A DNA stretch of 64,000 nt from Prosthecobacter sp. (lineage in GTDB: Bacteria; Verrucomicrobiota; Verrucomicrobiia; Verrucomicrobiales; Verrucomicrobiaceae). The notes below the pieces were generated by a model. The model was not told the DNA's origin. It did no database searches and saw nothing but the letters and a program-made list of their open reading frames with translations. The stretch spans positions 1 through 64,000 of the forward strand of contig JAIPJY010000006.1 in assembly GCA_021733925.1 (NCBI GenBank), in the 5' to 3' direction. The position numbers and the translations under genes are program-made. Below, in pieces: positions 1 to 64,000 of the stretch (positions within the stretch are counted from its first letter, which is position 1; each line of letters begins with the position of its first letter).

Positions 1-341
1 TTAGAGTGTCATACCTCATGAATCTCAATAAGAGCCTCCAAATTCGGCCCCAGTCTCAATTCCAGATGTGTCGTGATGAATCGAGAATCGTACAGCCGAT
101 TCTCAGCGTCTTTAATTTCTAAGTCCGACAGTCTGCTAGATAAATACGAATGTCGAATCTCAAAGCCGGGCGAGCGCTGACAGCGCGTACTGAATATCTG
201 GCATGGTGTTCTAGCGCCTCGATGCTGTGAACTTCGGCCTTTGAGCTTCGTCATTATTTAGTCATTCGGATTTACTCATTCGTCATTTTGACGATCCTCG
301 CCCAACGCCCCGAGAATCAATAAGTTCACCGCCCCTCCACC
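1..341. other. Intergenic region without a supportable gene
   Basis: This stretch is clearly richer in A+T than the genes around it and holds no reading frame with recognisable protein features. An 81-codon minus-strand frame (9-254) has no domain, no convincing start signal and odd composition, so it is not called. The right part carries one copy of a short interspersed repeat (243-287) that recurs near 2473-2575. The base composition suggests decayed or non-coding DNA rather than a promoter only. Confidence 0.6.
243..287. repeat. Short interspersed AATGACGAA-type repeat, copy 1
   Basis: The segment consists of two halves, GAGCTTCGTCATTATTTAG with a following TCATT, and GGATTTACTCATTCGTCATT, separated by a single C. 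Read on the minus strand it is built from iterations of AATGACGAA/AATGACTAA. The same two halves recur at 2473-2496 and 2556-2575, where 59 extra bases separate them. No coding or RNA role is evident. It is probably a genome-wide intergenic repeat family, which I infer from the two copies here. Confidence 0.6.
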
Positions 342-749
342 ATGCCGCTCTCCCGCCTCCTCTCCTCTCCCTCCCTGTGGCGTGTTTTGGTGCTGCTGTG
401 GTTCGGGGTGCTGTTCTGGCTGTCCTCCCAGAGCCACCTGCCTTCGCCTGCGAGCTTTGAAGGCGTGGACAAGCTGGAGCACGCGATCTTTTTCTCCGCC
501 GGCGGCATGTGCTTCCTGCTGGGCCTGCGTCTTGCGGGTTTCGCGAAAGCCACCCAGACCGCCATCCTCGTCACGGTCCTGTTCTGCGGCGCGGTGGGCG
601 GCTTTGATGAATGGCATCAAACCTACACCCCTGGCCGCAGCGGGGGCGATGTGTGGGACTGGACCGCCGACATGTGCGGCGGTTTTCTTGGGGCCTTCCT
701 GGCCATGGGATTTCAGCGGTGGCTGGGGCGAGGGCAACTTGAGGCGTGA
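342..749 (+). CDS. VanZ family membrane protein
   Basis: A 135-residue integral membrane protein with about four hydrophobic segments (roughly residues 11-30, 48-68, 72-92 and 108-128). The features of the VanZ-like family are visible: the acidic-aromatic stretch DKLEHAIFF around residue 46, GGFDEWHQTYTPGR around 90 and DVWDWTADMCGG around 105. VanZ-like proteins are small membrane proteins of mostly unknown role, named after the teicoplanin resistance factor; nothing here suggests antibiotic resistance. The gene stands alone, convergent with nuoH, and is preceded by A+T-rich repeat DNA. The start is the first ATG in frame; there is no clear Shine-Dalgarno sequence. Confidence 0.85.
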   Translation: MPLSRLLSSPSLWRVLVLLWFGVLFWLSSQSHLPSPASFEGVDKLEHAIFFSAGGMCFLLGLRLAGFAKATQTAILVTVLFCGAVGGFDEWHQTYTPGRSGGDVWDWTADMCGGFLGAFLAMGFQRWLGRGQLEA

Positions 750-1055
750 CATCCGCTGGGTGTCCGATGCCATGCGAGAGCATTTTTTGGAACCGGAGCG
801 AAGCGCAGGTAGACAGCCGTAGGCTGCCTCGAAGAGGTGAGCGATAGCGAATCAATGCGGCTGCGGAGCTGCCGCTTTCGAACGTCTCGTGGCATGCGTG
901 TGCTTACCAGCCTGCGAAAAACCAACTGCTCCCGAATACGGACATCTCCTCGTATACGTGCGTCAATCAGTCCGTCGAAAGCGGTAGCTGCGCTCCTACG
1001 TCGCTGCGCAACCGCAGTCCAAATGGGAGGTCTTATGACTCGGCCTAGATTGGCC
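750..1055. other. Intergenic region with REP-like hairpin, no gene
   Basis: The gap between the convergent vanZ-like gene and nuoH has no supportable frame. It contains a GTAG-headed hairpin (809-827) and a second GC-rich dyad around 862-880 (GCGGC ... GCCGC). A long plus-strand frame starting here is only the antisense shadow of nuoH. The hairpins could serve as transcript ends for both convergent genes, but there is no clear T-run. Confidence 0.5.
809..827 (+). repeat. REP-like GTAG-headed hairpin
   Basis: GTAG at 809-812 is followed by CAGCC (814-818), loop GTA and GGCTG (822-826). The layout, GTAG and then a short perfect stem with a three-base loop, is the same as that of the REP elements around the RAYT gene at 6.7-7.6 kb, although the stem sequence differs. 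A weak example. Confidence 0.35.
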
Positions 1056-2258
1056 TCACTTCAGCGGAAACCACCACATCAGCACCGCCGTGAGGAAGAC
1101 GTTCAAGAGGGCGAGCTCGAAGAACACTTTCCAGCCGAGGGCCATGAGCTGGTCAAAGCGGAAGCGGGGCAGTGTCCAGCGGATGATGATGAAGAAGACG
1201 ATGAAGGCGAACACCTTGGCGAAGAACGTGCCGATGTGCAGCAGGCCGGTGTAGAGCGGCGTGGTGTCGGGCGTGTAGTGCAACTGCAGCGGGATGATTT
1301 TTTCCAGCAAGGGCCAGCAGGGGATGCTCCAGCCGCCGAGGAAGAGCGTCACCGCCATGCCTGAGCCGATGATCATCGCGGCGTATTCACCCATGAAGAA
1401 CAGCGCGAACTTCATGGAGCTGTATTCGGTGTGGTAGCCGGCCACCAGTTCCGTTTCGCACTCGGCCAGGTCGAAGGGCAGGCGGTTCGTCTCCGCAAAC
1501 ATGGAGACGGTGAAGATGACAAAGGAGATGACGATGGGGATCAGCAGCACCCAGCGTGCGAAGCTGAGGCCTTCGCCCCAGAGTGGCAGCAGCAGCCAGC
1601 CGTTCGCATCTTGAAAGGCGGACATCTTGGTCATGTTCAGCTCGCCGAAGATCATCAGCACCGGGACGATCGACAGGCCCAGCGAGATTTCATACGAGAT
1701 CATCTGCGCACTCGCACGCACGCCGCCGAGGAAGGGGTATTTGGAATTGGAAGCCCAGCCGGCGAGGACGATGCCATAGACGCCGAGGGAGGCGATGGCG
1801 AAGGTGAACAGCGGCCCGATGCTCAGGTCTGCGATCACCATCTTGACCGGCTCGGCGATCCCGAGAATGGAGAGGTTCAACTCACTGCCAAAGGGCAGCA
1901 CCACGCAGGTGAGCAGCGCAGGCACCACCGTCATGCAGGGGGCCAGCCAGTAGTAGAAAGTGCGCACATGGGCGGGCACAAAGTCTTCCTTCAAAATGAA
2001 CTTCAGGCCGTCAGCCGCCGCCTGGGCAAGGCCGCCGATGCCGAAGGGCTGCCAGTCTTTCTTGAAGCCGAGAAGTGTCAGCGGCACGCCCACGCGGTTC
2101 GGACCCACGCGGTCCTGGATCACAGCTGAGATGCGTCGCTCAAAGTAAACGGCGATCGACACCAGCGGGAGGATGACCAGAAAGGTGAGAAAAACGATCT
2201 TCCCCACCGAAATGGCGAGCGCAAGGAGATCGAACGTGGCGAGCAGGGGAGTGGACAT
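1056..2258 (-). CDS. nuoH: NADH-quinone oxidoreductase subunit H
   Basis: Membrane subunit of respiratory complex I that links the hydrophilic arm to the proton-pumping arm and forms much of the quinone chamber. The 400-residue product has 8 or more membrane segments. Family signatures are the loop RVGPNRVG (about residues 50-57), then GGLAQAAADGLKFILKED, and in the second half ETNRLPFDLAE followed by ELVAGYHTEYSSMKFALFF. It is longer than the usual 320-350 residues, with an insertion near the C-terminus before the last helices. The gene is solitary: neither flank holds another nuo subunit, so the complex I genes must be scattered or this copy must belong to a second set. Confidence 0.96.
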   Translation of the reverse strand: MSTPLLATFDLLALAISVGKIVFLTFLVILPLVSIAVYFERRISAVIQDRVGPNRVGVPLTLLGFKKDWQPFGIGGLAQAAADGLKFILKEDFVPAHVRTFYYWLAPCMTVVPALLTCVVLPFGSELNLSILGIAEPVKMVIADLSIGPLFTFAIASLGVYGIVLAGWASNSKYPFLGGVRASAQMISYEISLGLSIVPVLMIFGELNMTKMSAFQDANGWLLLPLWGEGLSFARWVLLIPIVISFVIFTVSMFAETNRLPFDLAECETELVAGYHTEYSSMKFALFFMGEYAAMIIGSGMAVTLFLGGWSIPCWPLLEKIIPLQLHYTPDTTPLYTGLLHIGTFFAKVFAFIVFFIIIRWTLPRFRFDQLMALGWKVFFELALLNVFLTAVLMWWFPLK

Positions 2259-2578
2259 CGGCAGCCCGATTATCAGGACGCAACGAAGAGCGGCAACCCG
2301 ATTTTGTGAAAAATTTCACAAAGTCCTCCTCAGCGTAGCCGCCGGGGTGCTCAGGAGGCTGCTGGAGTGAGGAAGTGAGCACTGGTCAAATGACGAATGA
2401 AGGCCGAGGCTCGAATGCCGAATTTAGTCGCTCAGGAAGCTGGGTGGGCACAGCAGACTCGCGCAGCCCTTCGAGCTTCGTTATTATTTAGTCATTGATT
2501 CGCTTTGCTCACCCTCGGGGCTCCCTTCGGTCGTCTGTCTCGCTCTGCTCGGCTAGGATTTACTCATTCGTCATTCCC
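2259..2578. other. Intergenic region upstream of nuoH carrying repeat copy 2
   Basis: This holds the probable nuoH promoter region (2259-2400) and the second, interrupted copy of the AATGACGAA-type repeat. Several fragments related to the repeat (for example ATGACGAATGAAGG near 2391) precede it. No protein or RNA gene could be supported. Confidence 0.5.
2473..2575. repeat. Short interspersed repeat, copy 2, split by 59 bases
   Basis: The left half (2473-2496) and right half (2556-2575) match copy 1 at 243-287 almost exactly, with one change, C to T, in the left half. Between them lie 59 bases (2497-2555) that are absent from copy 1, which has a single C there. The pair therefore shows either an insertion into copy 2 or a modular repeat in which the middle varies. 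Confidence 0.6.
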
Positions 2579-2938
2579 TCACTTCACCGGATCGGTGAAT
2601 GAACTGGTCTTCACTGGACGCTGGGGGCCCGGATCATCCGCCATCGGCGCCAGGCGCTCGGCGATGCGGAAGACCGCCAGGATCAGCTCCACCGTCACGC
2701 GGGCGACGATCAGGTAGAGCAGGAAGGCCAGCGGGGCGACGATGATGCCCCACCAGCTGTAGAACAGCCATGAGATGGCATACATGAAGGCCGCCAGCAG
2801 GCTCAGAACGTAGAGCATGCGCACGAGGTGTGGCGTGACGTATCGCTTGAAGGAGAGGTCCAGCACCAGGTCGAGCACCGCACGGATCTGCTGCCACAGG
2901 CTGGAAAGCGCGGAACTGGAGGGGGGCTCGGCATTCAT
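2579..2938 (-). CDS. DUF4282-like small membrane protein
   Basis: A 119-residue protein starting MNAEPPSSSALSS. A longer frame begins 16 codons upstream but its added residues look like untranslated DNA, so the internal ATG at 2938 is preferred. Two adjacent hydrophobic segments (about residues 45-63 and 65-85) are followed by a helix, VTVELILAVFRIAERL, typical of DUF4282 proteins, whose function is unknown. The acidic/proline tail ends SSFTDPVK. The gene is divergent from the DksA-like gene. Family placement is by resemblance only. Confidence 0.7.
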   Translation of the reverse strand: MNAEPPSSSALSSLWQQIRAVLDLVLDLSFKRYVTPHLVRMLYVLSLLAAFMYAISWLFYSWWGIIVAPLAFLLYLIVARVTVELILAVFRIAERLAPMADDPGPQRPVKTSSFTDPVK

Positions 2939-3129
2939 GGTGTCAAGAGTAGGCTCTGGCCCTGCAGGCGCAACCCGCCAGATCACTCAGTGAATGGGAA
3001 CCTTGAGGGGGTGCAGGAATACTGGTTGCGTGTTTTGACAACCGCAGGCAGAATCCGCGCCTCTTTTTCCGCCCTGTGGCCAGGTGCATTAACAGAGAAG
3101 TTCATCGACAACCCAACATTGCCAAAGCC

Positions 3130-4149
3130 ATGCCTGCGAAATCCAAGAAACCCGCAGTTAAGAAGCCCGCTGCCAAGCCTGCGAAAAAAGCGCCGGTCAA
3201 GTCGGTGAAGTCGAAGAGCAAGCCCGTACCTGCCAAGCCGGCGGTGAAGTCAAAGAGCAAACCCATTTTGAAGAAAGCGGCGCCGAAAAAGCCCGCTCCG
3301 AAGAAAAACTCCCCCAAACCTGTGAAGAAAACCGCCCCGAAAAAAGCTGCCGCCAAGACACCCGCTCCTGCCAAAAAAGCCGCCGCCAAAGCCGCTGCTC
3401 CTGCCAAGAAGCCCGCCGCCAAGGCTCCTGCCAAGGCTGAGAAGCCTGCCGCCAAACCTGCGCCTGCCCCTGTGAAAGCGGCTGCCGTGGCTCCGGTCAA
3501 AGCGACCAAGTCCTCCAAGTCTTCCCCTGCTCCGCTCGTTCCCAAAGGCCGCACCTCCGTTTCGACCAGCGGCACGCCGCGCTCACGCCTCAATCGTGAA
3601 GAAGAAGGTGTCACCATCGAAATCGCCAAAGGGCCGGTGAAGATGACCCCCTTCCTCAAGAAGCAGAAGCAGCGCCTGATCGAACTGCGTGACGCCTACC
3701 TGAACTCCATCGAAGGCGTGGCCAGCGAGACCATCCGCAATGAAAACGGCGATGCCTCCGCTTTCGGCATGCATCAGGCCGACGCCGGCAGTGACGCCTA
3801 TGACCGCGACTTCGCCCTCAGCCTGCTCGGCAAGGAACAGGACGCCCTTTACGAAATCAATGAGGCGCTCAAGCGCATCGAAACCGGCACCTACGGCCTG
3901 TGCGAAGGCACCGGCGTCAGGATCCCCGAAGAACGCCTGGAGGCCATGCCCTTCGCCCGTTTCTCCGTCACTTATCAGGAAAAACTCGAGCGCAGCCAGA
4001 TGAGCGGCCGCTGGAGCCGCCCTGTCCACTCCCTCTTCGGCCTCGACAATGCCGACGACGCTTCCGACGACGACAAGGACGATGATGACGCTGCTCCGGC
4101 CTCCTCGAACAACAACTCAGGCGAATCGCTTGACTTCTCCAAAGAGTGA
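3130..4149 (+). CDS. DksA/TraR-like protein with histone-H1-like tail, zinc site lost
   Basis: A 339-residue protein in two parts. Residues 1 to about 135 are a Lys/Ala/Pro-rich low-complexity tail (PAKK, KPAAK repeats) like eukaryotic histone H1 and chlamydial Hc proteins. Residues about 180-290 match the DksA/TraR fold: a coiled coil with an acidic tip (QADAGSDAYDRDF) and the RLEAMPFARF region. In canonical DksA four cysteines bind zinc; here only the first remains (YGLCEGTG), and the later pair is replaced (RFSVTYQ), so no zinc should bind. An Asp-rich tail closes the protein. DksA acts in the RNA polymerase secondary channel; the tail suggests DNA binding. The start at 3130 avoids 18 implausible upstream residues. 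bL33 and bS18 genes follow directly. Confidence 0.88.
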   Translation: MPAKSKKPAVKKPAAKPAKKAPVKSVKSKSKPVPAKPAVKSKSKPILKKAAPKKPAPKKNSPKPVKKTAPKKAAAKTPAPAKKAAAKAAAPAKKPAAKAPAKAEKPAAKPAPAPVKAAAVAPVKATKSSKSSPAPLVPKGRTSVSTSGTPRSRLNREEEGVTIEIAKGPVKMTPFLKKQKQRLIELRDAYLNSIEGVASETIRNENGDASAFGMHQADAGSDAYDRDFALSLLGKEQDALYEINEALKRIETGTYGLCEGTGVRIPEERLEAMPFARFSVTYQEKLERSQMSGRWSRPVHSLFGLDNADDASDDDKDDDDAAPASSNNNSGESLDFSKE

Positions 4150-4173
4150 CCTAGCCTCAGCCCCCCCAAATTT

Positions 4174-4347
4174 ATGCCGCGAGAAATCATCACCCTTGAA
4201 TGCACCGAAGCGAAAGCCGCAGGTATGCCGCCCTCCCGCTACGTGACCACGCGCAACAAGAAGAGCGTCCGCACCCCCGGTCGTCTTGAGAAGGTGAAGT
4301 TCAATCACTTCATGAAGAAGCGCACCCTTCACCGCGAAACCCGCTAA
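4174..4347 (+). CDS. rpmG: 50S ribosomal protein bL33 (zinc-free form)
   Basis: A 57-residue basic protein, [17 protein letters not shown] through [17 protein letters not shown] to [12 protein letters not shown]. The conserved bL33 elements TTRNKK, RLE and the C-terminal THRETR-like end are all visible. The two CxxC pairs of the zinc-ribbon (C+) type are missing; a single Cys10 is left, so this is the C- type. It lies 24 bases after the DksA-like gene and 18 before rpsR, so it is likely co-transcribed with them. Start ATG at 4174. Confidence 0.93.
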
Positions 4348-4365
4348 TTTTTACCCCAGACTGCC

Positions 4366-4605
4366 ATGCAACCGAAGACCAAAGAACGCATGTCCAATTT
4401 CCGTCGCGCGAATCGCAAGATGCCGCGCCGCCGAGTGGACATCCCGGTGGAAAAGATTTCCTACACCAATCCTGAACTGCTCGCCCGTTTCACCACGGAG
4501 TCCGGCAAGCTCATCCCCCGCCGCATCACGGGTCTTCCAGCCTGGCTGCACCGCGTGGTCGTCCGTGAGATCAAGCGCTCCCGCGCTGTGAACCTCATGG
4601 CCTGA
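4366..4605 (+). CDS. rpsR: 30S ribosomal protein bS18
   Basis: A 79-residue basic protein. The core motif of bS18 is clear: ISYTNPELLARFTTESGKL, then IPRRITGLPAWLHRVVVREI and KRSR. It binds the platform of the 30S subunit next to bS6. No CxxC pair is present, as in most bacterial forms. The usual rpsF neighbour is absent; instead the gene sits between bL33 and folE2. The first ATG is used; an internal Met9 is possible. A strong hairpin follows (4645-4677). Confidence 0.93.
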   Translation: MQPKTKERMSNFRRANRKMPRRRVDIPVEKISYTNPELLARFTTESGKLIPRRITGLPAWLHRVVVREIKRSRAVNLMA

Positions 4606-4644
4606 TTTTGCAGGGTTTGCCCGTAAAGGGTCCCTTTTGATCTG

Positions 4645-4680
4645 CTTCCCACTGTTGCATTGCGCGGCAGTGGGAAGTTT
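4645..4680 (+). terminator. Hairpin between rpsR and folE2, likely terminator
   Basis: A perfect 10-bp stem, CTTCCCACTG (4645-4654) and CAGTGGGAAG (4668-4677), with a 13-base loop, followed by TTTCATTT. The position 40 bases after rpsR fits an intrinsic terminator with a short T-run. Because it ends only 13 bases before the folE2 start codon, it could instead be an attenuator or a hairpin that hides the folE2 start region. Confidence 0.65.
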
Positions 4681-4692
4681 CATTTCCAGCCC

Positions 4693-5487
4693 ATGTCCGC
4701 CCTTACCGACACGCAAAACGAACGCGATGACCGCCGTCTGCCCATCGACCGCGTGGGCGTGCGCAGTTTGCGCTTTCCCCTGAGCATCCGCGACCGTGAT
4801 GCCGCCGTGCAGCACACCGTCGCCACCGTTTCTCTGGCCGTCGATCTGCCACACCAGTTCAAAGGCACCCACATGAGCCGCTTTGTCGAGGTGCTGCATG
4901 CCCACGGCACCGAGCTGACCGTCTCCAACATCGTCGCCATGCCGCGCGAGTTGATGAAAAAGCTCCATGCCGACAAGGCGCACGTGGAGATGCGCTTCCC
5001 CTATTTCCGCGCCAAAAAAGCCCCGGTCTCCGGCGCGGAGGGTCTGCTCGACTACGGTGTGATCTTTGAAGTGAACACGGACAAGGAGAAGACCGACTTC
5101 GTCCTCACCGTCGAAGTGCCCGTGACCACGCTCTGCCCCTGCTCCAAGGCCATCAGCGCCCGGGGTGCCCACAATCAGCGTGGCACCGTCACCCTCGCAG
5201 TTCGTTTCAGCGAACCCGTCTGGATCGAAGACCTCCTCGAACTCGTTGAACAAAGCGCCAGCAGTGAATTGTACAGCCTCCTCAAGCGTCCTGACGAAAA
5301 GTTCGTCACCGAAGCCGCCTACGACAATCCCGTCTTCGTCGAAGACCTCGTGCGCAACATCGCCGTGAAAGCCAAGGCGCATCCACGCATCACCTGGTTC
5401 CGTGTTGAGGCGGAAAATTACGAATCCATCCACAATCACAACGCTTGGGCGGTGATTGAAGGGGGGGCGGTACCTTCGGCGATGTAA
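4693..5487 (+). CDS. folE2: GTP cyclohydrolase FolE2 (type IB)
   Basis: Converts GTP to 7,8-dihydroneopterin triphosphate, the first step of folate (and queuosine) synthesis; cytoplasmic. The 264-residue length is normal. The family signature TLCPCSKAIS holds the conserved cysteine (Cys148), and QRGTVTLAVRF and the C-terminal SIHNHNAWAVI stretch are typical of FolE2. FolE2 does not depend strictly on zinc, unlike FolE, and in many bacteria is made under zinc starvation by Zur control. The ATG at 4693 gives MSALTDTQNERDDRR; a TTG frame start 11 codons earlier lies inside the hairpin. No Zur-like box was recognised. Confidence 0.95.
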   Translation: MSALTDTQNERDDRRLPIDRVGVRSLRFPLSIRDRDAAVQHTVATVSLAVDLPHQFKGTHMSRFVEVLHAHGTELTVSNIVAMPRELMKKLHADKAHVEMRFPYFRAKKAPVSGAEGLLDYGVIFEVNTDKEKTDFVLTVEVPVTTLCPCSKAISARGAHNQRGTVTLAVRFSEPVWIEDLLELVEQSASSELYSLLKRPDEKFVTEAAYDNPVFVEDLVRNIAVKAKAHPRITWFRVEAENYESIHNHNAWAVIEGGAVPSAM

Positions 5488-5536
5488 GCTTGGCAATTGG
5501 GTGCTGCCTTCGGATCTTCATGCGCTCAGAAATTGT

Positions 5537-5661
5537 AAACTGAGAACTGAGAATTGCAAAATGCCCTGAGCCAAACCGTCCGAGTCTCGTCCGCCTTTTC
5601 CGCATCACCCCTCGCCTCTGGCCAATTTAAAATTTTCAGTTTTCACTTCTAAGTTTTCAGT
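5537..5661. repeat. AACTGAGAACTGA-type short repeats, inverted
   Basis: In the folE2-tsaC gap, AACTGAGAACTGAGAATT (about 5538-5555) is an iteration of a nine-base AACTGAGAA unit. About 75 bases on, 5631-5661 has on the minus strand ACTGAAAACTTAGAAGTG followed by AAAACTGAAAATT, iterations of a similar unit in opposite orientation. Both are A+T-rich islands in GC-rich DNA. They look like the intergenic low-complexity repeats at 243 and 2473 but with another unit. Confidence 0.5.
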
Positions 5662-5686
5662 CCTCTTTGTTCCTACTTCCATCCTA

Positions 5687-6730
5687 ATGCCCACCTACGT
5701 CACCGCCGTTCTGCCTACCGACCAGCCACCGCTCATGCATCAGGCGGTCGATGAAGCCGTTCGTTTGCTCCGTGAAGGTGAAGTCGTCGCTCTGCCGACC
5801 GAAACTGTCTATGGCCTTGCGGCGAACGCGCTCGATGCAGAAGCCGTCGCGAAAATCTTCGAAGCCAAGGAGCGCCCCACCTTTGACCCGCTGATTGTCC
5901 ATCTGGTCAGCAAGGAGCAGATCGACCTCGTGGCCGAAGTGCCGCCGGAGATCGCTGCGACATTGAAAAAGATGGTCGAACGCTTCTGGCCCGGCCCTCT
6001 GACGATCCTGCTGCCCAAGAAGCCCATCGTTCCCGATCTCGTGACTGCCGGGCTGCCGACCGTCGCCGTGCGCGTCAGCTCCAATCCCATTTTCCGCCGC
6101 GTCATCACCGATCTCGGCAAACCCATCGCCGCACCGAGTGCGAATCGCTTCGGCTCCATCAGCCCGACATCCGCGAGTGCGGTGCTCGCGGAGCTCGATG
6201 GCCGCATCCATCTTATCGTCGATGCCGGCGCCTGCATGTTTGGACTGGAGTCCACCATCATCAAGATCGAGCCCGGCAGCCCGAAGATGTTCATCACCAT
6301 CGTGCGCCCGGGCCCCATCACGGCGGAAGATTTGAAACTCTACGGCAAGGTGCGCTACGCCTCACGCACCGTCGTCGATGAAGCTACTGCCGCCCCCGGC
6401 CAGCTGGCCTCCCACTACGCGCCGAAGACCCCACTGCGCCTGCTCGAACGCCCCTCTGATTTCCTCCCTGAAGAAGGCAAACGCTACGCCCTCCTGAGCT
6501 ACCGTGGTGAAGAAAAGGACGGCTACCTCAATCTCTGCGAATGGGAGGAAGTGATGATGCTCAGCCCCGGCAACGGCAAGCTCCCCGAAGCCGCCGTGCG
6601 CTTCTTTTACGTCCTCCGCGCGCTCGACAAGCTCGGCGTCGATGAAATCATTGCAGAACCGTTGCATGAACATGGCATGGGAATCGCCATGATGGACAAA
6701 CTGCGCCGCGCCAGCGGCCGCTACTCGTAG
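5687..6730 (+). CDS. tsaC: Threonylcarbamoyl-AMP synthase, Sua5 type
   Basis: Makes threonylcarbamoyl-adenylate from threonine, bicarbonate and ATP, the first step of t6A37 modification of ANN-decoding tRNAs. The N-terminal YrdC domain (residues about 15-205) shows VVALPTETVYGLAANA, KERPTFDPL, RFWPGPLTILLPK and APSANRFGSISPTSA. The C-terminal Sua5 domain follows the PGQLASHYAPKTPLRL linker, so it is the long form (347 residues). The TAG stop codon coincides with the GTAG head of a REP hairpin. The final start ATG is preceded by A+T-rich repeats. Confidence 0.95.
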   Translation: MPTYVTAVLPTDQPPLMHQAVDEAVRLLREGEVVALPTETVYGLAANALDAEAVAKIFEAKERPTFDPLIVHLVSKEQIDLVAEVPPEIAATLKKMVERFWPGPLTILLPKKPIVPDLVTAGLPTVAVRVSSNPIFRRVITDLGKPIAAPSANRFGSISPTSASAVLAELDGRIHLIVDAGACMFGLESTIIKIEPGSPKMFITIVRPGPITAEDLKLYGKVRYASRTVVDEATAAPGQLASHYAPKTPLRLLERPSDFLPEEGKRYALLSYRGEEKDGYLNLCEWEEVMMLSPGNGKLPEAAVRFFYVLRALDKLGVDEIIAEPLHEHGMGIAMMDKLRRASGRYS

Positions 6731-6748
6731 TGCAACCGTCCCGGTTGC
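6727..6748 (+). repeat. REP element 5' of the RAYT gene
   Basis: GTAGTGCAACCGTCCCGGTT plus GC: a GTAG head, then a perfect 7-bp stem GCAACCG (6732-6738), loop TCC and CGGTTGC (6742-6748). The head contains the TAG stop codon of tsaC. It is closely related to the three REPs downstream of the transposase (GTAG[G/T]GCAAGC...TCC...GCTTGC), as expected if the adjacent RAYT recognises this family. Confidence 0.7.
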
Positions 6749-6781
6749 TGCGTCATTGAACAACCGTCATCATCGCTTCGA

Positions 6782-7426
6782 TTGCAAACGTCCCAGCTCA
6801 ACCTCTTCGATGATTTCACGTATTTCGATCCGCGAGCGGACATCGACATCTCACGTCGCAATCTGCCGCACTGGCGGCAGGAGGGCCGCACGTACTTCGT
6901 CACTTTTCGTCTTCACGACTCTCAGCCTCAGGAAAAGCTCGCCGCACTGAAAAAGGCCCGTGGCGAATGGTTGGACAACCATCCAGAACCCTGGGTGCCT
7001 GAGCAGAGACAAGAATACCGGGAGCTGTTCTCGGAAAAAATCCAGCAATGGCTGGATGCCGGCCATGGCTCCTGCATTCTCCGAGATCCTTCGCTCTCGC
7101 AAATCGTTGCCAGCGCCTTGAATCACTTTGACGACCAGCGCTACGATCTTGTTGCCTGGGTGGTGATGCCAAACCACGTTCATGTGCTGCTGACTCCGCG
7201 TCCCGGCTTTGATCTCGGCAAGATTTTGCACTCCTGGAAATCGTTCAGCGCCCATGAAATCAACAAGATGACGGGGCGTGAGGGCGAAGTCTGGCAGCAC
7301 GAAACTTATGATCACATCGTGCGTGATCCAGATTCCCTCTGGCACTTCGCGAAGTACATTGTGGACAATCCACGTCAGGCTGGTGTGCAGGTGGATCAGG
7401 TTGAATCACGCATTAAACTCACATGA
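6782..7426 (+). CDS. REP-associated tyrosine transposase (RAYT, IS200-like Y1 family)
   Basis: A 214-residue single-domain HUH endonuclease of the Y1_Tnp/RAYT family. The metal-binding motif is in VMPNHVHVLL (about residues 125-134), and the candidate catalytic tyrosine lies in ETYDHIVRDPDSL (about 178). RAYTs are domesticated single-copy relatives of IS200/IS605 transposases that cut REP hairpins with a GTAG-type head. The gene is flanked on both sides by such hairpins. In-frame ATG is absent near the start; TTG at 6782 is the best start. Its TGA overlaps the ATG of murJ (ATGA), so the downstream reading may be translationally coupled. Confidence 0.9.
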   Translation: MQTSQLNLFDDFTYFDPRADIDISRRNLPHWRQEGRTYFVTFRLHDSQPQEKLAALKKARGEWLDNHPEPWVPEQRQEYRELFSEKIQQWLDAGHGSCILRDPSLSQIVASALNHFDDQRYDLVAWVVMPNHVHVLLTPRPGFDLGKILHSWKSFSAHEINKMTGREGEVWQHETYDHIVRDPDSLWHFAKYIVDNPRQAGVQVDQVESRIKLT

Positions 7427-9168
7427 AAGACGCTATTCCATCAGGCCCCGTAGGGCAAGCCTCCGGCTTGCCTGCCCTGAAGCCAGCATCCGCAGAGGGC
7501 AAGCCGGAGGCTTGCCCTACGGGGGAGAAGGGAAGCAAGCCGGAGGCTTGCACTACGGCACAGAAGCCGGACTCCGCCTCTCAAGCACGATCCACCGGGG
7601 TCGTCTCCATCGCCATTCTCTGCAGCCGCGTTCTCGGGCTGGTGCGGGATCAGATGCTGAACGGCTTCTTCGGCTCCGCCTTCACCGGCATCTTCACCGC
7701 CGCCTTCCGCACGCCGAACATGCTGCGTGACCTGTTTGCCGAAGGCGCGCTCTCCACGGCCTTCGTCACCACCTTCTCGAAGAAGATGAAGACCGAGGGC
7801 GACGAGGCCGCCTGGGTGCTCGGGCGCAAGATGATCTCGCTTTCGATCTGGTTCATGAGCATCGTGGCCATCGCGGGCGTGCTGCTCTCGCCCATCATCT
7901 TCCGCATCCTGACGCCCGGTCTCAGTGAAGAGGCCAAGGTGCTCGGCATCTGGCTGGCACAGATCATGTATCCTTTCATCGCGCTGGTGTCAGTCACCGC
8001 GCTGGTCATGGGCATGCTGAACTCGAAGAAGGTGTTCTTCATTCCCGCCGTTGCTTCGGCGTTCTTCAATCTCGGCTGCATCGTCGGTGGTGTCGTGATC
8101 GCCTGGTTCATTGATCCCGGCTTCCGCAACGGGCATGTCAGTGAAAAAGGCCTGACGGGCTTTGCCATCGGCACCTTGATCGGCGGAGTGCTGCAGCTTG
8201 CCGTGCAGCTTCCTGCACTTCATCGCGTGGGCTTTCGTTTCCGCTTCGACTTCGGCTGCAAAGACCCGGCGGTGAAAGAAGTGCTGCATTTGATGTGGCC
8301 TTCGATGCTCGCCGCCAGCGGCACCCAGGTCGCAGTGCTGCTCAATACCATTTTCGCCACCTTCACCGCGGGGCACGAAAAATCGCTCGCCTGGTTGGGG
8401 AATGCCCAGCGCCTTCAGCAACTTCCGCTCGGCCTGTTTGGCGTCGCCGTCGCCACCGTCACGCTGCCGATGCTCTCCCGTCTTGCCACCGAAGGCATGA
8501 CGCCCGCGTTTCGCAGCGCCCTTGCCAAAGGGCTGCGGCTGGTGCTCTTCCTCACGCTGCCATGTGCGGTCGGCCTCACGCTGCTCGCGCATGAAATCAT
8601 TTCGGTGATTTTCGAGCATGGCAAATTCACCGCCGTGGACGTGCAAAACACCGCCGCACCGCTGCAGGCCTATGCCTTTGGCCTCATCTTCTACGCCGCT
8701 ATCAAGGTGCTGCAGCCCGCGTTCTATACCATCAACCGCCGCTTCATCCCGATGATGGTCAGCATCGGCGTCATCGCCTTCACCGCGACGGTGAACTCCA
8801 TCACCGTCTTCGTCTTCCATTGGGACCACACCGCGCTCGCCTGGGCCACGGCGATCGGTCTCTCGCTCAATTTCCTCACGCTATACGGCTGTATGCGCAA
8901 GTTTGCCTCGGGCCTGGAGACGCGCTCTTTGGTGCAGGCGCTGATCAAGCTCATCGTCGGCATTGCCGTCATGTCCGCCGTCTGTCTGGTGGCGAAGTAC
9001 ACGATCATGGCCGACTGGTCGCACCTGAACTTCATGCTGCGCTGCGCCGGGCTCGGCGTCAGCATCAGCGTCGCCGCCGTCGCCTATTTCGCTGTCACGA
9101 AAATGCTTCAGGTGGAGGAAGCTGGCGAATTTCTCTCGTTGCTAGGTCGCCGCTTTGGCAAGAAGTAA
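7423..9168 (+). CDS. murJ: Lipid II flippase MurJ with REP-encoded N-terminus
   Basis: MviN/MurJ family flippase that moves lipid II across the inner membrane for peptidoglycan synthesis. The 581-residue protein has about 14 membrane segments; family signatures are SRVLGLVRDQMLNGFFG, TAAFRTPNMLRDLFAEGALS and the QLPLGLFGVAVATVTLPMLS region. The canonical protein begins near residue 57 (STGVVSIAIL). Residues 1-56 are soluble, Pro/Lys/Ala-rich and are encoded by three REP hairpins: QASGLP comes from the first and two KPEAC copies come from the others. No in-frame ATG or GTG exists between the REPs and the core, only TTG/CTG at codons 16 and 19, so translation probably runs through the REPs. Confidence 0.93.
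   Translation: MKDAIPSGPVGQASGLPALKPASAEGKPEACPTGEKGSKPEACTTAQKPDSASQARSTGVVSIAILCSRVLGLVRDQMLNGFFGSAFTGIFTAAFRTPNMLRDLFAEGALSTAFVTTFSKKMKTEGDEAAWVLGRKMISLSIWFMSIVAIAGVLLSPIIFRILTPGLSEEAKVLGIWLAQIMYPFIALVSVTALVMGMLNSKKVFFIPAVASAFFNLGCIVGGVVIAWFIDPGFRNGHVSEKGLTGFAIGTLIGGVLQLAVQLPALHRVGFRFRFDFGCKDPAVKEVLHLMWPSMLAASGTQVAVLLNTIFATFTAGHEKSLAWLGNAQRLQQLPLGLFGVAVATVTLPMLSRLATEGMTPAFRSALAKGLRLVLFLTLPCAVGLTLLAHEIISVIFEHGKFTAVDVQNTAAPLQAYAFGLIFYAAIKVLQPAFYTINRRFIPMMVSIGVIAFTATVNSITVFVFHWDHTALAWATAIGLSLNFLTLYGCMRKFASGLETRSLVQALIKLIVGIAVMSAVCLVAKYTIMADWSHLNFMLRCAGLGVSISVAAVAYFAVTKMLQVEEAGEFLSLLGRRFGKK
7450..7472 (+). repeat. REP element 1 inside the murJ start
   Basis: GTAGGGCAAGCCTCCGGCTT plus GCC: GTAG head, then GGCAAGCC, loop TCC, GGCTTGCC (8-bp stem). 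Plus orientation, 24 bases after the RAYT stop codon. Translated in the murJ frame it gives VGQASGLP. Confidence 0.8.
7498..7520 (-). repeat. REP element 2 inside the murJ start
   Basis: Exact reverse complement of REP 1 over 23 bases: GGCAAGCC, loop GGA, GGCTTGCC, CTAC. Together with REP 1 it forms a head-to-head pair as in bacterial interspersed mosaic elements. In the murJ frame it reads GKPEACPT. Confidence 0.8.
7535..7556 (-). repeat. REP element 3 inside the murJ start
   Basis: Same orientation as REP 2; minus-strand reading starts GTAGTGCAAGC, so the position after GTAG is T as in the copy upstream of the RAYT. Stem GCAAGCC/GGCTTGC with loop GGA (plus strand). In the murJ frame it reads SKPEACTT. 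Confidence 0.78.
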
Positions 9169-9174
9169 CCGGCC

Positions 9175-9774
9175 ATGCCGCTCCAACGCTTCTGGCTCCA
9201 GGTAATCGCCTTCCTCGCTCTCGTGTGGGCCGGTGTGGGTGTGGTCATGTGGGTCACCGAGGACTCGGTGTTTTCCTCCGAGAAAACGCTCGCCCTCATG
9301 GCGGATGCACCCTGGCTGGAGGATGAAGACCTGGCGGAATCCAAGCGCGAAGCCTACCTCGACAAGGTCATCAACACGGTCATCAAGCTCGACTTCAACC
9401 AGCGCAACACGATGCGTGAAGACGGTCTGGAAACCATGGACCACTTTTTCAAATCGCTGACCGATGAGGAAAAGGGCGAGTACGTGAACCGCACCGTGGA
9501 GGAAAACTTCAAGGCCGTGATGAAGGGCTTGGAAAAGCTGCCCGCCGAAGATCGCCGCCGCATCATCGGGGGCATTCAGCGTGAAATGAAAAAGAAATCC
9601 GCCAAGAATCCCGAGATGCAGATGATGCTGGACCAGGACGCGGCCGGCTTTGAAAAATCCTTCACCAAGGACATGGGCCTCTTCTTCAAGGAAGCGCCGC
9701 TCTCCATGAAACTGGAAATGGCCCCGATGCTCGAAGCCATGCAGGGCCGCATGCAGGGCATGCGGATTCGGTAA
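9175..9774 (+). CDS. Hypothetical single-pass membrane protein
   Basis: A 199-residue protein not recognised. It has one N-terminal membrane segment (about residues 8-27, VIAFLALVWAGVGVVMWV) and then a charged, helix-rich extracytoplasmic or periplasmic part with many Met and Lys/Glu residues (MTEDEEKGEYVNR-like stretches). It starts six bases after the murJ stop codon and is very likely in the same transcript, so a role in the envelope is possible but unproven. A double hairpin follows. Confidence 0.75.
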   Translation: MPLQRFWLQVIAFLALVWAGVGVVMWVTEDSVFSSEKTLALMADAPWLEDEDLAESKREAYLDKVINTVIKLDFNQRNTMREDGLETMDHFFKSLTDEEKGEYVNRTVEENFKAVMKGLEKLPAEDRRRIIGGIQREMKKKSAKNPEMQMMLDQDAAGFEKSFTKDMGLFFKEAPLSMKLEMAPMLEAMQGRMQGMRIR

Positions 9775-9780
9775 AGTTGT

Positions 9781-9829
9781 CCTGTTCCTGTGGAACAGGG
9801 GATCTCTTGTTGCACAGCAACAAGGCTAC
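9781..9829. terminator. Double hairpin between convergent genes, REP-like
   Basis: Two perfect 8-bp hairpins with three-base loops stand next to each other: CCTGTTCC-TGT-GGAACAGG (9781-9799) and CTTGTTGC-ACA-GCAACAAG (9806-9824), then GGCTACTTTTT. On the minus strand the second begins with GTAG, and that TAG is the stop codon of the PHP gene. It can end transcription from the plus side (T5 follows), and its head and loop size put it among the REP-like hairpins of this window. Confidence 0.6.
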
Positions 9830-11088
9830 TTTTTCCACCCCATCGGCTGTGTCCAGGCCATTTCCTTCTGCCCTTCGAAAGAGGGCTTCTCATACGGCTT
9901 GGAGGAGGTGATCACCGCGCGGAAATACAGCTCCTTGCCGCTGGGTTTCCAGACCACTTCCTCGCCTTCGATATTCGCCAGCGTCTTGCCCACGTCATCG
10001 GAATACAGCAGGCGTGGCGGATGCAGATCGCCTGCCACCGGCGGCGCGGCGCGGGTCGTGGCGTCGTAGCCCTGCAAGGTGCCACGAATCTGCGTGCTGT
10101 AGGTGACGCCGGGTTCCGCATGAATGCGGATGCGCAGTTCGCCATCCTTGAAGCTCACATCGTCCAGCATGACGCCGGAAGAGGCATAAAAATCACCCGC
10201 CTTCATGGCTTTGACGATCTCAGCGGGATCGAGCTTGGAGGCACGTACCATCACCCAGCCGCGACCGGGACCGTTTTCCTCGCCATGATAGCGATGAGAA
10301 TCGTCCGTGCCGACGCCATACAGTGGGGGTGCCTTGAACTCGGCAATGCGCAGCGTGTTGGCCACGTCCCAGATCTTTTCATGACCCATGCGTGAGGCAT
10401 CACCCGGATAGTTGATGGTGGGGTGGCCGTTGTAGATCTCCCAGAAGTTTTCCTCCAGCACCGCCGCCAGATCCTCGGCGGAGAGTGCCCACTGGAAGTT
10501 CGGATGGTTGATGTGCGCGAGCATCGGCACGCCCAGCCGCTTAGATTGCTCGTTCACCATGCGCAGATTCGCCCGCAGCACCTCCTGGATGCTGGTGAGG
10601 TCTTTGACCGGTTTGATCTCCTCGCGCAGGTTCACCGCGTTCAGATGAATGGGCACCTTGCCGATGCCGGCGCTGATCTCCTCCGCCTGGATGAGCAGGA
10701 ACTTCCCCGGCTCCTCAAACTTGGGCCTGTACTCCTCCAGCTTCTTCAGGCGCACTTCGGTGAGTCCGTCTTTTTCACGCGTCGTCACCCAATCCTCGCC
10801 GAAGCGGGCGAGGTATTTTTCCATGGTGGTCTTGCCCAGGATTCGGCGTCGTTTTTCGATCGCCGGTTCACTCATCCACACCTCTTTTGCCTGGAGCACG
10901 TTGTGGTCGGAGATCGCCAGGAAATCGTAGCCGTGCTGCTTGTACCAGTCCGTGATCATCTCCGGAAAGTCGTTCCCATCACTCCAGAGCGAATGCGTGT
11001 GCGTGTTGCCCTTGAACCATTGCGGCTGCTGGGCGCTGGCGGTGTGAATCAGACTGAGGACGAGAAGACTGAGGAGGGTGGGTCGCAT
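9826..11088 (-). CDS. Secreted PHP-domain metallo-phosphoesterase
   Basis: A 420-residue protein with a Sec signal peptide (MRPTLLSLLVLSLIHTASAQ, cleavage near residue 19). The PHP fold is shown by KGNTHTHSLWSDGNDFPE (residues about 25-42), YDFLAISDHN (about 54-63), the buried Glu in AEEIS, HINHPNFQW (about 212) and GTDDSHRYH (about 280), which supply the metal ligands. PHP proteins hydrolyse phosphoesters; the substrate is unknown. A C-terminal beta-rich part (from about 300) follows. The gene is alone, ending at a REP-like hairpin whose GTAG contains the stop codon. Confidence 0.88.
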   Translation of the reverse strand: MRPTLLSLLVLSLIHTASAQQPQWFKGNTHTHSLWSDGNDFPEMITDWYKQHGYDFLAISDHNVLQAKEVWMSEPAIEKRRRILGKTTMEKYLARFGEDWVTTREKDGLTEVRLKKLEEYRPKFEEPGKFLLIQAEEISAGIGKVPIHLNAVNLREEIKPVKDLTSIQEVLRANLRMVNEQSKRLGVPMLAHINHPNFQWALSAEDLAAVLEENFWEIYNGHPTINYPGDASRMGHEKIWDVANTLRIAEFKAPPLYGVGTDDSHRYHGEENGPGRGWVMVRASKLDPAEIVKAMKAGDFYASSGVMLDDVSFKDGELRIRIHAEPGVTYSTQIRGTLQGYDATTRAAPPVAGDLHPPRLLYSDDVGKTLANIEGEEVVWKPSGKELYFRAVITSSKPYEKPSFEGQKEMAWTQPMGWKK

Positions 11089-11327
11089 GAGTTTCGAACG
11101 CGTCGAACCCGCCGCTTCTCACTTGGAAATTGTGACGGATCATTCAAACGTTCACACTTTCCGTGGATGGCGGAGCCATCGCAGCTTGTAGCGAGGGGTT
11201 GAGCGTAGCGACACCCCTCGCTCGCGAGATCAATCCTCTCTTCGCTCACATGCATCGCGTAGCGGTGCCAGCACTGCTGTGCCCGGGCACTGCAAGTCAG
11301 CGCCAAGAGGCAGAGCAGCAGCTTCAT
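11049..11327 (-). pseudogene. Orphan signal-peptide frame interrupted by a REP-like element
   Basis: The frame opens six bases after the glgE stop codon with a textbook Sec leader (MKLLLCLLALTCSARAQQ) and then loses all protein character: residues about 19-60 are the translation of the GTAG-headed hairpin at 11188-11221, and the rest runs out of frame into the PHP gene start. The best reading is the 5' remnant of a secreted-protein gene destroyed by REP insertion or deletion. A short functional secreted peptide cannot be excluded. Confidence 0.35.
11188..11221 (+). repeat. REP-like GTAG-headed hairpin
   Basis: GTAG (11188-11191), then a perfect 9-bp stem GCGAGGGGT (11191-11199) and ACCCCTCGC (11213-11221) around a 13-base loop. 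A smaller hairpin, GATGGC-GGA-GCCATC, precedes it (11166-11180). It separates a signal-peptide remnant from the PHP gene. Confidence 0.5.
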
Positions 11328-11333
11328 AGGTCT

Positions 11334-13289
<1,956 letters not shown>

Positions 13290-13317
13290 GGAAGAAAAAG
13301 GGGAGTTGGCGTGGATT

Positions 13318-13445
13318 GCAGTTGTTTACAGTCGTTGCCGGAGGTTTTCAAAGAGCTTCCGCTCCGCAGAGCTTGTCTAGGTACATGGGCATGCCCCTGC
13401 CTTGGTAGGGGAATCCACCGCAAACAACTGCCAACCACCGCAAAC
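13318..13445. repeat. Inverted and direct repeats in the glgE-epimerase gap
   Basis: GCAGTTGTTT (13318-13327) and its exact complement AAACAACTGC (13422-13431) flank about 94 bases. In addition, CCACCGCAAAC occurs twice (13415-13425 and 13435-13445), the second copy running up to the end of the epimerase gene. Purpose unknown; the gap holds no gene. Confidence 0.4.
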
Positions 13446-14366
13446 TCAGCTCAGCAAAGGCCTTAGCATGTCGCAAATCTCCGGCACCTTCACGAACGGA
13501 TCTTCCTTCGTTTCGAACTCAAGTGTGAACCAGCCCTGGTAATTCGCGTCGCGCAAGATCTGGATCACGCGTTTCACATCGCTGGGCTCGCTTTCGCCTT
13601 TTTTGGCGCCTTTGCGGCTGATTTCCATCTTGAGCTGCACGTTGACGGCGTACGGGGCGATCTTGGCGAGATCGGCGTAGGGGTCTTCAGTGTGGAAGTT
13701 GCCGCTGTCCAAATTAATGCCTGCCCAGGGGCTCTTCGCGGCCTTCACCATTTGGATGAGGTTTTCCGGTTCAGCGACGATGCCACCGTGGTTTTCCAGG
13801 CCGAGGAAGACGCCCTTCTTGGCGGCGTAGTCGAGGCATTCCTGATACGATTCCTGGCAATTGGCCACGGCCTGCTCCTCGCTGAGTTCTTTGGACTGGG
13901 GGCCGGCAAACACACGGATGTGCGGGGCGCCCATGATCGCGGAGTAGTCGATCCACTTCTTCGTGTAAGCAATCTGCTCGCTGAGCTTCTCACCCTTGGG
14001 CAGTGCGAAGTTGTTGCCCACGGCGGTGCCGGCAAGTTGCACGCCACGCAGATAGGCGCGGCGCTTGAGTTCGAGCAGGAAGGCTTCGTCCACGTCCGGC
14101 GGGAAGAAGTAGCTCGTCACCTCCGCGCCGGGGACGTTGTTGTCACCGCACCAGTCCACGAAGTCGAGGATGCTCCACTGCGGGCGGTCGCCTTTGGGCT
14201 TCTGCTCCTTGTCGCGCATCCACTGGAAGTACTCCCGGAAGCTGTAAGCCGCGACGCCAAGCTGCATGCGGCTCTTGCCGGGGCGCTTGATGGGCTCAAT
14301 GGCGGGCAGGGTGGTGACGCTGAGCGCGCCTAGGCTGGTGGAGAGAAAATGACGGCGGGAGATCAT
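13446..14366 (-). CDS. Secreted sugar phosphate isomerase/epimerase-like TIM barrel
   Basis: A 306-residue xylose-isomerase-like TIM-barrel protein (AP endonuclease 2 superfamily). A Tat-like leader is visible (MISRRHFLSTSLGALSVTTLPA). Metal-ligand positions expected for the family are seen in VFLGLENHGG (Glu at about residue 194), GINLDSGNFH (about 219), VQLKMEIS and FTLEFE near the end. Such exported epimerase-like proteins are numerous in Verrucomicrobiota and Planctomycetota and mostly lack a known substrate. The gene is divergent from the Uma2 gene. Confidence 0.87.
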   Translation of the reverse strand: MISRRHFLSTSLGALSVTTLPAIEPIKRPGKSRMQLGVAAYSFREYFQWMRDKEQKPKGDRPQWSILDFVDWCGDNNVPGAEVTSYFFPPDVDEAFLLELKRRAYLRGVQLAGTAVGNNFALPKGEKLSEQIAYTKKWIDYSAIMGAPHIRVFAGPQSKELSEEQAVANCQESYQECLDYAAKKGVFLGLENHGGIVAEPENLIQMVKAAKSPWAGINLDSGNFHTEDPYADLAKIAPYAVNVQLKMEISRKGAKKGESEPSDVKRVIQILRDANYQGWFTLEFETKEDPFVKVPEICDMLRPLLS

Positions 14367-14456
14367 GGCGGATGAAAGAACGAGTAAGACTGGCAGCTTT
14401 GCGCAGGTATTTGAGCACTTGCGCCCAGCTCATGCCAATGGCAATTTTGGGGTGTC

Positions 14457-15011
14457 ATGCCTGCGTCAATCACACACCGCTTCACCGTGGAGGACTATTA
14501 TCGGATGGCCGAGACGGGCATCCTGAAGCCGGATGCGCGGGTGGAACTCATCGAAGGGGAGATAGTAGATATGATGCCAATTGGTCCCTTTCATGCCGGC
14601 GCGGGTTCCGAATTGAACGGTTTGTTTACATGCCTGGCTCAGGGACGTTGGATGGTTTGGAACCAGTACCCGCTGCGCATTGATGAGCACAACGAGCCGC
14701 AGCCGGATTTGATGCTGCTCCGCCCTTCCGCCAAAAAATACAAGCAATCCCATCCGACCCCCGAGGACGTGATCCTGCTGGTGGAAATTTCTGATTCCAC
14801 GCTTCGGCGAGACCGCGAAATCAAGCTTCCGCTCTATGCCAAGGCTGGCATTGAGGAGGTGTGGATCTTGAACGTGCAGGAGAGGCAGATCGAAGTGTAT
14901 CGGGAGCCCAATTATCTTGGCTATGGGACCCAATTCATTGTGCGTGACGGCAGGCTGGCGCCCATGGCTTTCCCAGACGCCGAGATCGATGTTCAGGATT
15001 TGTTGCAGTGA
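14457..15011 (+). CDS. Uma2 family (DUF820) restriction-endonuclease-like protein
   Basis: A 184-residue protein of the Uma2 family, PD-(D/E)XK nuclease fold. Visible are FTVEDYYRMAETGIL near the N-terminus, VELIEGEIVDMMPIG (about residues 29-43), the core QPDLMLLRPS with catalytic Asp (about 83) and ILLVEISDSTLRRDREIKLP (about 104-123, with Glu and Lys). Uma2 proteins are common in cyanobacteria and PVC bacteria, often in many copies; the biological role is unknown. No cognate methylase or transposase lies nearby. Confidence 0.88.
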   Translation: MPASITHRFTVEDYYRMAETGILKPDARVELIEGEIVDMMPIGPFHAGAGSELNGLFTCLAQGRWMVWNQYPLRIDEHNEPQPDLMLLRPSAKKYKQSHPTPEDVILLVEISDSTLRRDREIKLPLYAKAGIEEVWILNVQERQIEVYREPNYLGYGTQFIVRDGRLAPMAFPDAEIDVQDLLQ

Positions 15012-15038
15012 CCTCGTCGCTTGGCTTCTTGCGGCACC

Positions 15039-16241
15039 ATGAAGCTGCCCATCCTGCTGACACTGCTGTTTGTTTCCGCCTCGATCCTTTCACTCCACGC
15101 CGAGCCTGCCAAGGTCAAGCTTTGGCCCGATGGCGCACCGGGGGCGAAGGGGGACGAGGACAAAGACCAGCCATTCATCAATGTGTGGGCGGCGGCCAAG
15201 GACAAAGCCAACGGGGCTGCCTTCGTCGTGTGTCCCGGCGGTGGTTATGGCGGTCTGGCGGCCGACCATGAAGGTGTGCAGGTGGCGAAGTGGTTCAACG
15301 GCCTCGGCGTTTCCGCTTTTGTGCTGCACTACCGGCTCGGCAGCCAGGGCTACCATTTTCCCACGCAGTTGATCGATGTGCAGCGCGCCATCCGCCATGT
15401 GCGGGCGAATGCGAAGCAGTACGGCATCGACCCCAACCGCATCGGCATCATCGGTTTCTCCGCAGGCGGCCATCTCACCTCCATGGCGGCCACGATGTTC
15501 GATGAAAAACCCGCCGGTATGACGAATGACGCCGTTGATCAAGTCAGCGCCCGCCCCGATGTCGCCGCACCGACCTACCCCGTGATTTCCATGATTGAGG
15601 ACTTCGGTCACAAAGGCTCCCGCAAAAACCTGCTCGGCCCCAACGACAACGACGAACTGGCCAGGCACGTGAGCACCGAAACCCGTGTCACCGCCAATAC
15701 GCCCCCCATTTTCATCTTCCAAACCGATGAGGACACCGTGGTGCCCGCCGAGAACGCCGTGGCTTTTTACCTGGCCTGCCGGAAGAACAAAGTCCCCGCC
15801 GAACTCCACATCTACCGCCCCGGCCCGCATGGCGTGGGCCTGTACCTCGGTGATCCCGTGCTCGGCACCTGGAGCGGTCACCTGCGCGACTGGCTGCGCA
15901 ATCAGGGCTTTCTCAAGCCGATGAAGCGCACCGCCATCAACGGCAAAGTCAGCGTCAACGGCCAGCCGGTGAGTTGGGGCAGCGTCGTCTTCGCCTCAGA
16001 CGATCCCTCCGCCCCCGTCGCCTGCGCGCGTGTGATGCACGGCAAGTTCAAGCTCGACGAAAAAACCGGCCCCATCGTCGGCAAGGTGAAGCTGACCGTC
16101 AGCTACAGCGCTGCCGATGTTCCCGGTCTGGAAACAGCGGATGGCACCGCAACCACGAAGGAACAAAAACCCGGCGCAGGTGACTGGAATTTCGAGGTGA
16201 CCGAAGGCGCGAAGGACGTGGACTTGGCGGTGACCCGTTGA
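15039..16241 (+). CDS. Secreted alpha/beta hydrolase (BD-FAE/acetyl-esterase-like)
   Basis: A 400-residue exported hydrolase; start MKLPILL at 15039 gives a proper signal peptide (cleavage near HAEPA). Signatures: VVCPGGGYGGLAADHEG oxyanion region (about residues 63-79), the nucleophile elbow GFSAGG with catalytic Ser (about 142), the Asp in QTDEDTVVPAENA and the His in RPGPHGVGLY. The C-terminal 100 residues (from MKRTAINGKVSVNGQPVSWG) are a carboxypeptidase-regulatory-like beta-sandwich common in secreted proteins of this group. Likely de-acetylates xylan- or sialic-acid-type substrates, but the substrate is inferred only. Confidence 0.88.
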   Translation: MKLPILLTLLFVSASILSLHAEPAKVKLWPDGAPGAKGDEDKDQPFINVWAAAKDKANGAAFVVCPGGGYGGLAADHEGVQVAKWFNGLGVSAFVLHYRLGSQGYHFPTQLIDVQRAIRHVRANAKQYGIDPNRIGIIGFSAGGHLTSMAATMFDEKPAGMTNDAVDQVSARPDVAAPTYPVISMIEDFGHKGSRKNLLGPNDNDELARHVSTETRVTANTPPIFIFQTDEDTVVPAENAVAFYLACRKNKVPAELHIYRPGPHGVGLYLGDPVLGTWSGHLRDWLRNQGFLKPMKRTAINGKVSVNGQPVSWGSVVFASDDPSAPVACARVMHGKFKLDEKTGPIVGKVKLTVSYSAADVPGLETADGTATTKEQKPGAGDWNFEVTEGAKDVDLAVTR

Positions 16242-16243
16242 AA

Positions 16244-16546
16244 CTAAAGCAGTCTCAACACCCCGTAGAGAACAACGGACAGGCCGAGCAATGCTGCTGC
16301 CGTCCAAGCAAAGCGCGAAAACGTCGTGCGAACGCTGGGCCAGCGCCACGCGATTATCCCAGCGATGACCGCATTGACTGACAGCACCATCAGGATGGTG
16401 CCCGCAATCAGAATGAAGGTCCCGAGCCCGTTGGACTGCGGTCCGTTCTCTTTGAATTCGGCCATCAGGGTGCCGAGCACCACCAGAGCCACGGGAGGTA
16501 GCGCCAAGGAGAGCGTGCAGTAAAATCGGGCGAGCGTGATGAGCAT
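16244..16546 (-). CDS. Small membrane protein, unknown
   Basis: A 100-residue protein with three hydrophobic helices (about residues 9-29, 43-67 and 80-98) and no recognised domain. It is convergent with the preceding hydrolase, ending two bases from it, and follows fabF on the minus strand after a 65-base gap. Composition and codon use look like those of neighbouring genes, which favours a real gene, but there is no other support. Confidence 0.6.
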   Translation of the reverse strand: MLITLARFYCTLSLALPPVALVVLGTLMAEFKENGPQSNGLGTFILIAGTILMVLSVNAVIAGIIAWRWPSVRTTFSRFAWTAAALLGLSVVLYGVLRLL

Positions 16547-16611
16547 GAAATTTGCGGGAACTGTGTGAGAGCTCCTGGGGCATTCAAACAGGCACCGCGC
16601 TAGGCGATCGA

Positions 16612-17859
16612 CTAATCGAACTTCTTGATCAGCAAGGCGGCGTTGTGACCGCCGAAGCCGAAGGAGTTGCTCAGGACGGCATCGATCTTGGCAGGGCGGG
16701 CCGTGTTGGGCACGACGTCCACGTCCACCTCGGGATCGAGGTTTTCGACATTGATCGTGGGTGGCGCCACCTGGTCCCGGATTGCGTAGATGGAGGCGAT
16801 GAGCTCCACGCCGCCGGCAGCGCCGAGCAGGTGACCGGTCATGGACTTGGTCCCGGAGACGAGCAGGCCGTTGGTGGCGTAGTCACCAAACACGCGCTTG
16901 ATGGCACGCAGTTCGCACAAATCGCCCATAGGGGTCGAGGTGGCGTGAGCGTTGATGTACTGCACGTCGGTCACGTTCATTTTGGCATGGCGCAGGGCCA
17001 TCTCCATGCACTTGGCCGCGCCCAGACCTTCGGGATGCGGGGAGGTGAGGTGGTAGGCATCTGCCGTCGCGCCATAACCGACCAGTTCGGCGAAAATGGG
17101 GGCACCGCGCTTTTTGGCGTGCTCAAGTTCTTCGATAACGACGACGCCGGCGCCTTCGCCCATGACGAAGCCGTCGCGGTCCTTGTCCCAGGGTCGGGAT
17201 GCGCGCTCAGGGTCGTCGTTGCGCATGCTCAGAGCCTTCATGTTTGCGAAACCTGCCAGACCGCAGGGGCGGATGGAGGCTTCAGCTCCGCCGCAGATCA
17301 TCACGTCGGCATCGCCAAACTTAATGTTGCGCCAGGCTTCGCCGATGTTGTTGTTGGAAGTCGCGCAGGCCGTGACGATGGCCATGTTCGGGCCCATGAA
17401 GCCGTATTCCGCCGCGATCATGCCGCTGGCGATGTTCGAAATCATCATTGGGATGATGAAGGGGGAGACGCGGGAAGGGGACTTCGTCAGCAGCACCTCA
17501 TACTGGGTTTCCAGGGTGCCAAGACCGCCGATGCCGCTGCCGATCATGACCCCGACGCGGTGCGGGTCGAGGCTGTCTGGGTTCAAACCGGCGTCTTTGG
17601 CCGCCATTTTCGCGGCTGCCATGGCAAACTGAAAGTAGCGGTCGGCGCGGCGTGCGTCCTTGTGATTGTTGAAATGGACGGACGGATCAAAGTCCACCAC
17701 CTCCCCCGCGATTTTGCAGTCATACTTCTCGGTGTCCATGGACTGGATGCGACGGATGCCGCTTTTGCCTGCCTGGATGTTCTTCCAAAAGTCATCTTTA
17801 TTGTTGCCGACGGGGGAGACGACTCCCATGCCGGTGATGACTACGCGACGCTCGCTCAT
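16612..17859 (-). CDS. fabF: Beta-ketoacyl-ACP synthase II
   Basis: Elongating condensing enzyme of type II fatty acid synthesis. The 415-residue thiolase-fold protein carries the Cys-His-His triad: Cys165 in VTACATSNNN, His in NAHATSTPMGD and His in GTKSMTGHLLGAAGG; the C-terminal SFGFGGHNA loop is complete. Start ATG at 17859. The usual neighbour acpP is not present; the 118-base gap to lolA on the other side is a divergent promoter region. Confidence 0.96.
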   Translation of the reverse strand: MSERRVVITGMGVVSPVGNNKDDFWKNIQAGKSGIRRIQSMDTEKYDCKIAGEVVDFDPSVHFNNHKDARRADRYFQFAMAAAKMAAKDAGLNPDSLDPHRVGVMIGSGIGGLGTLETQYEVLLTKSPSRVSPFIIPMMISNIASGMIAAEYGFMGPNMAIVTACATSNNNIGEAWRNIKFGDADVMICGGAEASIRPCGLAGFANMKALSMRNDDPERASRPWDKDRDGFVMGEGAGVVVIEELEHAKKRGAPIFAELVGYGATADAYHLTSPHPEGLGAAKCMEMALRHAKMNVTDVQYINAHATSTPMGDLCELRAIKRVFGDYATNGLLVSGTKSMTGHLLGAAGGVELIASIYAIRDQVAPPTINVENLDPEVDVDVVPNTARPAKIDAVLSNSFGFGGHNAALLIKKFD

Positions 17860-17977
17860 GTGTATAAATTAGGGGTTGATTCGAAGGTTGAGAGAACACG
17901 GTTTGCACGGGGGGGCAAGGGAAAACATGGCAGCGAAAGGCTTGAGACCCGGGTGATTTGGGTGTCATGCTAGCCGT

Positions 17978-18607
17978 ATGATTCGTTTGCCATCCGTTCT
18001 TGCCGCCGCCCTCTGGCTTATCCTGCCTGTTCAGGCGGCGCCGGATCCTGCGCTCATTCCACCCGTGATGCGGGAGTGGATGGCGGCGGAGAAAGGCATT
18101 GGCAGCATCAAAGTCGCCTTCCAGCAGACGCGCACGACGCCCGCGCTCAAGGAGCCCGTCACCGCCAGCGGGCGTTTCTGGCGCATGGCCGACGGCCGCT
18201 TTCGCCTGGAGCTGGGGTCACCCGCGACGACGATTCTCATTTTCGACAACGAGTCCGTGCGCCTCAAAGAAAGCGCGGAGGCTCCCTGGCAGACCCTGAA
18301 GCCCGACGACAGCCGGGTACGCATCTGGATGAAATTCCTCAGCGGTCGCGAGATGGACCCCGAATCCCTGACGAACAACTTCACCCTCAAGGTCACCCAG
18401 CAGGAGAAGACCTTCATCACCGTGGCCATGATTCCCCGGCCACTGCTCATCAAAAAGCACCTCAGGCAGCTCGACATGCAGATCGAGCCTGGAGGCAGGC
18501 GGCTCCTTGGCTTCCGTGTGGTCCAGGGGGATGGGTCCACGCTGCTGCTCAATTTTGGTCCGCCGGAGAAACTTGCGGGTGACCTTTCACAACTCTTTCA
18601 TCCATAA
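17978..18607 (+). CDS. LolA-like outer membrane lipoprotein carrier
   Basis: A 209-residue periplasmic protein with a signal peptide (MIRLPSVLAAALWLILPVQA). LolA-like features: IGSIKVAFQQTRTTPALKEPVTASGRFWR (the strand-turn pattern, about residues 41-68), LELGSPATTILIFDNESVRL and the C-terminal LRQLDMQIEPGGRRLLGF. LolA carries lipoproteins from LolCDE to the outer membrane. No lolB or lolCDE nearby. It is followed by a perfect hairpin and the vWA gene. Confidence 0.8.
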   Translation: MIRLPSVLAAALWLILPVQAAPDPALIPPVMREWMAAEKGIGSIKVAFQQTRTTPALKEPVTASGRFWRMADGRFRLELGSPATTILIFDNESVRLKESAEAPWQTLKPDDSRVRIWMKFLSGREMDPESLTNNFTLKVTQQEKTFITVAMIPRPLLIKKHLRQLDMQIEPGGRRLLGFRVVQGDGSTLLLNFGPPEKLAGDLSQLFHP

Positions 18608-18616
18608 AGAATTAAG

Positions 18617-18639
18617 CTTGTGCTGAAAATCAGCACAAG
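18617..18639 (+). terminator. Perfect hairpin after the lolA-like gene
   Basis: CTTGTGCTGA, loop AAA, TCAGCACAAG: a perfect 10-bp stem starting ten bases after the stop codon. No T-run follows on the plus strand, so it may be a transcript-stabilising hairpin, a factor-dependent end or, given its dyad symmetry, a protein site in front of the next gene (start 18679). Confidence 0.5.
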
Positions 18640-18678
18640 AAATGATGGCTTGTTTCGTTAAGGCGGGGACAACCGCCT

Positions 18679-19860
18679 ATGGATACGCCCGCCGACACAT
18701 CCACGCCCATGGATGGATCATCGTCTGATCCGGTCGCCGTTCTGATACCAGACTTTAAGCCTGTGAGGCAGCCCAATCGCTTTGTGCGTCTGTGGCGAAC
18801 CATCGGCGGTGGGTCGCTGACCTTGAGCATTTTGATTCACGTGGGGCTGCTCGTCGTGGCGGGCTTCGTGGTGTTTGCCTCCCAGGTGTTTGACAAGCAG
18901 GTCGATTTCCTCCCCGGCGGCGGCACCCAGCAGGGTGTGGAAGCCTCGGCAGATCTCGCGCACAAGGTGCAGATGAAGCGCCAGCAGAAGCTGCAAAAAA
19001 CACCGCCCAAGCAGCGACTCATATCCACCAATCTCGATGCCGCGCTGACCCTGCCGGAAGCTCCGCCAGACGTGCTGGACATGCCGGACATCTCCTCCCT
19101 TTCGGGCGGTGGGAAGCTTGGCAGCGGCGGTTTCGGCCTCGGCGGCGCGGGTGGCGGCTTTGGCAATGGCGTGGGCATGGGGGCCATGTCCGGCAGAAGC
19201 TTCAAACCTCTCATGATGTTCGGCAAAGAGCTCAAAGACACGCGCAAGATGGCCGTGGTCATGGATGTCTCACGGTCCATGACGAAGTTCCTGCCGCTGG
19301 TGACCAAGGAACTCGACAAGGTCGCCTTCGGCAGTCCGCTGGTACTGTATTTCGGCTGCGGCCTGATGAAGCCACCGGCCAAACTCGACGACGACATCAA
19401 TCCCGTCACCAGTGACAAATTCCGCGCCTTTTGGCAGGCATGGGAAGGCAAGACGTCGCTCAAGATACCGGCGGAAGAACGCAGGAAAATCACATACGAT
19501 CCCGCCAAGCCCATGCCGCTGGAGGCCATTTTCGACTTGATGAGCAAGCGCCAAAACACGTGGTTCGTCGAGTTCAACGGCATCACCTTCGCTTCGACCG
19601 CCCTCATGTCGAAGGAGGTCATGGAAGCCGACACGATCTACTGGTTTGCCGACTTCATGGACCGGGTGGACTCCGAGCAGATGAAACTCGTCCTTAAAAC
19701 GCTCAAGAAGCGCAAACAAAAGCTCTACATCCACGCCTCCAAGGAGGGCCGTTCTTTTGTGCAGGTTCGTGACGAACTGGTGATCCCATCCGGCGGCGAA
19801 GTCATTCTGCCGCAGTCCGAGGTGCCGCCGAAGAAGAAGGACAAAATCGCGGCTCAGTAG
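18679..19860 (+). CDS. Membrane-anchored von Willebrand A-like protein
   Basis: A 393-residue protein. A cytoplasmic N-terminus of about 55 residues is followed by one membrane helix (SILIHVGLLVVAGFVVFASQ, TonB/TolA-like anchoring) and a linker with a charged helix (residues 95-115) and a Gly-rich stretch (about 135-165). The vWA-like domain starts with the MIDAS-type motif VVMDVSRSMTKF (DxSxS), although the later Thr/Asp ligands are not obvious. Similar proteins are frequent in Planctomycetota and Verrucomicrobiota, with unknown role. Its 3' end overlaps the convergent polyprenyl synthase gene by seven bases. Confidence 0.75.
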   Translation: MDTPADTSTPMDGSSSDPVAVLIPDFKPVRQPNRFVRLWRTIGGGSLTLSILIHVGLLVVAGFVVFASQVFDKQVDFLPGGGTQQGVEASADLAHKVQMKRQQKLQKTPPKQRLISTNLDAALTLPEAPPDVLDMPDISSLSGGGKLGSGGFGLGGAGGGFGNGVGMGAMSGRSFKPLMMFGKELKDTRKMAVVMDVSRSMTKFLPLVTKELDKVAFGSPLVLYFGCGLMKPPAKLDDDINPVTSDKFRAFWQAWEGKTSLKIPAEERRKITYDPAKPMPLEAIFDLMSKRQNTWFVEFNGITFASTALMSKEVMEADTIYWFADFMDRVDSEQMKLVLKTLKKRKQKLYIHASKEGRSFVQVRDELVIPSGGEVILPQSEVPPKKKDKIAAQ

Positions 19861-20738
19861 TCCCGGTTCAGCAGGTGGTCAGAGAGCTGGCGCAGGTGCA
19901 AGGCAGCGTCACCAAACACATCCAACGCCCGATGAGACACCTCGGTGAGGCGGTGCGCCTCGGCGCGGGAGGCTTCCAGGCCCATCAGCGCCGGGTAGGT
20001 GCTCTTTTCCGCCGCGACGTCCTTGCCAGCGCTCTTGCCGAGTTTTTCGCTCGTCTGTGTCACGTCGAGGATGTCGTCGATGATCTGGAAGGCCAGGCCG
20101 GTCGCCATGCCGAACTCATGCAGTGCCTGCATCTGCTCCGAGCTGGCATTCGCGCTCATGCCGCCCAGTTTCACGCTGGTCGTGAGCAGCGCGGCAGTTT
20201 TGCCTTCATGGATGAAGCGTAAATCCTCCAGGGGAAGCTTTTTGCCCTCGCCTTGCAGATCCGCCACCTGCCCGCCCACGAGATGCAGGCTGCCTGCCGT
20301 GCGTGCGAGTTCCAGCACCATCACCGCCGTGGGATGCTTGGCGGCCATCGGCGTCTTTGTCACGAGTTCAAACGCCAGCGCCTGCAGGGCATCCCCCGCC
20401 AGCAGTGCGATGGCCTCGCCATAGACCTTGTGGCAGGTCGGCACGCCACGGCGCATGTCGTCGTCGTCCATGCAGGGGAGGTCATCATGAATCAGTGAAT
20501 AGGTGTGCAGGCATTCGACCGCACAGGCATTGAAGACCGCATCTTCCGCCGTGCCGCCGCAGGCCTCCGCCGCCGCGAGGCAGAGAATGGGCCGCAGCCG
20601 CTTGCCGCCAGCGAACATGCTGTGCCGCATCGCTTGGTGCAGCGTCATTGGCCGCGCGTCCGAGCCCGGGATGAGACGGTTCAGCGCTGTATCGACAAAC
20701 TGGCAGCGCTGGGCGAGGTATTCTTTGAGATCCGACAT
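19854..20738 (-). CDS. ispA: Polyprenyl (farnesyl/geranylgeranyl) diphosphate synthase
   Basis: Trans-prenyltransferase that condenses isopentenyl diphosphate onto allylic diphosphates. In the 294-residue protein the first Asp-rich motif is HDDLPCMDDDDMRRG (from residue 84, with the two-residue insertion of the short-chain bacterial type), the second is QIIDDILDVT, and KRLRP near residue 47-51 binds IPP. The length and the first motif favour C15/C20 products. Start ATG at 20738. It may be co-transcribed after pyrC, 57 bases away. Confidence 0.93.
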   Translation of the reverse strand: MSDLKEYLAQRCQFVDTALNRLIPGSDARPMTLHQAMRHSMFAGGKRLRPILCLAAAEACGGTAEDAVFNACAVECLHTYSLIHDDLPCMDDDDMRRGVPTCHKVYGEAIALLAGDALQALAFELVTKTPMAAKHPTAVMVLELARTAGSLHLVGGQVADLQGEGKKLPLEDLRFIHEGKTAALLTTSVKLGGMSANASSEQMQALHEFGMATGLAFQIIDDILDVTQTSEKLGKSAGKDVAAEKSTYPALMGLEASRAEAHRLTEVSHRALDVFGDAALHLRQLSDHLLNRDY

Positions 20739-20795
20739 GGGCTTATTGTGAAGCCGCGAGTCCGCCTCAATTCAAGCGGGATTAATGGCAGAGGG

Positions 20796-22076
20796 CTACC
20801 TCGCCAGCAGATCCTCACCGCGATACACCACGCGCTCGACCATGCCTTGCAGGGTCTTATCGAGGAAGGGAGTGTTGATGCTTTTCGACTTCATGAAGTC
20901 GCGGCTGAAGGTGGTGGTGCGGGCGGGATTGAAGACAATGAACTCGGCGATGCCACCTTCCTTGACGGGCACAGGCGGCAGTTTCATGAGGCGGCGCGGT
21001 TCGGCGCTGTAACGCTGCACGATGAGCTGCCAGCTGAGGATGTCTTTGGCGATGTAGGAGTCGTAAAGCGAGACGAGGGCGGTTTCGAGGCCGGTGATGC
21101 CGAAGGGGGCGCTGGCGAAGTCCTGGTTTTTCTCAAACGGCGTGTGCGGGGCGTGGTCGGTGGCGATGACGTCGAACCAGCCGTCTTTCAGGCCCTGAAG
21201 CAGCGCAGCGTTGTCCTCCGGCGTGCGCAGCGGCGGGTTCATCTTGTAGTGCGTGTCGTAGTCGCCGATGTGCTCGTGATTGAACATCAGATGATGCGGC
21301 GTGATCTCGCAGGTGACGCGGATGCCGCGATCCTTGGCACGTTTGATCGTGCGCATGCCTTCAATGGTGGTGACGTGCTGGATGTTGAGATGCACGCCGG
21401 CGTATTCGGCAAGGCGGATGTCGCGTGAGATGCAGATCTCCTCGCTGATGTTCGGAATGCCGGGCAGACCGAGTGCGTAGCTGATCTTGCCCTCGTGCAT
21501 GCAACCTTTGCCGCTGAGCGCCTTGAGCTCGCAGTGGCTGGAGAGCGGCAGGTCGTAATCGCGCGCGTATTCCATCGCGCGTCGCAACACCTGGGGGTTG
21601 TCCACGGCGTAACCGTCATCAGTCAGCATGACACAGCCGGCGGCCTTCATACCAGCGATGCCGGCCAGTTCCTCGCCCTTGCGGCCCTTGGTGATGGCAC
21701 CGCTGGTGTAGATGCCGGGGCCGATGCGCGTGCGACGGGCGCTTTCGAGCACGCTGCGTACGACGCCCGCGTTGTCGATGGCGGGTGTGGTGTTCGGCAT
21801 CATGACGAAGCCGGTGACGCCACCGTTGATCGCGGCCTCGGCGCAGGAGGCGATGTTTTCCTTGTCGTCCTGGCCGGGTTCGCGGGCGTGGACGTGGATG
21901 TCAAAGAGCCCGGGCAGCAGGATGCACCCGGTGCAGTCGATGATTTCCGCGTTTTCGACGCCCGTGATGCCTGCGGCCACCCCGATGATCTGGCCACCCT
22001 CGACGAGCACGTCGGCCGTCTGGAGCTGCGGACTGTCTTCGCTGGCGATCTGGGCGTTGCGGTAAAGGCGTTTCAT
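20796..22076 (-). CDS. pyrC: Dihydroorotase
   Basis: Third step of pyrimidine synthesis: ring closure of carbamoyl aspartate. The 426-residue protein is of the class I amidohydrolase type: zinc ligands in GLFDIHVHAREPGQDDKE (about residues 56-73), FVMMPNTTPAIDN, the His in SSHCELKAL and in IQHVTTIEGM, and the catalytic Asp in VIATDHAPHT. No pyrB neighbour is present. The 3' gene is the prenyl synthase, upstream is the FG-GAP protein gene, all minus strand with gaps of 57-83 bases. Confidence 0.95.
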   Translation of the reverse strand: MKRLYRNAQIASEDSPQLQTADVLVEGGQIIGVAAGITGVENAEIIDCTGCILLPGLFDIHVHAREPGQDDKENIASCAEAAINGGVTGFVMMPNTTPAIDNAGVVRSVLESARRTRIGPGIYTSGAITKGRKGEELAGIAGMKAAGCVMLTDDGYAVDNPQVLRRAMEYARDYDLPLSSHCELKALSGKGCMHEGKISYALGLPGIPNISEEICISRDIRLAEYAGVHLNIQHVTTIEGMRTIKRAKDRGIRVTCEITPHHLMFNHEHIGDYDTHYKMNPPLRTPEDNAALLQGLKDGWFDVIATDHAPHTPFEKNQDFASAPFGITGLETALVSLYDSYIAKDILSWQLIVQRYSAEPRRLMKLPPVPVKEGGIAEFIVFNPARTTTFSRDFMKSKSINTPFLDKTLQGMVERVVYRGEDLLAR

Positions 22077-22159
22077 GAAGCCATGATGTCAGGCATGATT
22101 TCAGCCAGTGCAAGCATGTGAAATGAGATCGTCGGAGGCGGGGAGCACCTGCCGTGCTT

Positions 22160-24415
22160 CTACTTTTTCCGCACGTAAAGCAGCGCCCGGTCGTGCGTCA
22201 GCAGACAGAGATCGAGGCGACCGTCGCCATTGAGATCGAGGGCGGCGTAGTCGTGGGGCTCGTTTTCGAGGCCGGTTTTCCCACGAAAATGCGGATCGGT
22301 CTCGAAGACACGGAAGTACATGGCGCTTTCCCATTTTTGCCCGGCGACGGGCTGGAAGATTTCGATCACGCGGCTTTTGGCGGTGTCCAGCAGGGCGATG
22401 TCATCCACATCTTCGCCGGAGAACGAAGCGGCGATGAGGTCGGAGGGCGCGGTGTCCTTCAATTCGCTGTCAAAGGTGGCCACGGTTTCGAGCTTGAGCG
22501 TGGAGCCGTCCAAAGGAGCGAGTTGAAAGCTGCTTTTGCCAAGCAGCAGCAGCCGGGTGCTTTTCTCCGCAGTCATGAGGACGCACTGCTCGGGAGTCAT
22601 GGCGGGCAGCGCATGGGTGTGGTCGGGACGATAGACGCGGTCGGCGCCGGCGGAGAGTTCGTGCAGCTTGCTGTGCGTGGCGTCAATCAGCAGCACGGAG
22701 ACCTTGCCGTTCTTCCGGGAGACCAGCGCGCTGTGCAGCTCGGCGGCGGCATCCGGGGCGTTGAACTGCTCGACGATGTTCGCCTTGCCATCCGCATCGA
22801 CCTTGAACGCACGCGCCAGCTGCTGATGGGCGATGATGATCTCCTCTTTGCCGTCGCCGTCGAGATCGCCTGTGGTGAGCGCTGCGGGGGCGAGCTTGCT
22901 GACAAAGGAATCCGGGATGCCTTCGACACGCTTGAAGGGCGTCTTGGTGTCGGTGGTGCTCAGCAGCAGTTGCATGGGACCGAGGTTGGAAAACAAGGCG
23001 AGATCGCCACGGCCATCCTGATTCGCATCGACAACACGGATGCCGTTGATGCGGCCTGTTTTGATGGTGAGCTCCTGCGTGGTGGCGGTGAAGCCTTTGG
23101 CACCGGCTGTTTTGCGCAGCGTGACGAGCTGGGGCTTGGATTTGATCTCAGTGACGCAGAGAACGGCTGAATCGGTGGTCAGTGTGAGCAGGGTTTCGCC
23201 TTCTTTGGCCTGATAAATGATCTCGGGATAGAGCAGACGATTGTCCTGCCAATGGGCGACGCCGATGGACTGCTCGCCAGGGCTGAGCAGCACGAGCTCG
23301 GCTTTCTTGTCGCCATCCACATCGGCGATCGCCAGTGACTCAACCCCGCTCAGGATGGGGAACTCGCGCCCCTCGGTGAAGGTGCCGTTGGCGCTGCCTT
23401 GAAACAACCAGGCACGTGCGGCTTTGGGCTCCGACATGATGACGTCGGCATGCCCGTCTCCGGTAAGGTCTCCATAAGCCACAGCGCCGCTTTGGGATTC
23501 CGTGGGCGGCATGGCGTAGCGGATGGTGGCGGCTCGGTCGGCATCGGGTTCGGCGGCACCTTGGGTGAGCCGGGCGACTTCCACCATGTTCGTTTCGTCC
23601 TGAATCCAGGCGACGCCGTTTTTCTTGCCACCCAGGCGAATGGCATGCAGCCAGTGGCGTGACGGGTCGATTTCGAGCCGCCACTCCTCACCAAAGGTGG
23701 TGCCTTCATGCTGCAGGCGTACGAGCAGCGCGTCACCGTCTGGGGAGGTGTAGAAAATGTCGGCACGTCCATCGTCGTTGAGGTCGGTGATGCTCAGTCC
23801 GGCGCAGCCGCCTTCACCCATGGCGTAGTTCTGCGGCTCCGCCCACTCGCCCGCCTTGGTTTGCAGCAGCACCATCAAACGCGTGCTGGTGAGCAGCGCG
23901 ATGTCATCGCGGCCATCGCCGTTCAAATCTCGCGCGACGAGCACCTCGGTGTCGTCGGCGGTGGAATCGAGGGTGAACTCGCGTTTGGCAGCCCAGGCTC
24001 CTTTGTCGTCCTGCATGCGCAGTACGAGTTTGTCCTCATCGGTGATGAAGGCGATGTCGGCCTTCTTGTCCCCGTTCCAGTCACCCACGACGAGGGCGAG
24101 CGCGGCATGGCCGATGACGAGCGGCTGCTTGTCGAAGCGGGACACTTCGAGGATCGGGTTCCAACGGTCGGTGCGGGCGGATTTTTCCGGAGCACCGGTC
24201 TGCACCCCGTCTTTACGCTGTATGAGGAACTCGATGCGCGCCCGTGAGGCATTGACGATGGCGAGATCGCTCAGACCATCGCCATTGAAGTCAGCGGCAT
24301 GCGGGCTGGCGGTGTTCCAGTCGAGCTTCACGATCTCCGGCCCGTCGAAATACAGTGCGGGCTTGTCAGCAAGGGCGCTGGTTGCTAGGAGCAACGGCAG
24401 GAAAGCGAGGCGCAT
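22160..24415 (-). CDS. Secreted FG-GAP/VCBS repeat protein
   Basis: A 751-residue exported protein (signal peptide MRLAFLPLLLATSALADKPA) made of at least nine integrin-like FG-GAP repeats, each with a calcium-binding DxNxDGxxD loop: DFNGDGLSDLAIV, DWNGDKKADIAFI, DLNGDGRDDIALL, DLNDDGRADIFYT, DLTGDGHADVIM, DVDGDKKAELVLL, DANQDGRGDLALF, DLDGDGKEEIIIA and DLNGDGRLDLCLL at the end. The fold should be one or two beta-propellers. No enzyme domain is seen. Function probably binding or scaffold at the cell surface. Confidence 0.88.
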   Translation of the reverse strand: MRLAFLPLLLATSALADKPALYFDGPEIVKLDWNTASPHAADFNGDGLSDLAIVNASRARIEFLIQRKDGVQTGAPEKSARTDRWNPILEVSRFDKQPLVIGHAALALVVGDWNGDKKADIAFITDEDKLVLRMQDDKGAWAAKREFTLDSTADDTEVLVARDLNGDGRDDIALLTSTRLMVLLQTKAGEWAEPQNYAMGEGGCAGLSITDLNDDGRADIFYTSPDGDALLVRLQHEGTTFGEEWRLEIDPSRHWLHAIRLGGKKNGVAWIQDETNMVEVARLTQGAAEPDADRAATIRYAMPPTESQSGAVAYGDLTGDGHADVIMSEPKAARAWLFQGSANGTFTEGREFPILSGVESLAIADVDGDKKAELVLLSPGEQSIGVAHWQDNRLLYPEIIYQAKEGETLLTLTTDSAVLCVTEIKSKPQLVTLRKTAGAKGFTATTQELTIKTGRINGIRVVDANQDGRGDLALFSNLGPMQLLLSTTDTKTPFKRVEGIPDSFVSKLAPAALTTGDLDGDGKEEIIIAHQQLARAFKVDADGKANIVEQFNAPDAAAELHSALVSRKNGKVSVLLIDATHSKLHELSAGADRVYRPDHTHALPAMTPEQCVLMTAEKSTRLLLLGKSSFQLAPLDGSTLKLETVATFDSELKDTAPSDLIAASFSGEDVDDIALLDTAKSRVIEIFQPVAGQKWESAMYFRVFETDPHFRGKTGLENEPHDYAALDLNGDGRLDLCLLTHDRALLYVRKK

Positions 24416-24437
24416 GGCGGGCGAAGAGGATGGGTTC

Positions 24438-26261
24438 TTACTTGGCCTCGACGGGCGTGGTCAGGTAGTGAATCTGAATGGCGTCCGGATGCGAGTAGCT
24501 GGCGCTGAGCAGGCTGCCAAAGTAGCGCTCGAAGGTTTCGTTGGAAGGACGTGCGCTGGCGTCAAACCAGCTGCCGGCAGCGGCGGCGACTGCTTCATCG
24601 GGTGACTTCTTGCCGGGGCCTTTCTTTTTCGCGACCGCTTTGGCCTTCGCACCTGTTTTGCTTTCGAGCGTGGCGGCGGCGGTGGCGATCATGTTCATCA
24701 AACGGCCTGCATCCGTGACACCAATGGCGCTGTAGTTTTTGGGAACGAGCGAGAGGAGGTTCTGCACATGTGGATCATCCCAGACGCTGGGGCCTGAAGG
24801 GTCCTTCATTCGACCCAGGACCTTTTTCAGCGTTTCCTGGCCGCCAACGGAAATGAGCAGATACTTGCCGGTGTTGCAGTAGGCGACTTCGGTGGCGGCA
24901 TTGGCCGTCTGCGTGAGCTTGAGCGTGTTGATGGTGAAGCCCAGATAGTCACTCTCCTCAAAGGCGCCGAACCCGGCACCGACGTAGCGTTTGAGACCTT
25001 CGAGCACGCCGCCGAGTTTGTCGGCATCCTTGATCTTGAAGCCCATGACCTGGCTTTCCTTGGTGCCGTTGCCATCCTGCACCTGAATGACTTCATCAGC
25101 CAGACTGCCGAAGAGATCTTCACGGATCTTGAAGCCCATCTGGCCTTCGTACTGGGGAATCTGCATCGTGACCATCATCGCCATGGGGCCAAGTTTTCCA
25201 ATCATTCCGAGGAGCGAGTCGTAGACCGTGCCAAAGTCCATCCGTGAAACACTGGCGGTCAGGATGCCTGCGGGGATGAAGGTTGGCAATGTCACTTCGT
25301 TGCTGGTGCCGCGCATCAAAGAAAGCAGACCGGTGGGCTTCAGGGGGTGCAGGATCGTCAGGTCCATGCGTGACTCATTGTCCGTCAATTCTGCGGTGAG
25401 GGCGAAGGCCTGCAGTTCCTGCGCGCCGAGCATGTCCATGATCATCTTCGGCTTGATGTCGAAACTCATGCCGCCGGCCTTGCCGTCCGCTTTCTTTTTG
25501 GCCTCTGCGGCGGTGAGCGCCTGCTCGCCGAGTTCGAGCAGCTTCACACCGTTGAAGTAAATCAGCATGTCACCGCCGCCGTTGGTCACCTGGCCGATGC
25601 GGGTGAGATGCTCGCGTGCGAGGCTTGGAGGGTCGCCCGCATTGTTCTTCAGGGCACCGATCATGTACTCCATGAGAGCGTGAGTGTTCGCCTCGATCAT
25701 CACGTCACCGACCACCGCCCAGGCCATGAGCCAAGCTTTATCCTCAGCGTCTGACAGTGCGGCGATCTGTACGCTCACGCCGCCGATGTCCTCGGTGCGG
25801 AGCTTCAGGTCGGCGTTTTCTTTTTTCTTGGATTCCACTTCGGCAAGCTTGTGGGCCTCGATCTCCTTCTGCTTGCCGGCGATTTCGCACAGCGAGACGT
25901 TGGGCGGATTTTTGTCGAACTGGGTGATGTCTCCGATCACCAGATAGCTCACCAGCGCGCCTGGATAATCCTTGAGCGTTTCATGCATGGTGCTGCCATA
26001 GGTGTCCTTGAAGAACTTGTCCCAGGGGGCGTCGCCGTCTTTGCGCATGGGGGCCATCCAGCGTTTCGCCTCGTCATCCTGCATGAACTTCGCGTAGCTG
26101 CTCTTGTCCCAGTCGGCGAGCAACTCGGGGGTGTTCTTAATGGCAATGACACCGACGGTGTCCTTTGGCATGAGATTGTACCATTGCTCCAGCCGGTCGG
26201 CGGCGGAGGCGGGGAGGATGCTGGCAAGCAGCAGTGAAAGGAGGATCGAGGCGGGTTTCAT
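24438..26261 (-). CDS. Secreted protein of unknown function
   Basis: A 607-residue protein with a Sec signal peptide (MKPASILLSLLLASILPASA). No known catalytic motif was found. The composition is that of large periplasmic proteins found in PVC bacteria, with repeated phrases about levels such as TVGVIAIKNTPELLADWDKS near the N-terminus (reminiscent of DUF3352-type proteins), a Met-rich middle (MGFKIREDLFGSLADEVIQV) and a Lys/Ala-rich linker (about residues 545-565). It lies 22 bases upstream of the FG-GAP gene, probably in one operon with it and with the protease gene. Confidence 0.75.
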   Translation of the reverse strand: MKPASILLSLLLASILPASAADRLEQWYNLMPKDTVGVIAIKNTPELLADWDKSSYAKFMQDDEAKRWMAPMRKDGDAPWDKFFKDTYGSTMHETLKDYPGALVSYLVIGDITQFDKNPPNVSLCEIAGKQKEIEAHKLAEVESKKKENADLKLRTEDIGGVSVQIAALSDAEDKAWLMAWAVVGDVMIEANTHALMEYMIGALKNNAGDPPSLAREHLTRIGQVTNGGGDMLIYFNGVKLLELGEQALTAAEAKKKADGKAGGMSFDIKPKMIMDMLGAQELQAFALTAELTDNESRMDLTILHPLKPTGLLSLMRGTSNEVTLPTFIPAGILTASVSRMDFGTVYDSLLGMIGKLGPMAMMVTMQIPQYEGQMGFKIREDLFGSLADEVIQVQDGNGTKESQVMGFKIKDADKLGGVLEGLKRYVGAGFGAFEESDYLGFTINTLKLTQTANAATEVAYCNTGKYLLISVGGQETLKKVLGRMKDPSGPSVWDDPHVQNLLSLVPKNYSAIGVTDAGRLMNMIATAAATLESKTGAKAKAVAKKKGPGKKSPDEAVAAAAGSWFDASARPSNETFERYFGSLLSASYSHPDAIQIHYLTTPVEAK

Positions 26262-26301
26262 AAAAGGTGGAAGGATGCGGGTTGTACTGAGTACTGAAAA
26301 A

Positions 26302-27273
26302 TCAGCCGCCTGTGGTTACAGATTCCGGCTTAATTTTTTCCTGGGGTGGCGCCGGCGGGGGGAGATAGCGGAAGCCGCTGTTGGGATTGCGCGGGTCAAA
26401 AGCGAAAGCCTCGCGATTTTTCAGGAAGAGCTTCAGCACGTTCGAGGGAATCGAAAAACCCAGGCCTTCGACGCCGACACCGGCGGCCTTCATGTTGTTC
26501 ACGCCCACGACTTCACCTCGAGCGTTGAAGAGCGGGCCGCCGGAGTTGCCGGGGTTGATCTGCGTCGTGCTTTGAATGTACCAGCGGCCTCCACTTTCAC
26601 GCGCACGGATACTGACGATTCCCTTCGACACCGAGCGCTCCAGTCCCAGAGGACTGCCAATGGCAAACACGTCCTGCCCCTGGGTGAGTGAATCCGAGTC
26701 GCCCATGGGAACGAAAGGCAGCGTGTCCACGGCTGCATCGTCGAGCTGCAGGATGGCAAGATCGAGAAAGCCGTTCATGGCGATGATCTTCACCTTGGTG
26801 AACTGCTGCTTTTCCAGGCCATCCGGCTTTTTGCGATACACCACCACGGTGATCTCACGCTCACCGGCGATGACGTGCTGGTTGGTGATGACGTAGCCGA
26901 GCTTGTTGATGATAAACCCGGAGCCGAGGCCGGAGGCCGTTTGAATCTGCACCACGGACTCCGCCACCCGCTGGACGTTCTTTTCCACCGTCATGGCTTC
27001 ACGTGCGGGCTCCACGTAATAGATGTCCTCGCCCTGAACGGCGGCAGTTTTGGCGGCTGACGAGCTGGCCTTTTCAAAGATGGAAATCTCCGAGCGCGGC
27101 ACGTTGAGGACGGTGTGGCCGAGATCCAGCACCACGGCGTCTTCGCGATCTTTGAGCACTTCACCGCGCAGTTCCGCGCCGTTTTTGAGCACGATCTTGA
27201 CGTTTTCCGCCGACAATGACGAGGCTGCAAGGCAGGCCGCCACCAAGATTCCGAAGCTCAGATTGTATCGCAT
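26302..27273 (-). CDS. Secreted trypsin-like (S1C/DegP-type) serine protease
   Basis: A 323-residue protein. The long open frame continues upstream across the SMUG gene, but the true start is ATG 27273, which gives the leader MRYNLSFGILVAACLAAS. After an N-terminal SH3-like stretch (VKIVLKNGAELRGEVLKDRE, about residues 25-44) the protease domain has the triad His in YVITNQHVIAGE, Asp in GFLDLAILQLDD and Ser in QINPGNSGGPLFN. There is no PDZ domain, unlike DegP. Likely periplasmic quality control. First gene of the minus-strand block that runs to 19854. Confidence 0.9.
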   Translation of the reverse strand: MRYNLSFGILVAACLAASSLSAENVKIVLKNGAELRGEVLKDREDAVVLDLGHTVLNVPRSEISIFEKASSSAAKTAAVQGEDIYYVEPAREAMTVEKNVQRVAESVVQIQTASGLGSGFIINKLGYVITNQHVIAGEREITVVVYRKKPDGLEKQQFTKVKIIAMNGFLDLAILQLDDAAVDTLPFVPMGDSDSLTQGQDVFAIGSPLGLERSVSKGIVSIRARESGGRWYIQSTTQINPGNSGGPLFNARGEVVGVNNMKAAGVGVEGLGFSIPSNVLKLFLKNREAFAFDPRNPNSGFRYLPPPAPPQEKIKPESVTTGG

Positions 27274-27363
27274 CACGGGCGCGGACTCTAGCGGACCGAA
27301 CTGTGGATACGAGTTTTTTTTGCACATCTTGACTCGACGAACATCCCCGCATCTCATGCGCCG

Positions 27364-28089
27364 ATGCCCGCCAATGCTCTCATTTCCGCCGCCCAGACCC
27401 TGCGTGAATCCCTGCGCCCACTGCGCTTCGCCGCGCCGGTCGAATATGTCTATCAGCCGCTCGACTACGCGTGGGCACCGCATGAGGCCTACCTGCGCCG
27501 TTTTGGCAGCAGCAAAAAACGTGTCGTCCTGGTGGGGATGAACCCCGGCCCCTTTGGCATGACGCAGACCGGCGTCCCTTTCGGTGAAATCGCCGCAGTG
27601 CGCGACTGGATGGGCATTCAGGAACCCGTGGGCAAACCGGAACGCGAGCACCCGAAGCGTCCCGTTGTCGGCTTTGACTGCGCGAATTCCGAAGTCAGCG
27701 GACGACGCCTCTGGGGACTGTTTGCTCAGAGGTTCGGCAAGGCGGAAGCCTTCTTCAAAGACCACTTCGTCGCCAACTACTGCCCGCTGGTGTTCATTGA
27801 GGCCAGCGGTCGCAATCACACGCCCGACAAACTTCCCGCCGCCGAAACCACCGCGATGGAAGCCGCCTGCGATCTGCATCTGCAAGCCGTCATCTCCGCC
27901 CTCCAGCCCGAGTGGGTGATCGGAGTCGGAGCCTTCGCTGAAGCGCGGGCCCTGCGTGCCAAAGAAACCATGAACGGCAGCTTCAAAACCGGCCGCGTGC
28001 TTCACCCCAGTCCCGCCAGCCCCGCTGCGAATCGCGACTGGGCAGGGGCGGCCACAAAACAGCTCGTGAAGCTGGGGATTTGGGAGTGA
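27364..28089 (+). CDS. SMUG1-type uracil-DNA glycosylase
   Basis: A 241-residue base-excision repair enzyme of UDG family 3. Motif 1 is VLVGMNPGPFGMTQTGVPFG (about residues 57-76), with Asn instead of the catalytic Asp of Ung, as in SMUG1; motif 2 is VLHPSPASPAANRDW near the C-terminus (His expected to contact the uracil). Removes uracil and oxidised pyrimidines such as hydroxymethyluracil. SMUG1 is patchy in bacteria, so horizontal transfer in its history is likely. Divergent from the protease gene over a 90-base gap. Confidence 0.92.
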   Translation: MPANALISAAQTLRESLRPLRFAAPVEYVYQPLDYAWAPHEAYLRRFGSSKKRVVLVGMNPGPFGMTQTGVPFGEIAAVRDWMGIQEPVGKPEREHPKRPVVGFDCANSEVSGRRLWGLFAQRFGKAEAFFKDHFVANYCPLVFIEASGRNHTPDKLPAAETTAMEAACDLHLQAVISALQPEWVIGVGAFAEARALRAKETMNGSFKTGRVLHPSPASPAANRDWAGAATKQLVKLGIWE

Positions 28090-28183
28090 GAGCCTGAAAG
28101 TCTTTTAATACTCTCGCGCTTTTCCAGGCAGCAGCAGCCAGCCGCTGTTGCAACAACTTCACAGCAGGAGCGTTCAAGGAAGT

Positions 28184-29257
28184 ATGAACAAGATTCGTAC
28201 CATCACGCCCCTGCTCGTGATGATGGCCGCTTTAACGACTGGCCATGCAGAGAACAAGGTGCAACCGCCATCTGCCAAGGCCGCACCTACGTCGAATCCC
28301 GCTGAGGCGGCCAAGAACGCCCCGGCGAAAAAGGCTGAGCCAGTGAAACCGCCGAGCGAAGCAGAACTCCGTGTTGGAATCACGAAAAGTCTCGGGTTCC
28401 TCGCCAGGGAAGGGGAGGAATGGATGACCGCAAAAAACTGCAATGGCTGCCACCACCTGCCTGAGATGCTCTGGAGCCATCGCGAGGCGAGGCAGCGTGG
28501 GTTTGCCGTGGATGCCAAAAAGTACGACGAATGGCTCGAGTGGGCGGTCGAGCGTGCGACGGACAAACGGCCGGGACTGGAAGAGGCCGCCCTGATGATT
28601 TTAGCCCTGCCAGCGCGACCCGCGCCAGAACTGACGAAACTACTCGCCGCTGAACAAAAACCGGACGGTTCATGGAAACCCGCCGGTCAGTTCTCCGGCA
28701 TGCAGAAACGCGGTGCGGGTGATGCGCAGGCCAACACTCTACGGCTCAACCTGATCGCCCTCGCCACGCCGCAGCCTGCGGCGGCTGAGTCAGATGGGGC
28801 ACACACCAAGGCTGCCGCGATGCTGCAAAAGAAAGGCACGCCCACCACCATGGAGTCCCTCGTCTTCCGCACGCTCTATGCACGCCGCTTTGGCAAACAT
28901 GAGGAGGCTTCAGCTTTGCTCAAAGACATTGTCAAACGGCAGCGCGGCGATGGTGGCTGGAGCTACATCCTCGGCGAAAACATGAGCGATGTGCTCGCCA
29001 CCGGACTGGCGCTGTACGTCTTGCAGGAAAATGCCGCTGATCCACCCACGGCGAATGCCATCGCCCGTGCCCAGCATTGGCTGCTCCAGACTCAGCGCGA
29101 GGATGGCAGCTGGCCCATCGACATCACCCACATCAGCCAGATCGACCGCAGCGGCCCAGGCAAGGCGAAATCCTTCAAAGACGCCACCGGCATCTACACC
29201 TACTGGGGCACTTCATGGGCCACCCTGGGCCTGCTGCATGGAGTGCCGGTGAAGTAG
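28184..29257 (+). CDS. Squalene-cyclase-like secreted protein with a CxxCH haem motif
   Basis: A 357-residue exported protein: signal peptide MNKIRTITPLLVMMAALTTGHA, then a Pro/Ala/Lys-rich linker (28-60). A single haem-c motif CNGCH (residues 86-90) is followed by an alpha/alpha-barrel-like region with QW-type repeats (PDGSWKPAG, GDGGWSYILG, EDGSWPIDI, GTSWATLGLL), as in prenyltransferase/squalene cyclase families. The cyclase DxDD motif is missing, so it is not a hopene synthase. ATG 28184 is the start; an upstream GTG/TTG start would add 12 poor residues. Role unknown; perhaps an electron-transfer protein of the cell envelope. Confidence 0.8.
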   Translation: MNKIRTITPLLVMMAALTTGHAENKVQPPSAKAAPTSNPAEAAKNAPAKKAEPVKPPSEAELRVGITKSLGFLAREGEEWMTAKNCNGCHHLPEMLWSHREARQRGFAVDAKKYDEWLEWAVERATDKRPGLEEAALMILALPARPAPELTKLLAAEQKPDGSWKPAGQFSGMQKRGAGDAQANTLRLNLIALATPQPAAAESDGAHTKAAAMLQKKGTPTTMESLVFRTLYARRFGKHEEASALLKDIVKRQRGDGGWSYILGENMSDVLATGLALYVLQENAADPPTANAIARAQHWLLQTQREDGSWPIDITHISQIDRSGPGKAKSFKDATGIYTYWGTSWATLGLLHGVPVK

Positions 29258-29315
29258 CCCACGCTCTCGGTCAGTGCTTGCCGCGTGCAAAACCATCGCC
29301 TACTTCTTGGGTCTT

Positions 29316-29645
29316 ATGTCAGCCATCCCAGTCGAATTTTCCGGAGTCACCGCCGTCACGAAAGCAAACGTCTATTTTGACGGCAAGGTCGTCAGCCACA
29401 GCATTTTGTTCCCTGACGGCAGCAAGAAAACCCTCGGGCTCATCTATCCCGGTGATTTTCATTTCGGCACCGCCAAGGCTGAGCGCATGGAGATCGTCGC
29501 AGGCGACTGCACTGTGAAGCTCGATGGCAGCGAAGGCAAAACGACCTGCACAGGCGGCCAGTTCTTCGATGTTCCCGCCAACAGCGGCTTTGACATCACG
29601 GTCAGCTCCGGCATTTGCGAATACATCTGTTCGTTCCTGGATTGA
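29316..29645 (+). CDS. ppnP: Pyrimidine/purine nucleoside phosphorylase PpnP
   Basis: A 109-residue cupin-fold protein (DUF1255). Family stretches VTAVTKANVYFDGKVVSHSI, LFPDGSKKTLGLIYPGDFHF and AERMEIVAGDC are all present. PpnP phosphorolyses diverse nucleosides to free base and ribose-1-phosphate, cytoplasmic. Chosen start MSAIPVEF at 29316, as other upstream residues do not match the family. Followed by small hairpins in front of kup. Confidence 0.93.
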   Translation: MSAIPVEFSGVTAVTKANVYFDGKVVSHSILFPDGSKKTLGLIYPGDFHFGTAKAERMEIVAGDCTVKLDGSEGKTTCTGGQFFDVPANSGFDITVSSGICEYICSFLD

Positions 29646-29676
29646 TCCATCCGCAGCTGCTGCGGCAGTCGATCTC

Positions 29677-29692
29677 TTCACACATTCTTAAC
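29677..29692 (+). promoter_or_regulatory. Candidate KdpE-like box upstream of kup
   Basis: TTCACACATTCTTAAC, 58 bases before the kup start codon. It matches the box at 39681 at 14 of 16 positions and the one at 31706 at 12 of 16 (consensus TTYACRCWTTYTTRAC). The T-rich KdpE operator of E. coli (TTTATACTTTTTTTAC, recalled from the literature) fits 12-13 of 16 positions of the family. Followed by CGCC as at the other two sites. Two small hairpins sit around it (29651-29665, 29695-29707). Confidence 0.5.
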
Positions 29693-29750
29693 TCGCCCCT
29701 CAGGGGCATTCACTGGAGGCCGGGAAGTTTCCGGTGAACATCACGCCGTC

Positions 29751-31697
29751 ATGAGTGACCCAACAGACAAGACCGGCCATCCCAAGCTTTCCACCACCAC
29801 CCTCGTCATCGCGGCGCTGGGGGTGGTCTTCGGCGACATCGGCACAAGCCCGATCTACACGCTCAAGGAATGCTTCAGCCCGCAAAGCCCGCATCACGTG
29901 GCTGCGACGCATGAGAATCTGCTGGGGGTCGTCTCGCTGGTGCTGTGGGCGCTGATCGTGCTCATCTGCATCAAGTACCTCGTCTTCATTCTGCGTGCGG
30001 ACAACAAAGGCGAGGGCGGCGTGCTCTCGCTCATGGCGCTGGCGTCGCATGGCATGTCGGAGGCGCTGAAACGCCGCACGGTGATCGTGCTGCTGGGCCT
30101 GTTTGGCGCGGCGCTCCTGTTTGGTGATGGCATCATCACTCCTGCCATTTCCGTGCTCAGCGCCATCGAAGGCCTCAAGGATGGGGGATTGCTCGGCAAG
30201 CCGCCGACGGAGTTGGGTGAGGCATTGCGGTGGGATGTGCACATGGAGTGGCTCATCATGGGCATCACCATCGTCATACTCATCGTGCTGTTTTCAGTGC
30301 AGTACCTCGGCACGGCACGTATGGGGCGCTTTTTTGGTCCGATCACCGGCCTGTGGTTCGTGACACTCGCGGTCCTCGGCGTGTCGCACTTGATTCAAGG
30401 TCCGGAGATCCTCGCGGCATTCAATCCCTGGCACGGCTGGCACTTTCTGACTGTCGGCGGCCACAAGTCGTTTGTGATCCTCGGTAGCGTGTTTCTGGCT
30501 GTCACGGGCGGCGAGGCGCTGTATGCCGACATGGGCCATTTTGGTGCCGGGCCGATTCGACGGGGCTGGTTTTCTCTTGTGCTGCCGGCGCTGGCATTGA
30601 ACTACCTCGGCCAGGGGGCGCTGCTCATGCAGCAGCCTGAGCTGGCGCATGCACCTTTCTTCCAGATGGCCCCGGCGTGGGCCACACTGCCGCTCGTGCT
30701 GCTTGCCACCGCAGCGACGGTGATCGCTTCGCAGGCGCTGATCACCGGCACCTACTCGCTGACGCTCAGCGCCGTGCAGCTGGGCTACCTGCCGCGCCTC
30801 AGCATCCGCCACACGTCGGAACATGCTCAGGGGCAGATCTACATCCCGCTGGTGAACTGGGTCCTCATGCTGGCCTGTCTCAGCCTGGTGCTGGCCTTCC
30901 GCAATTCTACCAGTCTCGCCGCTGCGTATGGCGTGGCCGTGACGATGACCATGCTCATCACCACCTTCCTGTTTTATTTTGCCGCGCGTCACCTGTGGCA
31001 GTGGTCTCTGCTCAAGACGCTGCCGCTCTGCCTGTTGTTTGCCGCGATCGAGATCGCCTTTCTCAGCGCCAACCTGGTGAAATTCTTCGATGGCGGCTGG
31101 TTCCCGCTCGTGGTTGGTGTGATCATTTTCACACTCATGACGACGTGGGCCACGGGCCGCCGCCTGGTGCGTGCCTCCATGGAGAAAAGCGCGCTCAGCC
31201 AGGAGACACTCTGCCAGAGCATCAAGCGCAGCCCGCCAGTCACCGTGCCCGGCACCGCCATTTTCATGTCGAGCACCAGCGGGCGCGCACCCATCGCCCT
31301 GCTGCACAGTTTGAAACACTACCGCGCCATTCATGAACGCGTGATCTTCATGACATTGATCACCGAGGACGAGCCCTGGGTGCCGCCGGGCCGCCGTGTG
31401 GAAGTCGAAAAGATTGCCGAAGGTTTCTGGCGCGTGACTGGCCGTTACGGATTCATGCAAAAGCCCAATGTGCCGCGCCTTCTGCACCACTGTGGCAATC
31501 AAGGCCTCGAAGTCATGGCTGAGAAGGCAACCTTTTTCCTGGGCCGCGAAATCATCGTCCCGAGTCCGAAACCAGGCATGGTGAGATGGCGCGAGCATCT
31601 CTTCGCCTTTGCCAGCAAGCTGGCGCAGCAGCCCGCGACCTATTTCCAGATTCCCTTGGGCCGGGTGATCGAGCTGGGGCAGCAGGTGGAGATTTAA
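29751..31697 (+). CDS. kup: KUP family potassium uptake protein
   Basis: K+/H+ symporter of the inner membrane (KUP/HAK/KT family), 648 residues with about 12 helices and a C-terminal cytosolic domain from about residue 470. The signature GDIGTSPIYTLKECF is at residues about 27-41; EGGVLSLMALASHG and the GDGIITPAISVLSAIEGL loop follow. A constitutive, low-affinity system in E. coli; here it stands directly before the kdp genes and carries the same promoter box as they do, so it is probably in one K+ regulon. Start ATG 29751. Confidence 0.96.
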   Translation: MSDPTDKTGHPKLSTTTLVIAALGVVFGDIGTSPIYTLKECFSPQSPHHVAATHENLLGVVSLVLWALIVLICIKYLVFILRADNKGEGGVLSLMALASHGMSEALKRRTVIVLLGLFGAALLFGDGIITPAISVLSAIEGLKDGGLLGKPPTELGEALRWDVHMEWLIMGITIVILIVLFSVQYLGTARMGRFFGPITGLWFVTLAVLGVSHLIQGPEILAAFNPWHGWHFLTVGGHKSFVILGSVFLAVTGGEALYADMGHFGAGPIRRGWFSLVLPALALNYLGQGALLMQQPELAHAPFFQMAPAWATLPLVLLATAATVIASQALITGTYSLTLSAVQLGYLPRLSIRHTSEHAQGQIYIPLVNWVLMLACLSLVLAFRNSTSLAAAYGVAVTMTMLITTFLFYFAARHLWQWSLLKTLPLCLLFAAIEIAFLSANLVKFFDGGWFPLVVGVIIFTLMTTWATGRRLVRASMEKSALSQETLCQSIKRSPPVTVPGTAIFMSSTSGRAPIALLHSLKHYRAIHERVIFMTLITEDEPWVPPGRRVEVEKIAEGFWRVTGRYGFMQKPNVPRLLHHCGNQGLEVMAEKATFFLGREIIVPSPKPGMVRWREHLFAFASKLAQQPATYFQIPLGRVIELGQQVEI

Positions 31698-31705
31698 GCT
31701 CCCCT

Positions 31706-31721
31706 TTTACGCATTTTTGAC
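31706..31721 (+). promoter_or_regulatory. Candidate KdpE-like box upstream of the kdpF unit
   Basis: TTTACGCATTTTTGAC, followed by GCCGC, 76 bases before the microprotein start at 31798 and 173 before kdpF. Spacing and sequence match the boxes before kup and before the second kdpD-like gene. Only the shared pattern supports it; the -10 region could not be identified with certainty. Confidence 0.55.
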
Positions 31722-31797
31722 GCCGCAAGCCCCGCCGTTAACTCGGCAGGATCGGGTGAGCCTGCATCTTGGCGGTGGACAAACGTCCCACCACGCC

Positions 31798-31881
31798 ATG
31801 AACGACCTCATCTACCTCGGCCTCACAGCGGCCTGTTTCTTTCTCGCCGCGCTCTACACGCGAGGCTGCGAAACCCTTTAG
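31798..31881 (+). CDS. KdpF-adjacent 27-residue membrane microprotein
   Basis: MNDLIYLGLTAACFFLAALY followed by TRGCETL: one hydrophobic helix (residues 4-20) and a short polar tail with Cys24. It lies 13 bases before kdpF, in the same leader. Small proteins of this look (xxYLGLTAxxFxLxxLYxRxCExL) are found before kdpF in other bacteria as I recall, without a described function. An accessory or stabilising subunit of the K+ pump is the obvious guess. ATG 31798, TAG stop. Confidence 0.7.
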   Translation: MNDLIYLGLTAACFFLAALYTRGCETL

Positions 31882-31894
31882 CCACACCCGCACC

Positions 31895-31978
31895 ATGGAA
31901 ACCATCCTCGTCGGGCTGATCGCCCTTGCCCTGCTCGCCTACCTCATGGTGGCGATGCTGCGTCCTGAAAAATTCTAA
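31895..31978 (+). CDS. kdpF: K+-transporting ATPase subunit KdpF
   Basis: A 27-residue single-helix protein, METILVGLIALALLAYLMVA with the C-terminal MLRPEKF, the typical KdpF ending (x-YxxxxLxRPExF). KdpF stabilises the KdpABC complex in the inner membrane. Second cistron of the kdp operon: 12 bases before kdpA. Confidence 0.9.
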   Translation: METILVGLIALALLAYLMVAMLRPEKF

Positions 31979-31990
31979 CTCGAAATCATC

Positions 31991-33703
31991 ATGCACTCCA
32001 CTGACTGGCTGCAATTCGCCCTCTACCTGGGCATTCTCACACTCATCACCAAGCCGATGGGTCTGTATCTCATGCAGGTGCTCGATGCTGACGGGCGCAC
32101 CTGGATCGACCCGGTGCTCAAACCGGTGGAACGGCTCACCTACAAGCTGATTGGCATTGATCCAAAGCGCGAGCAAACATGGCAGCAGTACACCTTTGCC
32201 ATGCTGGCCTTCAGCCTTGTGGGCGTGGTGTTCACTTATGCGATCCTGCGCTTGCAGGATGTGCTTCCGCTCAATCCGCAGGGGCTGCCGGCGTTGTGTC
32301 ATCACCTGGCCTTCAACACTGCGGTCAGTTTCACGACCAACACCAACTGGCAGAGCTACGGCGGCGAGTCTACGATGTCCTATTTCTCGCAGATGGTGGG
32401 GCTGACGTTTCATAACTTCGTCTCCGCCGCCGTCGGCATTGGCATCGCAGCCGCGCTGGTGCGGGGCATTGCGCGCAGTTCGGTGAAGACGGTCGGCAGC
32501 TTCTGGACAGATCTCGTGCGTGTCACTTATTACCTTCTGCTGCCGATCTGCCTTGTCTTTGCGATCTTCCTCGTCTCGCAGGGAATGATCCAAAACTTTG
32601 ACAGCTACACCAAGGTGAAGACGCTGGAAGGTGCGGAGCAGGTGATCGCCCAGGGGCCAATGGCCTCGCAGGTGGCGATTAAAATGCTCGGCACCAATGG
32701 CGGCGGCTTCATGAACGCGAATGCCTCGCATCCCTTCGAAAATCCGACGCCGCTCTCGAATTTCATCCAGATGCTCTCGATTTTCTCCATCGGCAGCGGG
32801 CTGACCTACTACCTCGGTCGCATGGTCAAAAATCAGGCGCATGGCTGGGCCGTGTGGGCTGCCATGATGGTGCTGTTTGTCGGCGGGGTGCTCGTGTGCG
32901 CGCACTTTGAGGCTGCCGGCAATCCGATCCATCAGCAGCTCGGCGTAGCCGCTGCGGATGGCAACATGGAGGGCAAGGAGGTGCGCTTCGGCATCTTCAA
33001 CTCGTCGCTGTTTGCCACCATCACTACCGCAGCGTCCTGCGGGGCGGTGAATTCGATGCATGATTCGTTCACCTCCATCGGCGGACTGGTGCCGCTGTTT
33101 ATGATTGAGCTGGGTGAAGTCGTCATCGGTGGTGTGGGCGCGGGTTTGTATGGCATGCTGGTGTTTGTCATCCTCGCTGTCTTCATCGCGGGACTCATGG
33201 TGGGTCGCACACCGGAGTACCTGGGCAAGAAGATCCAGGCCAGGGAGGTCAAGCTCTGCATGCTGACGCTGCTGGTGCTCACGCTCAGCATCCTCGGCTT
33301 CACCGCTTGGGCCTGTGTGAGCGACTGGGGCGTGGCTGGTCTGAACAACAGCGGCCCGCATGGCCTCAGCGAGATGCTGTACGCCTACAGCTCCGCCACT
33401 GGAAACAACGGCAGTGCCTTTGCAGGTCTCACAGCCAACACACCCTGGTACAACACCACGCTCGGCATCGCCATGTTCATCGGCCGTTTCCTCATGATCG
33501 TTCCCATCATGGCGCTGGCAGGATCGCTTGCCGGAAAACAAGCCGTGCCGCCCAGCGCTGGCACGTTCCCAGTCAACGGTGCCACGTTCACCGTGCTGCT
33601 CATCGGTACCGTGCTGCTCATCGGCGCGCTCAATTTTCTCCCCGCTCTCGCCCTCGGTCCCATCGTTGAGCACTTCCTCACGGCCCAGGGCAGGCTGTTC
33701 TAA
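31991..33703 (+). CDS. kdpA: K+-transporting ATPase subunit KdpA
   Basis: Channel-like K+ binding and translocating subunit, 570 residues, ten membrane segments. Selectivity-filter-like loops are seen in TTNTNWQSYGGESTMSYF (about residue 112), GTNGGGFMNANASHPF (about residue 232), the third in AASCGAVNSMHDSFTS (about residue 345) and the fourth in TGNNGSAFAGL (about 465). Start ATG at 31991. Operon kdpF-A-B-C-D-E with gaps of 4-25 bases. Confidence 0.97.
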   Translation: MHSTDWLQFALYLGILTLITKPMGLYLMQVLDADGRTWIDPVLKPVERLTYKLIGIDPKREQTWQQYTFAMLAFSLVGVVFTYAILRLQDVLPLNPQGLPALCHHLAFNTAVSFTTNTNWQSYGGESTMSYFSQMVGLTFHNFVSAAVGIGIAAALVRGIARSSVKTVGSFWTDLVRVTYYLLLPICLVFAIFLVSQGMIQNFDSYTKVKTLEGAEQVIAQGPMASQVAIKMLGTNGGGFMNANASHPFENPTPLSNFIQMLSIFSIGSGLTYYLGRMVKNQAHGWAVWAAMMVLFVGGVLVCAHFEAAGNPIHQQLGVAAADGNMEGKEVRFGIFNSSLFATITTAASCGAVNSMHDSFTSIGGLVPLFMIELGEVVIGGVGAGLYGMLVFVILAVFIAGLMVGRTPEYLGKKIQAREVKLCMLTLLVLTLSILGFTAWACVSDWGVAGLNNSGPHGLSEMLYAYSSATGNNGSAFAGLTANTPWYNTTLGIAMFIGRFLMIVPIMALAGSLAGKQAVPPSAGTFPVNGATFTVLLIGTVLLIGALNFLPALALGPIVEHFLTAQGRLF

Positions 33704-33715
33704 ATCCTCACCCCC

Positions 33716-35743
33716 ATGTACATGTCCCACAAACCCACATCTCTCTTTGATGCTTCCATTCTCGCTCCGGCCATCGGCGAGTCGTTCAAGAAGCTCGACC
33801 CGCGCCTGATGGTGAAGAACCCCGTCATGTTCGTCACGCTCGTCGGCGCGGTGCTCACCACGGTGAGCATCTTCACCGCCAAGGCAGACCACGGCTTCAT
33901 CACCCAGCTCAGCATCTGGCTCTGGTTCACCGTGCTCTTCGCCAACTTTGCCGAAGCCGTCGCGGAAGGACGCGGCAAAGCCCAGGCGGCCAGCCTGCGT
34001 GCCGCTCGCAAGGACACCATCGCACGACGCTTAAAAAACGGCATCGAAACCAGCGTGCCTGCTCCCGCTCTTGAAAAAGGTGATCTCGTGGTCTGCGAAA
34101 CCGGCGATGTGATCCCTGCCGATGGTGAAGTGATCGAAGGCATTGCCAGTGTCGATGAAGCCGCCATCACTGGTGAATCCGCTCCCGTCATCCGCGAGAG
34201 CGGTGGTGACCGCAGCGCCGTCACCGGCGGCACGCGGGTGATCAGCGACCGCATCGTCATTCGCATCACCTCGGAAAAGGGCAACACCTTCATCGATCGC
34301 ATGATCTCGATGGTCGAAGGCGCACAACGCCAGAAAACGCCGAACGAAATCGCGCTGACCATTCTGCTGTCCGCGATGACGCTCATCTTCCTTCTGGTAT
34401 GCATCACGCTGCGGCCCTTTGGCATCTATTCGGGCGTCGAATTCTCCACACCGGTGCTCATCGCTCTGCTCGTGTGCCTGATTCCAACCACCATCGGCGG
34501 ATTGCTCAGCGCCATCGGCATCAGTGGCATTGACCGGCTCATCCGCCGCAATGTCATGGCCACCAGCGGGCGTGCCGTTGAGGCCGCAGGAGACATCGAT
34601 GTGCTCCTGCTCGACAAAACCGGCACCATCACCATCGGCAATCGCATGGCGTCTGATTTCCGTCCCTCTCCCGGCATCACCGAGCAGCAGCTCGCCGACG
34701 CCGTGCAGCTCGCCTCTCTGGCCGATGAAACGCCCGAAGGCCGCAGCATTGTGGTGCTCGCCAAGGAAAAGTTCAACATCCGCGGCCGCGAACTCGCCGC
34801 ACCCCACGCCACCTTCATTCACTTCACGGCGCAGACCCGCATGAGCGGTGTTGATCTTGATGGTCGCAGCATTCGCAAAGGGGCGGCGGATTCCATCAAA
34901 GCCCACATTGAAAATCTCGGTGGTGTTTATCCGCCCGAAGTTGCCGGAATTGTCGAGGCCGCATCCCGAGCCGGACGCACACCGCTAGTCGTGTGCGAGG
35001 GCAGCAGCGTGCTCGGTGTTGTCGAACTCAAGGACATGGTCAAAGGCGGCATCAAGGAGCGCTTTGCGCAGCTTCGCAAAATGGGCATCCGCACCGTCAT
35101 GATCACCGGTGACAATCCCATGACCGCCGCCGCCATTGCCGCCGAGGCAGGTGTCGATGACTTCATGGCCCAGGCCACGCCCGAGGACAAACTGCGCCGC
35201 ATCCGCGCCGAGCAGGCCGAAGGTCATCTCGTCGCCATGACGGGTGACGGTACGAATGACGCGCCTGCTCTGGCCCAGGCCGATGTCGGCGTCGCCATGA
35301 ACACAGGCACGCAGGCCGCACGCGAAGCGGGGAACATGGTCGATCTCGACAGCAATCCGACGAAGCTCATCGAGATCGTTGAGATCGGCAAGCAGCTACT
35401 CATGACGCGCGGCTCGCTCACCACCTTCAGCATCGCCAACGACATCGCCAAATACTTCGCCATCATCCCGGCGATGCTCATGGTGACTTTTCCTGCGATC
35501 AGTCCGCTGAACATCATGGGCCTGGCCAGTCCGCAGAGCGCGATCCTGAGTGCCGTCATCTTCAATGCGCTCGTCATCATCGCCCTCATTCCGCTCGCGC
35601 TCAAAGGCGTGCCATATCGCGCCGCCGGAGCCGCCGCCGTGCTGCAGCGAAACCTGCTCATCTACGGCCTCGGCGGTTTGCTTGTCCCCTTCATCGGCAT
35701 CAAGGCCATTGATGTCATCGTTGCCACCCTTCACCTCGCTTAA
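33716..35743 (+). CDS. kdpB: K+-transporting P-type ATPase subunit KdpB
   Basis: Catalytic subunit of the pump, 675 residues. The phosphorylated Asp is in [13 protein letters not shown] (Asp300), the actuator loop in [12 protein letters not shown], nucleotide-binding residues in the following domain ([20 protein letters not shown]) and hinge [20 protein letters not shown]. The first ATG at 33716 gives MYMSHKPTS; the second at 33722 is equally possible. Twelve bases after kdpA. Confidence 0.97.
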
Positions 35744-35747
35744 CATC

Positions 35748-36320
35748 ATGAACTCCATCCTTATATCCCTTCGCGCCACATGCGTGCTCGCGGTTGTCAC
35801 CTGCGGCGTGTACCCGCTCATTGTCACCGGCATTGCCCAGGCCGCCTTCAAAGACAAAGCTCACGGCAGCCTCACCATGGATAAGGACGGCATCGTGCGA
35901 GGTTCGGCTGTGATTGGTCAGAACTTCACTGCTGCTCAGTACTTCCACCCGCGCCCCAGCACCGCCGGTGCCGGATATGACGCCGCCAACTCCAGCGGCA
36001 GCAATCTTGGCCCCACCTCGCAAAAGCTGAATGACGCGATCAAAGACCGCATCGCAGCTTACCGCGCCGAAAACGGTCTTGGCGACAAAGAGGCGATTCC
36101 CGCCGATGCCGTCACCGCCTCCGGCAGCGGTCTCGATCCGCACATCAGCTTGAAGAACGCCGAGCTGCAAACTGTCCGCGTCGCGAAGGTGCGCAATCTC
36201 AGCGTCGAGAAGGTCAAAGAAATGACCGTCGCCAGCATCGACCCGGCTGGCTTCGGCGTTCTGGGTGGTGCCGGCGTGAACGTATTGAAGTTGAATCTGA
36301 GTCTCGATGCCTTGAAGTAA
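35748..36320 (+). CDS. kdpC: K+-transporting ATPase subunit KdpC
   Basis: A 190-residue protein with one N-terminal membrane helix (about residues 8-28, TCVLAVVTCGVYPLIVTGIAQ) and a periplasmic domain with the KdpC signatures VIGQNFTAAQYFHPRPSTAG, SSGSNLGPTSQKL and SGLDPHISLKNAELQ. Affinity/assembly subunit of the pump. The ATG at 35748 is chosen because the longer frame would overlap kdpB by 200 bases; gap to kdpB is four bases. Confidence 0.96.
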   Translation: MNSILISLRATCVLAVVTCGVYPLIVTGIAQAAFKDKAHGSLTMDKDGIVRGSAVIGQNFTAAQYFHPRPSTAGAGYDAANSSGSNLGPTSQKLNDAIKDRIAAYRAENGLGDKEAIPADAVTASGSGLDPHISLKNAELQTVRVAKVRNLSVEKVKEMTVASIDPAGFGVLGGAGVNVLKLNLSLDALK

Positions 36321-36332
36321 CCGCCGCAGGCC

Positions 36333-38984
36333 ATGAATGACGACCACCGTCCCGACCCGGATGCACTGCTCGCGCAGGTGCAGCTGGCGGATGCCGTGTC
36401 CAAATCTGGCCGGCTTCACATCTTCCTCGGCATGTGCCCGGGCGTCGGCAAAACTTATGCGATGCTGCAAACCGCGCGGCAGCGGGTCAAGGAGGGCGTG
36501 GAGGTGCTCGTTGGCATTGTCGAGACGCATGGCAGATCGGAAACAGCGGCCCTGCTCGAAGGCATGCGTGTGCTGCCGCGCCGGAAGCTCGAACATCGCG
36601 GCTTCACCTTGGAGGAGTTCGACATCGATGCCGTGCTGGCGCAACGCCCAAGGCTAGTGCTTGTGGATGAACTCGCACACACCAACGCGCCGGGTTCACG
36701 CCATGCGAAGCGCTACCAGGATGTACTGGAGCTCATCGACATGGGCATTGATGTTTACACCACGCTCAACGTCCAGCACATTGACAGCCAGGTGGACATC
36801 GTGCGGCAGATCAGCGGCGTGGCGATTCAAGAAACCGTGCCCGACTCCATTCTTGACCGTGCGCATGAGATTCAGCTCATCGACCTCAGCGTTGAAAAAC
36901 TGCTGGAGCGCATGGCCGATGGCAAAGTCTATCTCGGCGAGCGCGCGGAACAGGCGGTGACCGGCTTCTTCAAGACAGGCAATCTCACCGCGCTGCGGGA
37001 GCTGGCCCTACGTTTCACCGCCGAGCGGGTGGACCGTGATCTCGAAGACATCCGCCGTTCCAGGCGTGTCAGCAGTGCGTGGAAAACCAATGCGCGACTG
37101 CTGGTCGGCGTGGGGCCGAGCCCGTATGCTGAAAGCCTCATCCGCTGGACGCGGCGCGCCGCCACGCGGCTGAACTGCCCCTGGCTCGTGGTGTGGGTCG
37201 AAGGCTCGGGGGTGCTCACACCGGTCGAGCAGGAGCGGCTCACGCGCTCGCTCGGCCTTGCGCGCAAGCTTGGCGGCGAGGTCGTCTCCGTGACCGGTGA
37301 AAATGTCGCCGAGTCGCTGCTGCAGGCAGCCCGTGAGCGCAACGTCTCGCAGATTGTCGTGGGAAAACCTGACAAGCCGGTGTGGTGGCGCCAGTCGTTT
37401 GCCGATCAGATCATCCTCGGCAGTGGCGACATCGACGTGTGTGTTGTGCGGCCGCTGGCCGCTGCAGATAAAACTTCTGGCACCCCATTGCACGGAGTGG
37501 AATCGGCATCGGTCATTGGCGAGTACAGCTGGGTGCTCGTCACCGTGTTCACCATTGCCAGCGTGTGCTGGGGCATCGTGCCGTACACGGGCTACATGGT
37601 TGTCGCGCTCGTGTTCCTGCTGGCGGTCGTGCTGGCGGCAATGCGTTTCAGCCGGGGCCCTGTGCTCGTCCTGGCGGCGCTCAGCGCGCTGTGCTGGAAC
37701 TACTTTTTCATCCCGCCTCAGTTCACCTTTTTCATCAACAAGGCCGAGGACTGGATCATGTTCGGCATGTTTTTCATCGTGGCGCTCAGCATGGGCAGCC
37801 TCACCAGCCGGCTGCGGATGCGTGAAGTGGCCGAACGCCGCCGCGCTCGCCAGACCGGAGCCCTGCTGCGGGTGACGCAGAGCGCCGCGCTCGCCGCCGA
37901 GCCTGCCAAGGGCCTCGCCGAGGCGCTGCGCAGCATCAATGAACTCCTGCATGCGCAAACCGCGCTCATCGTGCGTGAAAACGACCGCTCGTTGCCAAAG
38001 GCGGCGCATCAGGCCAGCACCTTCCAGCCGAGCCGCAAGGAATGGGGCGTGGTGGCCTGGAGCTATGAGAACAAGCAGTGTGCGGGCCGCTTCACCGACA
38101 CGCTGCCCGAGTCCGAGGCAACGTGGTTTCCGCTGCAAACCGCCACCGCCACGATGGGCGTGCTCGGCCTGCAGTTTGAGCGCGAAACGCGGCTTGATTT
38201 CGCCACGCGGCAGATGATCGAGGCTTTTGCGCTGCAGCTTGCGCTCGTTTTGGAAAAAGAGCATTTCATTCAAGCCGTCAGCCATGCCGAGGTTCTCGCG
38301 CAGTCGGAGAAACTGCACCGCACCCTGCTCGACAGCGTTTCGCATGAATTGAAAACACCCATCGCCGTCATCAGCGCCGCACTGGAAGGGATGGATGGTT
38401 CGCAAAGTCCCTACATCACCGAGATCACCACCGCCACGCAGCGGCTGCAGCGCGTGGTGGACAGCCTGCTGCAAATGACCCGGCTCGAATCCGACGTGCT
38501 GAAGCCCTGCCTCGACTGGTGCGATGTGCGTGATGTCATCGCCGCCGCGCAGCATGCTATCGGCGCGGCGCTGGCAACCCACGTGGTGAGGCTTCACCTG
38601 GCCGATGACTTTCCGCTGCTGAAGCTGGATCACGCTCTGCTCACCCAGGCTGTGGCCAACATTCTGCACAATGCCGCCATCTACACTCCCGCAGGCACCG
38701 CCATCGACATCAGCGCCACGTTGAGTGACCAGCAGTTCCGCTTGGGCATTCGTGATCATGGCCCCGGCCTGCCCGCAGGCACAGAGAAGCGTGTGTTCGA
38801 AAAATTCTATCGTCTGCAGGGCTCACCGGCGGGCGGCACGGGTCTCGGGCTGGCCATCGCACGGGGGTTTGTCCAGGCTCAGGGCGGGGATATCATCGCG
38901 CGGAATCATCCTGACGGCGGCGCTGAGTTCGTGATTGAGATCAATCGCATGGCTGCTTTTGCGCCATCCTTAAAAACCTCCTGA
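36333..38984 (+). CDS. kdpD: Sensor histidine kinase KdpD
   Basis: Full-length K+/turgor sensor, 883 residues. Order: KdpD domain with Walker A GMCPGVGKTYAML (residues 33-45) and DELAHTNAPGSRHAKRYQDV (about 110-129), a Usp domain (about 250-370), four membrane helices of DUF4118 (about 390-500), a GAF domain (about 510-645), then HisKA with His671 (SVSHELKTPIAV) and the ATPase domain with N-box NILHNAAIYT, DHGPGLP and GGTGLGLAIA. It phosphorylates KdpE at low K+ or high osmolarity. Twelve bases after kdpC. Confidence 0.96.
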   Translation: MNDDHRPDPDALLAQVQLADAVSKSGRLHIFLGMCPGVGKTYAMLQTARQRVKEGVEVLVGIVETHGRSETAALLEGMRVLPRRKLEHRGFTLEEFDIDAVLAQRPRLVLVDELAHTNAPGSRHAKRYQDVLELIDMGIDVYTTLNVQHIDSQVDIVRQISGVAIQETVPDSILDRAHEIQLIDLSVEKLLERMADGKVYLGERAEQAVTGFFKTGNLTALRELALRFTAERVDRDLEDIRRSRRVSSAWKTNARLLVGVGPSPYAESLIRWTRRAATRLNCPWLVVWVEGSGVLTPVEQERLTRSLGLARKLGGEVVSVTGENVAESLLQAARERNVSQIVVGKPDKPVWWRQSFADQIILGSGDIDVCVVRPLAAADKTSGTPLHGVESASVIGEYSWVLVTVFTIASVCWGIVPYTGYMVVALVFLLAVVLAAMRFSRGPVLVLAALSALCWNYFFIPPQFTFFINKAEDWIMFGMFFIVALSMGSLTSRLRMREVAERRRARQTGALLRVTQSAALAAEPAKGLAEALRSINELLHAQTALIVRENDRSLPKAAHQASTFQPSRKEWGVVAWSYENKQCAGRFTDTLPESEATWFPLQTATATMGVLGLQFERETRLDFATRQMIEAFALQLALVLEKEHFIQAVSHAEVLAQSEKLHRTLLDSVSHELKTPIAVISAALEGMDGSQSPYITEITTATQRLQRVVDSLLQMTRLESDVLKPCLDWCDVRDVIAAAQHAIGAALATHVVRLHLADDFPLLKLDHALLTQAVANILHNAAIYTPAGTAIDISATLSDQQFRLGIRDHGPGLPAGTEKRVFEKFYRLQGSPAGGTGLGLAIARGFVQAQGGDIIARNHPDGGAEFVIEINRMAAFAPSLKTS

Positions 38985-39009
38985 ACGAATCTGGAGATTC
39001 GTTTTACTT

Positions 39010-39672
39010 ATGAACGCCCTCATCATCGATGACGAAATCCAGATCCGCCGCCTGCTGCGCATGGCGCTGGAGGCGAAGGGCTTCACCGTGAGGGAGGCTG
39101 AGTCAGGCCAGTTGGGTTTGCAGGAGGCCGTCTTCCACAAACCCGACGTCATCCTGCTCGATCTCGGCCTGCCCGACATGGACGGGGTCGAGGTGCTGAA
39201 GCGGCTGCGCGAATGGAGCAGCGTGCCCGTGCTCATCCTCAGTGTGCGTGATCAGGAGGCCGTCAAACTCGCCGCCTTCGATGCCGGGGCCGATGATTAC
39301 GTTTCCAAACCCTTCAGCACTGCGGAGCTCATCGCACGGCTCACCGCGATCCAGCGCCGCCAGGGGGCCCATGACGCAGCCAATCTGCAGCTTGGCCCGC
39401 TCGTGCTTGACCCTGTGCATCACGAGGCGGCACTGGCCGGCCTGCCGCTCAAACTCACACCCACCGAGTATTCGCTGCTCGCTCAGCTTGTGCGCCACGC
39501 CGGAAAAGTCGTGACATTGAAGCAGCTTCTTCGCGCGGTGTGGGGGCCGCAGGCGGAAGAGCAGAGCCATTATCTCCGCGTGTATGCCAATCACCTGCGC
39601 AAAAAGCTCGAAGGCTCCACCTTGGAGATCAAAAACGAGCCGGGGATCGGCTACCGCTTGGAGGAGGCTTGA
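39010..39672 (+). CDS. kdpE: Response regulator KdpE
   Basis: OmpR-family regulator, 220 residues: receiver domain with IIDDE (residues 5-9), phospho-acceptor Asp51 (VILLDLGLPD), Thr/Lys region VSKPFSTAEL, and winged helix with LKLTPTEYSLL, NHLRKKLE and the ending IKNEPGIGYRLEEA. Binds the T-rich operator upstream of the kdp genes when phosphorylated. The following gap holds a matching box and the second kinase. Start ATG 39010, 25 bases after kdpD. Confidence 0.96.
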   Translation: MNALIIDDEIQIRRLLRMALEAKGFTVREAESGQLGLQEAVFHKPDVILLDLGLPDMDGVEVLKRLREWSSVPVLILSVRDQEAVKLAAFDAGADDYVSKPFSTAELIARLTAIQRRQGAHDAANLQLGPLVLDPVHHEAALAGLPLKLTPTEYSLLAQLVRHAGKVVTLKQLLRAVWGPQAEEQSHYLRVYANHLRKKLEGSTLEIKNEPGIGYRLEEA

Positions 39673-39680
39673 GCGCAGCT

Positions 39681-39696
39681 TTTACACTTTCTTAAC
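39681..39696 (+). promoter_or_regulatory. Candidate KdpE-like box upstream of the second kinase gene
   Basis: TTTACACTTTCTTAAC followed by GCCC; it starts nine bases after the kdpE stop and ends 69 bases before the start codon at 39766. Best fit of the three to the E. coli operator (13 of 16 positions by eye) and a 14/16 match to the kup box. It argues that the second sensor pair has its own promoter, controlled by KdpE-type regulators. Confidence 0.55.
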
Positions 39697-39765
39697 GCCC
39701 TGGCTGCGGCTGTTTACTGGCGAGCGGTGCTTTTGCGGTGATGGTGGCTCAAACCAAGACCAACC

Positions 39766-40875
39766 ATGTCTGCCGCCCAGAGAACCAATGTCCAGCCATC
39801 CCCTCCGCCGCTTTCACTGGCGGAGGTGGGGCAGTACAGCTGGGGGCTGACTCTGGTGTTCGTGCTCGCGTCCACTTGCTGGGTGCTGCTGCCTTACACG
39901 GGCTATCTGTTTGCCGCGCTGGTCTTTCTGCTGGCCATCGTGCTGGCAGGCACTCGGTGGAACCGTGGGCCCGTCCTGATGATGGCGGTGGTCAGCGCGC
40001 TGGTCTGGAATTATTTCTTCATCCCGCCGCAGTTCACTCTGCACATCGACAAGCCGCAGGACATGGTGATGTTCAGCCTGTTTTTCATCGTGGCGCTGAG
40101 CATGGGGCATCTCATCACGCGGCTGCGCGCACGCGAGGCGGCGCTGGCGCAGCATCATCAGGAGCGTGAGCACCTGCTGGAACTGAAACACCGCGCCGAG
40201 TTGCTGTCGGAGTCCGAGCGCCTCCACCGCACGCTGCTGGACAGCGTGTCGCATGAGCTGAAAACGCCCATCGCCATCATCCGCACCGCCTTGGATGGCC
40301 TGGGCCTGGAGAACCCTTATGCCCGCGAGATCGAGACCGCCAACCGCCGCCTGCAGCGCATCGTCGAAAGCTTTCTGGAAATGACACGGGTGGAATCCGA
40401 GGCGCTGGAGCCGAAGCCTGACTGGTGCGAGATCGGCGATGTGCTGCATGCCGCCACCGCGCCGATCCAGCAGGAACTGGCCGCACATGCTTTACGCATG
40501 ACATGCGCGACGGAACTGCCGTTGCTGAAACTCGACAGCCGCCTGCTCGCCCAAGTTCTTGGCAATTTGCTGCACAACGCCACGCGCTATGCGCCTGCGG
40601 GCAGCGACATCGAAATCCATGCTGCACTTGTCGGCGATAATCTGCAACTTCGTGTGCGCGATCACGGCCCCGGTCTGCCGCTGGGGGCTGAGGACCAGCT
40701 CTTCGAAAAATTCTACCGCACTCCCGATTCACCCGCAGGCGGCACCGGTCTGGGGCTTGCCATCGCACGTGGCCTGATGCGTGCCATGAAAGGTGACATT
40801 GAAGCGCATACTCATCCCACCGGTGGAGCCGAATTCGTGCTGCACCTTCCCGTGAAAACTCGCAGCGCCGCATGA
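39766..40875 (+). CDS. KdpD-like histidine kinase lacking the KdpD/Usp and GAF domains
   Basis: A 369-residue kinase similar in sequence to the C-terminal half of the KdpD just upstream: VGQYSWGLTLVFVLASTCWV and DUF4118 helices (about 20-120), a short coiled linker replacing GAF (about 125-155), HisKA with His163 (SVSHELKTPIAI) and an ATPase domain (NLLHNATRYAPAGS, DHGPGLP, GGTGLGLAIARG). Missing are the Walker A, KdpD input and Usp domains. It overlaps the next regulator gene by four bases (ATGA). Probably a product of partial duplication of kdpD. What it senses is unknown, perhaps an envelope or membrane signal. Confidence 0.9.
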   Translation: MSAAQRTNVQPSPPPLSLAEVGQYSWGLTLVFVLASTCWVLLPYTGYLFAALVFLLAIVLAGTRWNRGPVLMMAVVSALVWNYFFIPPQFTLHIDKPQDMVMFSLFFIVALSMGHLITRLRAREAALAQHHQEREHLLELKHRAELLSESERLHRTLLDSVSHELKTPIAIIRTALDGLGLENPYAREIETANRRLQRIVESFLEMTRVESEALEPKPDWCEIGDVLHAATAPIQQELAAHALRMTCATELPLLKLDSRLLAQVLGNLLHNATRYAPAGSDIEIHAALVGDNLQLRVRDHGPGLPLGAEDQLFEKFYRTPDSPAGGTGLGLAIARGLMRAMKGDIEAHTHPTGGAEFVLHLPVKTRSAA

Positions 40876-41537
40876 GCAAGGCCCTCATCATCGACGACGA
40901 ACATCAGATGCGCCGTCTGCTGCGCATGGTGCTGGAGTCACGCGGCTACGAGGTCTGTGAGGCTGCCGAAGGCCAGCTCGGCCTGCAGGAGGCCGCATTT
41001 CATCGTCCCGATGTGGTGCTGCTTGACCTTGGACTGCCTGGCCTGAACGGCATTGAGGTGCTGAAGCGGCTTCGCGAGTGGAGCGACGTGCCCGTGCTCA
41101 TCCTCAGCGTGCGTGATCAGGAAACCATCAAGGTCGAGGCCCTGGAAAACGGTGCGGATGATTATGTGACAAAGCCCTTCGGCACCGCCGAACTGCTCGC
41201 CCGTCTCACGGTCATTCAGCGCCGCCGTTTTACGCGCCAGAGCGCCGAGATTGTTGCCGGTGCCTTGAAGCTGGATCTGCTGCATCACGAGGCTTCGCTT
41301 GATGATGCACCTCTCAAACTTACGCCCACCGAGTTCGCACTGCTTAAGGTGCTGGCCGAGCATGCAGGGCGCATCGTCACTCAAAATCAGATCATCAAGC
41401 AGGTATGGGCCGGACAGACCAGCGATCCGAGCGAAGGCCTGCGCGTTCACATCAATCACCTGCGCAAAAAACTCGGCACAACTGGCCCACGCATCGTGAA
41501 CGAACCGGGCATTGGTTACCGATTGGAAGAAGCGTGA
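40872..41537 (+). CDS. Second KdpE-like response regulator
   Basis: OmpR-family regulator, 221 residues; receiver Asp52 (DVVLLDLGLPG), Lys in VTKPFGTAEL, winged helix LKLTPTEFALL and IVNEPGIGYRLEEA ending. Very similar to KdpE above, so the two regulators may recognise the same DNA boxes; differences (HQMRRLLRMV, ENQIIKQVWAG) are mainly in linker and helix surfaces. Translationally coupled to the short kinase. It ends one base before the convergent thioredoxin-protease gene. Confidence 0.94.
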   Translation: MSKALIIDDEHQMRRLLRMVLESRGYEVCEAAEGQLGLQEAAFHRPDVVLLDLGLPGLNGIEVLKRLREWSDVPVLILSVRDQETIKVEALENGADDYVTKPFGTAELLARLTVIQRRRFTRQSAEIVAGALKLDLLHHEASLDDAPLKLTPTEFALLKVLAEHAGRIVTQNQIIKQVWAGQTSDPSEGLRVHINHLRKKLGTTGPRIVNEPGIGYRLEEA

Positions 41538-41538
41538 G

Positions 41539-43674
41539 TCATTGGGGCTTCTTTTCGATCAGTGAAAGTACCACGGAGGCAGGTACCGCCTCGTTCAAGG
41601 TCATGACCGTAGGTGCTGCAGATGACCTGCCAGCGGGCTCCGCAAGCCGGGAAGCACCATACAGCGGCCGGATGCGGGCCACGTGGCCGATCACGTTGCC
41701 ATACTCGTCGAGAATGGCGGAGCCACTGCTGCCCGGCGCCCAGTCTGCGCTGACGTCGATGCGCTGCTGGAATGGACTGGCCGGTTTGCCCGGAATGGCG
41801 GGAGAATGGAGCCGGTTCACCAGACCGGAACTGAAGTGACCGATCACATCGCGGGGATCACTGAAGCAGTACGCGGTATCGCCCACCTGCACGTCGCGGC
41901 TCAAAGCCAGTGGTTTGAGATCCTTGGCTGAAACGCGGATGACGGCGGTGTCTCCGGTTTCGTCTGCGAGGAGCACGGCTTCAATGTTTAGCACGTCGCT
42001 CTCTCCTCGGACGACCACAGGATGGCCAGTTCCAGGCTTCATCGCCACCGGCGCAGCGACGACGTGACGCGCCGTGACGACGACGTCTGGTGCGATAGCA
42101 TAGCCGCCTGCCAGATTGGTGTGCCAGCGATTGCATTTTGTGCATTGATACACCCACCCCACTCGCACATGGGCCTCTGCGGCGCGTTTGGCGATCTCTC
42201 GTCCGCGCAGGGGCGCACTCGCAGGCGGTTCCAGTTTAACTGCGGCGGCGGTGGGGTGATCAAGCAGTGCCTGGAAAGCTTCTGCGGAAGTCAGTCCGTC
42301 TTCAGCGGCCAGTGCCCGTGTGCGAGTCACGAGCGGACTCGGCGAGGTGTCGTCCGCCGGGGTTTTCACCGCCAGCGGAATGCCGGCGGCAGGGACCATA
42401 TCCTTGGGAACATTTTTGCCCAATTTCACCAGCGCGCGAGCCACGGTTCCTCGCAGGGCTTCACCACGCAGATCCACTGAAGTGGCGACGACGAGGCCGG
42501 TGTTGCCGTCGATGAGCCAGCAGGAGGGAATGCCATGCACGCCGTATTGTTTCACGATGTCTCCCTGCCAGCTCCCGCCGTCGCAGATCTGCGGCCAGCT
42601 GATCTTTTTTGATTTCACAAACTCAGGCAGACTGGCCACATCTTCATCATGGTCCAGGCTGATGCCGAGCACGGTGAAGTCGTAGGCGGCAAAATCCTCG
42701 TGCACCCGGGTGAGTTCCGGCAGTTCATGCAGGCACGGGCCGCACCAGGTGGCCCAGAAGTCCAGCAATACCAGTTTGCCTTTGTAATCGTCCGGGAAAC
42801 GCACCGTTTTACCAGCGATGGTTTTGGCCTCAAAGGAAGGGGCCGGTTTGCCAAGATCTGCCTCCTGCGCCTTGCGCTGCTCGGCCACTTTGACTGCCGC
42901 CAGACGATTCTCTCCAAGGCGCATCTGCTCCGGAGTCTTGTCGGAGCGAATGATTTCAAAGCGGGAGCCGTCGGGCGCGAGGTTTTTCGCTTCATACACC
43001 GAGCCTTGCAGCACTAGGGGCTTCATAAATAGAAAGAGCTCGGTTCTGGGATTGATGTGGTGGTCTGAATTCACGTCGATGCACAGCTTGGAATGCTCGG
43101 CGGTGAATTCGCCTGTGGTCGAGTCATCACTCAAAAAGACAGCCAGCTCCTGCCCCCCGATTGAGATTTTTCCAGAGCGGCCATAGTCGCGCCGGTAAAT
43201 GAGTGAGCCCGGCCCGCTGGAAGAACCGTTGCGATAAAAATAAAGGCCCATGTCCTGCGTGGCCTCCGGGTATTTGATCTGCGCCATGGCCTCCCCATGC
43301 CAGGAGATGATCTCACCGATTCCGGAACTGCGGACCGAGAATTCCCATTTCACCTTCGGATCATTGGTCAGATCTCCGTCGCCATTCGCATCCAGCCACA
43401 ACCGCGCTTCTTTCGGGGAGCGTTGGTCGAGAATGAGTCCCAGAAAAGTACGCCCGCTCTTCGGGCCCGTCTCCAGCAAAACATACTGGGGATTCACGAG
43501 TCCTTCGGGAGACTTGACGATCTGAGCGGGCTTCTCAGGTAAAAACCGGCACACCTTGGGCACATGATAATGGGTCTTGGCGTAGAATCCCTGCGGCATC
43601 CATTCCAGACGGACTTCATCGGCCGGAGCGGAGGTCAGAGGCAGCAAACAAAGGCACAGCATGAAAGGTTTCAT
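41539..43674 (-). CDS. Secreted fusion of thioredoxin-like (TlpA) and trypsin-like domains
   Basis: A 711-residue exported protein (leader MKPFMLCLCLLPLTSAPA). Residues about 25-260 are beta-rich with an EF-hand-like WLDANGDGDLTNDP (93-106). Residues 275-420 are a TlpA/ResA-type thioredoxin fold with the active site WCGPC (310-314) and a cis-Pro GIPSCWL (381-387). Residues about 500-700 are a trypsin-like protease: a CxxC pair (511-514, CTKC), His537 (TARHVV), Asp575 (GDTAVI), Ser650 (APGSSGSA). All catalytic residues seem present. Such a fusion is unfamiliar to me. The partners could be a redox-folded cell-surface substrate. Confidence 0.87.
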   Translation of the reverse strand: MKPFMLCLCLLPLTSAPADEVRLEWMPQGFYAKTHYHVPKVCRFLPEKPAQIVKSPEGLVNPQYVLLETGPKSGRTFLGLILDQRSPKEARLWLDANGDGDLTNDPKVKWEFSVRSSGIGEIISWHGEAMAQIKYPEATQDMGLYFYRNGSSSGPGSLIYRRDYGRSGKISIGGQELAVFLSDDSTTGEFTAEHSKLCIDVNSDHHINPRTELFLFMKPLVLQGSVYEAKNLAPDGSRFEIIRSDKTPEQMRLGENRLAAVKVAEQRKAQEADLGKPAPSFEAKTIAGKTVRFPDDYKGKLVLLDFWATWCGPCLHELPELTRVHEDFAAYDFTVLGISLDHDEDVASLPEFVKSKKISWPQICDGGSWQGDIVKQYGVHGIPSCWLIDGNTGLVVATSVDLRGEALRGTVARALVKLGKNVPKDMVPAAGIPLAVKTPADDTSPSPLVTRTRALAAEDGLTSAEAFQALLDHPTAAAVKLEPPASAPLRGREIAKRAAEAHVRVGWVYQCTKCNRWHTNLAGGYAIAPDVVVTARHVVAAPVAMKPGTGHPVVVRGESDVLNIEAVLLADETGDTAVIRVSAKDLKPLALSRDVQVGDTAYCFSDPRDVIGHFSSGLVNRLHSPAIPGKPASPFQQRIDVSADWAPGSSGSAILDEYGNVIGHVARIRPLYGASRLAEPAGRSSAAPTVMTLNEAVPASVVLSLIEKKPQ

Positions 43675-43775
43675 AGCAGCAGAAGGTTGGTGGGTTGGGA
43701 ATGGCTTCGAATCGAGCGACGCCTACCGAATTAGCCCGGCAGGATTTCATTGTGACGAGGCGAGCCGGTTTGTCC

Positions 43776-43795
43776 GTGCATTTTAGATCATGCAC
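43776..43795. promoter_or_regulatory. Inverted repeat upstream of the MFS gene
   Basis: GTGCAT-N8-ATGCAC, a 6-bp dyad with spacer TTTAGATC, centred about 70 bases before the MFS start codon. Symmetry and position fit a repressor site, but one site without a partner cannot show it. Confidence 0.25.
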
Positions 43796-43856
43796 CGGTC
43801 AAGACGAAGCATGAATTCAGGCTTTTCGCCCGTGTTGCCCTGTGGTTAATGGGCGG

Positions 43857-45116
43857 ATGTCTTTGTCTCCGACCCAAGCTGACACTCCATCTCCCCTCAT
43901 GCGCCGAGCCTGGCTGATCGTAGGGCTGCTCTTTCCCGTGGCGCTGCTGAACTACCTGGACCGGCAGATGATCGCCTCGATGAAGGTCTCCGTGATGGGT
44001 GACATCAAGGACATCGGCAGCGAGGAAAACTGGGGACACATGCTCGCGTCATTCAAATGGGTCTATGCCATCTGCAGCCCCATCGGCGGGTACATCGCGG
44101 ACCGCTTCAGCCGCAAGCTGACGATCTGCGGCAGCTTGTTCGTGTGGTCGCTCATCACCTGGCTCACCGGGCATGTGAGCAGCTTCAACGAACTGTACTG
44201 GGCGCGCACGCTCATGGGCATCAGCGAGGCGTTTTACATTCCTGCTGCGCTGGCCTTGATCGCCGACTACCACACGGCCGGGACGCGTTCGCGCGCCATT
44301 GGGGTGCATCAGATGGGCATCTACTGCGGCGTGATGGTCGGCGGCTTTGCGGGATTCGTGGCAGATACGCCGGAGCTTGGCTGGCGCTTCATGTTCGACT
44401 TCACCGGACTGGCTGGCATTCTCTATGCCATCCCGCTGCTGCTCCTGCTGCGCGATGTGCCACGTCAGGCAGACACGCAGGAGGCGCTGAGCCCCACCGC
44501 GCGCGGCGGCGCTCTTGGAGAGCTGCTCTGCAATCGCAATTTCATCCTGCTCGTCTTCTACTTCACTCTGCCCGCGCTCGCCGCATGGGTTGTGCGCGAC
44601 TGGATGCCGGCGATCCTGCAAAAGGCCTTCAACATCAGCCAGGGCAAGGCTGGCGTGTCCGCCGCACTCTACTGGCAGGGGGCGGCGCTGTTCTCCGCGA
44701 TTCTCGGCGGCTGGCTGGCAGACCGCTGGATGCGGCGCAGTGAACGTGGCCGCATCTACGTCAGCGCCATTGGCATGATGCTCATCGTGCCCGCCATGTT
44801 TGGCGTGGGGAACGCACCCGCCTTGAACTCCTTCGGGCTCGCCATCGCCTCGCTAATCTTGTTTGGCGTCGGCTGGGGTTTCTTTGACTGCAACAACATG
44901 CCGATCCTCAGCCAGATCGTGAGGCCTCACATGCGCGCCACCGGCTATGGCCTCATGAACTTCGTCAGCATGATGTGCGGCGGAGTGGCCGACTGGGGCT
45001 TTGGCAGGATGAGTGACATGCACGTGCCGCTCAACGTCATCTTCGGCGTTTTCGCGATGGTCTGCGTGTTCTCGCTCGTACTTGTGCTGCTGATCCGCCC
45101 ACGTCCCGGAACGTGA
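43857..45116 (+). CDS. MFS transporter, anion:cation symporter (hexuronate-like) type
   Basis: A 419-residue 12-helix carrier. Family signatures: PVALLNYLDRQMIASMKVSV in helix 1, GGYIADRFSRKLTICGS between helices 2 and 3 (the classic MFS loop), and RTLMGISEAFYIPAALALIAD, which is close to the ACS family (ExuT/GudP/DgoT). Substrate cannot be read from sequence; a sugar acid is likely by family. A GTG start at 43842 is also possible; the ATG at 43857 is preferred. The gene is convergent with the cysteine desulfurase gene. Confidence 0.88.
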   Translation: MSLSPTQADTPSPLMRRAWLIVGLLFPVALLNYLDRQMIASMKVSVMGDIKDIGSEENWGHMLASFKWVYAICSPIGGYIADRFSRKLTICGSLFVWSLITWLTGHVSSFNELYWARTLMGISEAFYIPAALALIADYHTAGTRSRAIGVHQMGIYCGVMVGGFAGFVADTPELGWRFMFDFTGLAGILYAIPLLLLLRDVPRQADTQEALSPTARGGALGELLCNRNFILLVFYFTLPALAAWVVRDWMPAILQKAFNISQGKAGVSAALYWQGAALFSAILGGWLADRWMRRSERGRIYVSAIGMMLIVPAMFGVGNAPALNSFGLAIASLILFGVGWGFFDCNNMPILSQIVRPHMRATGYGLMNFVSMMCGGVADWGFGRMSDMHVPLNVIFGVFAMVCVFSLVLVLLIRPRPGT

Positions 45117-45121
45117 GGCCT

Positions 45122-46243
45122 CTACTGCGGTTTGCCACCTCGGTTCAGCTCCTCAAACACCTCAACGAACGAGGCGGCGAGCGCTTGCCAGTCTGCCTCC
45201 GTCGTTTCCCAACCGCCGCTGATGCGCACGACTCGCTTCAGCTCTTCCGCACTGGCGCCAAGTGCTGTCACCACGACTGAAGAACCCTCCTTGCCCGAAC
45301 TGCAGGCCGAACCTGTGGAGATGCTGAAGCCGCGACGCGACAGTCGCGTGAGCCATTTCAGATTGTCATGCTCCGGCATCACCATGAGCACGGTGTTCCA
45401 AAGTCGTGGCGCAGATTCGCTGATCACTCGCAGTGGTTCGAATCGCGCGCGCATCTCAGTGATGAAGCCATCACGCAGCTTGCTTTGCGTGTGTTGGATT
45501 TCGCTTAAACGCGGCGTGATCGCCTCCAAAGCGGTCACCATGGCCTCAATAGCCGGATAGTTTTCTGTGCCCGCACGCCGTCCGTTTTCCTGCGGACCGC
45601 CTCGGATGAAGCCGAGCCGCGAATCCTCTTTGGGCAGCACCAGGAATCCGCAGCCCTTGTTGCCGCCAAATTTGTGCGCGCTGCCGGTGATGTAATCGCA
45701 GTCGCCGAGGTCTGCGGCGTCGAGCTTGCCGAGCCATTGCGCGGCGTCCGTATGAAACAGCACGCCATGCTCTCGGCAGAGCGCGGCCAGTTCACGCCAG
45801 GGCTGCAACGCACCGCTTTCATTGTTCGCCGCCATCACGGAGACGAGTGCGGGACGTTTGGAAGTGATGAGTTGCTTCAGCTCTTCAACTTCAACAACAC
45901 CGCTCGCATTCACTGGCAGTTCCACCGCGTTCCGACCCCGTACTGCTTCACGCACACTTGGATGCTCGATGGCGGAGATTACAACGAGGGCGTCTGCTGG
46001 CAGCGAGGCAAACAAGGCGTTGTTCGACTCCGTGGCACCCGAGGTGAATACAATGCGTTCAGCCTCCGCACCGATCAGGTCACCCAGTCGTTCACGTGCA
46101 GACTCCAGCTGTTGGCTCGTCAGCCCGGCATCGCGATACAGGCTCGATGGATTGTGCCAATGCTTCTCGCTTGCCCGCAGCCACGCATCACGTGCGGCGG
46201 GATGCAGCGGCGTGGTGGCGTTGTAGTCAAAGTAGCCGTTCAT
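45122..46243 (-). CDS. Cysteine desulfurase (IscS/NifS family)
   Basis: PLP enzyme that takes sulfur from cysteine for transfer to acceptor proteins, 373 residues. Lys191 in GSAHKFGG carries PLP; the persulfide-forming Cys314 is in STGSACSSGKEG. As the fourth gene of the lpxK-fdhD operon it is a good candidate for the sulfur donor of FdhD, which sulfurates the molybdenum cofactor. It overlaps the upstream membrane protein gene by four bases. Confidence 0.93.
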   Translation of the reverse strand: MNGYFDYNATTPLHPAARDAWLRASEKHWHNPSSLYRDAGLTSQQLESARERLGDLIGAEAERIVFTSGATESNNALFASLPADALVVISAIEHPSVREAVRGRNAVELPVNASGVVEVEELKQLITSKRPALVSVMAANNESGALQPWRELAALCREHGVLFHTDAAQWLGKLDAADLGDCDYITGSAHKFGGNKGCGFLVLPKEDSRLGFIRGGPQENGRRAGTENYPAIEAMVTALEAITPRLSEIQHTQSKLRDGFITEMRARFEPLRVISESAPRLWNTVLMVMPEHDNLKWLTRLSRRGFSISTGSACSSGKEGSSVVVTALGASAEELKRVVRISGGWETTEADWQALAASFVEVFEELNRGGKPQ

Positions 46244-46662
46244 GCAGCAGGCTTGAAACGGGAAGGCAGCGGGATGTGCAGCAGCATCAGAATGAATGCG
46301 AGGCCGATGTAGGGCAGCCAGGCGTCTCCTTTGCCGTTCGAGAGAATGCCATTGACGAATCCCAGCACGCCAACGCCCTCGCTCAGCGCAAAGACCACGA
46401 CATTGCCTGCGATAAAGCGTCCACGATGCGCCGGATCATCCAGACTAAGTGCTCCTGTGATAAAACCGCCGAGCAGCAGTTTGCGCAGGAAAAAGCTCAG
46501 GACCGCCGCACTGCCAGCGGCAAGAGCGATGATCTGCCCCAATGACTTCGGGTCACCATGAGTGGGAGCGAAGCTCATGACATTCAGCATGACGGCATAA
46601 AGGCAGAGCGAGCCGCAAAGCGCCCCCCAGATGATGAAGACGATGAGTTGAACCGGTTTCAT
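46240..46662 (-). CDS. Four-helix membrane protein in the fdhD operon
   Basis: A 140-residue protein with hydrophobic stretches at about residues 5-27, 43-63, 84-105 and 113-130, without recognised domain. It resembles the small membrane proteins often seen next to respiratory genes but no function can be named. Both ends overlap neighbours by four bases (ATGA), which makes it a real cistron between fdhD and the cysteine desulfurase gene. Confidence 0.72.
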   Translation of the reverse strand: MKPVQLIVFIIWGALCGSLCLYAVMLNVMSFAPTHGDPKSLGQIIALAAGSAAVLSFFLRKLLLGGFITGALSLDDPAHRGRFIAGNVVVFALSEGVGVLGFVNGILSNGKGDAWLPYIGLAFILMLLHIPLPSRFKPAA

Positions 46663-47483
46663 GATGACATCTCCACACGTCGTGGATGGGTGTAAACATT
46701 CATCGTTTCACCGCGCAGAAAGCCGATGAGCGTCTGACCTGCCTCCTGTGCGAAATCGACGGCGAGACTGCTGGGCGCGGAAATGGCCGCGACAAGCGCG
46801 ATGCCACCTGCCAGCGCCTTTTGAATGATCTCAAACGACACCCGGCCACTCACCAGCAGGATGTGCCGATCCAACGGCAGCAGGTCGCGTTGCAAAGCAT
46901 AGCCAAGGATTTTATCGAGCGCGTTGTGGCGTCCCACATCCTCACGGAGTACGACCAGATTGCCTTCAAGATCATATAAACCGCTCGCATGCAGTCCGCC
47001 TGTTTTGGCAAAGGTTTCCTGGGCAGCACGCAGCTTGTCCGGCAGGCTGGCGATCAGTTTGGGCGAGACCTGCCAGTCTCCCTTCACAGCGGGAAATTGC
47101 TGAAACACGCTCTCGATGCTCGTCTTGCCACAGAGCCCGCAGCTGGAGGCGCTGAAGACATGACGTGTCAGCGAGTCCCAGTTCACCACCGCTCCGCCGA
47201 GCAGCACATCGACGATGTTGCCATGCTTGTTGTTGGTGCTGGGACATTGCGAGACTTCGAGAATGTCACGCGGCCGCTGCACCACGCCTTCGCTGACGAG
47301 AAAACCGGCGGCGAGTTCTTCATCATGACCCGGCGTGCGCATCACCACGGCCACGGAACGGCCTTCGACGCGGATTTCGAGCGGCTCCTCACGGGCGGTG
47401 ACATCACCGACTTCGCTGGTGCCGCCAGCAGTACTCACCTTGTGAACACGCACTGCGGCCATGGCTGGATTTTCCGTGCTCAT
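46659..47483 (-). CDS. fdhD: Formate dehydrogenase accessory sulfurtransferase FdhD
   Basis: Transfers sulfur from a cysteine desulfurase to the molybdenum cofactor, which formate dehydrogenases need. The 274-residue protein has the CxxC active site in SCGLCGKTS (Cys115 and Cys118), and family signatures EEPLEIRVEGR, RTPGHDEELAAGFL, GGLHASGLYD and REDVGRHNALDKI. The longer frame runs back into lpxK; ATG 47483 is the start and overlaps the lpxK stop codon by one base (TAATG). No formate dehydrogenase gene is in this window. Confidence 0.94.
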   Translation of the reverse strand: MSTENPAMAAVRVHKVSTAGGTSEVGDVTAREEPLEIRVEGRSVAVVMRTPGHDEELAAGFLVSEGVVQRPRDILEVSQCPSTNNKHGNIVDVLLGGAVVNWDSLTRHVFSASSCGLCGKTSIESVFQQFPAVKGDWQVSPKLIASLPDKLRAAQETFAKTGGLHASGLYDLEGNLVVLREDVGRHNALDKILGYALQRDLLPLDRHILLVSGRVSFEIIQKALAGGIALVAAISAPSSLAVDFAQEAGQTLIGFLRGETMNVYTHPRRVEMSS

Positions 47484-48706
47484 TACGAGGACTCCATGAA
47501 ATCTGCCGGCAGCACTCCTGCCGGAACCCGGCGCGGTTCGGCGATGAGACGTACCATTTTGTCGAAGATGTCCCGGCCACGGATGATCTCGATCTCCACG
47601 CGCATGAAATAGAATGGAATGTCGGCGACGGGCAGTTTCGGAAAGCGCACAAAATCCTTCTCGGTAGTGACCATGCAATGCACGTCACGCCGCACGCAGC
47701 GCTCGACGAAATTTTTCAACTCTGGTCCGCGAAAACGATGATGATCCGCGAATCGGGCGATGACTTCGACCTTGGCACCGAGTTTGCGCAGGCCATTTTC
47801 AAAACTCTCCGGTACGGCGATGCCGGAAAGCGCGCCCACAAATTGATCGCGTAATCCGTCGATCGGCAGGCGCTCGCCGGTATGAATGTTTTCGTAATGC
47901 ATCGCACGATGGCGACACTCGATGATCTCGGCGGCGCGGTTGTAGCGGCGGATCTGCTTGACCACGTCCTCGCTGTCGCCATCGGACTTCGTGATGAAAA
48001 TGTAGCTGGCTCGGCGCAGGCTGCGCGGCGGCTCGCGCAGCGTGCCTCGCGGCAGCATGTAGCCGTTGTTGCCAAACACCGCCGTTTTGTCGATCAGCAC
48101 AATGTCGTGGCGGTGCTTGAGCTTGAGGTATTGCAGACCGTCATCCAGCACAAGCACATCGGCGCCGAAGCGCTGAATTGCATGCGCTCCGGCCTTCACA
48201 CGGTTTTTATCCACCACGACAGGGATGCCGGGGCAGTTCTTCGCCAGCATGAAAGGTTCGTCGCCTGCATTGTGCGAATCGAGCAGCACGTTCTCACCAT
48301 CGGAGACGATGCGGGGCAGGGGTTCAGGCGGTTTGGGAATGAAGCCAAATCGTGCCGCCAATTTTTTTGAGAACGGCAGTTTCTTCTGCCGCTTGCTCTT
48401 GTAGCCCCGGCTCAGAATGCACACGCGGCGGCCATGCTCATGCAGGGCTTTCGCCAGCATTTCCACCACCGGTGTTTTGCCGGTGCCGCCGACGGTGAGA
48501 TTGCCCACGCTGATGACCGGCACGCCCAGATGGTGGTCATGGATGTAGCGATGGCGGTACAAATAGAGCCGTGTCCGCACCACCGCTGAATAGATGCCGG
48601 AAAGTCCACGGAAGACGACCCGCAGCAACGAAGCGCGGATGCCACGGCGATTGTTGATCACCACGTCGATGATGAAGTTTTCGATGTCTTCCAGAGTGTC
48701 TTTCAC
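47483..48706 (-). CDS. lpxK: Tetraacyldisaccharide 4'-kinase
   Basis: Lipid A kinase of the inner membrane: phosphorylates the 4' position of the disaccharide precursor. Walker A motif SVGNLTVGGTGKTP (residues 66-79), then RVCILSRGYKSK, NAGDEPFMLA and VLVLDDGLQYL are LpxK signatures. At 407 residues it is longer than the E. coli enzyme (328), with an insertion of about 40 residues after Arg-Gly-Tyr (residues 100-135). It leads an overlapping operon with fdhD. Presence shows an LPS-type outer membrane. Confidence 0.94.
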   Translation of the reverse strand: MKDTLEDIENFIIDVVINNRRGIRASLLRVVFRGLSGIYSAVVRTRLYLYRHRYIHDHHLGVPVISVGNLTVGGTGKTPVVEMLAKALHEHGRRVCILSRGYKSKRQKKLPFSKKLAARFGFIPKPPEPLPRIVSDGENVLLDSHNAGDEPFMLAKNCPGIPVVVDKNRVKAGAHAIQRFGADVLVLDDGLQYLKLKHRHDIVLIDKTAVFGNNGYMLPRGTLREPPRSLRRASYIFITKSDGDSEDVVKQIRRYNRAAEIIECRHRAMHYENIHTGERLPIDGLRDQFVGALSGIAVPESFENGLRKLGAKVEVIARFADHHRFRGPELKNFVERCVRRDVHCMVTTEKDFVRFPKLPVADIPFYFMRVEIEIIRGRDIFDKMVRLIAEPRRVPAGVLPADFMESS

Positions 48707-48788
48707 AGAAGGGCATTGGAGGCGGGAAAGCGCATCACGTCAACGAGACGCCTTGCAGTTTGCAGAGGAGTTTTGTAGCCTTGTGGGC

Positions 48789-50432
48789 ATGAAATTCATT
48801 TCCTGGGTGCTGCTGGGTCTGGTCATGGCCGTGAACTCCGTTCAAGCCCGCCCGCTGGCAGATGCCGCTGCGCAGTTCGGCAAGCACCTCAAAGCCGGGT
48901 GCATCGTCACGGGGGAAGGCATGGGCGACGATGTGAAATTTGCCATCGTCGGCTCGGCACCCGAAGCAGGAGACCTGCCGCCGGAGAAACTGGTTTTCGA
49001 GATAGGCTTCATCACCAAGGTATTTACGGGACTGCTGCTGGCGCAGGCGGTGGTGGAGAAGAAAGTGACGCTGGATGCGACGCTCGGCAGCCTGCTGGCC
49101 GGCAAGGTGAAGTTTACGGACCCCCGCGTCGCGGCGATCACACTGAAGCAGCTGGCCACCCACACCAGCGGCTTGCCACGCTTACCGGACAATGCCGTGG
49201 CGGGTGCCTTGGAGGAGGACCCCTATGCCAGCTATGATGAAAAGCTGCTGCTGAACTATCTGGCTGGCGCCAAGCTCGATGGCGAGGGGCTTTTCACCTT
49301 AAGCTACTCAAACCTCGGCGCGGGGCTGCTCGGGCATCTGCTGGGAGAGGTTTATCACATGTCATGGGATCAGGCGGTGGTGGAAAAAATCTGCAAGCCG
49401 CTTGGCATGCAGGACACCGCCGTTCAGCCTCCGGCCAGACTCCGGCTTGCCACACCGCATGATGGGGATAAGGAGACAAAGCCTTGGCATTTTATCTCGA
49501 TGGCAGGTTGTGGGGCCCTGCGGAGTACGGCGGCGGACATGATGACATTCGGCGAGGCACTGCTACACCCTGACAGGACTTCATTGAAGGAGGCCTTTGC
49601 GCTCGCGCTGCAGCCGCAGGCTGACGCACCCTCCCAGGGCGGGCAGATCGGTCTGGGGGTGCTGATGGGAAAGTTTGAGGGTGAAGCGACCCTGCACCAT
49701 GACGGCGGCACTGGTGGTTTTTGCTCCGGACTGCAGGTGATCCCTGCGAAAGGAATCGTGCGCGTGGTTCTGATCAACAACAACTCCATCGCCGGCGGCC
49801 AGGTCATCGCCCGCACATCCGAGGTCAAGCCGGTGGATCCCGCGACGCAGAAAGAAATCACCCTTCCTGCAGATTTGATGAAGCAGTATCCGGGCGTCTA
49901 TGATCTCGACCGCGACTTCCGCTTCACTGTGCTGCTGCGTGACGGTCAGATATACGTGAGGCTGACCGGACAGCCGTTTCTTCCAGTCTCTGCCAAGGCA
50001 ACGGATCGTTTCTTTAACAAAGTCGTCGCCGCGGAGATCGCCTTCAATCGGCGTGAAGGTGAAATCCAGTCACTGACGCTGTTTCAAAACGGCAACGAAC
50101 TCACCGCCAAGCGCAGCAGCACTGCGCCGCCGGAGTATCAACTGCGATCCGCCAAAGAGCTGCAGCCCTATGTGGGAAAGTATGATCTGATGGGTTCGAA
50201 GGCGCTCGCCATCACCGTGCAGGCCGACACTCTGTTTGCTCAGATAGATGGACAGCCAGCACTGCCTGTCTTTGAGACGGCGCCCGATCGCTTCGAATAC
50301 GATGCGGTGAAGGCCGCACTCGTCTTTACGCGGAATGACAAGCAGCAGATCAACGGTCTCACGTTCCTGCAAAACGGCCTGACGGTTCCTGCACCGCGCG
50401 TCAAGACCCCGACCAGTGTCCCGAAGCCGTGA
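48789..50432 (+). CDS. Serine hydrolase/beta-lactamase-like protein with missing nucleophile
   Basis: A 547-residue secreted protein (leader MKFISWVLLGLVMAVNSVQA) of the class C beta-lactamase / PBP4-like fold. The YxN motif (SYSNLGAGLLG) and the HDGGTGGF box are present, but in place of the SxxK nucleophile motif there is F74-I-T-K77: codon 49008-49010 is TTC, one base from the expected TCC. The later part (about 340-545) holds two DUF3471-like repeats (YPGVYDLDRDF, YVGKYDLMGSK). Either a substrate-binding pseudoenzyme or a recent mutation. Ends 32 bases inside the convergent methyltransferase gene. Confidence 0.85.
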   Translation: MKFISWVLLGLVMAVNSVQARPLADAAAQFGKHLKAGCIVTGEGMGDDVKFAIVGSAPEAGDLPPEKLVFEIGFITKVFTGLLLAQAVVEKKVTLDATLGSLLAGKVKFTDPRVAAITLKQLATHTSGLPRLPDNAVAGALEEDPYASYDEKLLLNYLAGAKLDGEGLFTLSYSNLGAGLLGHLLGEVYHMSWDQAVVEKICKPLGMQDTAVQPPARLRLATPHDGDKETKPWHFISMAGCGALRSTAADMMTFGEALLHPDRTSLKEAFALALQPQADAPSQGGQIGLGVLMGKFEGEATLHHDGGTGGFCSGLQVIPAKGIVRVVLINNNSIAGGQVIARTSEVKPVDPATQKEITLPADLMKQYPGVYDLDRDFRFTVLLRDGQIYVRLTGQPFLPVSAKATDRFFNKVVAAEIAFNRREGEIQSLTLFQNGNELTAKRSSTAPPEYQLRSAKELQPYVGKYDLMGSKALAITVQADTLFAQIDGQPALPVFETAPDRFEYDAVKAALVFTRNDKQQINGLTFLQNGLTVPAPRVKTPTSVPKP

Positions 50433-51378
50433 GCCGATTTTCCTTCTCGGCCAGCGCCAGGATCGTCTGAAAATGCGGGCTTTTGCTTTCGCGGTGCACC
50501 ACGCTCGTCTCGATTTTTTTGAATCCGGCGCGGCTGAGCATGTCGTGCAAGTCGCTCTCAGAAAAGCCGAGCCAGACATCCGCATAGAGATCACGCGCCT
50601 GCTCAAACTGATGTTTGAGGAGATCCAGCACCACGATGCGACCGCCCGGTCTCAGGATGGTCAGCGCGGCTTTGAGCGCCTTCTCCGGATTCTGCGCATG
50701 ATGCAGCGCCTGGCTGAGGAAGACCAGATCCACACTCATCGGCGGGATCGGTGGTGCTTCAATGTCACCGAGACGAAATTCAAGGTTCGCAAAACCATGC
50801 TTCTGCGCCAGCTCCGCGCCGTAAGCCACCATCTTCTCGCTGTTATCGACGGCGATCACTTTTTTAGCCCGTTCGGCGAGTAGTTGCGAAAGCGTGCCCT
50901 CGCCTGCGCCGAGATCGGCAATGACCAGCGGCGGCATGAGCTTGAGCAAAGTCTCGCCCAGACCCTTCCACGAACGACCGGGAATGTAGTGACGGCCAAA
51001 CTTGCCCGCCAGCGCGTCGAAGTAGGCCTTCGCCGTTTGCACCCGTTTGCGCAGCACGATTTGCAGTGCTTCAGCGTCCTTGGTCACCTCACGCAGTTCA
51101 GCTCCCGCCGCTTCCAGCAGCGCGAGAAAATGCTCATGGGTCGGCTGATCCTTGGCAGCAGGCTCATCGAGCTGATACAGCCGGTTCTTGCCACTGCGGC
51201 GGTCGCTTACCAGCCCTGCCGCCTTCAATTTGGCAAGCTGGGCGGAGATGTTGGACTGCGGCAGTGACAGCACCTCCTGCAGCTCCGCTACGCTCAGCTC
51301 TTCCTGCTTGAGCAGCAAAAGCAGCCGCACCCGCGTGGGGTCGGCAATGAGACTGAGTGATTTAAGGACGGAAGCCAA
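50401..51378 (-). CDS. ArsR-type regulator fused to an SAM-dependent methyltransferase
   Basis: A 325-residue protein. Residues about 1-85 are an ArsR-type winged helix (DPTRVRLLLLLKQEELSVAE, SLPQSNISAQLAKLKAAGLV) without the ArsR metal-binding cysteines. Residues about 130-325 are a class I methyltransferase with motif I LVIADLGAGEGTLSQLL, motif II VIAVDNSEKMV and FLSQALHHAQNPEKAL. This arrangement occurs in several phyla, often by genes of methionine or SAM metabolism, but no such gene is next to it here. Overlaps the 3' end of the hydrolase gene by 32 bases. Confidence 0.9.
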   Translation of the reverse strand: MASVLKSLSLIADPTRVRLLLLLKQEELSVAELQEVLSLPQSNISAQLAKLKAAGLVSDRRSGKNRLYQLDEPAAKDQPTHEHFLALLEAAGAELREVTKDAEALQIVLRKRVQTAKAYFDALAGKFGRHYIPGRSWKGLGETLLKLMPPLVIADLGAGEGTLSQLLAERAKKVIAVDNSEKMVAYGAELAQKHGFANLEFRLGDIEAPPIPPMSVDLVFLSQALHHAQNPEKALKAALTILRPGGRIVVLDLLKHQFEQARDLYADVWLGFSESDLHDMLSRAGFKKIETSVVHRESKSPHFQTILALAEKENRLTASGHWSGS

Positions 51379-51437
51379 GGTGATGCCATCGTATCAACGC
51401 ATCATGATTCATCAATGCCAGACTTTCGGACGGGGAT

Positions 51438-52130
51438 TCAGAGCTTTGAAGCCGCCCAGATGCCCGCCTTGCTCTGCTGGGCCCGCCGCCGCAGCTCCTG
51501 CAGCTCCAGTGCGTAGTCATTGATGGAACGTGAATCCGCAGGCAGGCTCGAAGTCACACCCGCCACGCGTGCAAAGCCCTGCTGCACCAGCAGGTCTGCC
51601 AGATACACCTGTTTGCCGGGGCTGATTTCCACCAGAATCAGCGCGTAGTACCGGCTGAGTCCCGGCACCTCCTCCCAGCGTGTCATCACCGTGAAAGGCT
51701 GCTGCTTGAGCAACTGCGTCACATACTGAGCCGCCCGCTGCCCCTCCTCGATGACGTGCTGGCTGCTGACGCCAAAGTAACGCGCTTGCTCCTGCACGCG
51801 TTGCGGATGGGTCAGTGAAATGTCCGGTGCATCGACGAAGTAGAGCACAAAAATGTGCTCGTCTTCCGTGTCGCTCACCTTGATGCGCAGTGTGTCCGCC
51901 TCGTTGGCGCGGCTTTCGACCAGCTTGGACTTGGGGAAAATTTTGTATTCCGGCAGCGGCACACGGCCGGTTGCGGACCGCACCTGCCCCATGGGCACCT
52001 GGGCCACCGCCACAGGCAACGCCTGCAACGGCGAAGGCCGGCTTTCCTTCAGCAGAATCGCCACGAGCACGATGATCAGCACCAGCACGCAAGTGATGGC
52101 GAGATTCAGCAATGTGTCACGGAAAGGCAT
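51438..52130 (-). CDS. Membrane-anchored thermonuclease (SNase)-like protein
   Basis: A 230-residue protein with one N-terminal membrane segment (about 8-28, AITCVLVLIIVLVAILL) and an SNase-like OB fold (about 75-225): FVLYFVDAPDI, RYYALILVEISPGKQVYLAD, LVQQGFARVAG and the C-terminal LRRRAQQSKAGIWA. The catalytic Arg-Glu-Arg set of staphylococcal nuclease is only partly conserved (the Arg of RLxGIDxPE is replaced: DAPDI), so nuclease activity is uncertain. Divergent from the FCD regulator gene, with which it may share the operator at 52267. Confidence 0.72.
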   Translation of the reverse strand: MPFRDTLLNLAITCVLVLIIVLVAILLKESRPSPLQALPVAVAQVPMGQVRSATGRVPLPEYKIFPKSKLVESRANEADTLRIKVSDTEDEHIFVLYFVDAPDISLTHPQRVQEQARYFGVSSQHVIEEGQRAAQYVTQLLKQQPFTVMTRWEEVPGLSRYYALILVEISPGKQVYLADLLVQQGFARVAGVTSSLPADSRSINDYALELQELRRRAQQSKAGIWAASKL

Positions 52131-52266
52131 GTGCAGCGGTCAGGGATTCGTCCGGCCCACTGTCCCGCGTTCAGGCGGGTGCTCAAGCCGCAAGTGCTTT
52201 GGCGGTGAGAATGCTGCCTGCCGCCACTTGGAAAGTCGTCACGAAAGAATTTGGCATCCACTTCGT

Positions 52267-52290
52267 AATTGGTATGACCTCCTACCAATT
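52267..52290. promoter_or_regulatory. FadR/UxuR-type operator before the FCD regulator
   Basis: AATTGGTA-TGACCTCC-TACCAATT: perfect 8-bp inverted repeat with an 8-base spacer, ending two bases before the regulator start codon at 52293. The half sites are the same as in PdhR, UxuR and LldR operators (ATTGGTnnnACCAAT-like), which also contain TTGGTATGACC seen here. As it covers the place where the ribosome should bind, the FCD regulator very probably represses its own operon. It is also in the gap to the divergent SNase gene. Confidence 0.75.
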
Positions 52291-52292
52291 GC

Positions 52293-52994
52293 ATGACGAT
52301 TACCCCGCTTAAACCCACCCCTTCGCTTGTTGAGCAGGTCTGCTCGCGCCTCGCGCGTCAGTTGCGTGATGAGGTCGATACTGGCGATGGCAAACTACCA
52401 CCGGAACGGCTCATGGCCGAGCGTCTCGGCGTGAGCCGCACGGTGCTGCGTGAGGCAACAAAGAGGCTCGAACTGCAGGGCCTGCTGGAAATCCGCCATG
52501 GCAGCGGCATCCGGGCGGTGAACCGGCTGCACAAGCCGCTGAGCGGTTCCTTGTCGATCCTGCTTCCTGAGCTGCCGGAACGGTTGCGCCAGTTGAGTGA
52601 GGCCCGTGCCGCCATCGAGCCGGAGATCGCACGTCAGGCCGCCGTAAAGGCCAAGGCCCCGGATGTGAAGCAGTTGCGTGGCATTCATGAGCGCCTGCTG
52701 GTGGCTGAAACCCACGACGAAGCCGTCGAGGCGGACATCGACTTTCACCGCACGCTGGCTCGTATCGCGGGAAACGAGATCTTGAAACTCATGCTCGAAT
52801 CGCTGGCGGACTTGGGGCGTGAAAGCCGCCAGGTGACGATTGGCAACGTCGGCAGGCAGCGCGCCATCGACCATCATGCCGCCATCTTAAATGCGATCGC
52901 CGCGCATGATGCCAACGCCGCAGCCAAGGCGATGAAACACCACCTGGACGAGGCGGCGCTCGATCTGGCCACCAAAGCGAAAACCAAACGATGA
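52293..52994 (+). CDS. FadR/GntR-family regulator with FCD domain
   Basis: A 233-residue regulator. The winged helix (about residues 8-70) shows LPPERLMAERLGVSRTVLRE and LLEIRHGSGIRAV; the all-alpha FCD ligand domain (about 85-225) has ARAAIEPEIARQAA, DIDFHRTLARIAGNEI and HHAAILNAIAAHD with His residues that hold the metal/carboxylate ligand. FCD regulators sense short hydroxy- or keto-acids and uronate derivatives. It is the first gene of the operon that follows (overlap ATGA with the PSD1 gene). Confidence 0.94.
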   Translation: MTITPLKPTPSLVEQVCSRLARQLRDEVDTGDGKLPPERLMAERLGVSRTVLREATKRLELQGLLEIRHGSGIRAVNRLHKPLSGSLSILLPELPERLRQLSEARAAIEPEIARQAAVKAKAPDVKQLRGIHERLLVAETHDEAVEADIDFHRTLARIAGNEILKLMLESLADLGRESRQVTIGNVGRQRAIDHHAAILNAIAAHDANAAAKAMKHHLDEAALDLATKAKTKR

Positions 52995-55924
52995 AAACCA
53001 CGCTCTTCATCCTCCTGGTTGCCGTTCCGGCCCTGGCTGTTGATTTCGACCAGGACATCCGCCCGCTGCTGCAAAAGCACTGCGTTGAGTGCCACGGCGC
53101 AAAGAAGCAGAAGGGCGAGCTGCGTCTCGATGCCAAAATCTTTGCATTCAAAGGCGGTCATGAAGGTCTGGCCATCGCGGCAGGTGACACCACCAAAAGT
53201 CTGCTGCTGCAAAGAATCAAATCCACCGATGACGAAGAACGCATGCCACCGAAGGGTGAGCCACTTTCACCGGCGCAGATCGCTTTGATTCAGGCATGGA
53301 TTCAAGCGGGTGCCGTGTGGCCTGAAAACGCCGCTGACAAAGCTGCCGCCGTGGACAAACGCCTCCAGTATTGGTCCGTGCAGCCGGTGCGAGCGGTCAA
53401 AGACGCCTCCATCGACTCGCTGATCAACGCGAAGCTCGCGGAGAAAAACCTCGTGATGTCACCAGCGGCGGACCGGCGCACCTTGATCCGCCGTTTGAGC
53501 TTTGATCTCGTCGGCCTGCCCCCGACACCTGAGCGTGTGGAGCAGTTTGTGAAGGATGCCGATCCCAAGGCCTATGAAAAGCTGGTGGATGAACTGCTGC
53601 GCTCCACCCACTACGGCGAGCGCTGGGCGCGACACTGGCTCGACATCGCCCACTACGCCGACACCCATGGCTTTGAGCGTGATCAACTTCGCCCTAATGC
53701 ATGGCATTATCGCGACTACGTCATCGAATCGCTCAACACGGACAAGCCCTACGACCAGTTCATCCGCCAGCAGATCGCGGGCGATGTCATCGCACCGAAT
53801 GATCCGCAGGCCGTCATCGCCACCGGATTTCTCGCCGCCGGGCCATGGGACTATGTCGGACAGGTGGAAACCAAAAGCGACATGCTCAGACGTGCCGCCC
53901 GTGCAGGAGATCTCGATGACATGGTCACGCAGGTCATGACCTCGACCATGGCCATCACGGTCAACTGCGCACGCTGCCACGATCACAAGCTCGACCCCGT
54001 CAAACAGGAGGAGTATTACCGGCTGTGGGCCGTTTTTGCCGGAGCGAAGCGCGGAGATCGTGAGGTGGACAGCGCGGAAGCAAAACGCATTGCTGGTGAA
54101 AAAGCACGCCTTACCCAGGAACTGGCAGCCGCGCGTGCCCAGATCGCGAAACTGGCCGGCGATGGTCTCAATCTTGCCGACATGGTGGGCGGTGGTGTCA
54201 AAGGTCGTGGCATTGACCTGCGCACCGGCAATCTGACGACCGGCAAACTCGGCTACCATCGCGACATCAAGACAAACCGGCTGCAGCGCATCGAGTGGCC
54301 CGCCGAGGTGAAAGACACGGATCGTTTTGTCTCGTGGGTCTTTGTGCCGGATGGCCGGAATCCAGTGCTCGTGGCTGCCAAGCAGGAGGTCAAAGGACTA
54401 CCCGCCACCAGCGGCCACACCTGGGACACAATTCGCAACGGCCCGCTGAATGCTCAGCGCAGTACGAAGATCGACGGGGTGGATTATGCAGAGAAAAATC
54501 ATTCCATTCTCGGCCTGCACGCCAACAGCGGCATCACCTTTGATCTCGCGAAGATTCGCCAGAGCAGCGGCATGGGCATGATGCATTTCACCGCCGCGCT
54601 CGGCTTTGGCGCTGATGCAGGTGCCGCAGCCTCACGCGCAGACTTCACCGTGCTTGTCGATTCTGAGCGCAAGTTTCAGAAGCTCAAGATGCGCAAGGAT
54701 GAGTTCGTGCATCTCGACATTGCCATTCCGGCGAAGGCGAAAACGCTCACACTCATCGCCACCGATGGCGGTGATGGCATCAGCAGCGATCTGCTATTCC
54801 TTGGTGATGCACGGCTGGTGCCTGAAATGGAGCACAGCAGGCTCACCGCCACTGAGCAGGAGAAGTTGAAACAGCTGCGGGCTCAGGCCACTCAACTTGA
54901 CACTACGCTCAAAGCCCTGCCTGAACCGGCCAAAGTCTATGCCATCATCAGTGAAGCACAGCCGCCTGCAATTCAGGTGCAGCGGCGTGGCAATCCCGAA
55001 GACCCACAGCAGGAAGTGCAGCCCGGAGCCTTCGCCTGGGCTCGCCACGCCAGCATGGATTTTGGCACGAACGCCATGCCCGAGGGGCAGCGCCGTCGCA
55101 TGCTTGCTGAGTGGATCACCCATCCCGAAAATCCGCTCACCCGCCGTGTGCTCGTGAACCGGCTCTGGCATCATCATTTCGGCCAGGGCATCGTCACCAC
55201 TCCCAGCGACTTCGGTCTCGGCGGCGACAAGCCATCGCATCCTGAACTGCTCGACTGGCTGGCCAATGAGCTGCTGCAAAGCGGCTGGTCGATGAAGCAC
55301 CTGCACAAGCTCATCGTGATGAGCGCCGCGTATCAGCAGCAGTCTGCTTCCAACAATAACGCGGCAAGCCGTTTGGATGCGCAAAATCGTCTGGTCTGGC
55401 GGCAGAACCCGCGCCGCCTGGATGCCGAGTCAGTGCATGATGCAGTGCTGAGTGTCGCAGGCACCTTGAACCCCGCCATGGGCGGCCCTGGCTACCGTGA
55501 TTTCAATTTCACCGAGGCCTATGCGCCCATCTACGACTACATCACGCCCGACAAACCCGAACTGCTGCGCCGCAGCATCTACCGCTTCGTGGTGCGCACC
55601 ACGCCGCATCAGTTCATGTCCACGCTCGACTGCCCTGATCCCGCCAATCTCACCCCGGCCCGGGCGCAAACCACCACCGCATTGCAGGCGCTCACGCTGA
55701 GCAACAACGAATTCATGCTGCAGCAGGGCGCGAACCTCGTCACCCGCATCGAAAACGAAACCGATTCACGCGCAGCCGCCATTAGACGGGCCTTCCTGCT
55801 ATGCCTTCAAAGAGAGCCGAAGGCTGAAGAACAAAGCGCCGCCACCCACCTCGTCGCCGAGCAAGGCCTCTTTGCCCTCTGCCGCATGCTCATCAACACG
55901 AACGAGTTTGTTTACCTCGACTGA
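52991..55924 (+). CDS. PSD1-type planctomycete cytochrome C protein (PSCyt1-DUF1549-DUF1553)
   Basis: A 977-residue exported protein (leader MKTTLFILLVAVPALA). The PSCyt1 domain with haem motif CVECH (residues 31-35) is followed by DUF1549 (about 125-340, with SFDLVGLPPTPERV, THYGERWARHWLDIAHYADT and LNTDKPYDQFIRQQIAGD), a beta-rich insert of about 250 residues (about 380-640) and DUF1553 (about 690-960, VLVNRLWHHHFGQGIV, DFNFTEAYAPIYDYI, QALTLSNNEFM). PSD1 proteins occur in large numbers in Planctomycetota and Verrucomicrobiota and are paired with DUF1501; their enzymatic role is not established. The insert suggests substrate binding. Confidence 0.94.
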   Translation: MKTTLFILLVAVPALAVDFDQDIRPLLQKHCVECHGAKKQKGELRLDAKIFAFKGGHEGLAIAAGDTTKSLLLQRIKSTDDEERMPPKGEPLSPAQIALIQAWIQAGAVWPENAADKAAAVDKRLQYWSVQPVRAVKDASIDSLINAKLAEKNLVMSPAADRRTLIRRLSFDLVGLPPTPERVEQFVKDADPKAYEKLVDELLRSTHYGERWARHWLDIAHYADTHGFERDQLRPNAWHYRDYVIESLNTDKPYDQFIRQQIAGDVIAPNDPQAVIATGFLAAGPWDYVGQVETKSDMLRRAARAGDLDDMVTQVMTSTMAITVNCARCHDHKLDPVKQEEYYRLWAVFAGAKRGDREVDSAEAKRIAGEKARLTQELAAARAQIAKLAGDGLNLADMVGGGVKGRGIDLRTGNLTTGKLGYHRDIKTNRLQRIEWPAEVKDTDRFVSWVFVPDGRNPVLVAAKQEVKGLPATSGHTWDTIRNGPLNAQRSTKIDGVDYAEKNHSILGLHANSGITFDLAKIRQSSGMGMMHFTAALGFGADAGAAASRADFTVLVDSERKFQKLKMRKDEFVHLDIAIPAKAKTLTLIATDGGDGISSDLLFLGDARLVPEMEHSRLTATEQEKLKQLRAQATQLDTTLKALPEPAKVYAIISEAQPPAIQVQRRGNPEDPQQEVQPGAFAWARHASMDFGTNAMPEGQRRRMLAEWITHPENPLTRRVLVNRLWHHHFGQGIVTTPSDFGLGGDKPSHPELLDWLANELLQSGWSMKHLHKLIVMSAAYQQQSASNNNAASRLDAQNRLVWRQNPRRLDAESVHDAVLSVAGTLNPAMGGPGYRDFNFTEAYAPIYDYITPDKPELLRRSIYRFVVRTTPHQFMSTLDCPDPANLTPARAQTTTALQALTLSNNEFMLQQGANLVTRIENETDSRAAAIRRAFLLCLQREPKAEEQSAATHLVAEQGLFALCRMLINTNEFVYLD

Positions 55925-55948
55925 AGCATTAATCCGCCAGCGCCAGCC

Positions 55949-57010
55949 ATGAACCGCCGACAAGTCATCCAAACCCTCACGGGCGCCACGCTTGGTGCCG
56001 CACTGCCACGACCTATTGCGGCACAGACAACCGTCGAATCAAAGCCGAAGCTCCACGTATACGACAGTTACGGCTGGCTGCGAGGGTTCAGCATCATTCC
56101 CTCATGGGCGGCGAGGATTGAGGATGCGTGGTGGTTTTATGACGGTGCCAGGATGCGCGAGGAAGTGGCACTGGCGAAGCAGGTTCACGCCAACTGCATT
56201 CGGCTGTGGATCGAATACACGGCGTGGATGCGCGATCCTGAAAAGGTCACTGCGAATTTCATGGATGCCGTCGCGGCGATCGCCGAGAACGGCATGAAGG
56301 TCATGCCCTGCCTCTTCAATCGCTGGCACGATTCCAAGTTCGACTATGGCGGCACCTATTTTGAAAACATAAAGCCTGGATGGAGCCAGCCATCGGATTA
56401 TGTGAAGGCGCTCGTCACACCACTCGCCAAGGATGATTGCATCCTCATTTGGGATCTCTGCAACGAGCCCCAGGCTCACGACTTGAATAGCGATCCGAAC
56501 AAGCGCGAGTTCGCCTGGCTCAGCCAGATTGCCGCCACCGTGCGTACTTGCGGCGTCCAGCAGCCCATCACCATCGGCACCATGAACGGTAATCTAGGCA
56601 GAACGGGCAATATCGAAACCTTCGCGCCGCTCATGGACGTGCTTTGCGCCCATCCATATGTGCGCGACCGTTTAGACCTGGAAAAACTCATCTCCTCTTA
56701 TCAGTCGCTGCGCCAGACTCACGGCAAACCCTTGCTTGTGAACGAAACCATTCCCGGCTGCCTGGATGATGCCACTCGCGCCGAGGTGGCGAAGTATTAC
56801 ACCACCTTGCTCAGCGATGCCGGCTTCGGCTGGATGGGGTGGGCCTTGCGTGAAGGCCTCGCCATCTCCACGCGTCGTGACCGTTACGATGGCAATGGCA
56901 TCAACGGCCAGGGGTTTCATCCTTACTTCACCAAGGACGGCAAACTGCGCCCTGGCCTGGAGTTCCTCACCGAGAAACCCAAGCTCCGCACGCCTTGGGA
57001 GAAGGCGTGA
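55949..57010 (+). CDS. Secreted GH5-like glycoside hydrolase
   Basis: A 353-residue protein with a Tat-like leader (MNRRQVIQTLTGATLGAALP). A TIM barrel of the clan GH-A type: acid/base Glu173 in IWDLCNEPQ and the probable nucleophile Glu266 in PLLVNETIPG, with VHANCIRLWIEYTAW at the second strand. Candidates are GH5 or a related family acting on beta-mannan, beta-glucan or similar; the exact family cannot be told by eye. 24 bases after the PSD1 gene. Confidence 0.87.
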   Translation: MNRRQVIQTLTGATLGAALPRPIAAQTTVESKPKLHVYDSYGWLRGFSIIPSWAARIEDAWWFYDGARMREEVALAKQVHANCIRLWIEYTAWMRDPEKVTANFMDAVAAIAENGMKVMPCLFNRWHDSKFDYGGTYFENIKPGWSQPSDYVKALVTPLAKDDCILIWDLCNEPQAHDLNSDPNKREFAWLSQIAATVRTCGVQQPITIGTMNGNLGRTGNIETFAPLMDVLCAHPYVRDRLDLEKLISSYQSLRQTHGKPLLVNETIPGCLDDATRAEVAKYYTTLLSDAGFGWMGWALREGLAISTRRDRYDGNGINGQGFHPYFTKDGKLRPGLEFLTEKPKLRTPWEKA

Positions 57011-57042
57011 CCGTCAAATCAAACGAACCGGAGACAAAACGT

Positions 57043-58434
57043 ATGAGCGTGAAACACACCCTCCTCACCGCCCTGCTGCTCGCGCCGCTGCTCATGCTGC
57101 ATGCCGAGGAGAAACCTCTGAGCGCGTGGCAGCATCTCGTACGCACCGAAACCTGGACCGAGAAATGGCCAGACGCCTCCGGTAAAGTCGAAACGAGCAA
57201 CGTTACCGCCGAAGTGTGGACGCAGGCCATGCAGGCGACGCTCGACGCCCAAGGCTCGTTGCATATTTCGGCGCAAGCGAAGCCCTATTACCTCGATGGC
57301 CCACTCGTCTTGAAATCTGGACAGAAACTCAGTGCTGATCCGACTGCTGAGATTCGCCTGAAACCCGGCTCCAACACCTGCATGGTGCGCAATGAGCACA
57401 TTGTCGGCTTCGCGGACCAACCTGTGCCTGAAGACGCAAAACCCGACACCGACATCTCCATCGAAGGCGGCATCTGGACGACGTTGGCGAACGGCGTGAA
57501 GGACAGCAATGGCAACCACCGTGGTTTATCTTCAAAGAAAGATCCCGTGCCCGGAACGCATGGCGTCATCCTTCTTCACAACGTGCGTCATGTGATCGTG
57601 CGAAACATCACCGTGCGCCAGAGTCGAGCCTTCGCCGTGCACCTGGCCAACGTCAGCGAATTTACCATCGATGGCGTCACACTGGATCGTCACGGACGCG
57701 ACGGCGTGCATGTGAACGCTCCAGCGAGCCATGGTCTCATCCGTCGCGTGAGCGGTGTTTCGCACGATGACACCGTCGCTCTGAACGCCTGGGAATGGAA
57801 AAACTACGCGCCCAGCTTTGGGGCCATTCATCACATCATCATCGAGGACGTACGTGGGGCGCCGGATGGTGTCCCGTCGGCAAATTCCATCCGACTCCTC
57901 CCCGGCGTGAAGCGCTTCAGCGACGGCACCACACTCGACTGTCCCATCCATGACATCACCGTGCGCGGCATCGCCGACATCCGCGACTTCAAGCTCTACG
58001 ACCAGCCTAACCTCGAAGTGGGACGCGACAAAGACGCCAGCGTCGGCATCGGCTCGCTGCGCAGCATCGTCTTCGAAAACCTCACCTTCAACCGCCCCGG
58101 CAGCATCCAGATCCATGCCAACACCGATGGCCTGATAATCCGCGACGTGAAACTCAATTTTCCATTCACCGCAGACTATCACCTCATCGAACTCGGCCCG
58201 AAATCGCAGACCTACAAACACAAGTCAGACGACCCGGCCACCTGGACCGAAATCTTCTCCCCTGATCTCGACTGCACCGTGCGCAGCCTGAGTGTCTCCG
58301 GCGTTCGCCAGCACGGGGCAGGGACCGATTTGCCCATCGATCAGGTCGTCCACGTCATCGAACTGAAGCCCAATCCTGACTACCCAAAGACCACGCCCAA
58401 AGGGGGCACCGGCAAAGGTATTTGGATTCGCTAA
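57043..58434 (+). CDS. Polygalacturonase-like right-handed beta-helix protein
   Basis: A 463-residue exported protein (leader MSVKHTLLTALLLAPLLMLH). The central part is a parallel beta-helix of the GH28/pectate-lyase type: THGVILLHNVRHVIVRNITV, FAVHLANVSEFTIDGVTLDR, GVHVNAPASHGLIRRVSGVS, then the acidic HDDTVALNAWEW, which looks like the DD motif of GH28. The start is ATG 57043; the upstream frame starts inside the end of the previous gene. Likely cuts or binds polyuronate such as pectin, by fold only. Confidence 0.85.
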   Translation: MSVKHTLLTALLLAPLLMLHAEEKPLSAWQHLVRTETWTEKWPDASGKVETSNVTAEVWTQAMQATLDAQGSLHISAQAKPYYLDGPLVLKSGQKLSADPTAEIRLKPGSNTCMVRNEHIVGFADQPVPEDAKPDTDISIEGGIWTTLANGVKDSNGNHRGLSSKKDPVPGTHGVILLHNVRHVIVRNITVRQSRAFAVHLANVSEFTIDGVTLDRHGRDGVHVNAPASHGLIRRVSGVSHDDTVALNAWEWKNYAPSFGAIHHIIIEDVRGAPDGVPSANSIRLLPGVKRFSDGTTLDCPIHDITVRGIADIRDFKLYDQPNLEVGRDKDASVGIGSLRSIVFENLTFNRPGSIQIHANTDGLIIRDVKLNFPFTADYHLIELGPKSQTYKHKSDDPATWTEIFSPDLDCTVRSLSVSGVRQHGAGTDLPIDQVVHVIELKPNPDYPKTTPKGGTGKGIWIR

Positions 58435-58445
58435 CTCACACCCCC

Positions 58446-59885
58446 ATGAGCACTCATATCTCCAGCTCCTCACGCCGCGACTTCCTTGAAAAAATCGGCG
58501 GCGGTTTCGGCAGCATCGCACTCGCTTCCTTGCTGGAGCAGGACACTCGGGCCGCCACCAATCCACTCTCGGCCAAGCGACCTCCCTTGCTGGCCAAGGC
58601 GCGTGCAGTGATTCAGATTTTCTGCCCCGGCGGCCTCAGCCATGTGGACTCATGGGACTACAAGCCTGAGCTGGCGAAGCGCAGCGGCAAACCCTTCGAT
58701 CCCGATGGCAAATTGCAGTTCTTCGCCTCCAAGCCCGGCAACTGCCAGGGCAGCTACTGGCCGTTTCGTCAGCATGGCCAGTGCGGACGCTGGATCAGCG
58801 ATCTCTTCCCGCAGCTCGCGACCTGCGTCGATGACATGGCCTTCATTCACTCGATGCAGAGCAAGAGCGCGTTGCATGGCCCTGCCATGTTCATGGCCAA
58901 CACCGGCTTCATCCTGCCCGGCTTTCCGAGCATGGGCGCATGGGTCACCTATGGCCTCGGCAGTGAGAGCGAGAACCTGCCCGCGTTCGTCGTGCTGCCT
59001 GATCAGCGCGGCCTGCCACCAGGTGGCGTGATCAACTGGGGCGCGGGCTTTCTTCCCGCCGTGCATCAAGGCACGACCTTGCAGACCGATGCTGAAAAGC
59101 CGCCCATCGCCGATCTGTTTCCGCCCAAAAGCTTCGCGCAACTGCGTGGCGACACCGAGCAGACGAGCCGCGACTTTCTGCAAACCCTCAACCGCGCCCA
59201 TGCCGCCGAACGCGCCGGCAACACCGAGCTCGAAGCTCGCATTGCCGCCTATGAACTCGCGGCACGCCTGCAACTCAGCGCTCCTGAAGTCACCGATCTT
59301 CGTGGTGAAACGGATGTCACCAAGCAGCTCTACCAGCTCGATCACGAAGACATCGGCCCCTTTGGCCGGCAGTGCCTTCTCGCGCGTCGGCTTGTGGAGC
59401 GCGGGGTGCGTTTCGTGCAGATCTACTGTGGTGCAGAAAACACCACGGCTAAAAAAATCCGCCCCAACTGGGACAGCCATGAAGACCTCGTGCGCGACCA
59501 CGGCTACTGGGGGCAGGTGCTCGACACCGGTGCTGCGGCTCTGCTGCGCGATCTGAAATCACGTGGCATGCTCGACAGCACCCTCGTCATCTGCACCAGC
59601 GAGTTTGGACGCCAGCCTGCGGCACAGGGCAAGGGGCGCGACCACAATCCCGGCGCATTCACCGCCTGGATGGCCGGTGGCGGAATTCAAGGCGGCACGG
59701 CGTATGGCAGCACCGATGATCTAGGTTCCAAGGCGGCGGAGAATCCCGCCTACTGCTACGATCTTCACGCCACCGCACTGCACCAGCTCGGCATTGATCA
59801 CGAAAAATTATCCTTTTACAACAACGGCATTAATCGTCGCCTCACCGACGTGCACGGTCATGTCATCAAAGATATTATCGCATAG
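58446..59885 (+). CDS. DUF1501 protein (sulfatase-like fold, Tat-exported)
   Basis: A 479-residue protein with a Tat-like leader (SSSRRDFLEKIGGGFGSIAL). DUF1501 signatures: IQIFCPGGLSHVDSWDYKPE, MAFIHSMQSKSALHGPAMFM, LPAFVVLPDQRG, WDSHEDLVRDHGYWGQVLDT and STLVICTSEFGRQPAAQGKG with the terminal GRDHNPGAF. The fold is alkaline-phosphatase/sulfatase-like. DUF1501 genes typically lie beside PSD1 genes, as here (with two hydrolase genes between). No known substrate. Confidence 0.94.
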   Translation: MSTHISSSSRRDFLEKIGGGFGSIALASLLEQDTRAATNPLSAKRPPLLAKARAVIQIFCPGGLSHVDSWDYKPELAKRSGKPFDPDGKLQFFASKPGNCQGSYWPFRQHGQCGRWISDLFPQLATCVDDMAFIHSMQSKSALHGPAMFMANTGFILPGFPSMGAWVTYGLGSESENLPAFVVLPDQRGLPPGGVINWGAGFLPAVHQGTTLQTDAEKPPIADLFPPKSFAQLRGDTEQTSRDFLQTLNRAHAAERAGNTELEARIAAYELAARLQLSAPEVTDLRGETDVTKQLYQLDHEDIGPFGRQCLLARRLVERGVRFVQIYCGAENTTAKKIRPNWDSHEDLVRDHGYWGQVLDTGAAALLRDLKSRGMLDSTLVICTSEFGRQPAAQGKGRDHNPGAFTAWMAGGGIQGGTAYGSTDDLGSKAAENPAYCYDLHATALHQLGIDHEKLSFYNNGINRRLTDVHGHVIKDIIA

Positions 59886-59904
59886 CCTCTTTTCTCATTT
59901 CCAC

Positions 59905-60888
59905 ATGTCTCAGCCTCACATTGCCATCATTGACTGGACCACCTCGCCGCAGGGTGATCCCGAGTCCACCATCGAACGTCAGATCATCGGCGCTGCCGCG
60001 CACGTCACACGCACCCTTTGCGAAACTGACGCCGATTTGACCGACGAGGTCTGCCGCGCAAACGCCATCATCATCTGGCACAACATGCCACTCACAGCCC
60101 AGGGCATCGCAAAACTTCAGAACTGCCGCGCCATCATCCGCAACGGTGTCGGCTTCGACAGCGTGGACGTCGCTGCCGCACGTGAGCGTGGCATCGCGGT
60201 ATGCAACGTGCCGGATTACGGCACCGAAGAAGTCGCCGACCATGCCATCGCGCTCGCCATGGCGCTGTGCCGGCAAATCATGCCGCTGGATGCCGAAGCC
60301 AAGCAGCTTGGCTGGAACATCCGCGTCACACCGAAACTCCGCCGCCTTAGTACCCTTACTTTCGGCGTCATCGGTCTTGGCCGTATCGGCACCGCAACGG
60401 CCCTCCGTGCCAAAGCCCTCGGCTTCCGCGTTATCTTCCACGATCCCTACCTTCCCAATGGCGCCGACAAAGCTGTCGGTATCACCCGCGTGCGCACGCT
60501 TGATGAACTCCTCGCGCAAACCGACGTCCTCTCGTTGCACTGCCCATTGAACGAAGAAACACGTCACCTCATTGCCGAGCGTGAACTCGCCATGCTCAAA
60601 CCCTCCGCCTTTGTCGTGAATACCGCACGCGGTGCCGTCATCAAGAAGACTGCCATCCTTGCGGCTCTGCGCGAAAGTCGCATCGCCGGAGCTGGTCTTG
60701 ATGTCGTCGAGGACGAACCCCTGCGCACTACCGAGGAAGCCGCCACGCCGAACCTCATCGCCACCTGCCATGCCGCCTTTTGCAGCGTTGAAAGCAAGAT
60801 CGAAATGCGCAGCACCTCCGCCCGCATTGCTCTCGCCGCAGTGCGCAATGAGCCGCTAGAAAATGTGGTGAATGGCGTTTGCTCCTGA
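59905..60888 (+). CDS. D-2-hydroxyacid dehydrogenase (CtBP-like)
   Basis: NAD-dependent oxidoreductase, 327 residues. NAD-binding loop FGVIGLGRIGTATALRAKAL (residues 153-172), catalytic Arg242 in VNTARGAVI, Glu near 271 in VVEDEPL and His289 in ATCHAAF. The short N-terminus and CHAAFCS ending are close to C-terminal binding protein/PhgDH relatives. In this operon it may oxidise or reduce a sugar-acid derivative, inferred from context only. Start ATG 59905, 20 bases after the DUF1501 gene. Confidence 0.92.
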   Translation: MSQPHIAIIDWTTSPQGDPESTIERQIIGAAAHVTRTLCETDADLTDEVCRANAIIIWHNMPLTAQGIAKLQNCRAIIRNGVGFDSVDVAAARERGIAVCNVPDYGTEEVADHAIALAMALCRQIMPLDAEAKQLGWNIRVTPKLRRLSTLTFGVIGLGRIGTATALRAKALGFRVIFHDPYLPNGADKAVGITRVRTLDELLAQTDVLSLHCPLNEETRHLIAERELAMLKPSAFVVNTARGAVIKKTAILAALRESRIAGAGLDVVEDEPLRTTEEAATPNLIATCHAAFCSVESKIEMRSTSARIALAAVRNEPLENVVNGVCS

Positions 60889-60920
60889 ATAGCTCCGTCT
60901 TGAGCTGTACTGTCCACACC

Positions 60921-61526
60921 ATGAATCTCCGTCCTTTTCTCGCCGCTTCCCTCGCACTCACCCTCGCTTCAGCCGCGCTGGCCCAGGAAACCAAGCCGCT
61001 GCTGCACGATCACGTCCTACCGGTCCTTGCCACGCCAGATTTCAAAGTACCGCTGGACTCCAGTTTCAGCATTGCCAAAGGCAAATGGACACCCGAAGGC
61101 GGCGTCCTCAGCGTGCTGGATCTGCCGGAGCAGAAGCACATCCCGGTGCTTCATCACAAAGTGGGCCTCGCCAGTGCCACCATCGAGGTGGAGTTCTTGA
61201 TCGAAGGCCCGGGCTCGTTCCTGGTGGGATGTGATTCAGACAAGCATGTGGGCCGTGTGGTCGTCAATGCCACGAGTCTGAGCATCGCCGAAGATTCAGC
61301 GAAGCCCTCTCACACCATTGCCACGCTGCCGATGACCGTGAAGCCCAACGAATGGCACAAGCTGCGCGTCGAATGGCAGGGCGATCAGATGGCCGCCATT
61401 CTCGACGGCCAGGAACTGAAGGCCCAGCACGCCTACCTCGCCACGCCGAAGTCCCGGAGCTGGCTGGCCGCAGGGAAGTCCGTGAAAGTGCGCAATCTCA
61501 AGATCAGCGGTGAGGCGAAGCCATGA
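60921..61526 (+). CDS. Secreted DUF1080-like concanavalin-fold protein A
   Basis: A 201-residue exported protein (leader MNLRPFLAASLALTLASAALA). The beta-sandwich pattern of DUF1080/LamG-type proteins is visible: GKWTPEGGVLSVLDL, ATIEVEFLIEGPGSFLVGCD, PNEWHKLRVEWQGDQMAAIL and SVKVRNLKISGE. Usually binds or cuts glycans at the cell surface. Overlaps the next, related gene by four bases. Confidence 0.82.
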   Translation: MNLRPFLAASLALTLASAALAQETKPLLHDHVLPVLATPDFKVPLDSSFSIAKGKWTPEGGVLSVLDLPEQKHIPVLHHKVGLASATIEVEFLIEGPGSFLVGCDSDKHVGRVVVNATSLSIAEDSAKPSHTIATLPMTVKPNEWHKLRVEWQGDQMAAILDGQELKAQHAYLATPKSRSWLAAGKSVKVRNLKISGEAKP

Positions 61527-62137
61527 GCGGATTGCATTGGATCTCCGCTCTCTTTGCACTGCTCGGCGTCCTCTGCGGTGACATCCAGAGCGCGGAACCG
61601 CAGACCCTGCTCGAAGAATCCTTCACCACCGAACTCTCCAAAGACTGGTTTTGGGGCCTCGGCACCTGGACGGCGAAGGACGGTGTGCTGCGCGGTTATG
61701 AATCCGGGCCTCGCCGCCACGGACCGGTGAAGATGCGCAAATTGCCGCTGAAGGACGCCATCGTCGAATGCGACTTCCGGCTGGAAGGCAAGGCGACGTT
61801 TGCCGGCATCATCTTCAACGGTTCGCAGGAGCGCGGGCATATCGTCCACCTTGTCATGGGCACGGACACGCTGCGCATCCTGGCCCATCCAAAGATGGGC
61901 GAGCACCTGCACCTCCTCAAGCAACCCAACATCCTGGCCGTGGGAGAATGGCATCACGTGAGGATTGAATTCAAAGGCGAAACCATCACCGCCACCATCG
62001 ACGGCAAGACCTTTACAGCGAGCCATCCCTGCATCGCCGAGGAAAAGCAGACCTTCGGCCTGGGCGGTGACTCCGGAGGTCCCGAAGGTGAAAAAGCGGG
62101 CGCGCTGGAGTTTCGCTGGCTCAAGATCAGCAAGTGA
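61523..62137 (+). CDS. Secreted DUF1080-like concanavalin-fold protein B
   Basis: A 204-residue exported protein, apparent leader MSGLHWISALFALLGVLCGD. Same layout as the previous protein: WTAKDGVLRGYES, DAIVECDFRLEGKATFAGII, GEWHHVRIEFKGETITATID and FRWLKISK at the end; overall identity to protein A is low, so the pair is an old duplication. Last gene of the operon; its end overlaps the convergent membrane protein gene by 11 bases. Confidence 0.82.
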   Translation: MSGLHWISALFALLGVLCGDIQSAEPQTLLEESFTTELSKDWFWGLGTWTAKDGVLRGYESGPRRHGPVKMRKLPLKDAIVECDFRLEGKATFAGIIFNGSQERGHIVHLVMGTDTLRILAHPKMGEHLHLLKQPNILAVGEWHHVRIEFKGETITATIDGKTFTASHPCIAEEKQTFGLGGDSGGPEGEKAGALEFRWLKISK

Positions 62138-62750
62138 CCTGGCTGCGACAGCGGATGATCACCGCTGCGAGGGAGGCCCCAATGAGATTGGCAACGAGGT
62201 CCCAGCCGGTATTTTCGTAGCCGCCGACGTTGGTGTTGGGGATCGTCAGCACAGCGATGAACTCGATCACCTCGTTCAGCGCGCCGAAGCCCATGCCGCC
62301 CGCCGCACACACAGTGAGCATGCCAAACGTCGGCCGCACGGCGCTGCCATCCGGCTGACGCAGGGCCCTGCTCAAAAGGTGCCAGCAGAGCCAGGTGGTG
62401 ACGCCAAAGCCGTAGGCATGGACGATTTGGTCGTATTTCAGCCACTGCGGGACGATCCACCAGCTGTAGAGCACCGCTTGGTCGCCATTGTAAGGCCAGC
62501 CGGAGGGCAGGGGGCACAGTCCCCCAGCCATGTGGGCGAAACCCCACACCGAAAAGGCCCAGAGAAGAGGTGTCGTGAGCCGCACTCGACGATGCACGGC
62601 ACCCATGACCCCCATCAGGATGAGCATGACCACAATGTAGAAAATAAACTCACTGTTGCCTTGAATGATGGCTCCTAGGATGGCTGCGAGCATGTAGGCA
62701 CCATTGAAAAGTACGACTGGCAGCAGCTTCGCGGTGGGGGCAGGGGGCAT
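62127..62750 (-). CDS. DUF2238-like integral membrane protein
   Basis: A 207-residue protein, six or so hydrophobic segments. Recognisable signatures: LKYDQIVHAYGFGVTTWLCW, GMGFGALNEVIEFIAV and VGGYENTGWDLVANLIGASL, as in the DUF2238 (YjdF) family of unknown function. ATG 62750 chosen (MPPAPTAKLLPV); a longer frame would extend 37 implausible residues. The other end is convergent with protein B. Confidence 0.85.
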   Translation of the reverse strand: MPPAPTAKLLPVVLFNGAYMLAAILGAIIQGNSEFIFYIVVMLILMGVMGAVHRRVRLTTPLLWAFSVWGFAHMAGGLCPLPSGWPYNGDQAVLYSWWIVPQWLKYDQIVHAYGFGVTTWLCWHLLSRALRQPDGSAVRPTFGMLTVCAAGGMGFGALNEVIEFIAVLTIPNTNVGGYENTGWDLVANLIGASLAAVIIRCRSQVTC

Positions 62751-62850
62751 GCGGTGAAGATGCAACGCCAGACCACCGCTTTGGCAAGAGCTTCCTTCTA
62801 CACCGGTTGACTGGCTCCCTCTGTGCTGCATCCTAGCGCACCCCTCCTGC

Positions 62851-64000
62851 ATGAAATTCATTCTCCCGTTTGCTGCTCTGGTCTTTTCCGCGTCGCCGAG
62901 CCTGGCTCAAGTCGCCTTGGAATCGGTCAAGGGTTTTGCTGATCTCGAAAAAGTGGCCGCACAACTGGCGCTGCAGCCCTATCAGGCACCGACGCAGAAT
63001 CTGGATCCGTTTTTCGAAGGGCTGAAGTACGACGGCCACCGGCAGATTCGCTTTCTACGTGACAAGGCCCTGTTTGCCGAATTGGGCGACACCTTCCGTA
63101 TCGAGTTCTTTCATCCGGGCTGGATGTTTAAAAAGCCCGTCGTCTTCTACAACATCAAGGAGCCCCAGACCGTCAATGTGCCATTTGACCGCGCTAATTT
63201 TGAATATGGCGACCTCAAAGTACCCGCGGAAGCCAGGAATCCGGTGGGCTACGCCGGCTTCCGCGTGCTGGCTCCTGACTCCTTGGTGAAACACCCCTTT
63301 GAGTTCATGGTCTTCATGGGAGCCAGCTACTACCGTGCAGTGACGACTCAGCTCGGTTACGGCATCTCCGCACGTGGCGTGGCGGTAAACACCATCGGCG
63401 GCGCACCGGAGGAGTTCCCCGATTTCACCCATTTCTGGTTTCAGCAGCCGAAGGCCGGAGAGAAATCGTTTAAGCTGCTCGCGCTTCTCAACGGCCCGAG
63501 CATCACCGGTGCATATGAATTTGAATCCACCCCCGGAATCAGCACTGAGATGAGAATCAAGGCCACGCTGCATCTGCGCAAGCCGGTGAAGATGCTGGGC
63601 ATCGCACCGTTCTCCAGCATGTTCTGGTTCGGCGAGAACTCGCATCCCAAACCCTATGATTTCCGGCCCGAGGTGCATGATTCGGACGGTTTGCAGGTTG
63701 AGATTAAAGACGGACCGTCGATCTGGCGACCGCTGGATGTCAGTCGCGACCTGCGATTGAGCATTTTCGAAACAGACAATCTCAAGGGCTTCGGCCTCGC
63801 GGAACGTGACCGTGACTTCAACAACTTCCAGGACCTCGAGGCCAACTACCATCGCCGTCCGGCAGTGTGGGTGGAACCGGTCAGCGGATTTGGCAAAGGC
63901 GCGGTGACACTCGTCGAGCTGTCCAGCGGCGAAGAAACCTGGGACAACATCGTGGCGATGTGGAGACCGGATAACTTGCCCGCCACGCCTGCTGAGCCCC
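62851..64000 (+). CDS. opgG: Glucan biosynthesis protein G-like (OpgG/MdoG), 3' end cut off by the window
   Basis: Starts ATG 62851 with a Sec leader (MKFILPFAALVFSASPSLAQ), open through the window end (383 codons). MdoG-type features: FEGLKYDGHRQIRFLRDKAL (about residues 54-73), FRIEFFHPGWMFKKPVVFYN, GYAGFRVLAP, YYRAVTTQLGYGISARGVAV, and the second half pattern SSMFWFGENSHPKPYDFRPEVHD in short pieces. OpgG is a periplasmic protein needed for osmoregulated periplasmic glucans (beta-1,2/1,6 type). Its closest relatives in Verrucomicrobiota may have other glucan tasks. Divergent from the DUF2238 gene; the 100-base gap holds its promoter. Confidence 0.92.
   Translation, partial: MKFILPFAALVFSASPSLAQVALESVKGFADLEKVAAQLALQPYQAPTQNLDPFFEGLKYDGHRQIRFLRDKALFAELGDTFRIEFFHPGWMFKKPVVFYNIKEPQTVNVPFDRANFEYGDLKVPAEARNPVGYAGFRVLAPDSLVKHPFEFMVFMGASYYRAVTTQLGYGISARGVAVNTIGGAPEEFPDFTHFWFQQPKAGEKSFKLLALLNGPSITGAYEFESTPGISTEMRIKATLHLRKPVKMLGIAPFSSMFWFGENSHPKPYDFRPEVHDSDGLQVEIKDGPSIWRPLDVSRDLRLSIFETDNLKGFGLAERDRDFNNFQDLEANYHRRPAVWVEPVSGFGKGAVTLVELSSGEETWDNIVAMWRPDNLPATPAEP

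Follow-up and report, generated by a model that had tools for sequence, protein, structure and literature searches.

In Prosthecobacter sp., three short repeats upstream of kup, the kdp unit and a second sensor kinase gene (kdpD2) are probably operators for two paralogous KdpE-type regulators—judging from sequence comparison, KdpD/KdpE1 would control kdp, and KdpD2/KdpE2 would control kup and their own genes. The window analysed here is a stretch of 64,000 nucleotides, and all three predicted operators lie within about 10 kb of it (Table 1). A sequence-only reading of this DNA had proposed a KdpE regulon; KdpE-type boxes at kup, kdp and kdpD2 were borne out, but a single KdpE acting on all three was not.

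Table 1. Genes and predicted operators of the kup-kdp locus (window coordinates).
Feature	Position	Strand	Details
kup operator (predicted)	29677..29714	+	half-sites TTCAC / TTAAC, 11-bp period, box 29677-29692; third element TTCACT 29709-29714
kup (kup1 clade), 648 aa	29751..31697	+	TIGR00794 542.8 bits vs cut-off 539.6; PF02705
kdp operator (predicted)	31706..31743	+	box TTTAC / TTGAC 31706-31721; third element TTAACT 31738-31743
27-aa ORF MNDLIYLGLTAACFFLAALYTRGCETL, between kdp operator and kdpF	31798..31881	+	such an ORF in 28/31 kdp loci
kdpF, 27 aa	31895..31978	+	PF09604 38.0 bits vs cut-off 21.2
kdpA	31991..33703	+	TIGR00680
kdpB	33716..35743	+	TIGR01497
kdpC	35748..36320	+	PF02669
kdpD, full length	36333..38984	+	KdpD N-terminal domain, DUF4118, HisKA, HATPase
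kdpE1, cognate KdpE	39010..39672	+	recognition helix SHYLRVYANHLRKKL
kdpD2 operator (predicted)	39681..39718	+	box TTTAC / TTAAC 39681-39696; third element TTTACT 39713-39718
kdpD2, short sensor kinase	39766..40875	+	DUF4118-HisKA-HATPase only; without PF02702
kdpE2, KdpE-like response regulator	40872..41537	+	recognition helix SEGLRVHINHLRKKL

The locus encodes two paralogous sensor-regulator pairs. The PF02702 N-terminal sensor domain is present in the 883-aa KdpD and absent from the 369-aa KdpD2, which is not filed as a KdpD for that reason; KdpD2 matches PF13493, PF00512 and PF02518 over cut-off and is 57% identical to the window's KdpD over residues 132-361. In the full-length KdpD, the Usp and GAF domains score below their cut-offs. 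KdpE1 (225.7) and KdpE2 (201.1) both miss the PRK10529 (KdpE) cut-off of 325, with KdpE still the best-scoring family for each. The KdpE2 proteins group in a single clade (SH-aLRT 100), which lies either next to the Verrucomicrobiales KdpE1s or among them; their recognition helix is nearly invariant and departs from that of KdpE1 at the residue aligned with Y191 of E. coli KdpE. At that position, and at those of E. coli R193 and R200, KdpE1 has the E. coli residues, whose roles are described in PMC3264566. Kup meets the TIGR00794 cut-off and falls below that of the PRK10745 model (690.3 vs 883); the 27-aa ORF gave no Pfam match.

The three 16-mers are found on the + strand at 29677, 31706 and 39681, and agree pairwise at 12, 12 and 14 of 16 bases (sum 38), within the range of 12 to 14 first reported. 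Their distances to the next start codon likewise fall within the 58-76 bases given earlier: 58 bp for kup, 69 bp for kdpD2, and 76 bp for kdp, the last counted by eye to the ATG at 31798, which starts the 27-aa ORF and not kdpF. The E. coli KdpE operator with which the sequence-only reading compared them proved correct; TTTATACTTTTTTTAC is present in MG1655 upstream of kdpF, and is identical to the kup, kdp and kdpD2 boxes at 11, 12 and 13 of 16 bases. E. coli KdpE binds TTTATA-N5-TTTACA with a footprint from -72 to -50 (PMC3264566)—the E. coli kdpFABC (kdpFABCBS) site has two direct 6-bp half-sites with 5 bp between them. The same 11-bp spacing of half-sites supports a reading of the window boxes as KdpE-type operators. 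What differs from E. coli is that this operator type also stands before kup and a truncated second sensor pair; in E. coli, neither strand of the 236 bp before kup contains a repeat of this kind.

The element extends beyond the 16 bp first noted: two KdpE-type half-sites, 11 bp apart, are followed by TTNACT at +32 from the start of the box. Direct, TT-starting half-sites with the 11-bp period occur in all three window boxes, and TTNAC-N6-TTNAC fits 81 of 87 sites across the family. The third element was absent from the matrix used to find the family sites, and TTNA[CT]T nevertheless stands at +32 in 86 of the 87. By position and letters only, TTNACT lies roughly where E. coli has its -35; by our own count, +32 in E. 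coli kdp falls at roughly -37 to -40 and reads TTTGCG there. No clear -10 was found by eye downstream of the third element. A -10 element needs A at its second position. We dropped the third element as a candidate -10, since its second letter is T in 87/87 sites and the E. coli geometry places it near -35. Operators of the PhoB/OmpR type are alike in presenting tandem half-sites to a winged-helix response regulator, and pho boxes have an 11-bp period; the PhoB half-site is TGTCA (as quoted in PMC3264566) as against TTNAC here.

T-rich motifs are easily found, and one might ask whether these boxes belong to promoters in general or are alike only by chance. When the three intergenic stretches were shuffled with their dinucleotides kept, no shuffle equalled the real sites in similarity, either over 16 bp (0/300; best shuffle 35 vs 38) or over 38 bp (0/300; best 63 vs 69). 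In the 7.3-Mb genome of the organism, the three window boxes are the only matches of a 40-bp profile at E <= 10; the random genome-wide matches that would have spoken against the boxes were not seen. A degenerate 16-bp pattern gave three exact matches in 7,315,188 bases, all of them window boxes—partly by construction, the pattern having been built from these same sites—and one match with a single mismatch. Allowing up to two mismatches, we counted 24 matches, fewer than the 41 of a control with the pattern reversed, which marks the weaker matches as background; the third element was absent from all 17 of the other pattern matches examined (21 others in total). Across the family, 79 of 81 profile matches precede kup, kdp or kdpD2, confirming the predicted conservation before orthologous kup and kdp genes and extending it to kdpD2. 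The kdp box scores at least 15 in 26 of 31 kdp loci; the remaining five are weak (7.5-13.5) and may be misplaced. None of 21 stretches examined upstream of the kup2 paralogue carries the box (best score 10.4). On the shuffles, the profile scan and the family scan we rejected the promoter-element and chance readings, which are hardly credible.

The family distribution also suggests separate roles for the two regulators. KdpD2 was found in 34 family genomes, among at most 29 scored candidates per genome; all 34 have kup1 and a kup box (31 strong, three weaker). In 19 of these 34, kup, kdpD2 and kdpE2 occur together with the kup box, there is no match to kdpA or a PF02702 KdpD, and the lone KdpE1 match at E <= 1e-50 is the KdpE2 adjacent to KdpD2 (59-64%); these absence calls rest on draft genomes of 74-99% completeness. 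Conversely, two kup1 genomes (G048 and G059) have KdpD, KdpE1 (92% and 90%) and an intact kdp box, with the kup box eroded or deleted and no match to KdpD2 or to a second KdpE. They belong to different branches of the Kup tree, so that the co-loss of KdpD2/KdpE2 and the kup box counts as only two independent events (2/2 pairs), a number with which a sign test cannot reach significance. Box and KdpD2 traits coincide in all 42 rows compared, leaving out one genome whose contig ends at kup; the kdp state changes nine times on the best quick Kup tree. Of six genomes outside the family, two (G083 and G298) have kdpA.

These distributions bear on the original proposal that KdpE1 alone runs kdp, kup and kdpD2-kdpE2 as a single K+ regulon. 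The common half-site pattern and the clustering of the boxes fit it, and the half-sites are alike enough for cross-binding; however, the kup box is kept in the 19 genomes without detected KdpE1, KdpD or kdpA and lost where KdpE1 alone remains, and the operators fall into different sub-classes. Evidence from another phylum points the same way: Sinorhizobium fredii KdpE bound the kdpFABC promoter in EMSA, and not those of kup or trkA (PMC9239096). A single KdpE1 regulon is accordingly improbable.

The sub-classes place the kup and kdpD2 boxes together and the kdp boxes apart, with 87/87 sites separated on 27 positions in a leave-one-out test by single locus, in which near-copies from sister species stay in training. 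The 16-bp core alone misassigns six of the 87, including three kdp boxes (L053, L057 and L064) that are kup-like on the core in genomes without KdpD2. This imperfect separation by core leaves some room for joint control, in which the two regulators would share all three boxes, with graded preferences, in a cross-regulated network; all three sites lie close together in the window, and where a genome has both systems, KdpE1 might bind the kup box as well. We consider this arrangement, which overlaps with our preferred one, the less likely of the two, given that the full element separates every site and that recognition-helix residues differ between KdpE1 and KdpE2. The boxes at kup and kdpD2 might, alternatively, be non-working relics of a duplicated kdp control region, as KdpE2 clusters with the KdpE1s of its own order and the boxes may be copies. 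Passive copies are very unlikely: conservation holds for the half-sites and the third element but not for most of the 16 bp in between, and the kup box erodes when KdpD2/KdpE2 is absent.

Under the two-regulator reading, K+ limitation would lead KdpD/KdpE1 to activate the kdp unit through the operator at 31706. KdpD2/KdpE2 would be a duplicate in which the sensor no longer has the N-terminal half of KdpD; once phosphorylated, KdpE2 would occupy both half-sites (TTNACAC, 11-bp period), immediately before the -35-like TTNACT, and most likely activates kup through the operator at 29677 and its own genes through that at 39681. The outcome would be an autoregulated two-component system dedicated to Kup. 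The sequences themselves show the operators with their conservation and constant spacing, the linkage of the genes and the co-loss; we infer binding, low K+ as the signal and the assignment of each regulator to its boxes, and activation is the assumed direction. Autoregulation would require KdpD2 to have its own box where kup is distant, and such a box precedes it in 20/20 loci with kup at least 900 bp upstream or not directly upstream, compared with 1/21 where the kup-kdpD2 gap is at most 231 bp (one gap, in L281, set to 0 where two matches overlap).

Other bacteria offer partial parallels. S. fredii likewise has KdpDE, KdpFABC and Kup in one K+-responsive genome; its kup expression falls at low K+ and rises when kdpDE is mutated (PMC9239096), which counts against the assumed activation. 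In Geobacter sulfurreducens kup also adjoins the kdp cluster, and a riboswitch has been proposed for it (PMC2700814), whereas an Rfam scan of 28000-43000 gave no match above the gathering score here. A riboswitch before kup was rejected as a candidate: Rfam gave nothing upstream, and its one match within kup was below threshold (25.5 bits vs 34). Other families of the Verrucomicrobiales have a kup-kdpD2-kdpE2 arrangement with a box before kup in 6/6 evaluable loci, and four Bacteroidota loci place a similar pair, with TTTATA-type boxes, beside kup or trkH. We lean slightly towards a broader reading, in which Kup, rather than being constitutive here, would be served by a 'KupDE' system that split from KdpDE by loss of the KdpD N-terminal half, both systems being kept apart within one cell by a diverged operator. 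In Bacteroidota a similar pair would have come independently to serve kup or trkH, so that a short DUF4118 kinase, a KdpE-like regulator and a single K+ transporter would make up a recurrent, unnamed K+-sensing module.

Kup is usually seen as always on, a low-affinity transporter whose transcription has no dedicated control. We found no description of a Kup-dedicated two-component system or of KdpE control of kup in the titles and abstract openings of a mostly non-subscription literature, or in passages of PMC3264566, PMC2700814, PMC2874817, PMC9239096 and PMC7600693. The pattern across relatives suggests, at the level of sequence, that a regulator duplicated from the Kdp system is dedicated to Kup. 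The serine-kinase activity of KdpD is said to sit in its N-terminal half. KdpD is reported to act with this activity on the Kdp pump (PMC11018627); a regulator of Kup alone could do without the N-terminal half, which would make KdpD2 a natural test of what the KdpD domains do. If KdpD2/KdpE2 drives kup, then K+-dependent control of Kup would become testable in one small module, as would the minimal K+-sensing part of KdpD and the insulation between two closely related regulators.

The 16-mers that the sequence-only reading had placed before kup, the kdp unit and kdpD2 lie exactly where it put them (see table), and their mutual likeness exceeds that in any of 300 shuffles of intergenic DNA. Comparison of the three window sites extends the common element beyond the 16 bp first noted—numbering from box base 1, TTNAC half-sites start at bases 1 and 12, with TTNACT as third element from base 33 in all three. 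At 86/87 sites in the family (68 Verrucomicrobiaceae-like genomes) this third element reads TTNA[CT]T, the remaining site having TTTACA; the matrix used for site finding spanned the first 16 bases only, so that the third element lay outside it. In the organism's own 7.3-Mb genome, a 40-bp profile trained on 39 sites, the window's three among them, has exactly three matches at E <= 10 (150 of 2162 candidates scored).

The E. coli KdpE target is described in an excerpt of PMC3264566 as two 6-bp half-sites, TTTATA and TTTACA, with 5 bp between them at -72 to -50; both are visible upstream of kdpF in the MG1655 sequence. The window boxes share this 6-5-6 architecture and are identical to the E. 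coli site at 11-13 of 16 bases. Because the E. coli position 32 bp from the box start (+32) corresponds to about -37 to -40, where the letters are TTTGCG, the third element would sit near the -35 position if the E. coli geometry holds.

A ppnp match precedes kup in 13 of the relatives' loci fetched, and an ORF of the 27-aa type occurs in 28/31 family kdp loci (missing from L068, L072 and L082), with a second, shorter ORF of similar kind in L076 and L077. The 27-aa peptide, which has no match in Pfam, is possibly an extra small Kdp subunit.

Boxes and neighbouring genes in the window
Feature	Position	Strand	Remark
Box before kup	29677 (start)	+	
Box before kdp unit	31706 (start)	+	
Box before kdpD2	39681 (start)	+	
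Ppnp-family (pyrimidine/purine nucleoside phosphorylase) gene	29274-29645	+	directly upstream of kup
27-aa membrane-like peptide ORF (MNDLIYLG...CETL)	31798-31881	+	conserved, between kdp operator and kdpF

Orthologous upstream regions bear the boxes out. Kup proteins fall into two groups by identity to the window's Kup, kup1 (at least 78%) and kup2 (about 41-53%); kup1 is present in 37 genomes, and 35/37 of its upstream stretches carry the box, three of them weaker (13.7-13.9) yet with TTCACT in register, as against 0/21 of the kup2 stretches sampled. The window's genome itself has a second, 46% identical kup at G000:C100:32833-34707 (L022, L083), without a box. In L153 (G055), the source of one of the three weak boxes, kup1 is broken by a stop or frameshift and the KdpD2 and KdpE2 matches remain. 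kdpA was detected in 33/68 family genomes; kdp regions were compared for 30 of the 32 others besides the window's own, leaving out the kdpA fragments of G035 and G006, and 26/31 upstream stretches score at least 15 with a matrix from the window's three sites (weaker: L062, L071, L072, L081, L082). A family-wide profile scan with stricter filters and 97 candidates scored per genome gave 81 matches in 47 of 68 genomes, of which 32 precede kup, 27 kdpF/kdpA and 20 kdpD2; the other two, both in G025, lie elsewhere. One extra site in that genome, L066:17131 (G025:C171:44630), is a full operator with third element TTAATT close to a contig end, with no gene identified downstream; the other, at G025:C171:31628, is of kdp type and directly follows kup.

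The K+ regulon proposed from sequence stands in outline; its assignment as a whole to the cognate KdpE (KdpE1) is not supported, because the kup box is kept in 19 genomes without detected KdpE1 and gone from G048 and G059. The short paralogous kinase KdpD2, which lacks the PF02702 N-terminal domain, occurs in 34 family genomes, all with kup1 and all with a kup box (31 strong, three weaker). Nineteen of these have no match to kdpA or to PF02702 KdpD, and a KdpE1 query gives a single match in each at E <= 1e-50 (59-64% identity), adjoining KdpD2; that match is KdpE2, so the box persists where KdpE1 was not found. Two kup1 genomes with kdp, G048 and G059, encode KdpE1 (92% and 90%) and give no match to short KdpD2 or a second KdpE; both keep an intact kdp box and have lost the kup box. 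By eye, the G048 kup leader is otherwise alignable with the box core missing, and the G059 leader retains a decayed remnant. On the Kup tree these are two separate events; the sister genome of G048, G047, has both. KdpD2 is also unmatched in a third kup1 genome, G057, which is 52% complete; its box is present and its contig stops at kup. The best quick Kup tree implies nine changes in kdp state, and across six well-supported independent pairs differing in kdp the kup box is the same in 5.7 on average and opposite in direction in 0.3.

The operators themselves form two classes: most kup and kdpD2 boxes fit TTYACAC-N-TTCTTAAC with TTYACTGG, and most kdp boxes fit TTWACGC-N-TTTTTRAC with TTAACT. 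In leave-one-locus-out tests, where training still held near-copies from sister species, the matrices assign 87/87 sites correctly on 27 positions and 81/87 on the 16-bp core alone. The recognition helix of KdpE2 hardly varies (SEGLRVHINHLRKK in 29/34 tallied matches, the rest with few changes, bar one); that of KdpE1 is SHYLRVYANHLRKK and variants, departing from KdpE2 at the residue that corresponds to E. coli Y191. KdpE1 helix variants include TAALRVHVNHLRSK. On a quick tree with long branches flagged, KdpE2 is a single clade (SH-aLRT 100) that groups with three KdpE1s, from L053, L057 and L064 (SH-aLRT 85). The kdp boxes of these loci have kup-like 16-bp cores and their genomes no KdpD2 match, which blurs the class boundary.

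Among 41 KdpD2 loci, an own box precedes kdpD2 in 20/20 where kup lies at least 900 bp upstream or not directly upstream, and in 1/21 where the kup-kdpD2 gap is at most 231 bp (the exception, L163 of G042, has a gap of 147 bp). Scores in the two groups are disjoint, 31 to 52 versus -50 to -30, with a matrix trained on these boxes among others. The pattern is what an autoregulated kup-kdpD2-kdpE2 unit would need.

The arrangement extends beyond the family. Scoring the best five candidates in each of 386 evenly drawn genomes of the order found KdpD2 in 41, seven of them outside the family; in all seven kup immediately precedes KdpD2, and a box with TTCACTGG or TTTACTGG occurs in 6/6 having enough upstream DNA. 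Among 80 loci kept from a larger number of relatives, kup stands in a row with genes for a KdpE-like regulator and a short KdpD2-like kinase in three from Bacteroidota (L199, L200, L201), and L198 (Flavobacterium profundi) has the same kinds with TrkH replacing kup; the DUF4118 basis is Pfam for L198 and L201 and tblastn coverage for L199 and L200. A TTTATA-N5-TTTAY repeat, searched for only after inspection of these sequences, precedes the kinase match by at most about 135 bp in 4/4 and arises in 0.3-2% of shuffles of the same 280 bp. Additional copies precede the transporter in L198 and L200 and the kinase in L199, and a minus-strand copy lies downstream of trkH in L198; at +32 the seven plus-strand copies read TTGAAA, TTGATT, TTTATA, TTGCCA, TTGACA, TTATAA and TTAATG. 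The Bacteroidota regulators form a clade separate from KdpE2 (SH-aLRT 96), which suggests that these pairs were recruited separately.

Among the papers listed by our literature searches, none deals with a two-component system dedicated to Kup. In an excerpt of PMC9239096, S. fredii KdpE binds kdpFABC and not kup or trkA, and an excerpt of PMC2700814 attributes control of a Geobacter kup lying close to kdp to a riboswitch. We infer binding, signal and direction of control alike, and the regulators should be reassigned: KdpE1 would act on kdp, and KdpE2 on kup and on itself.
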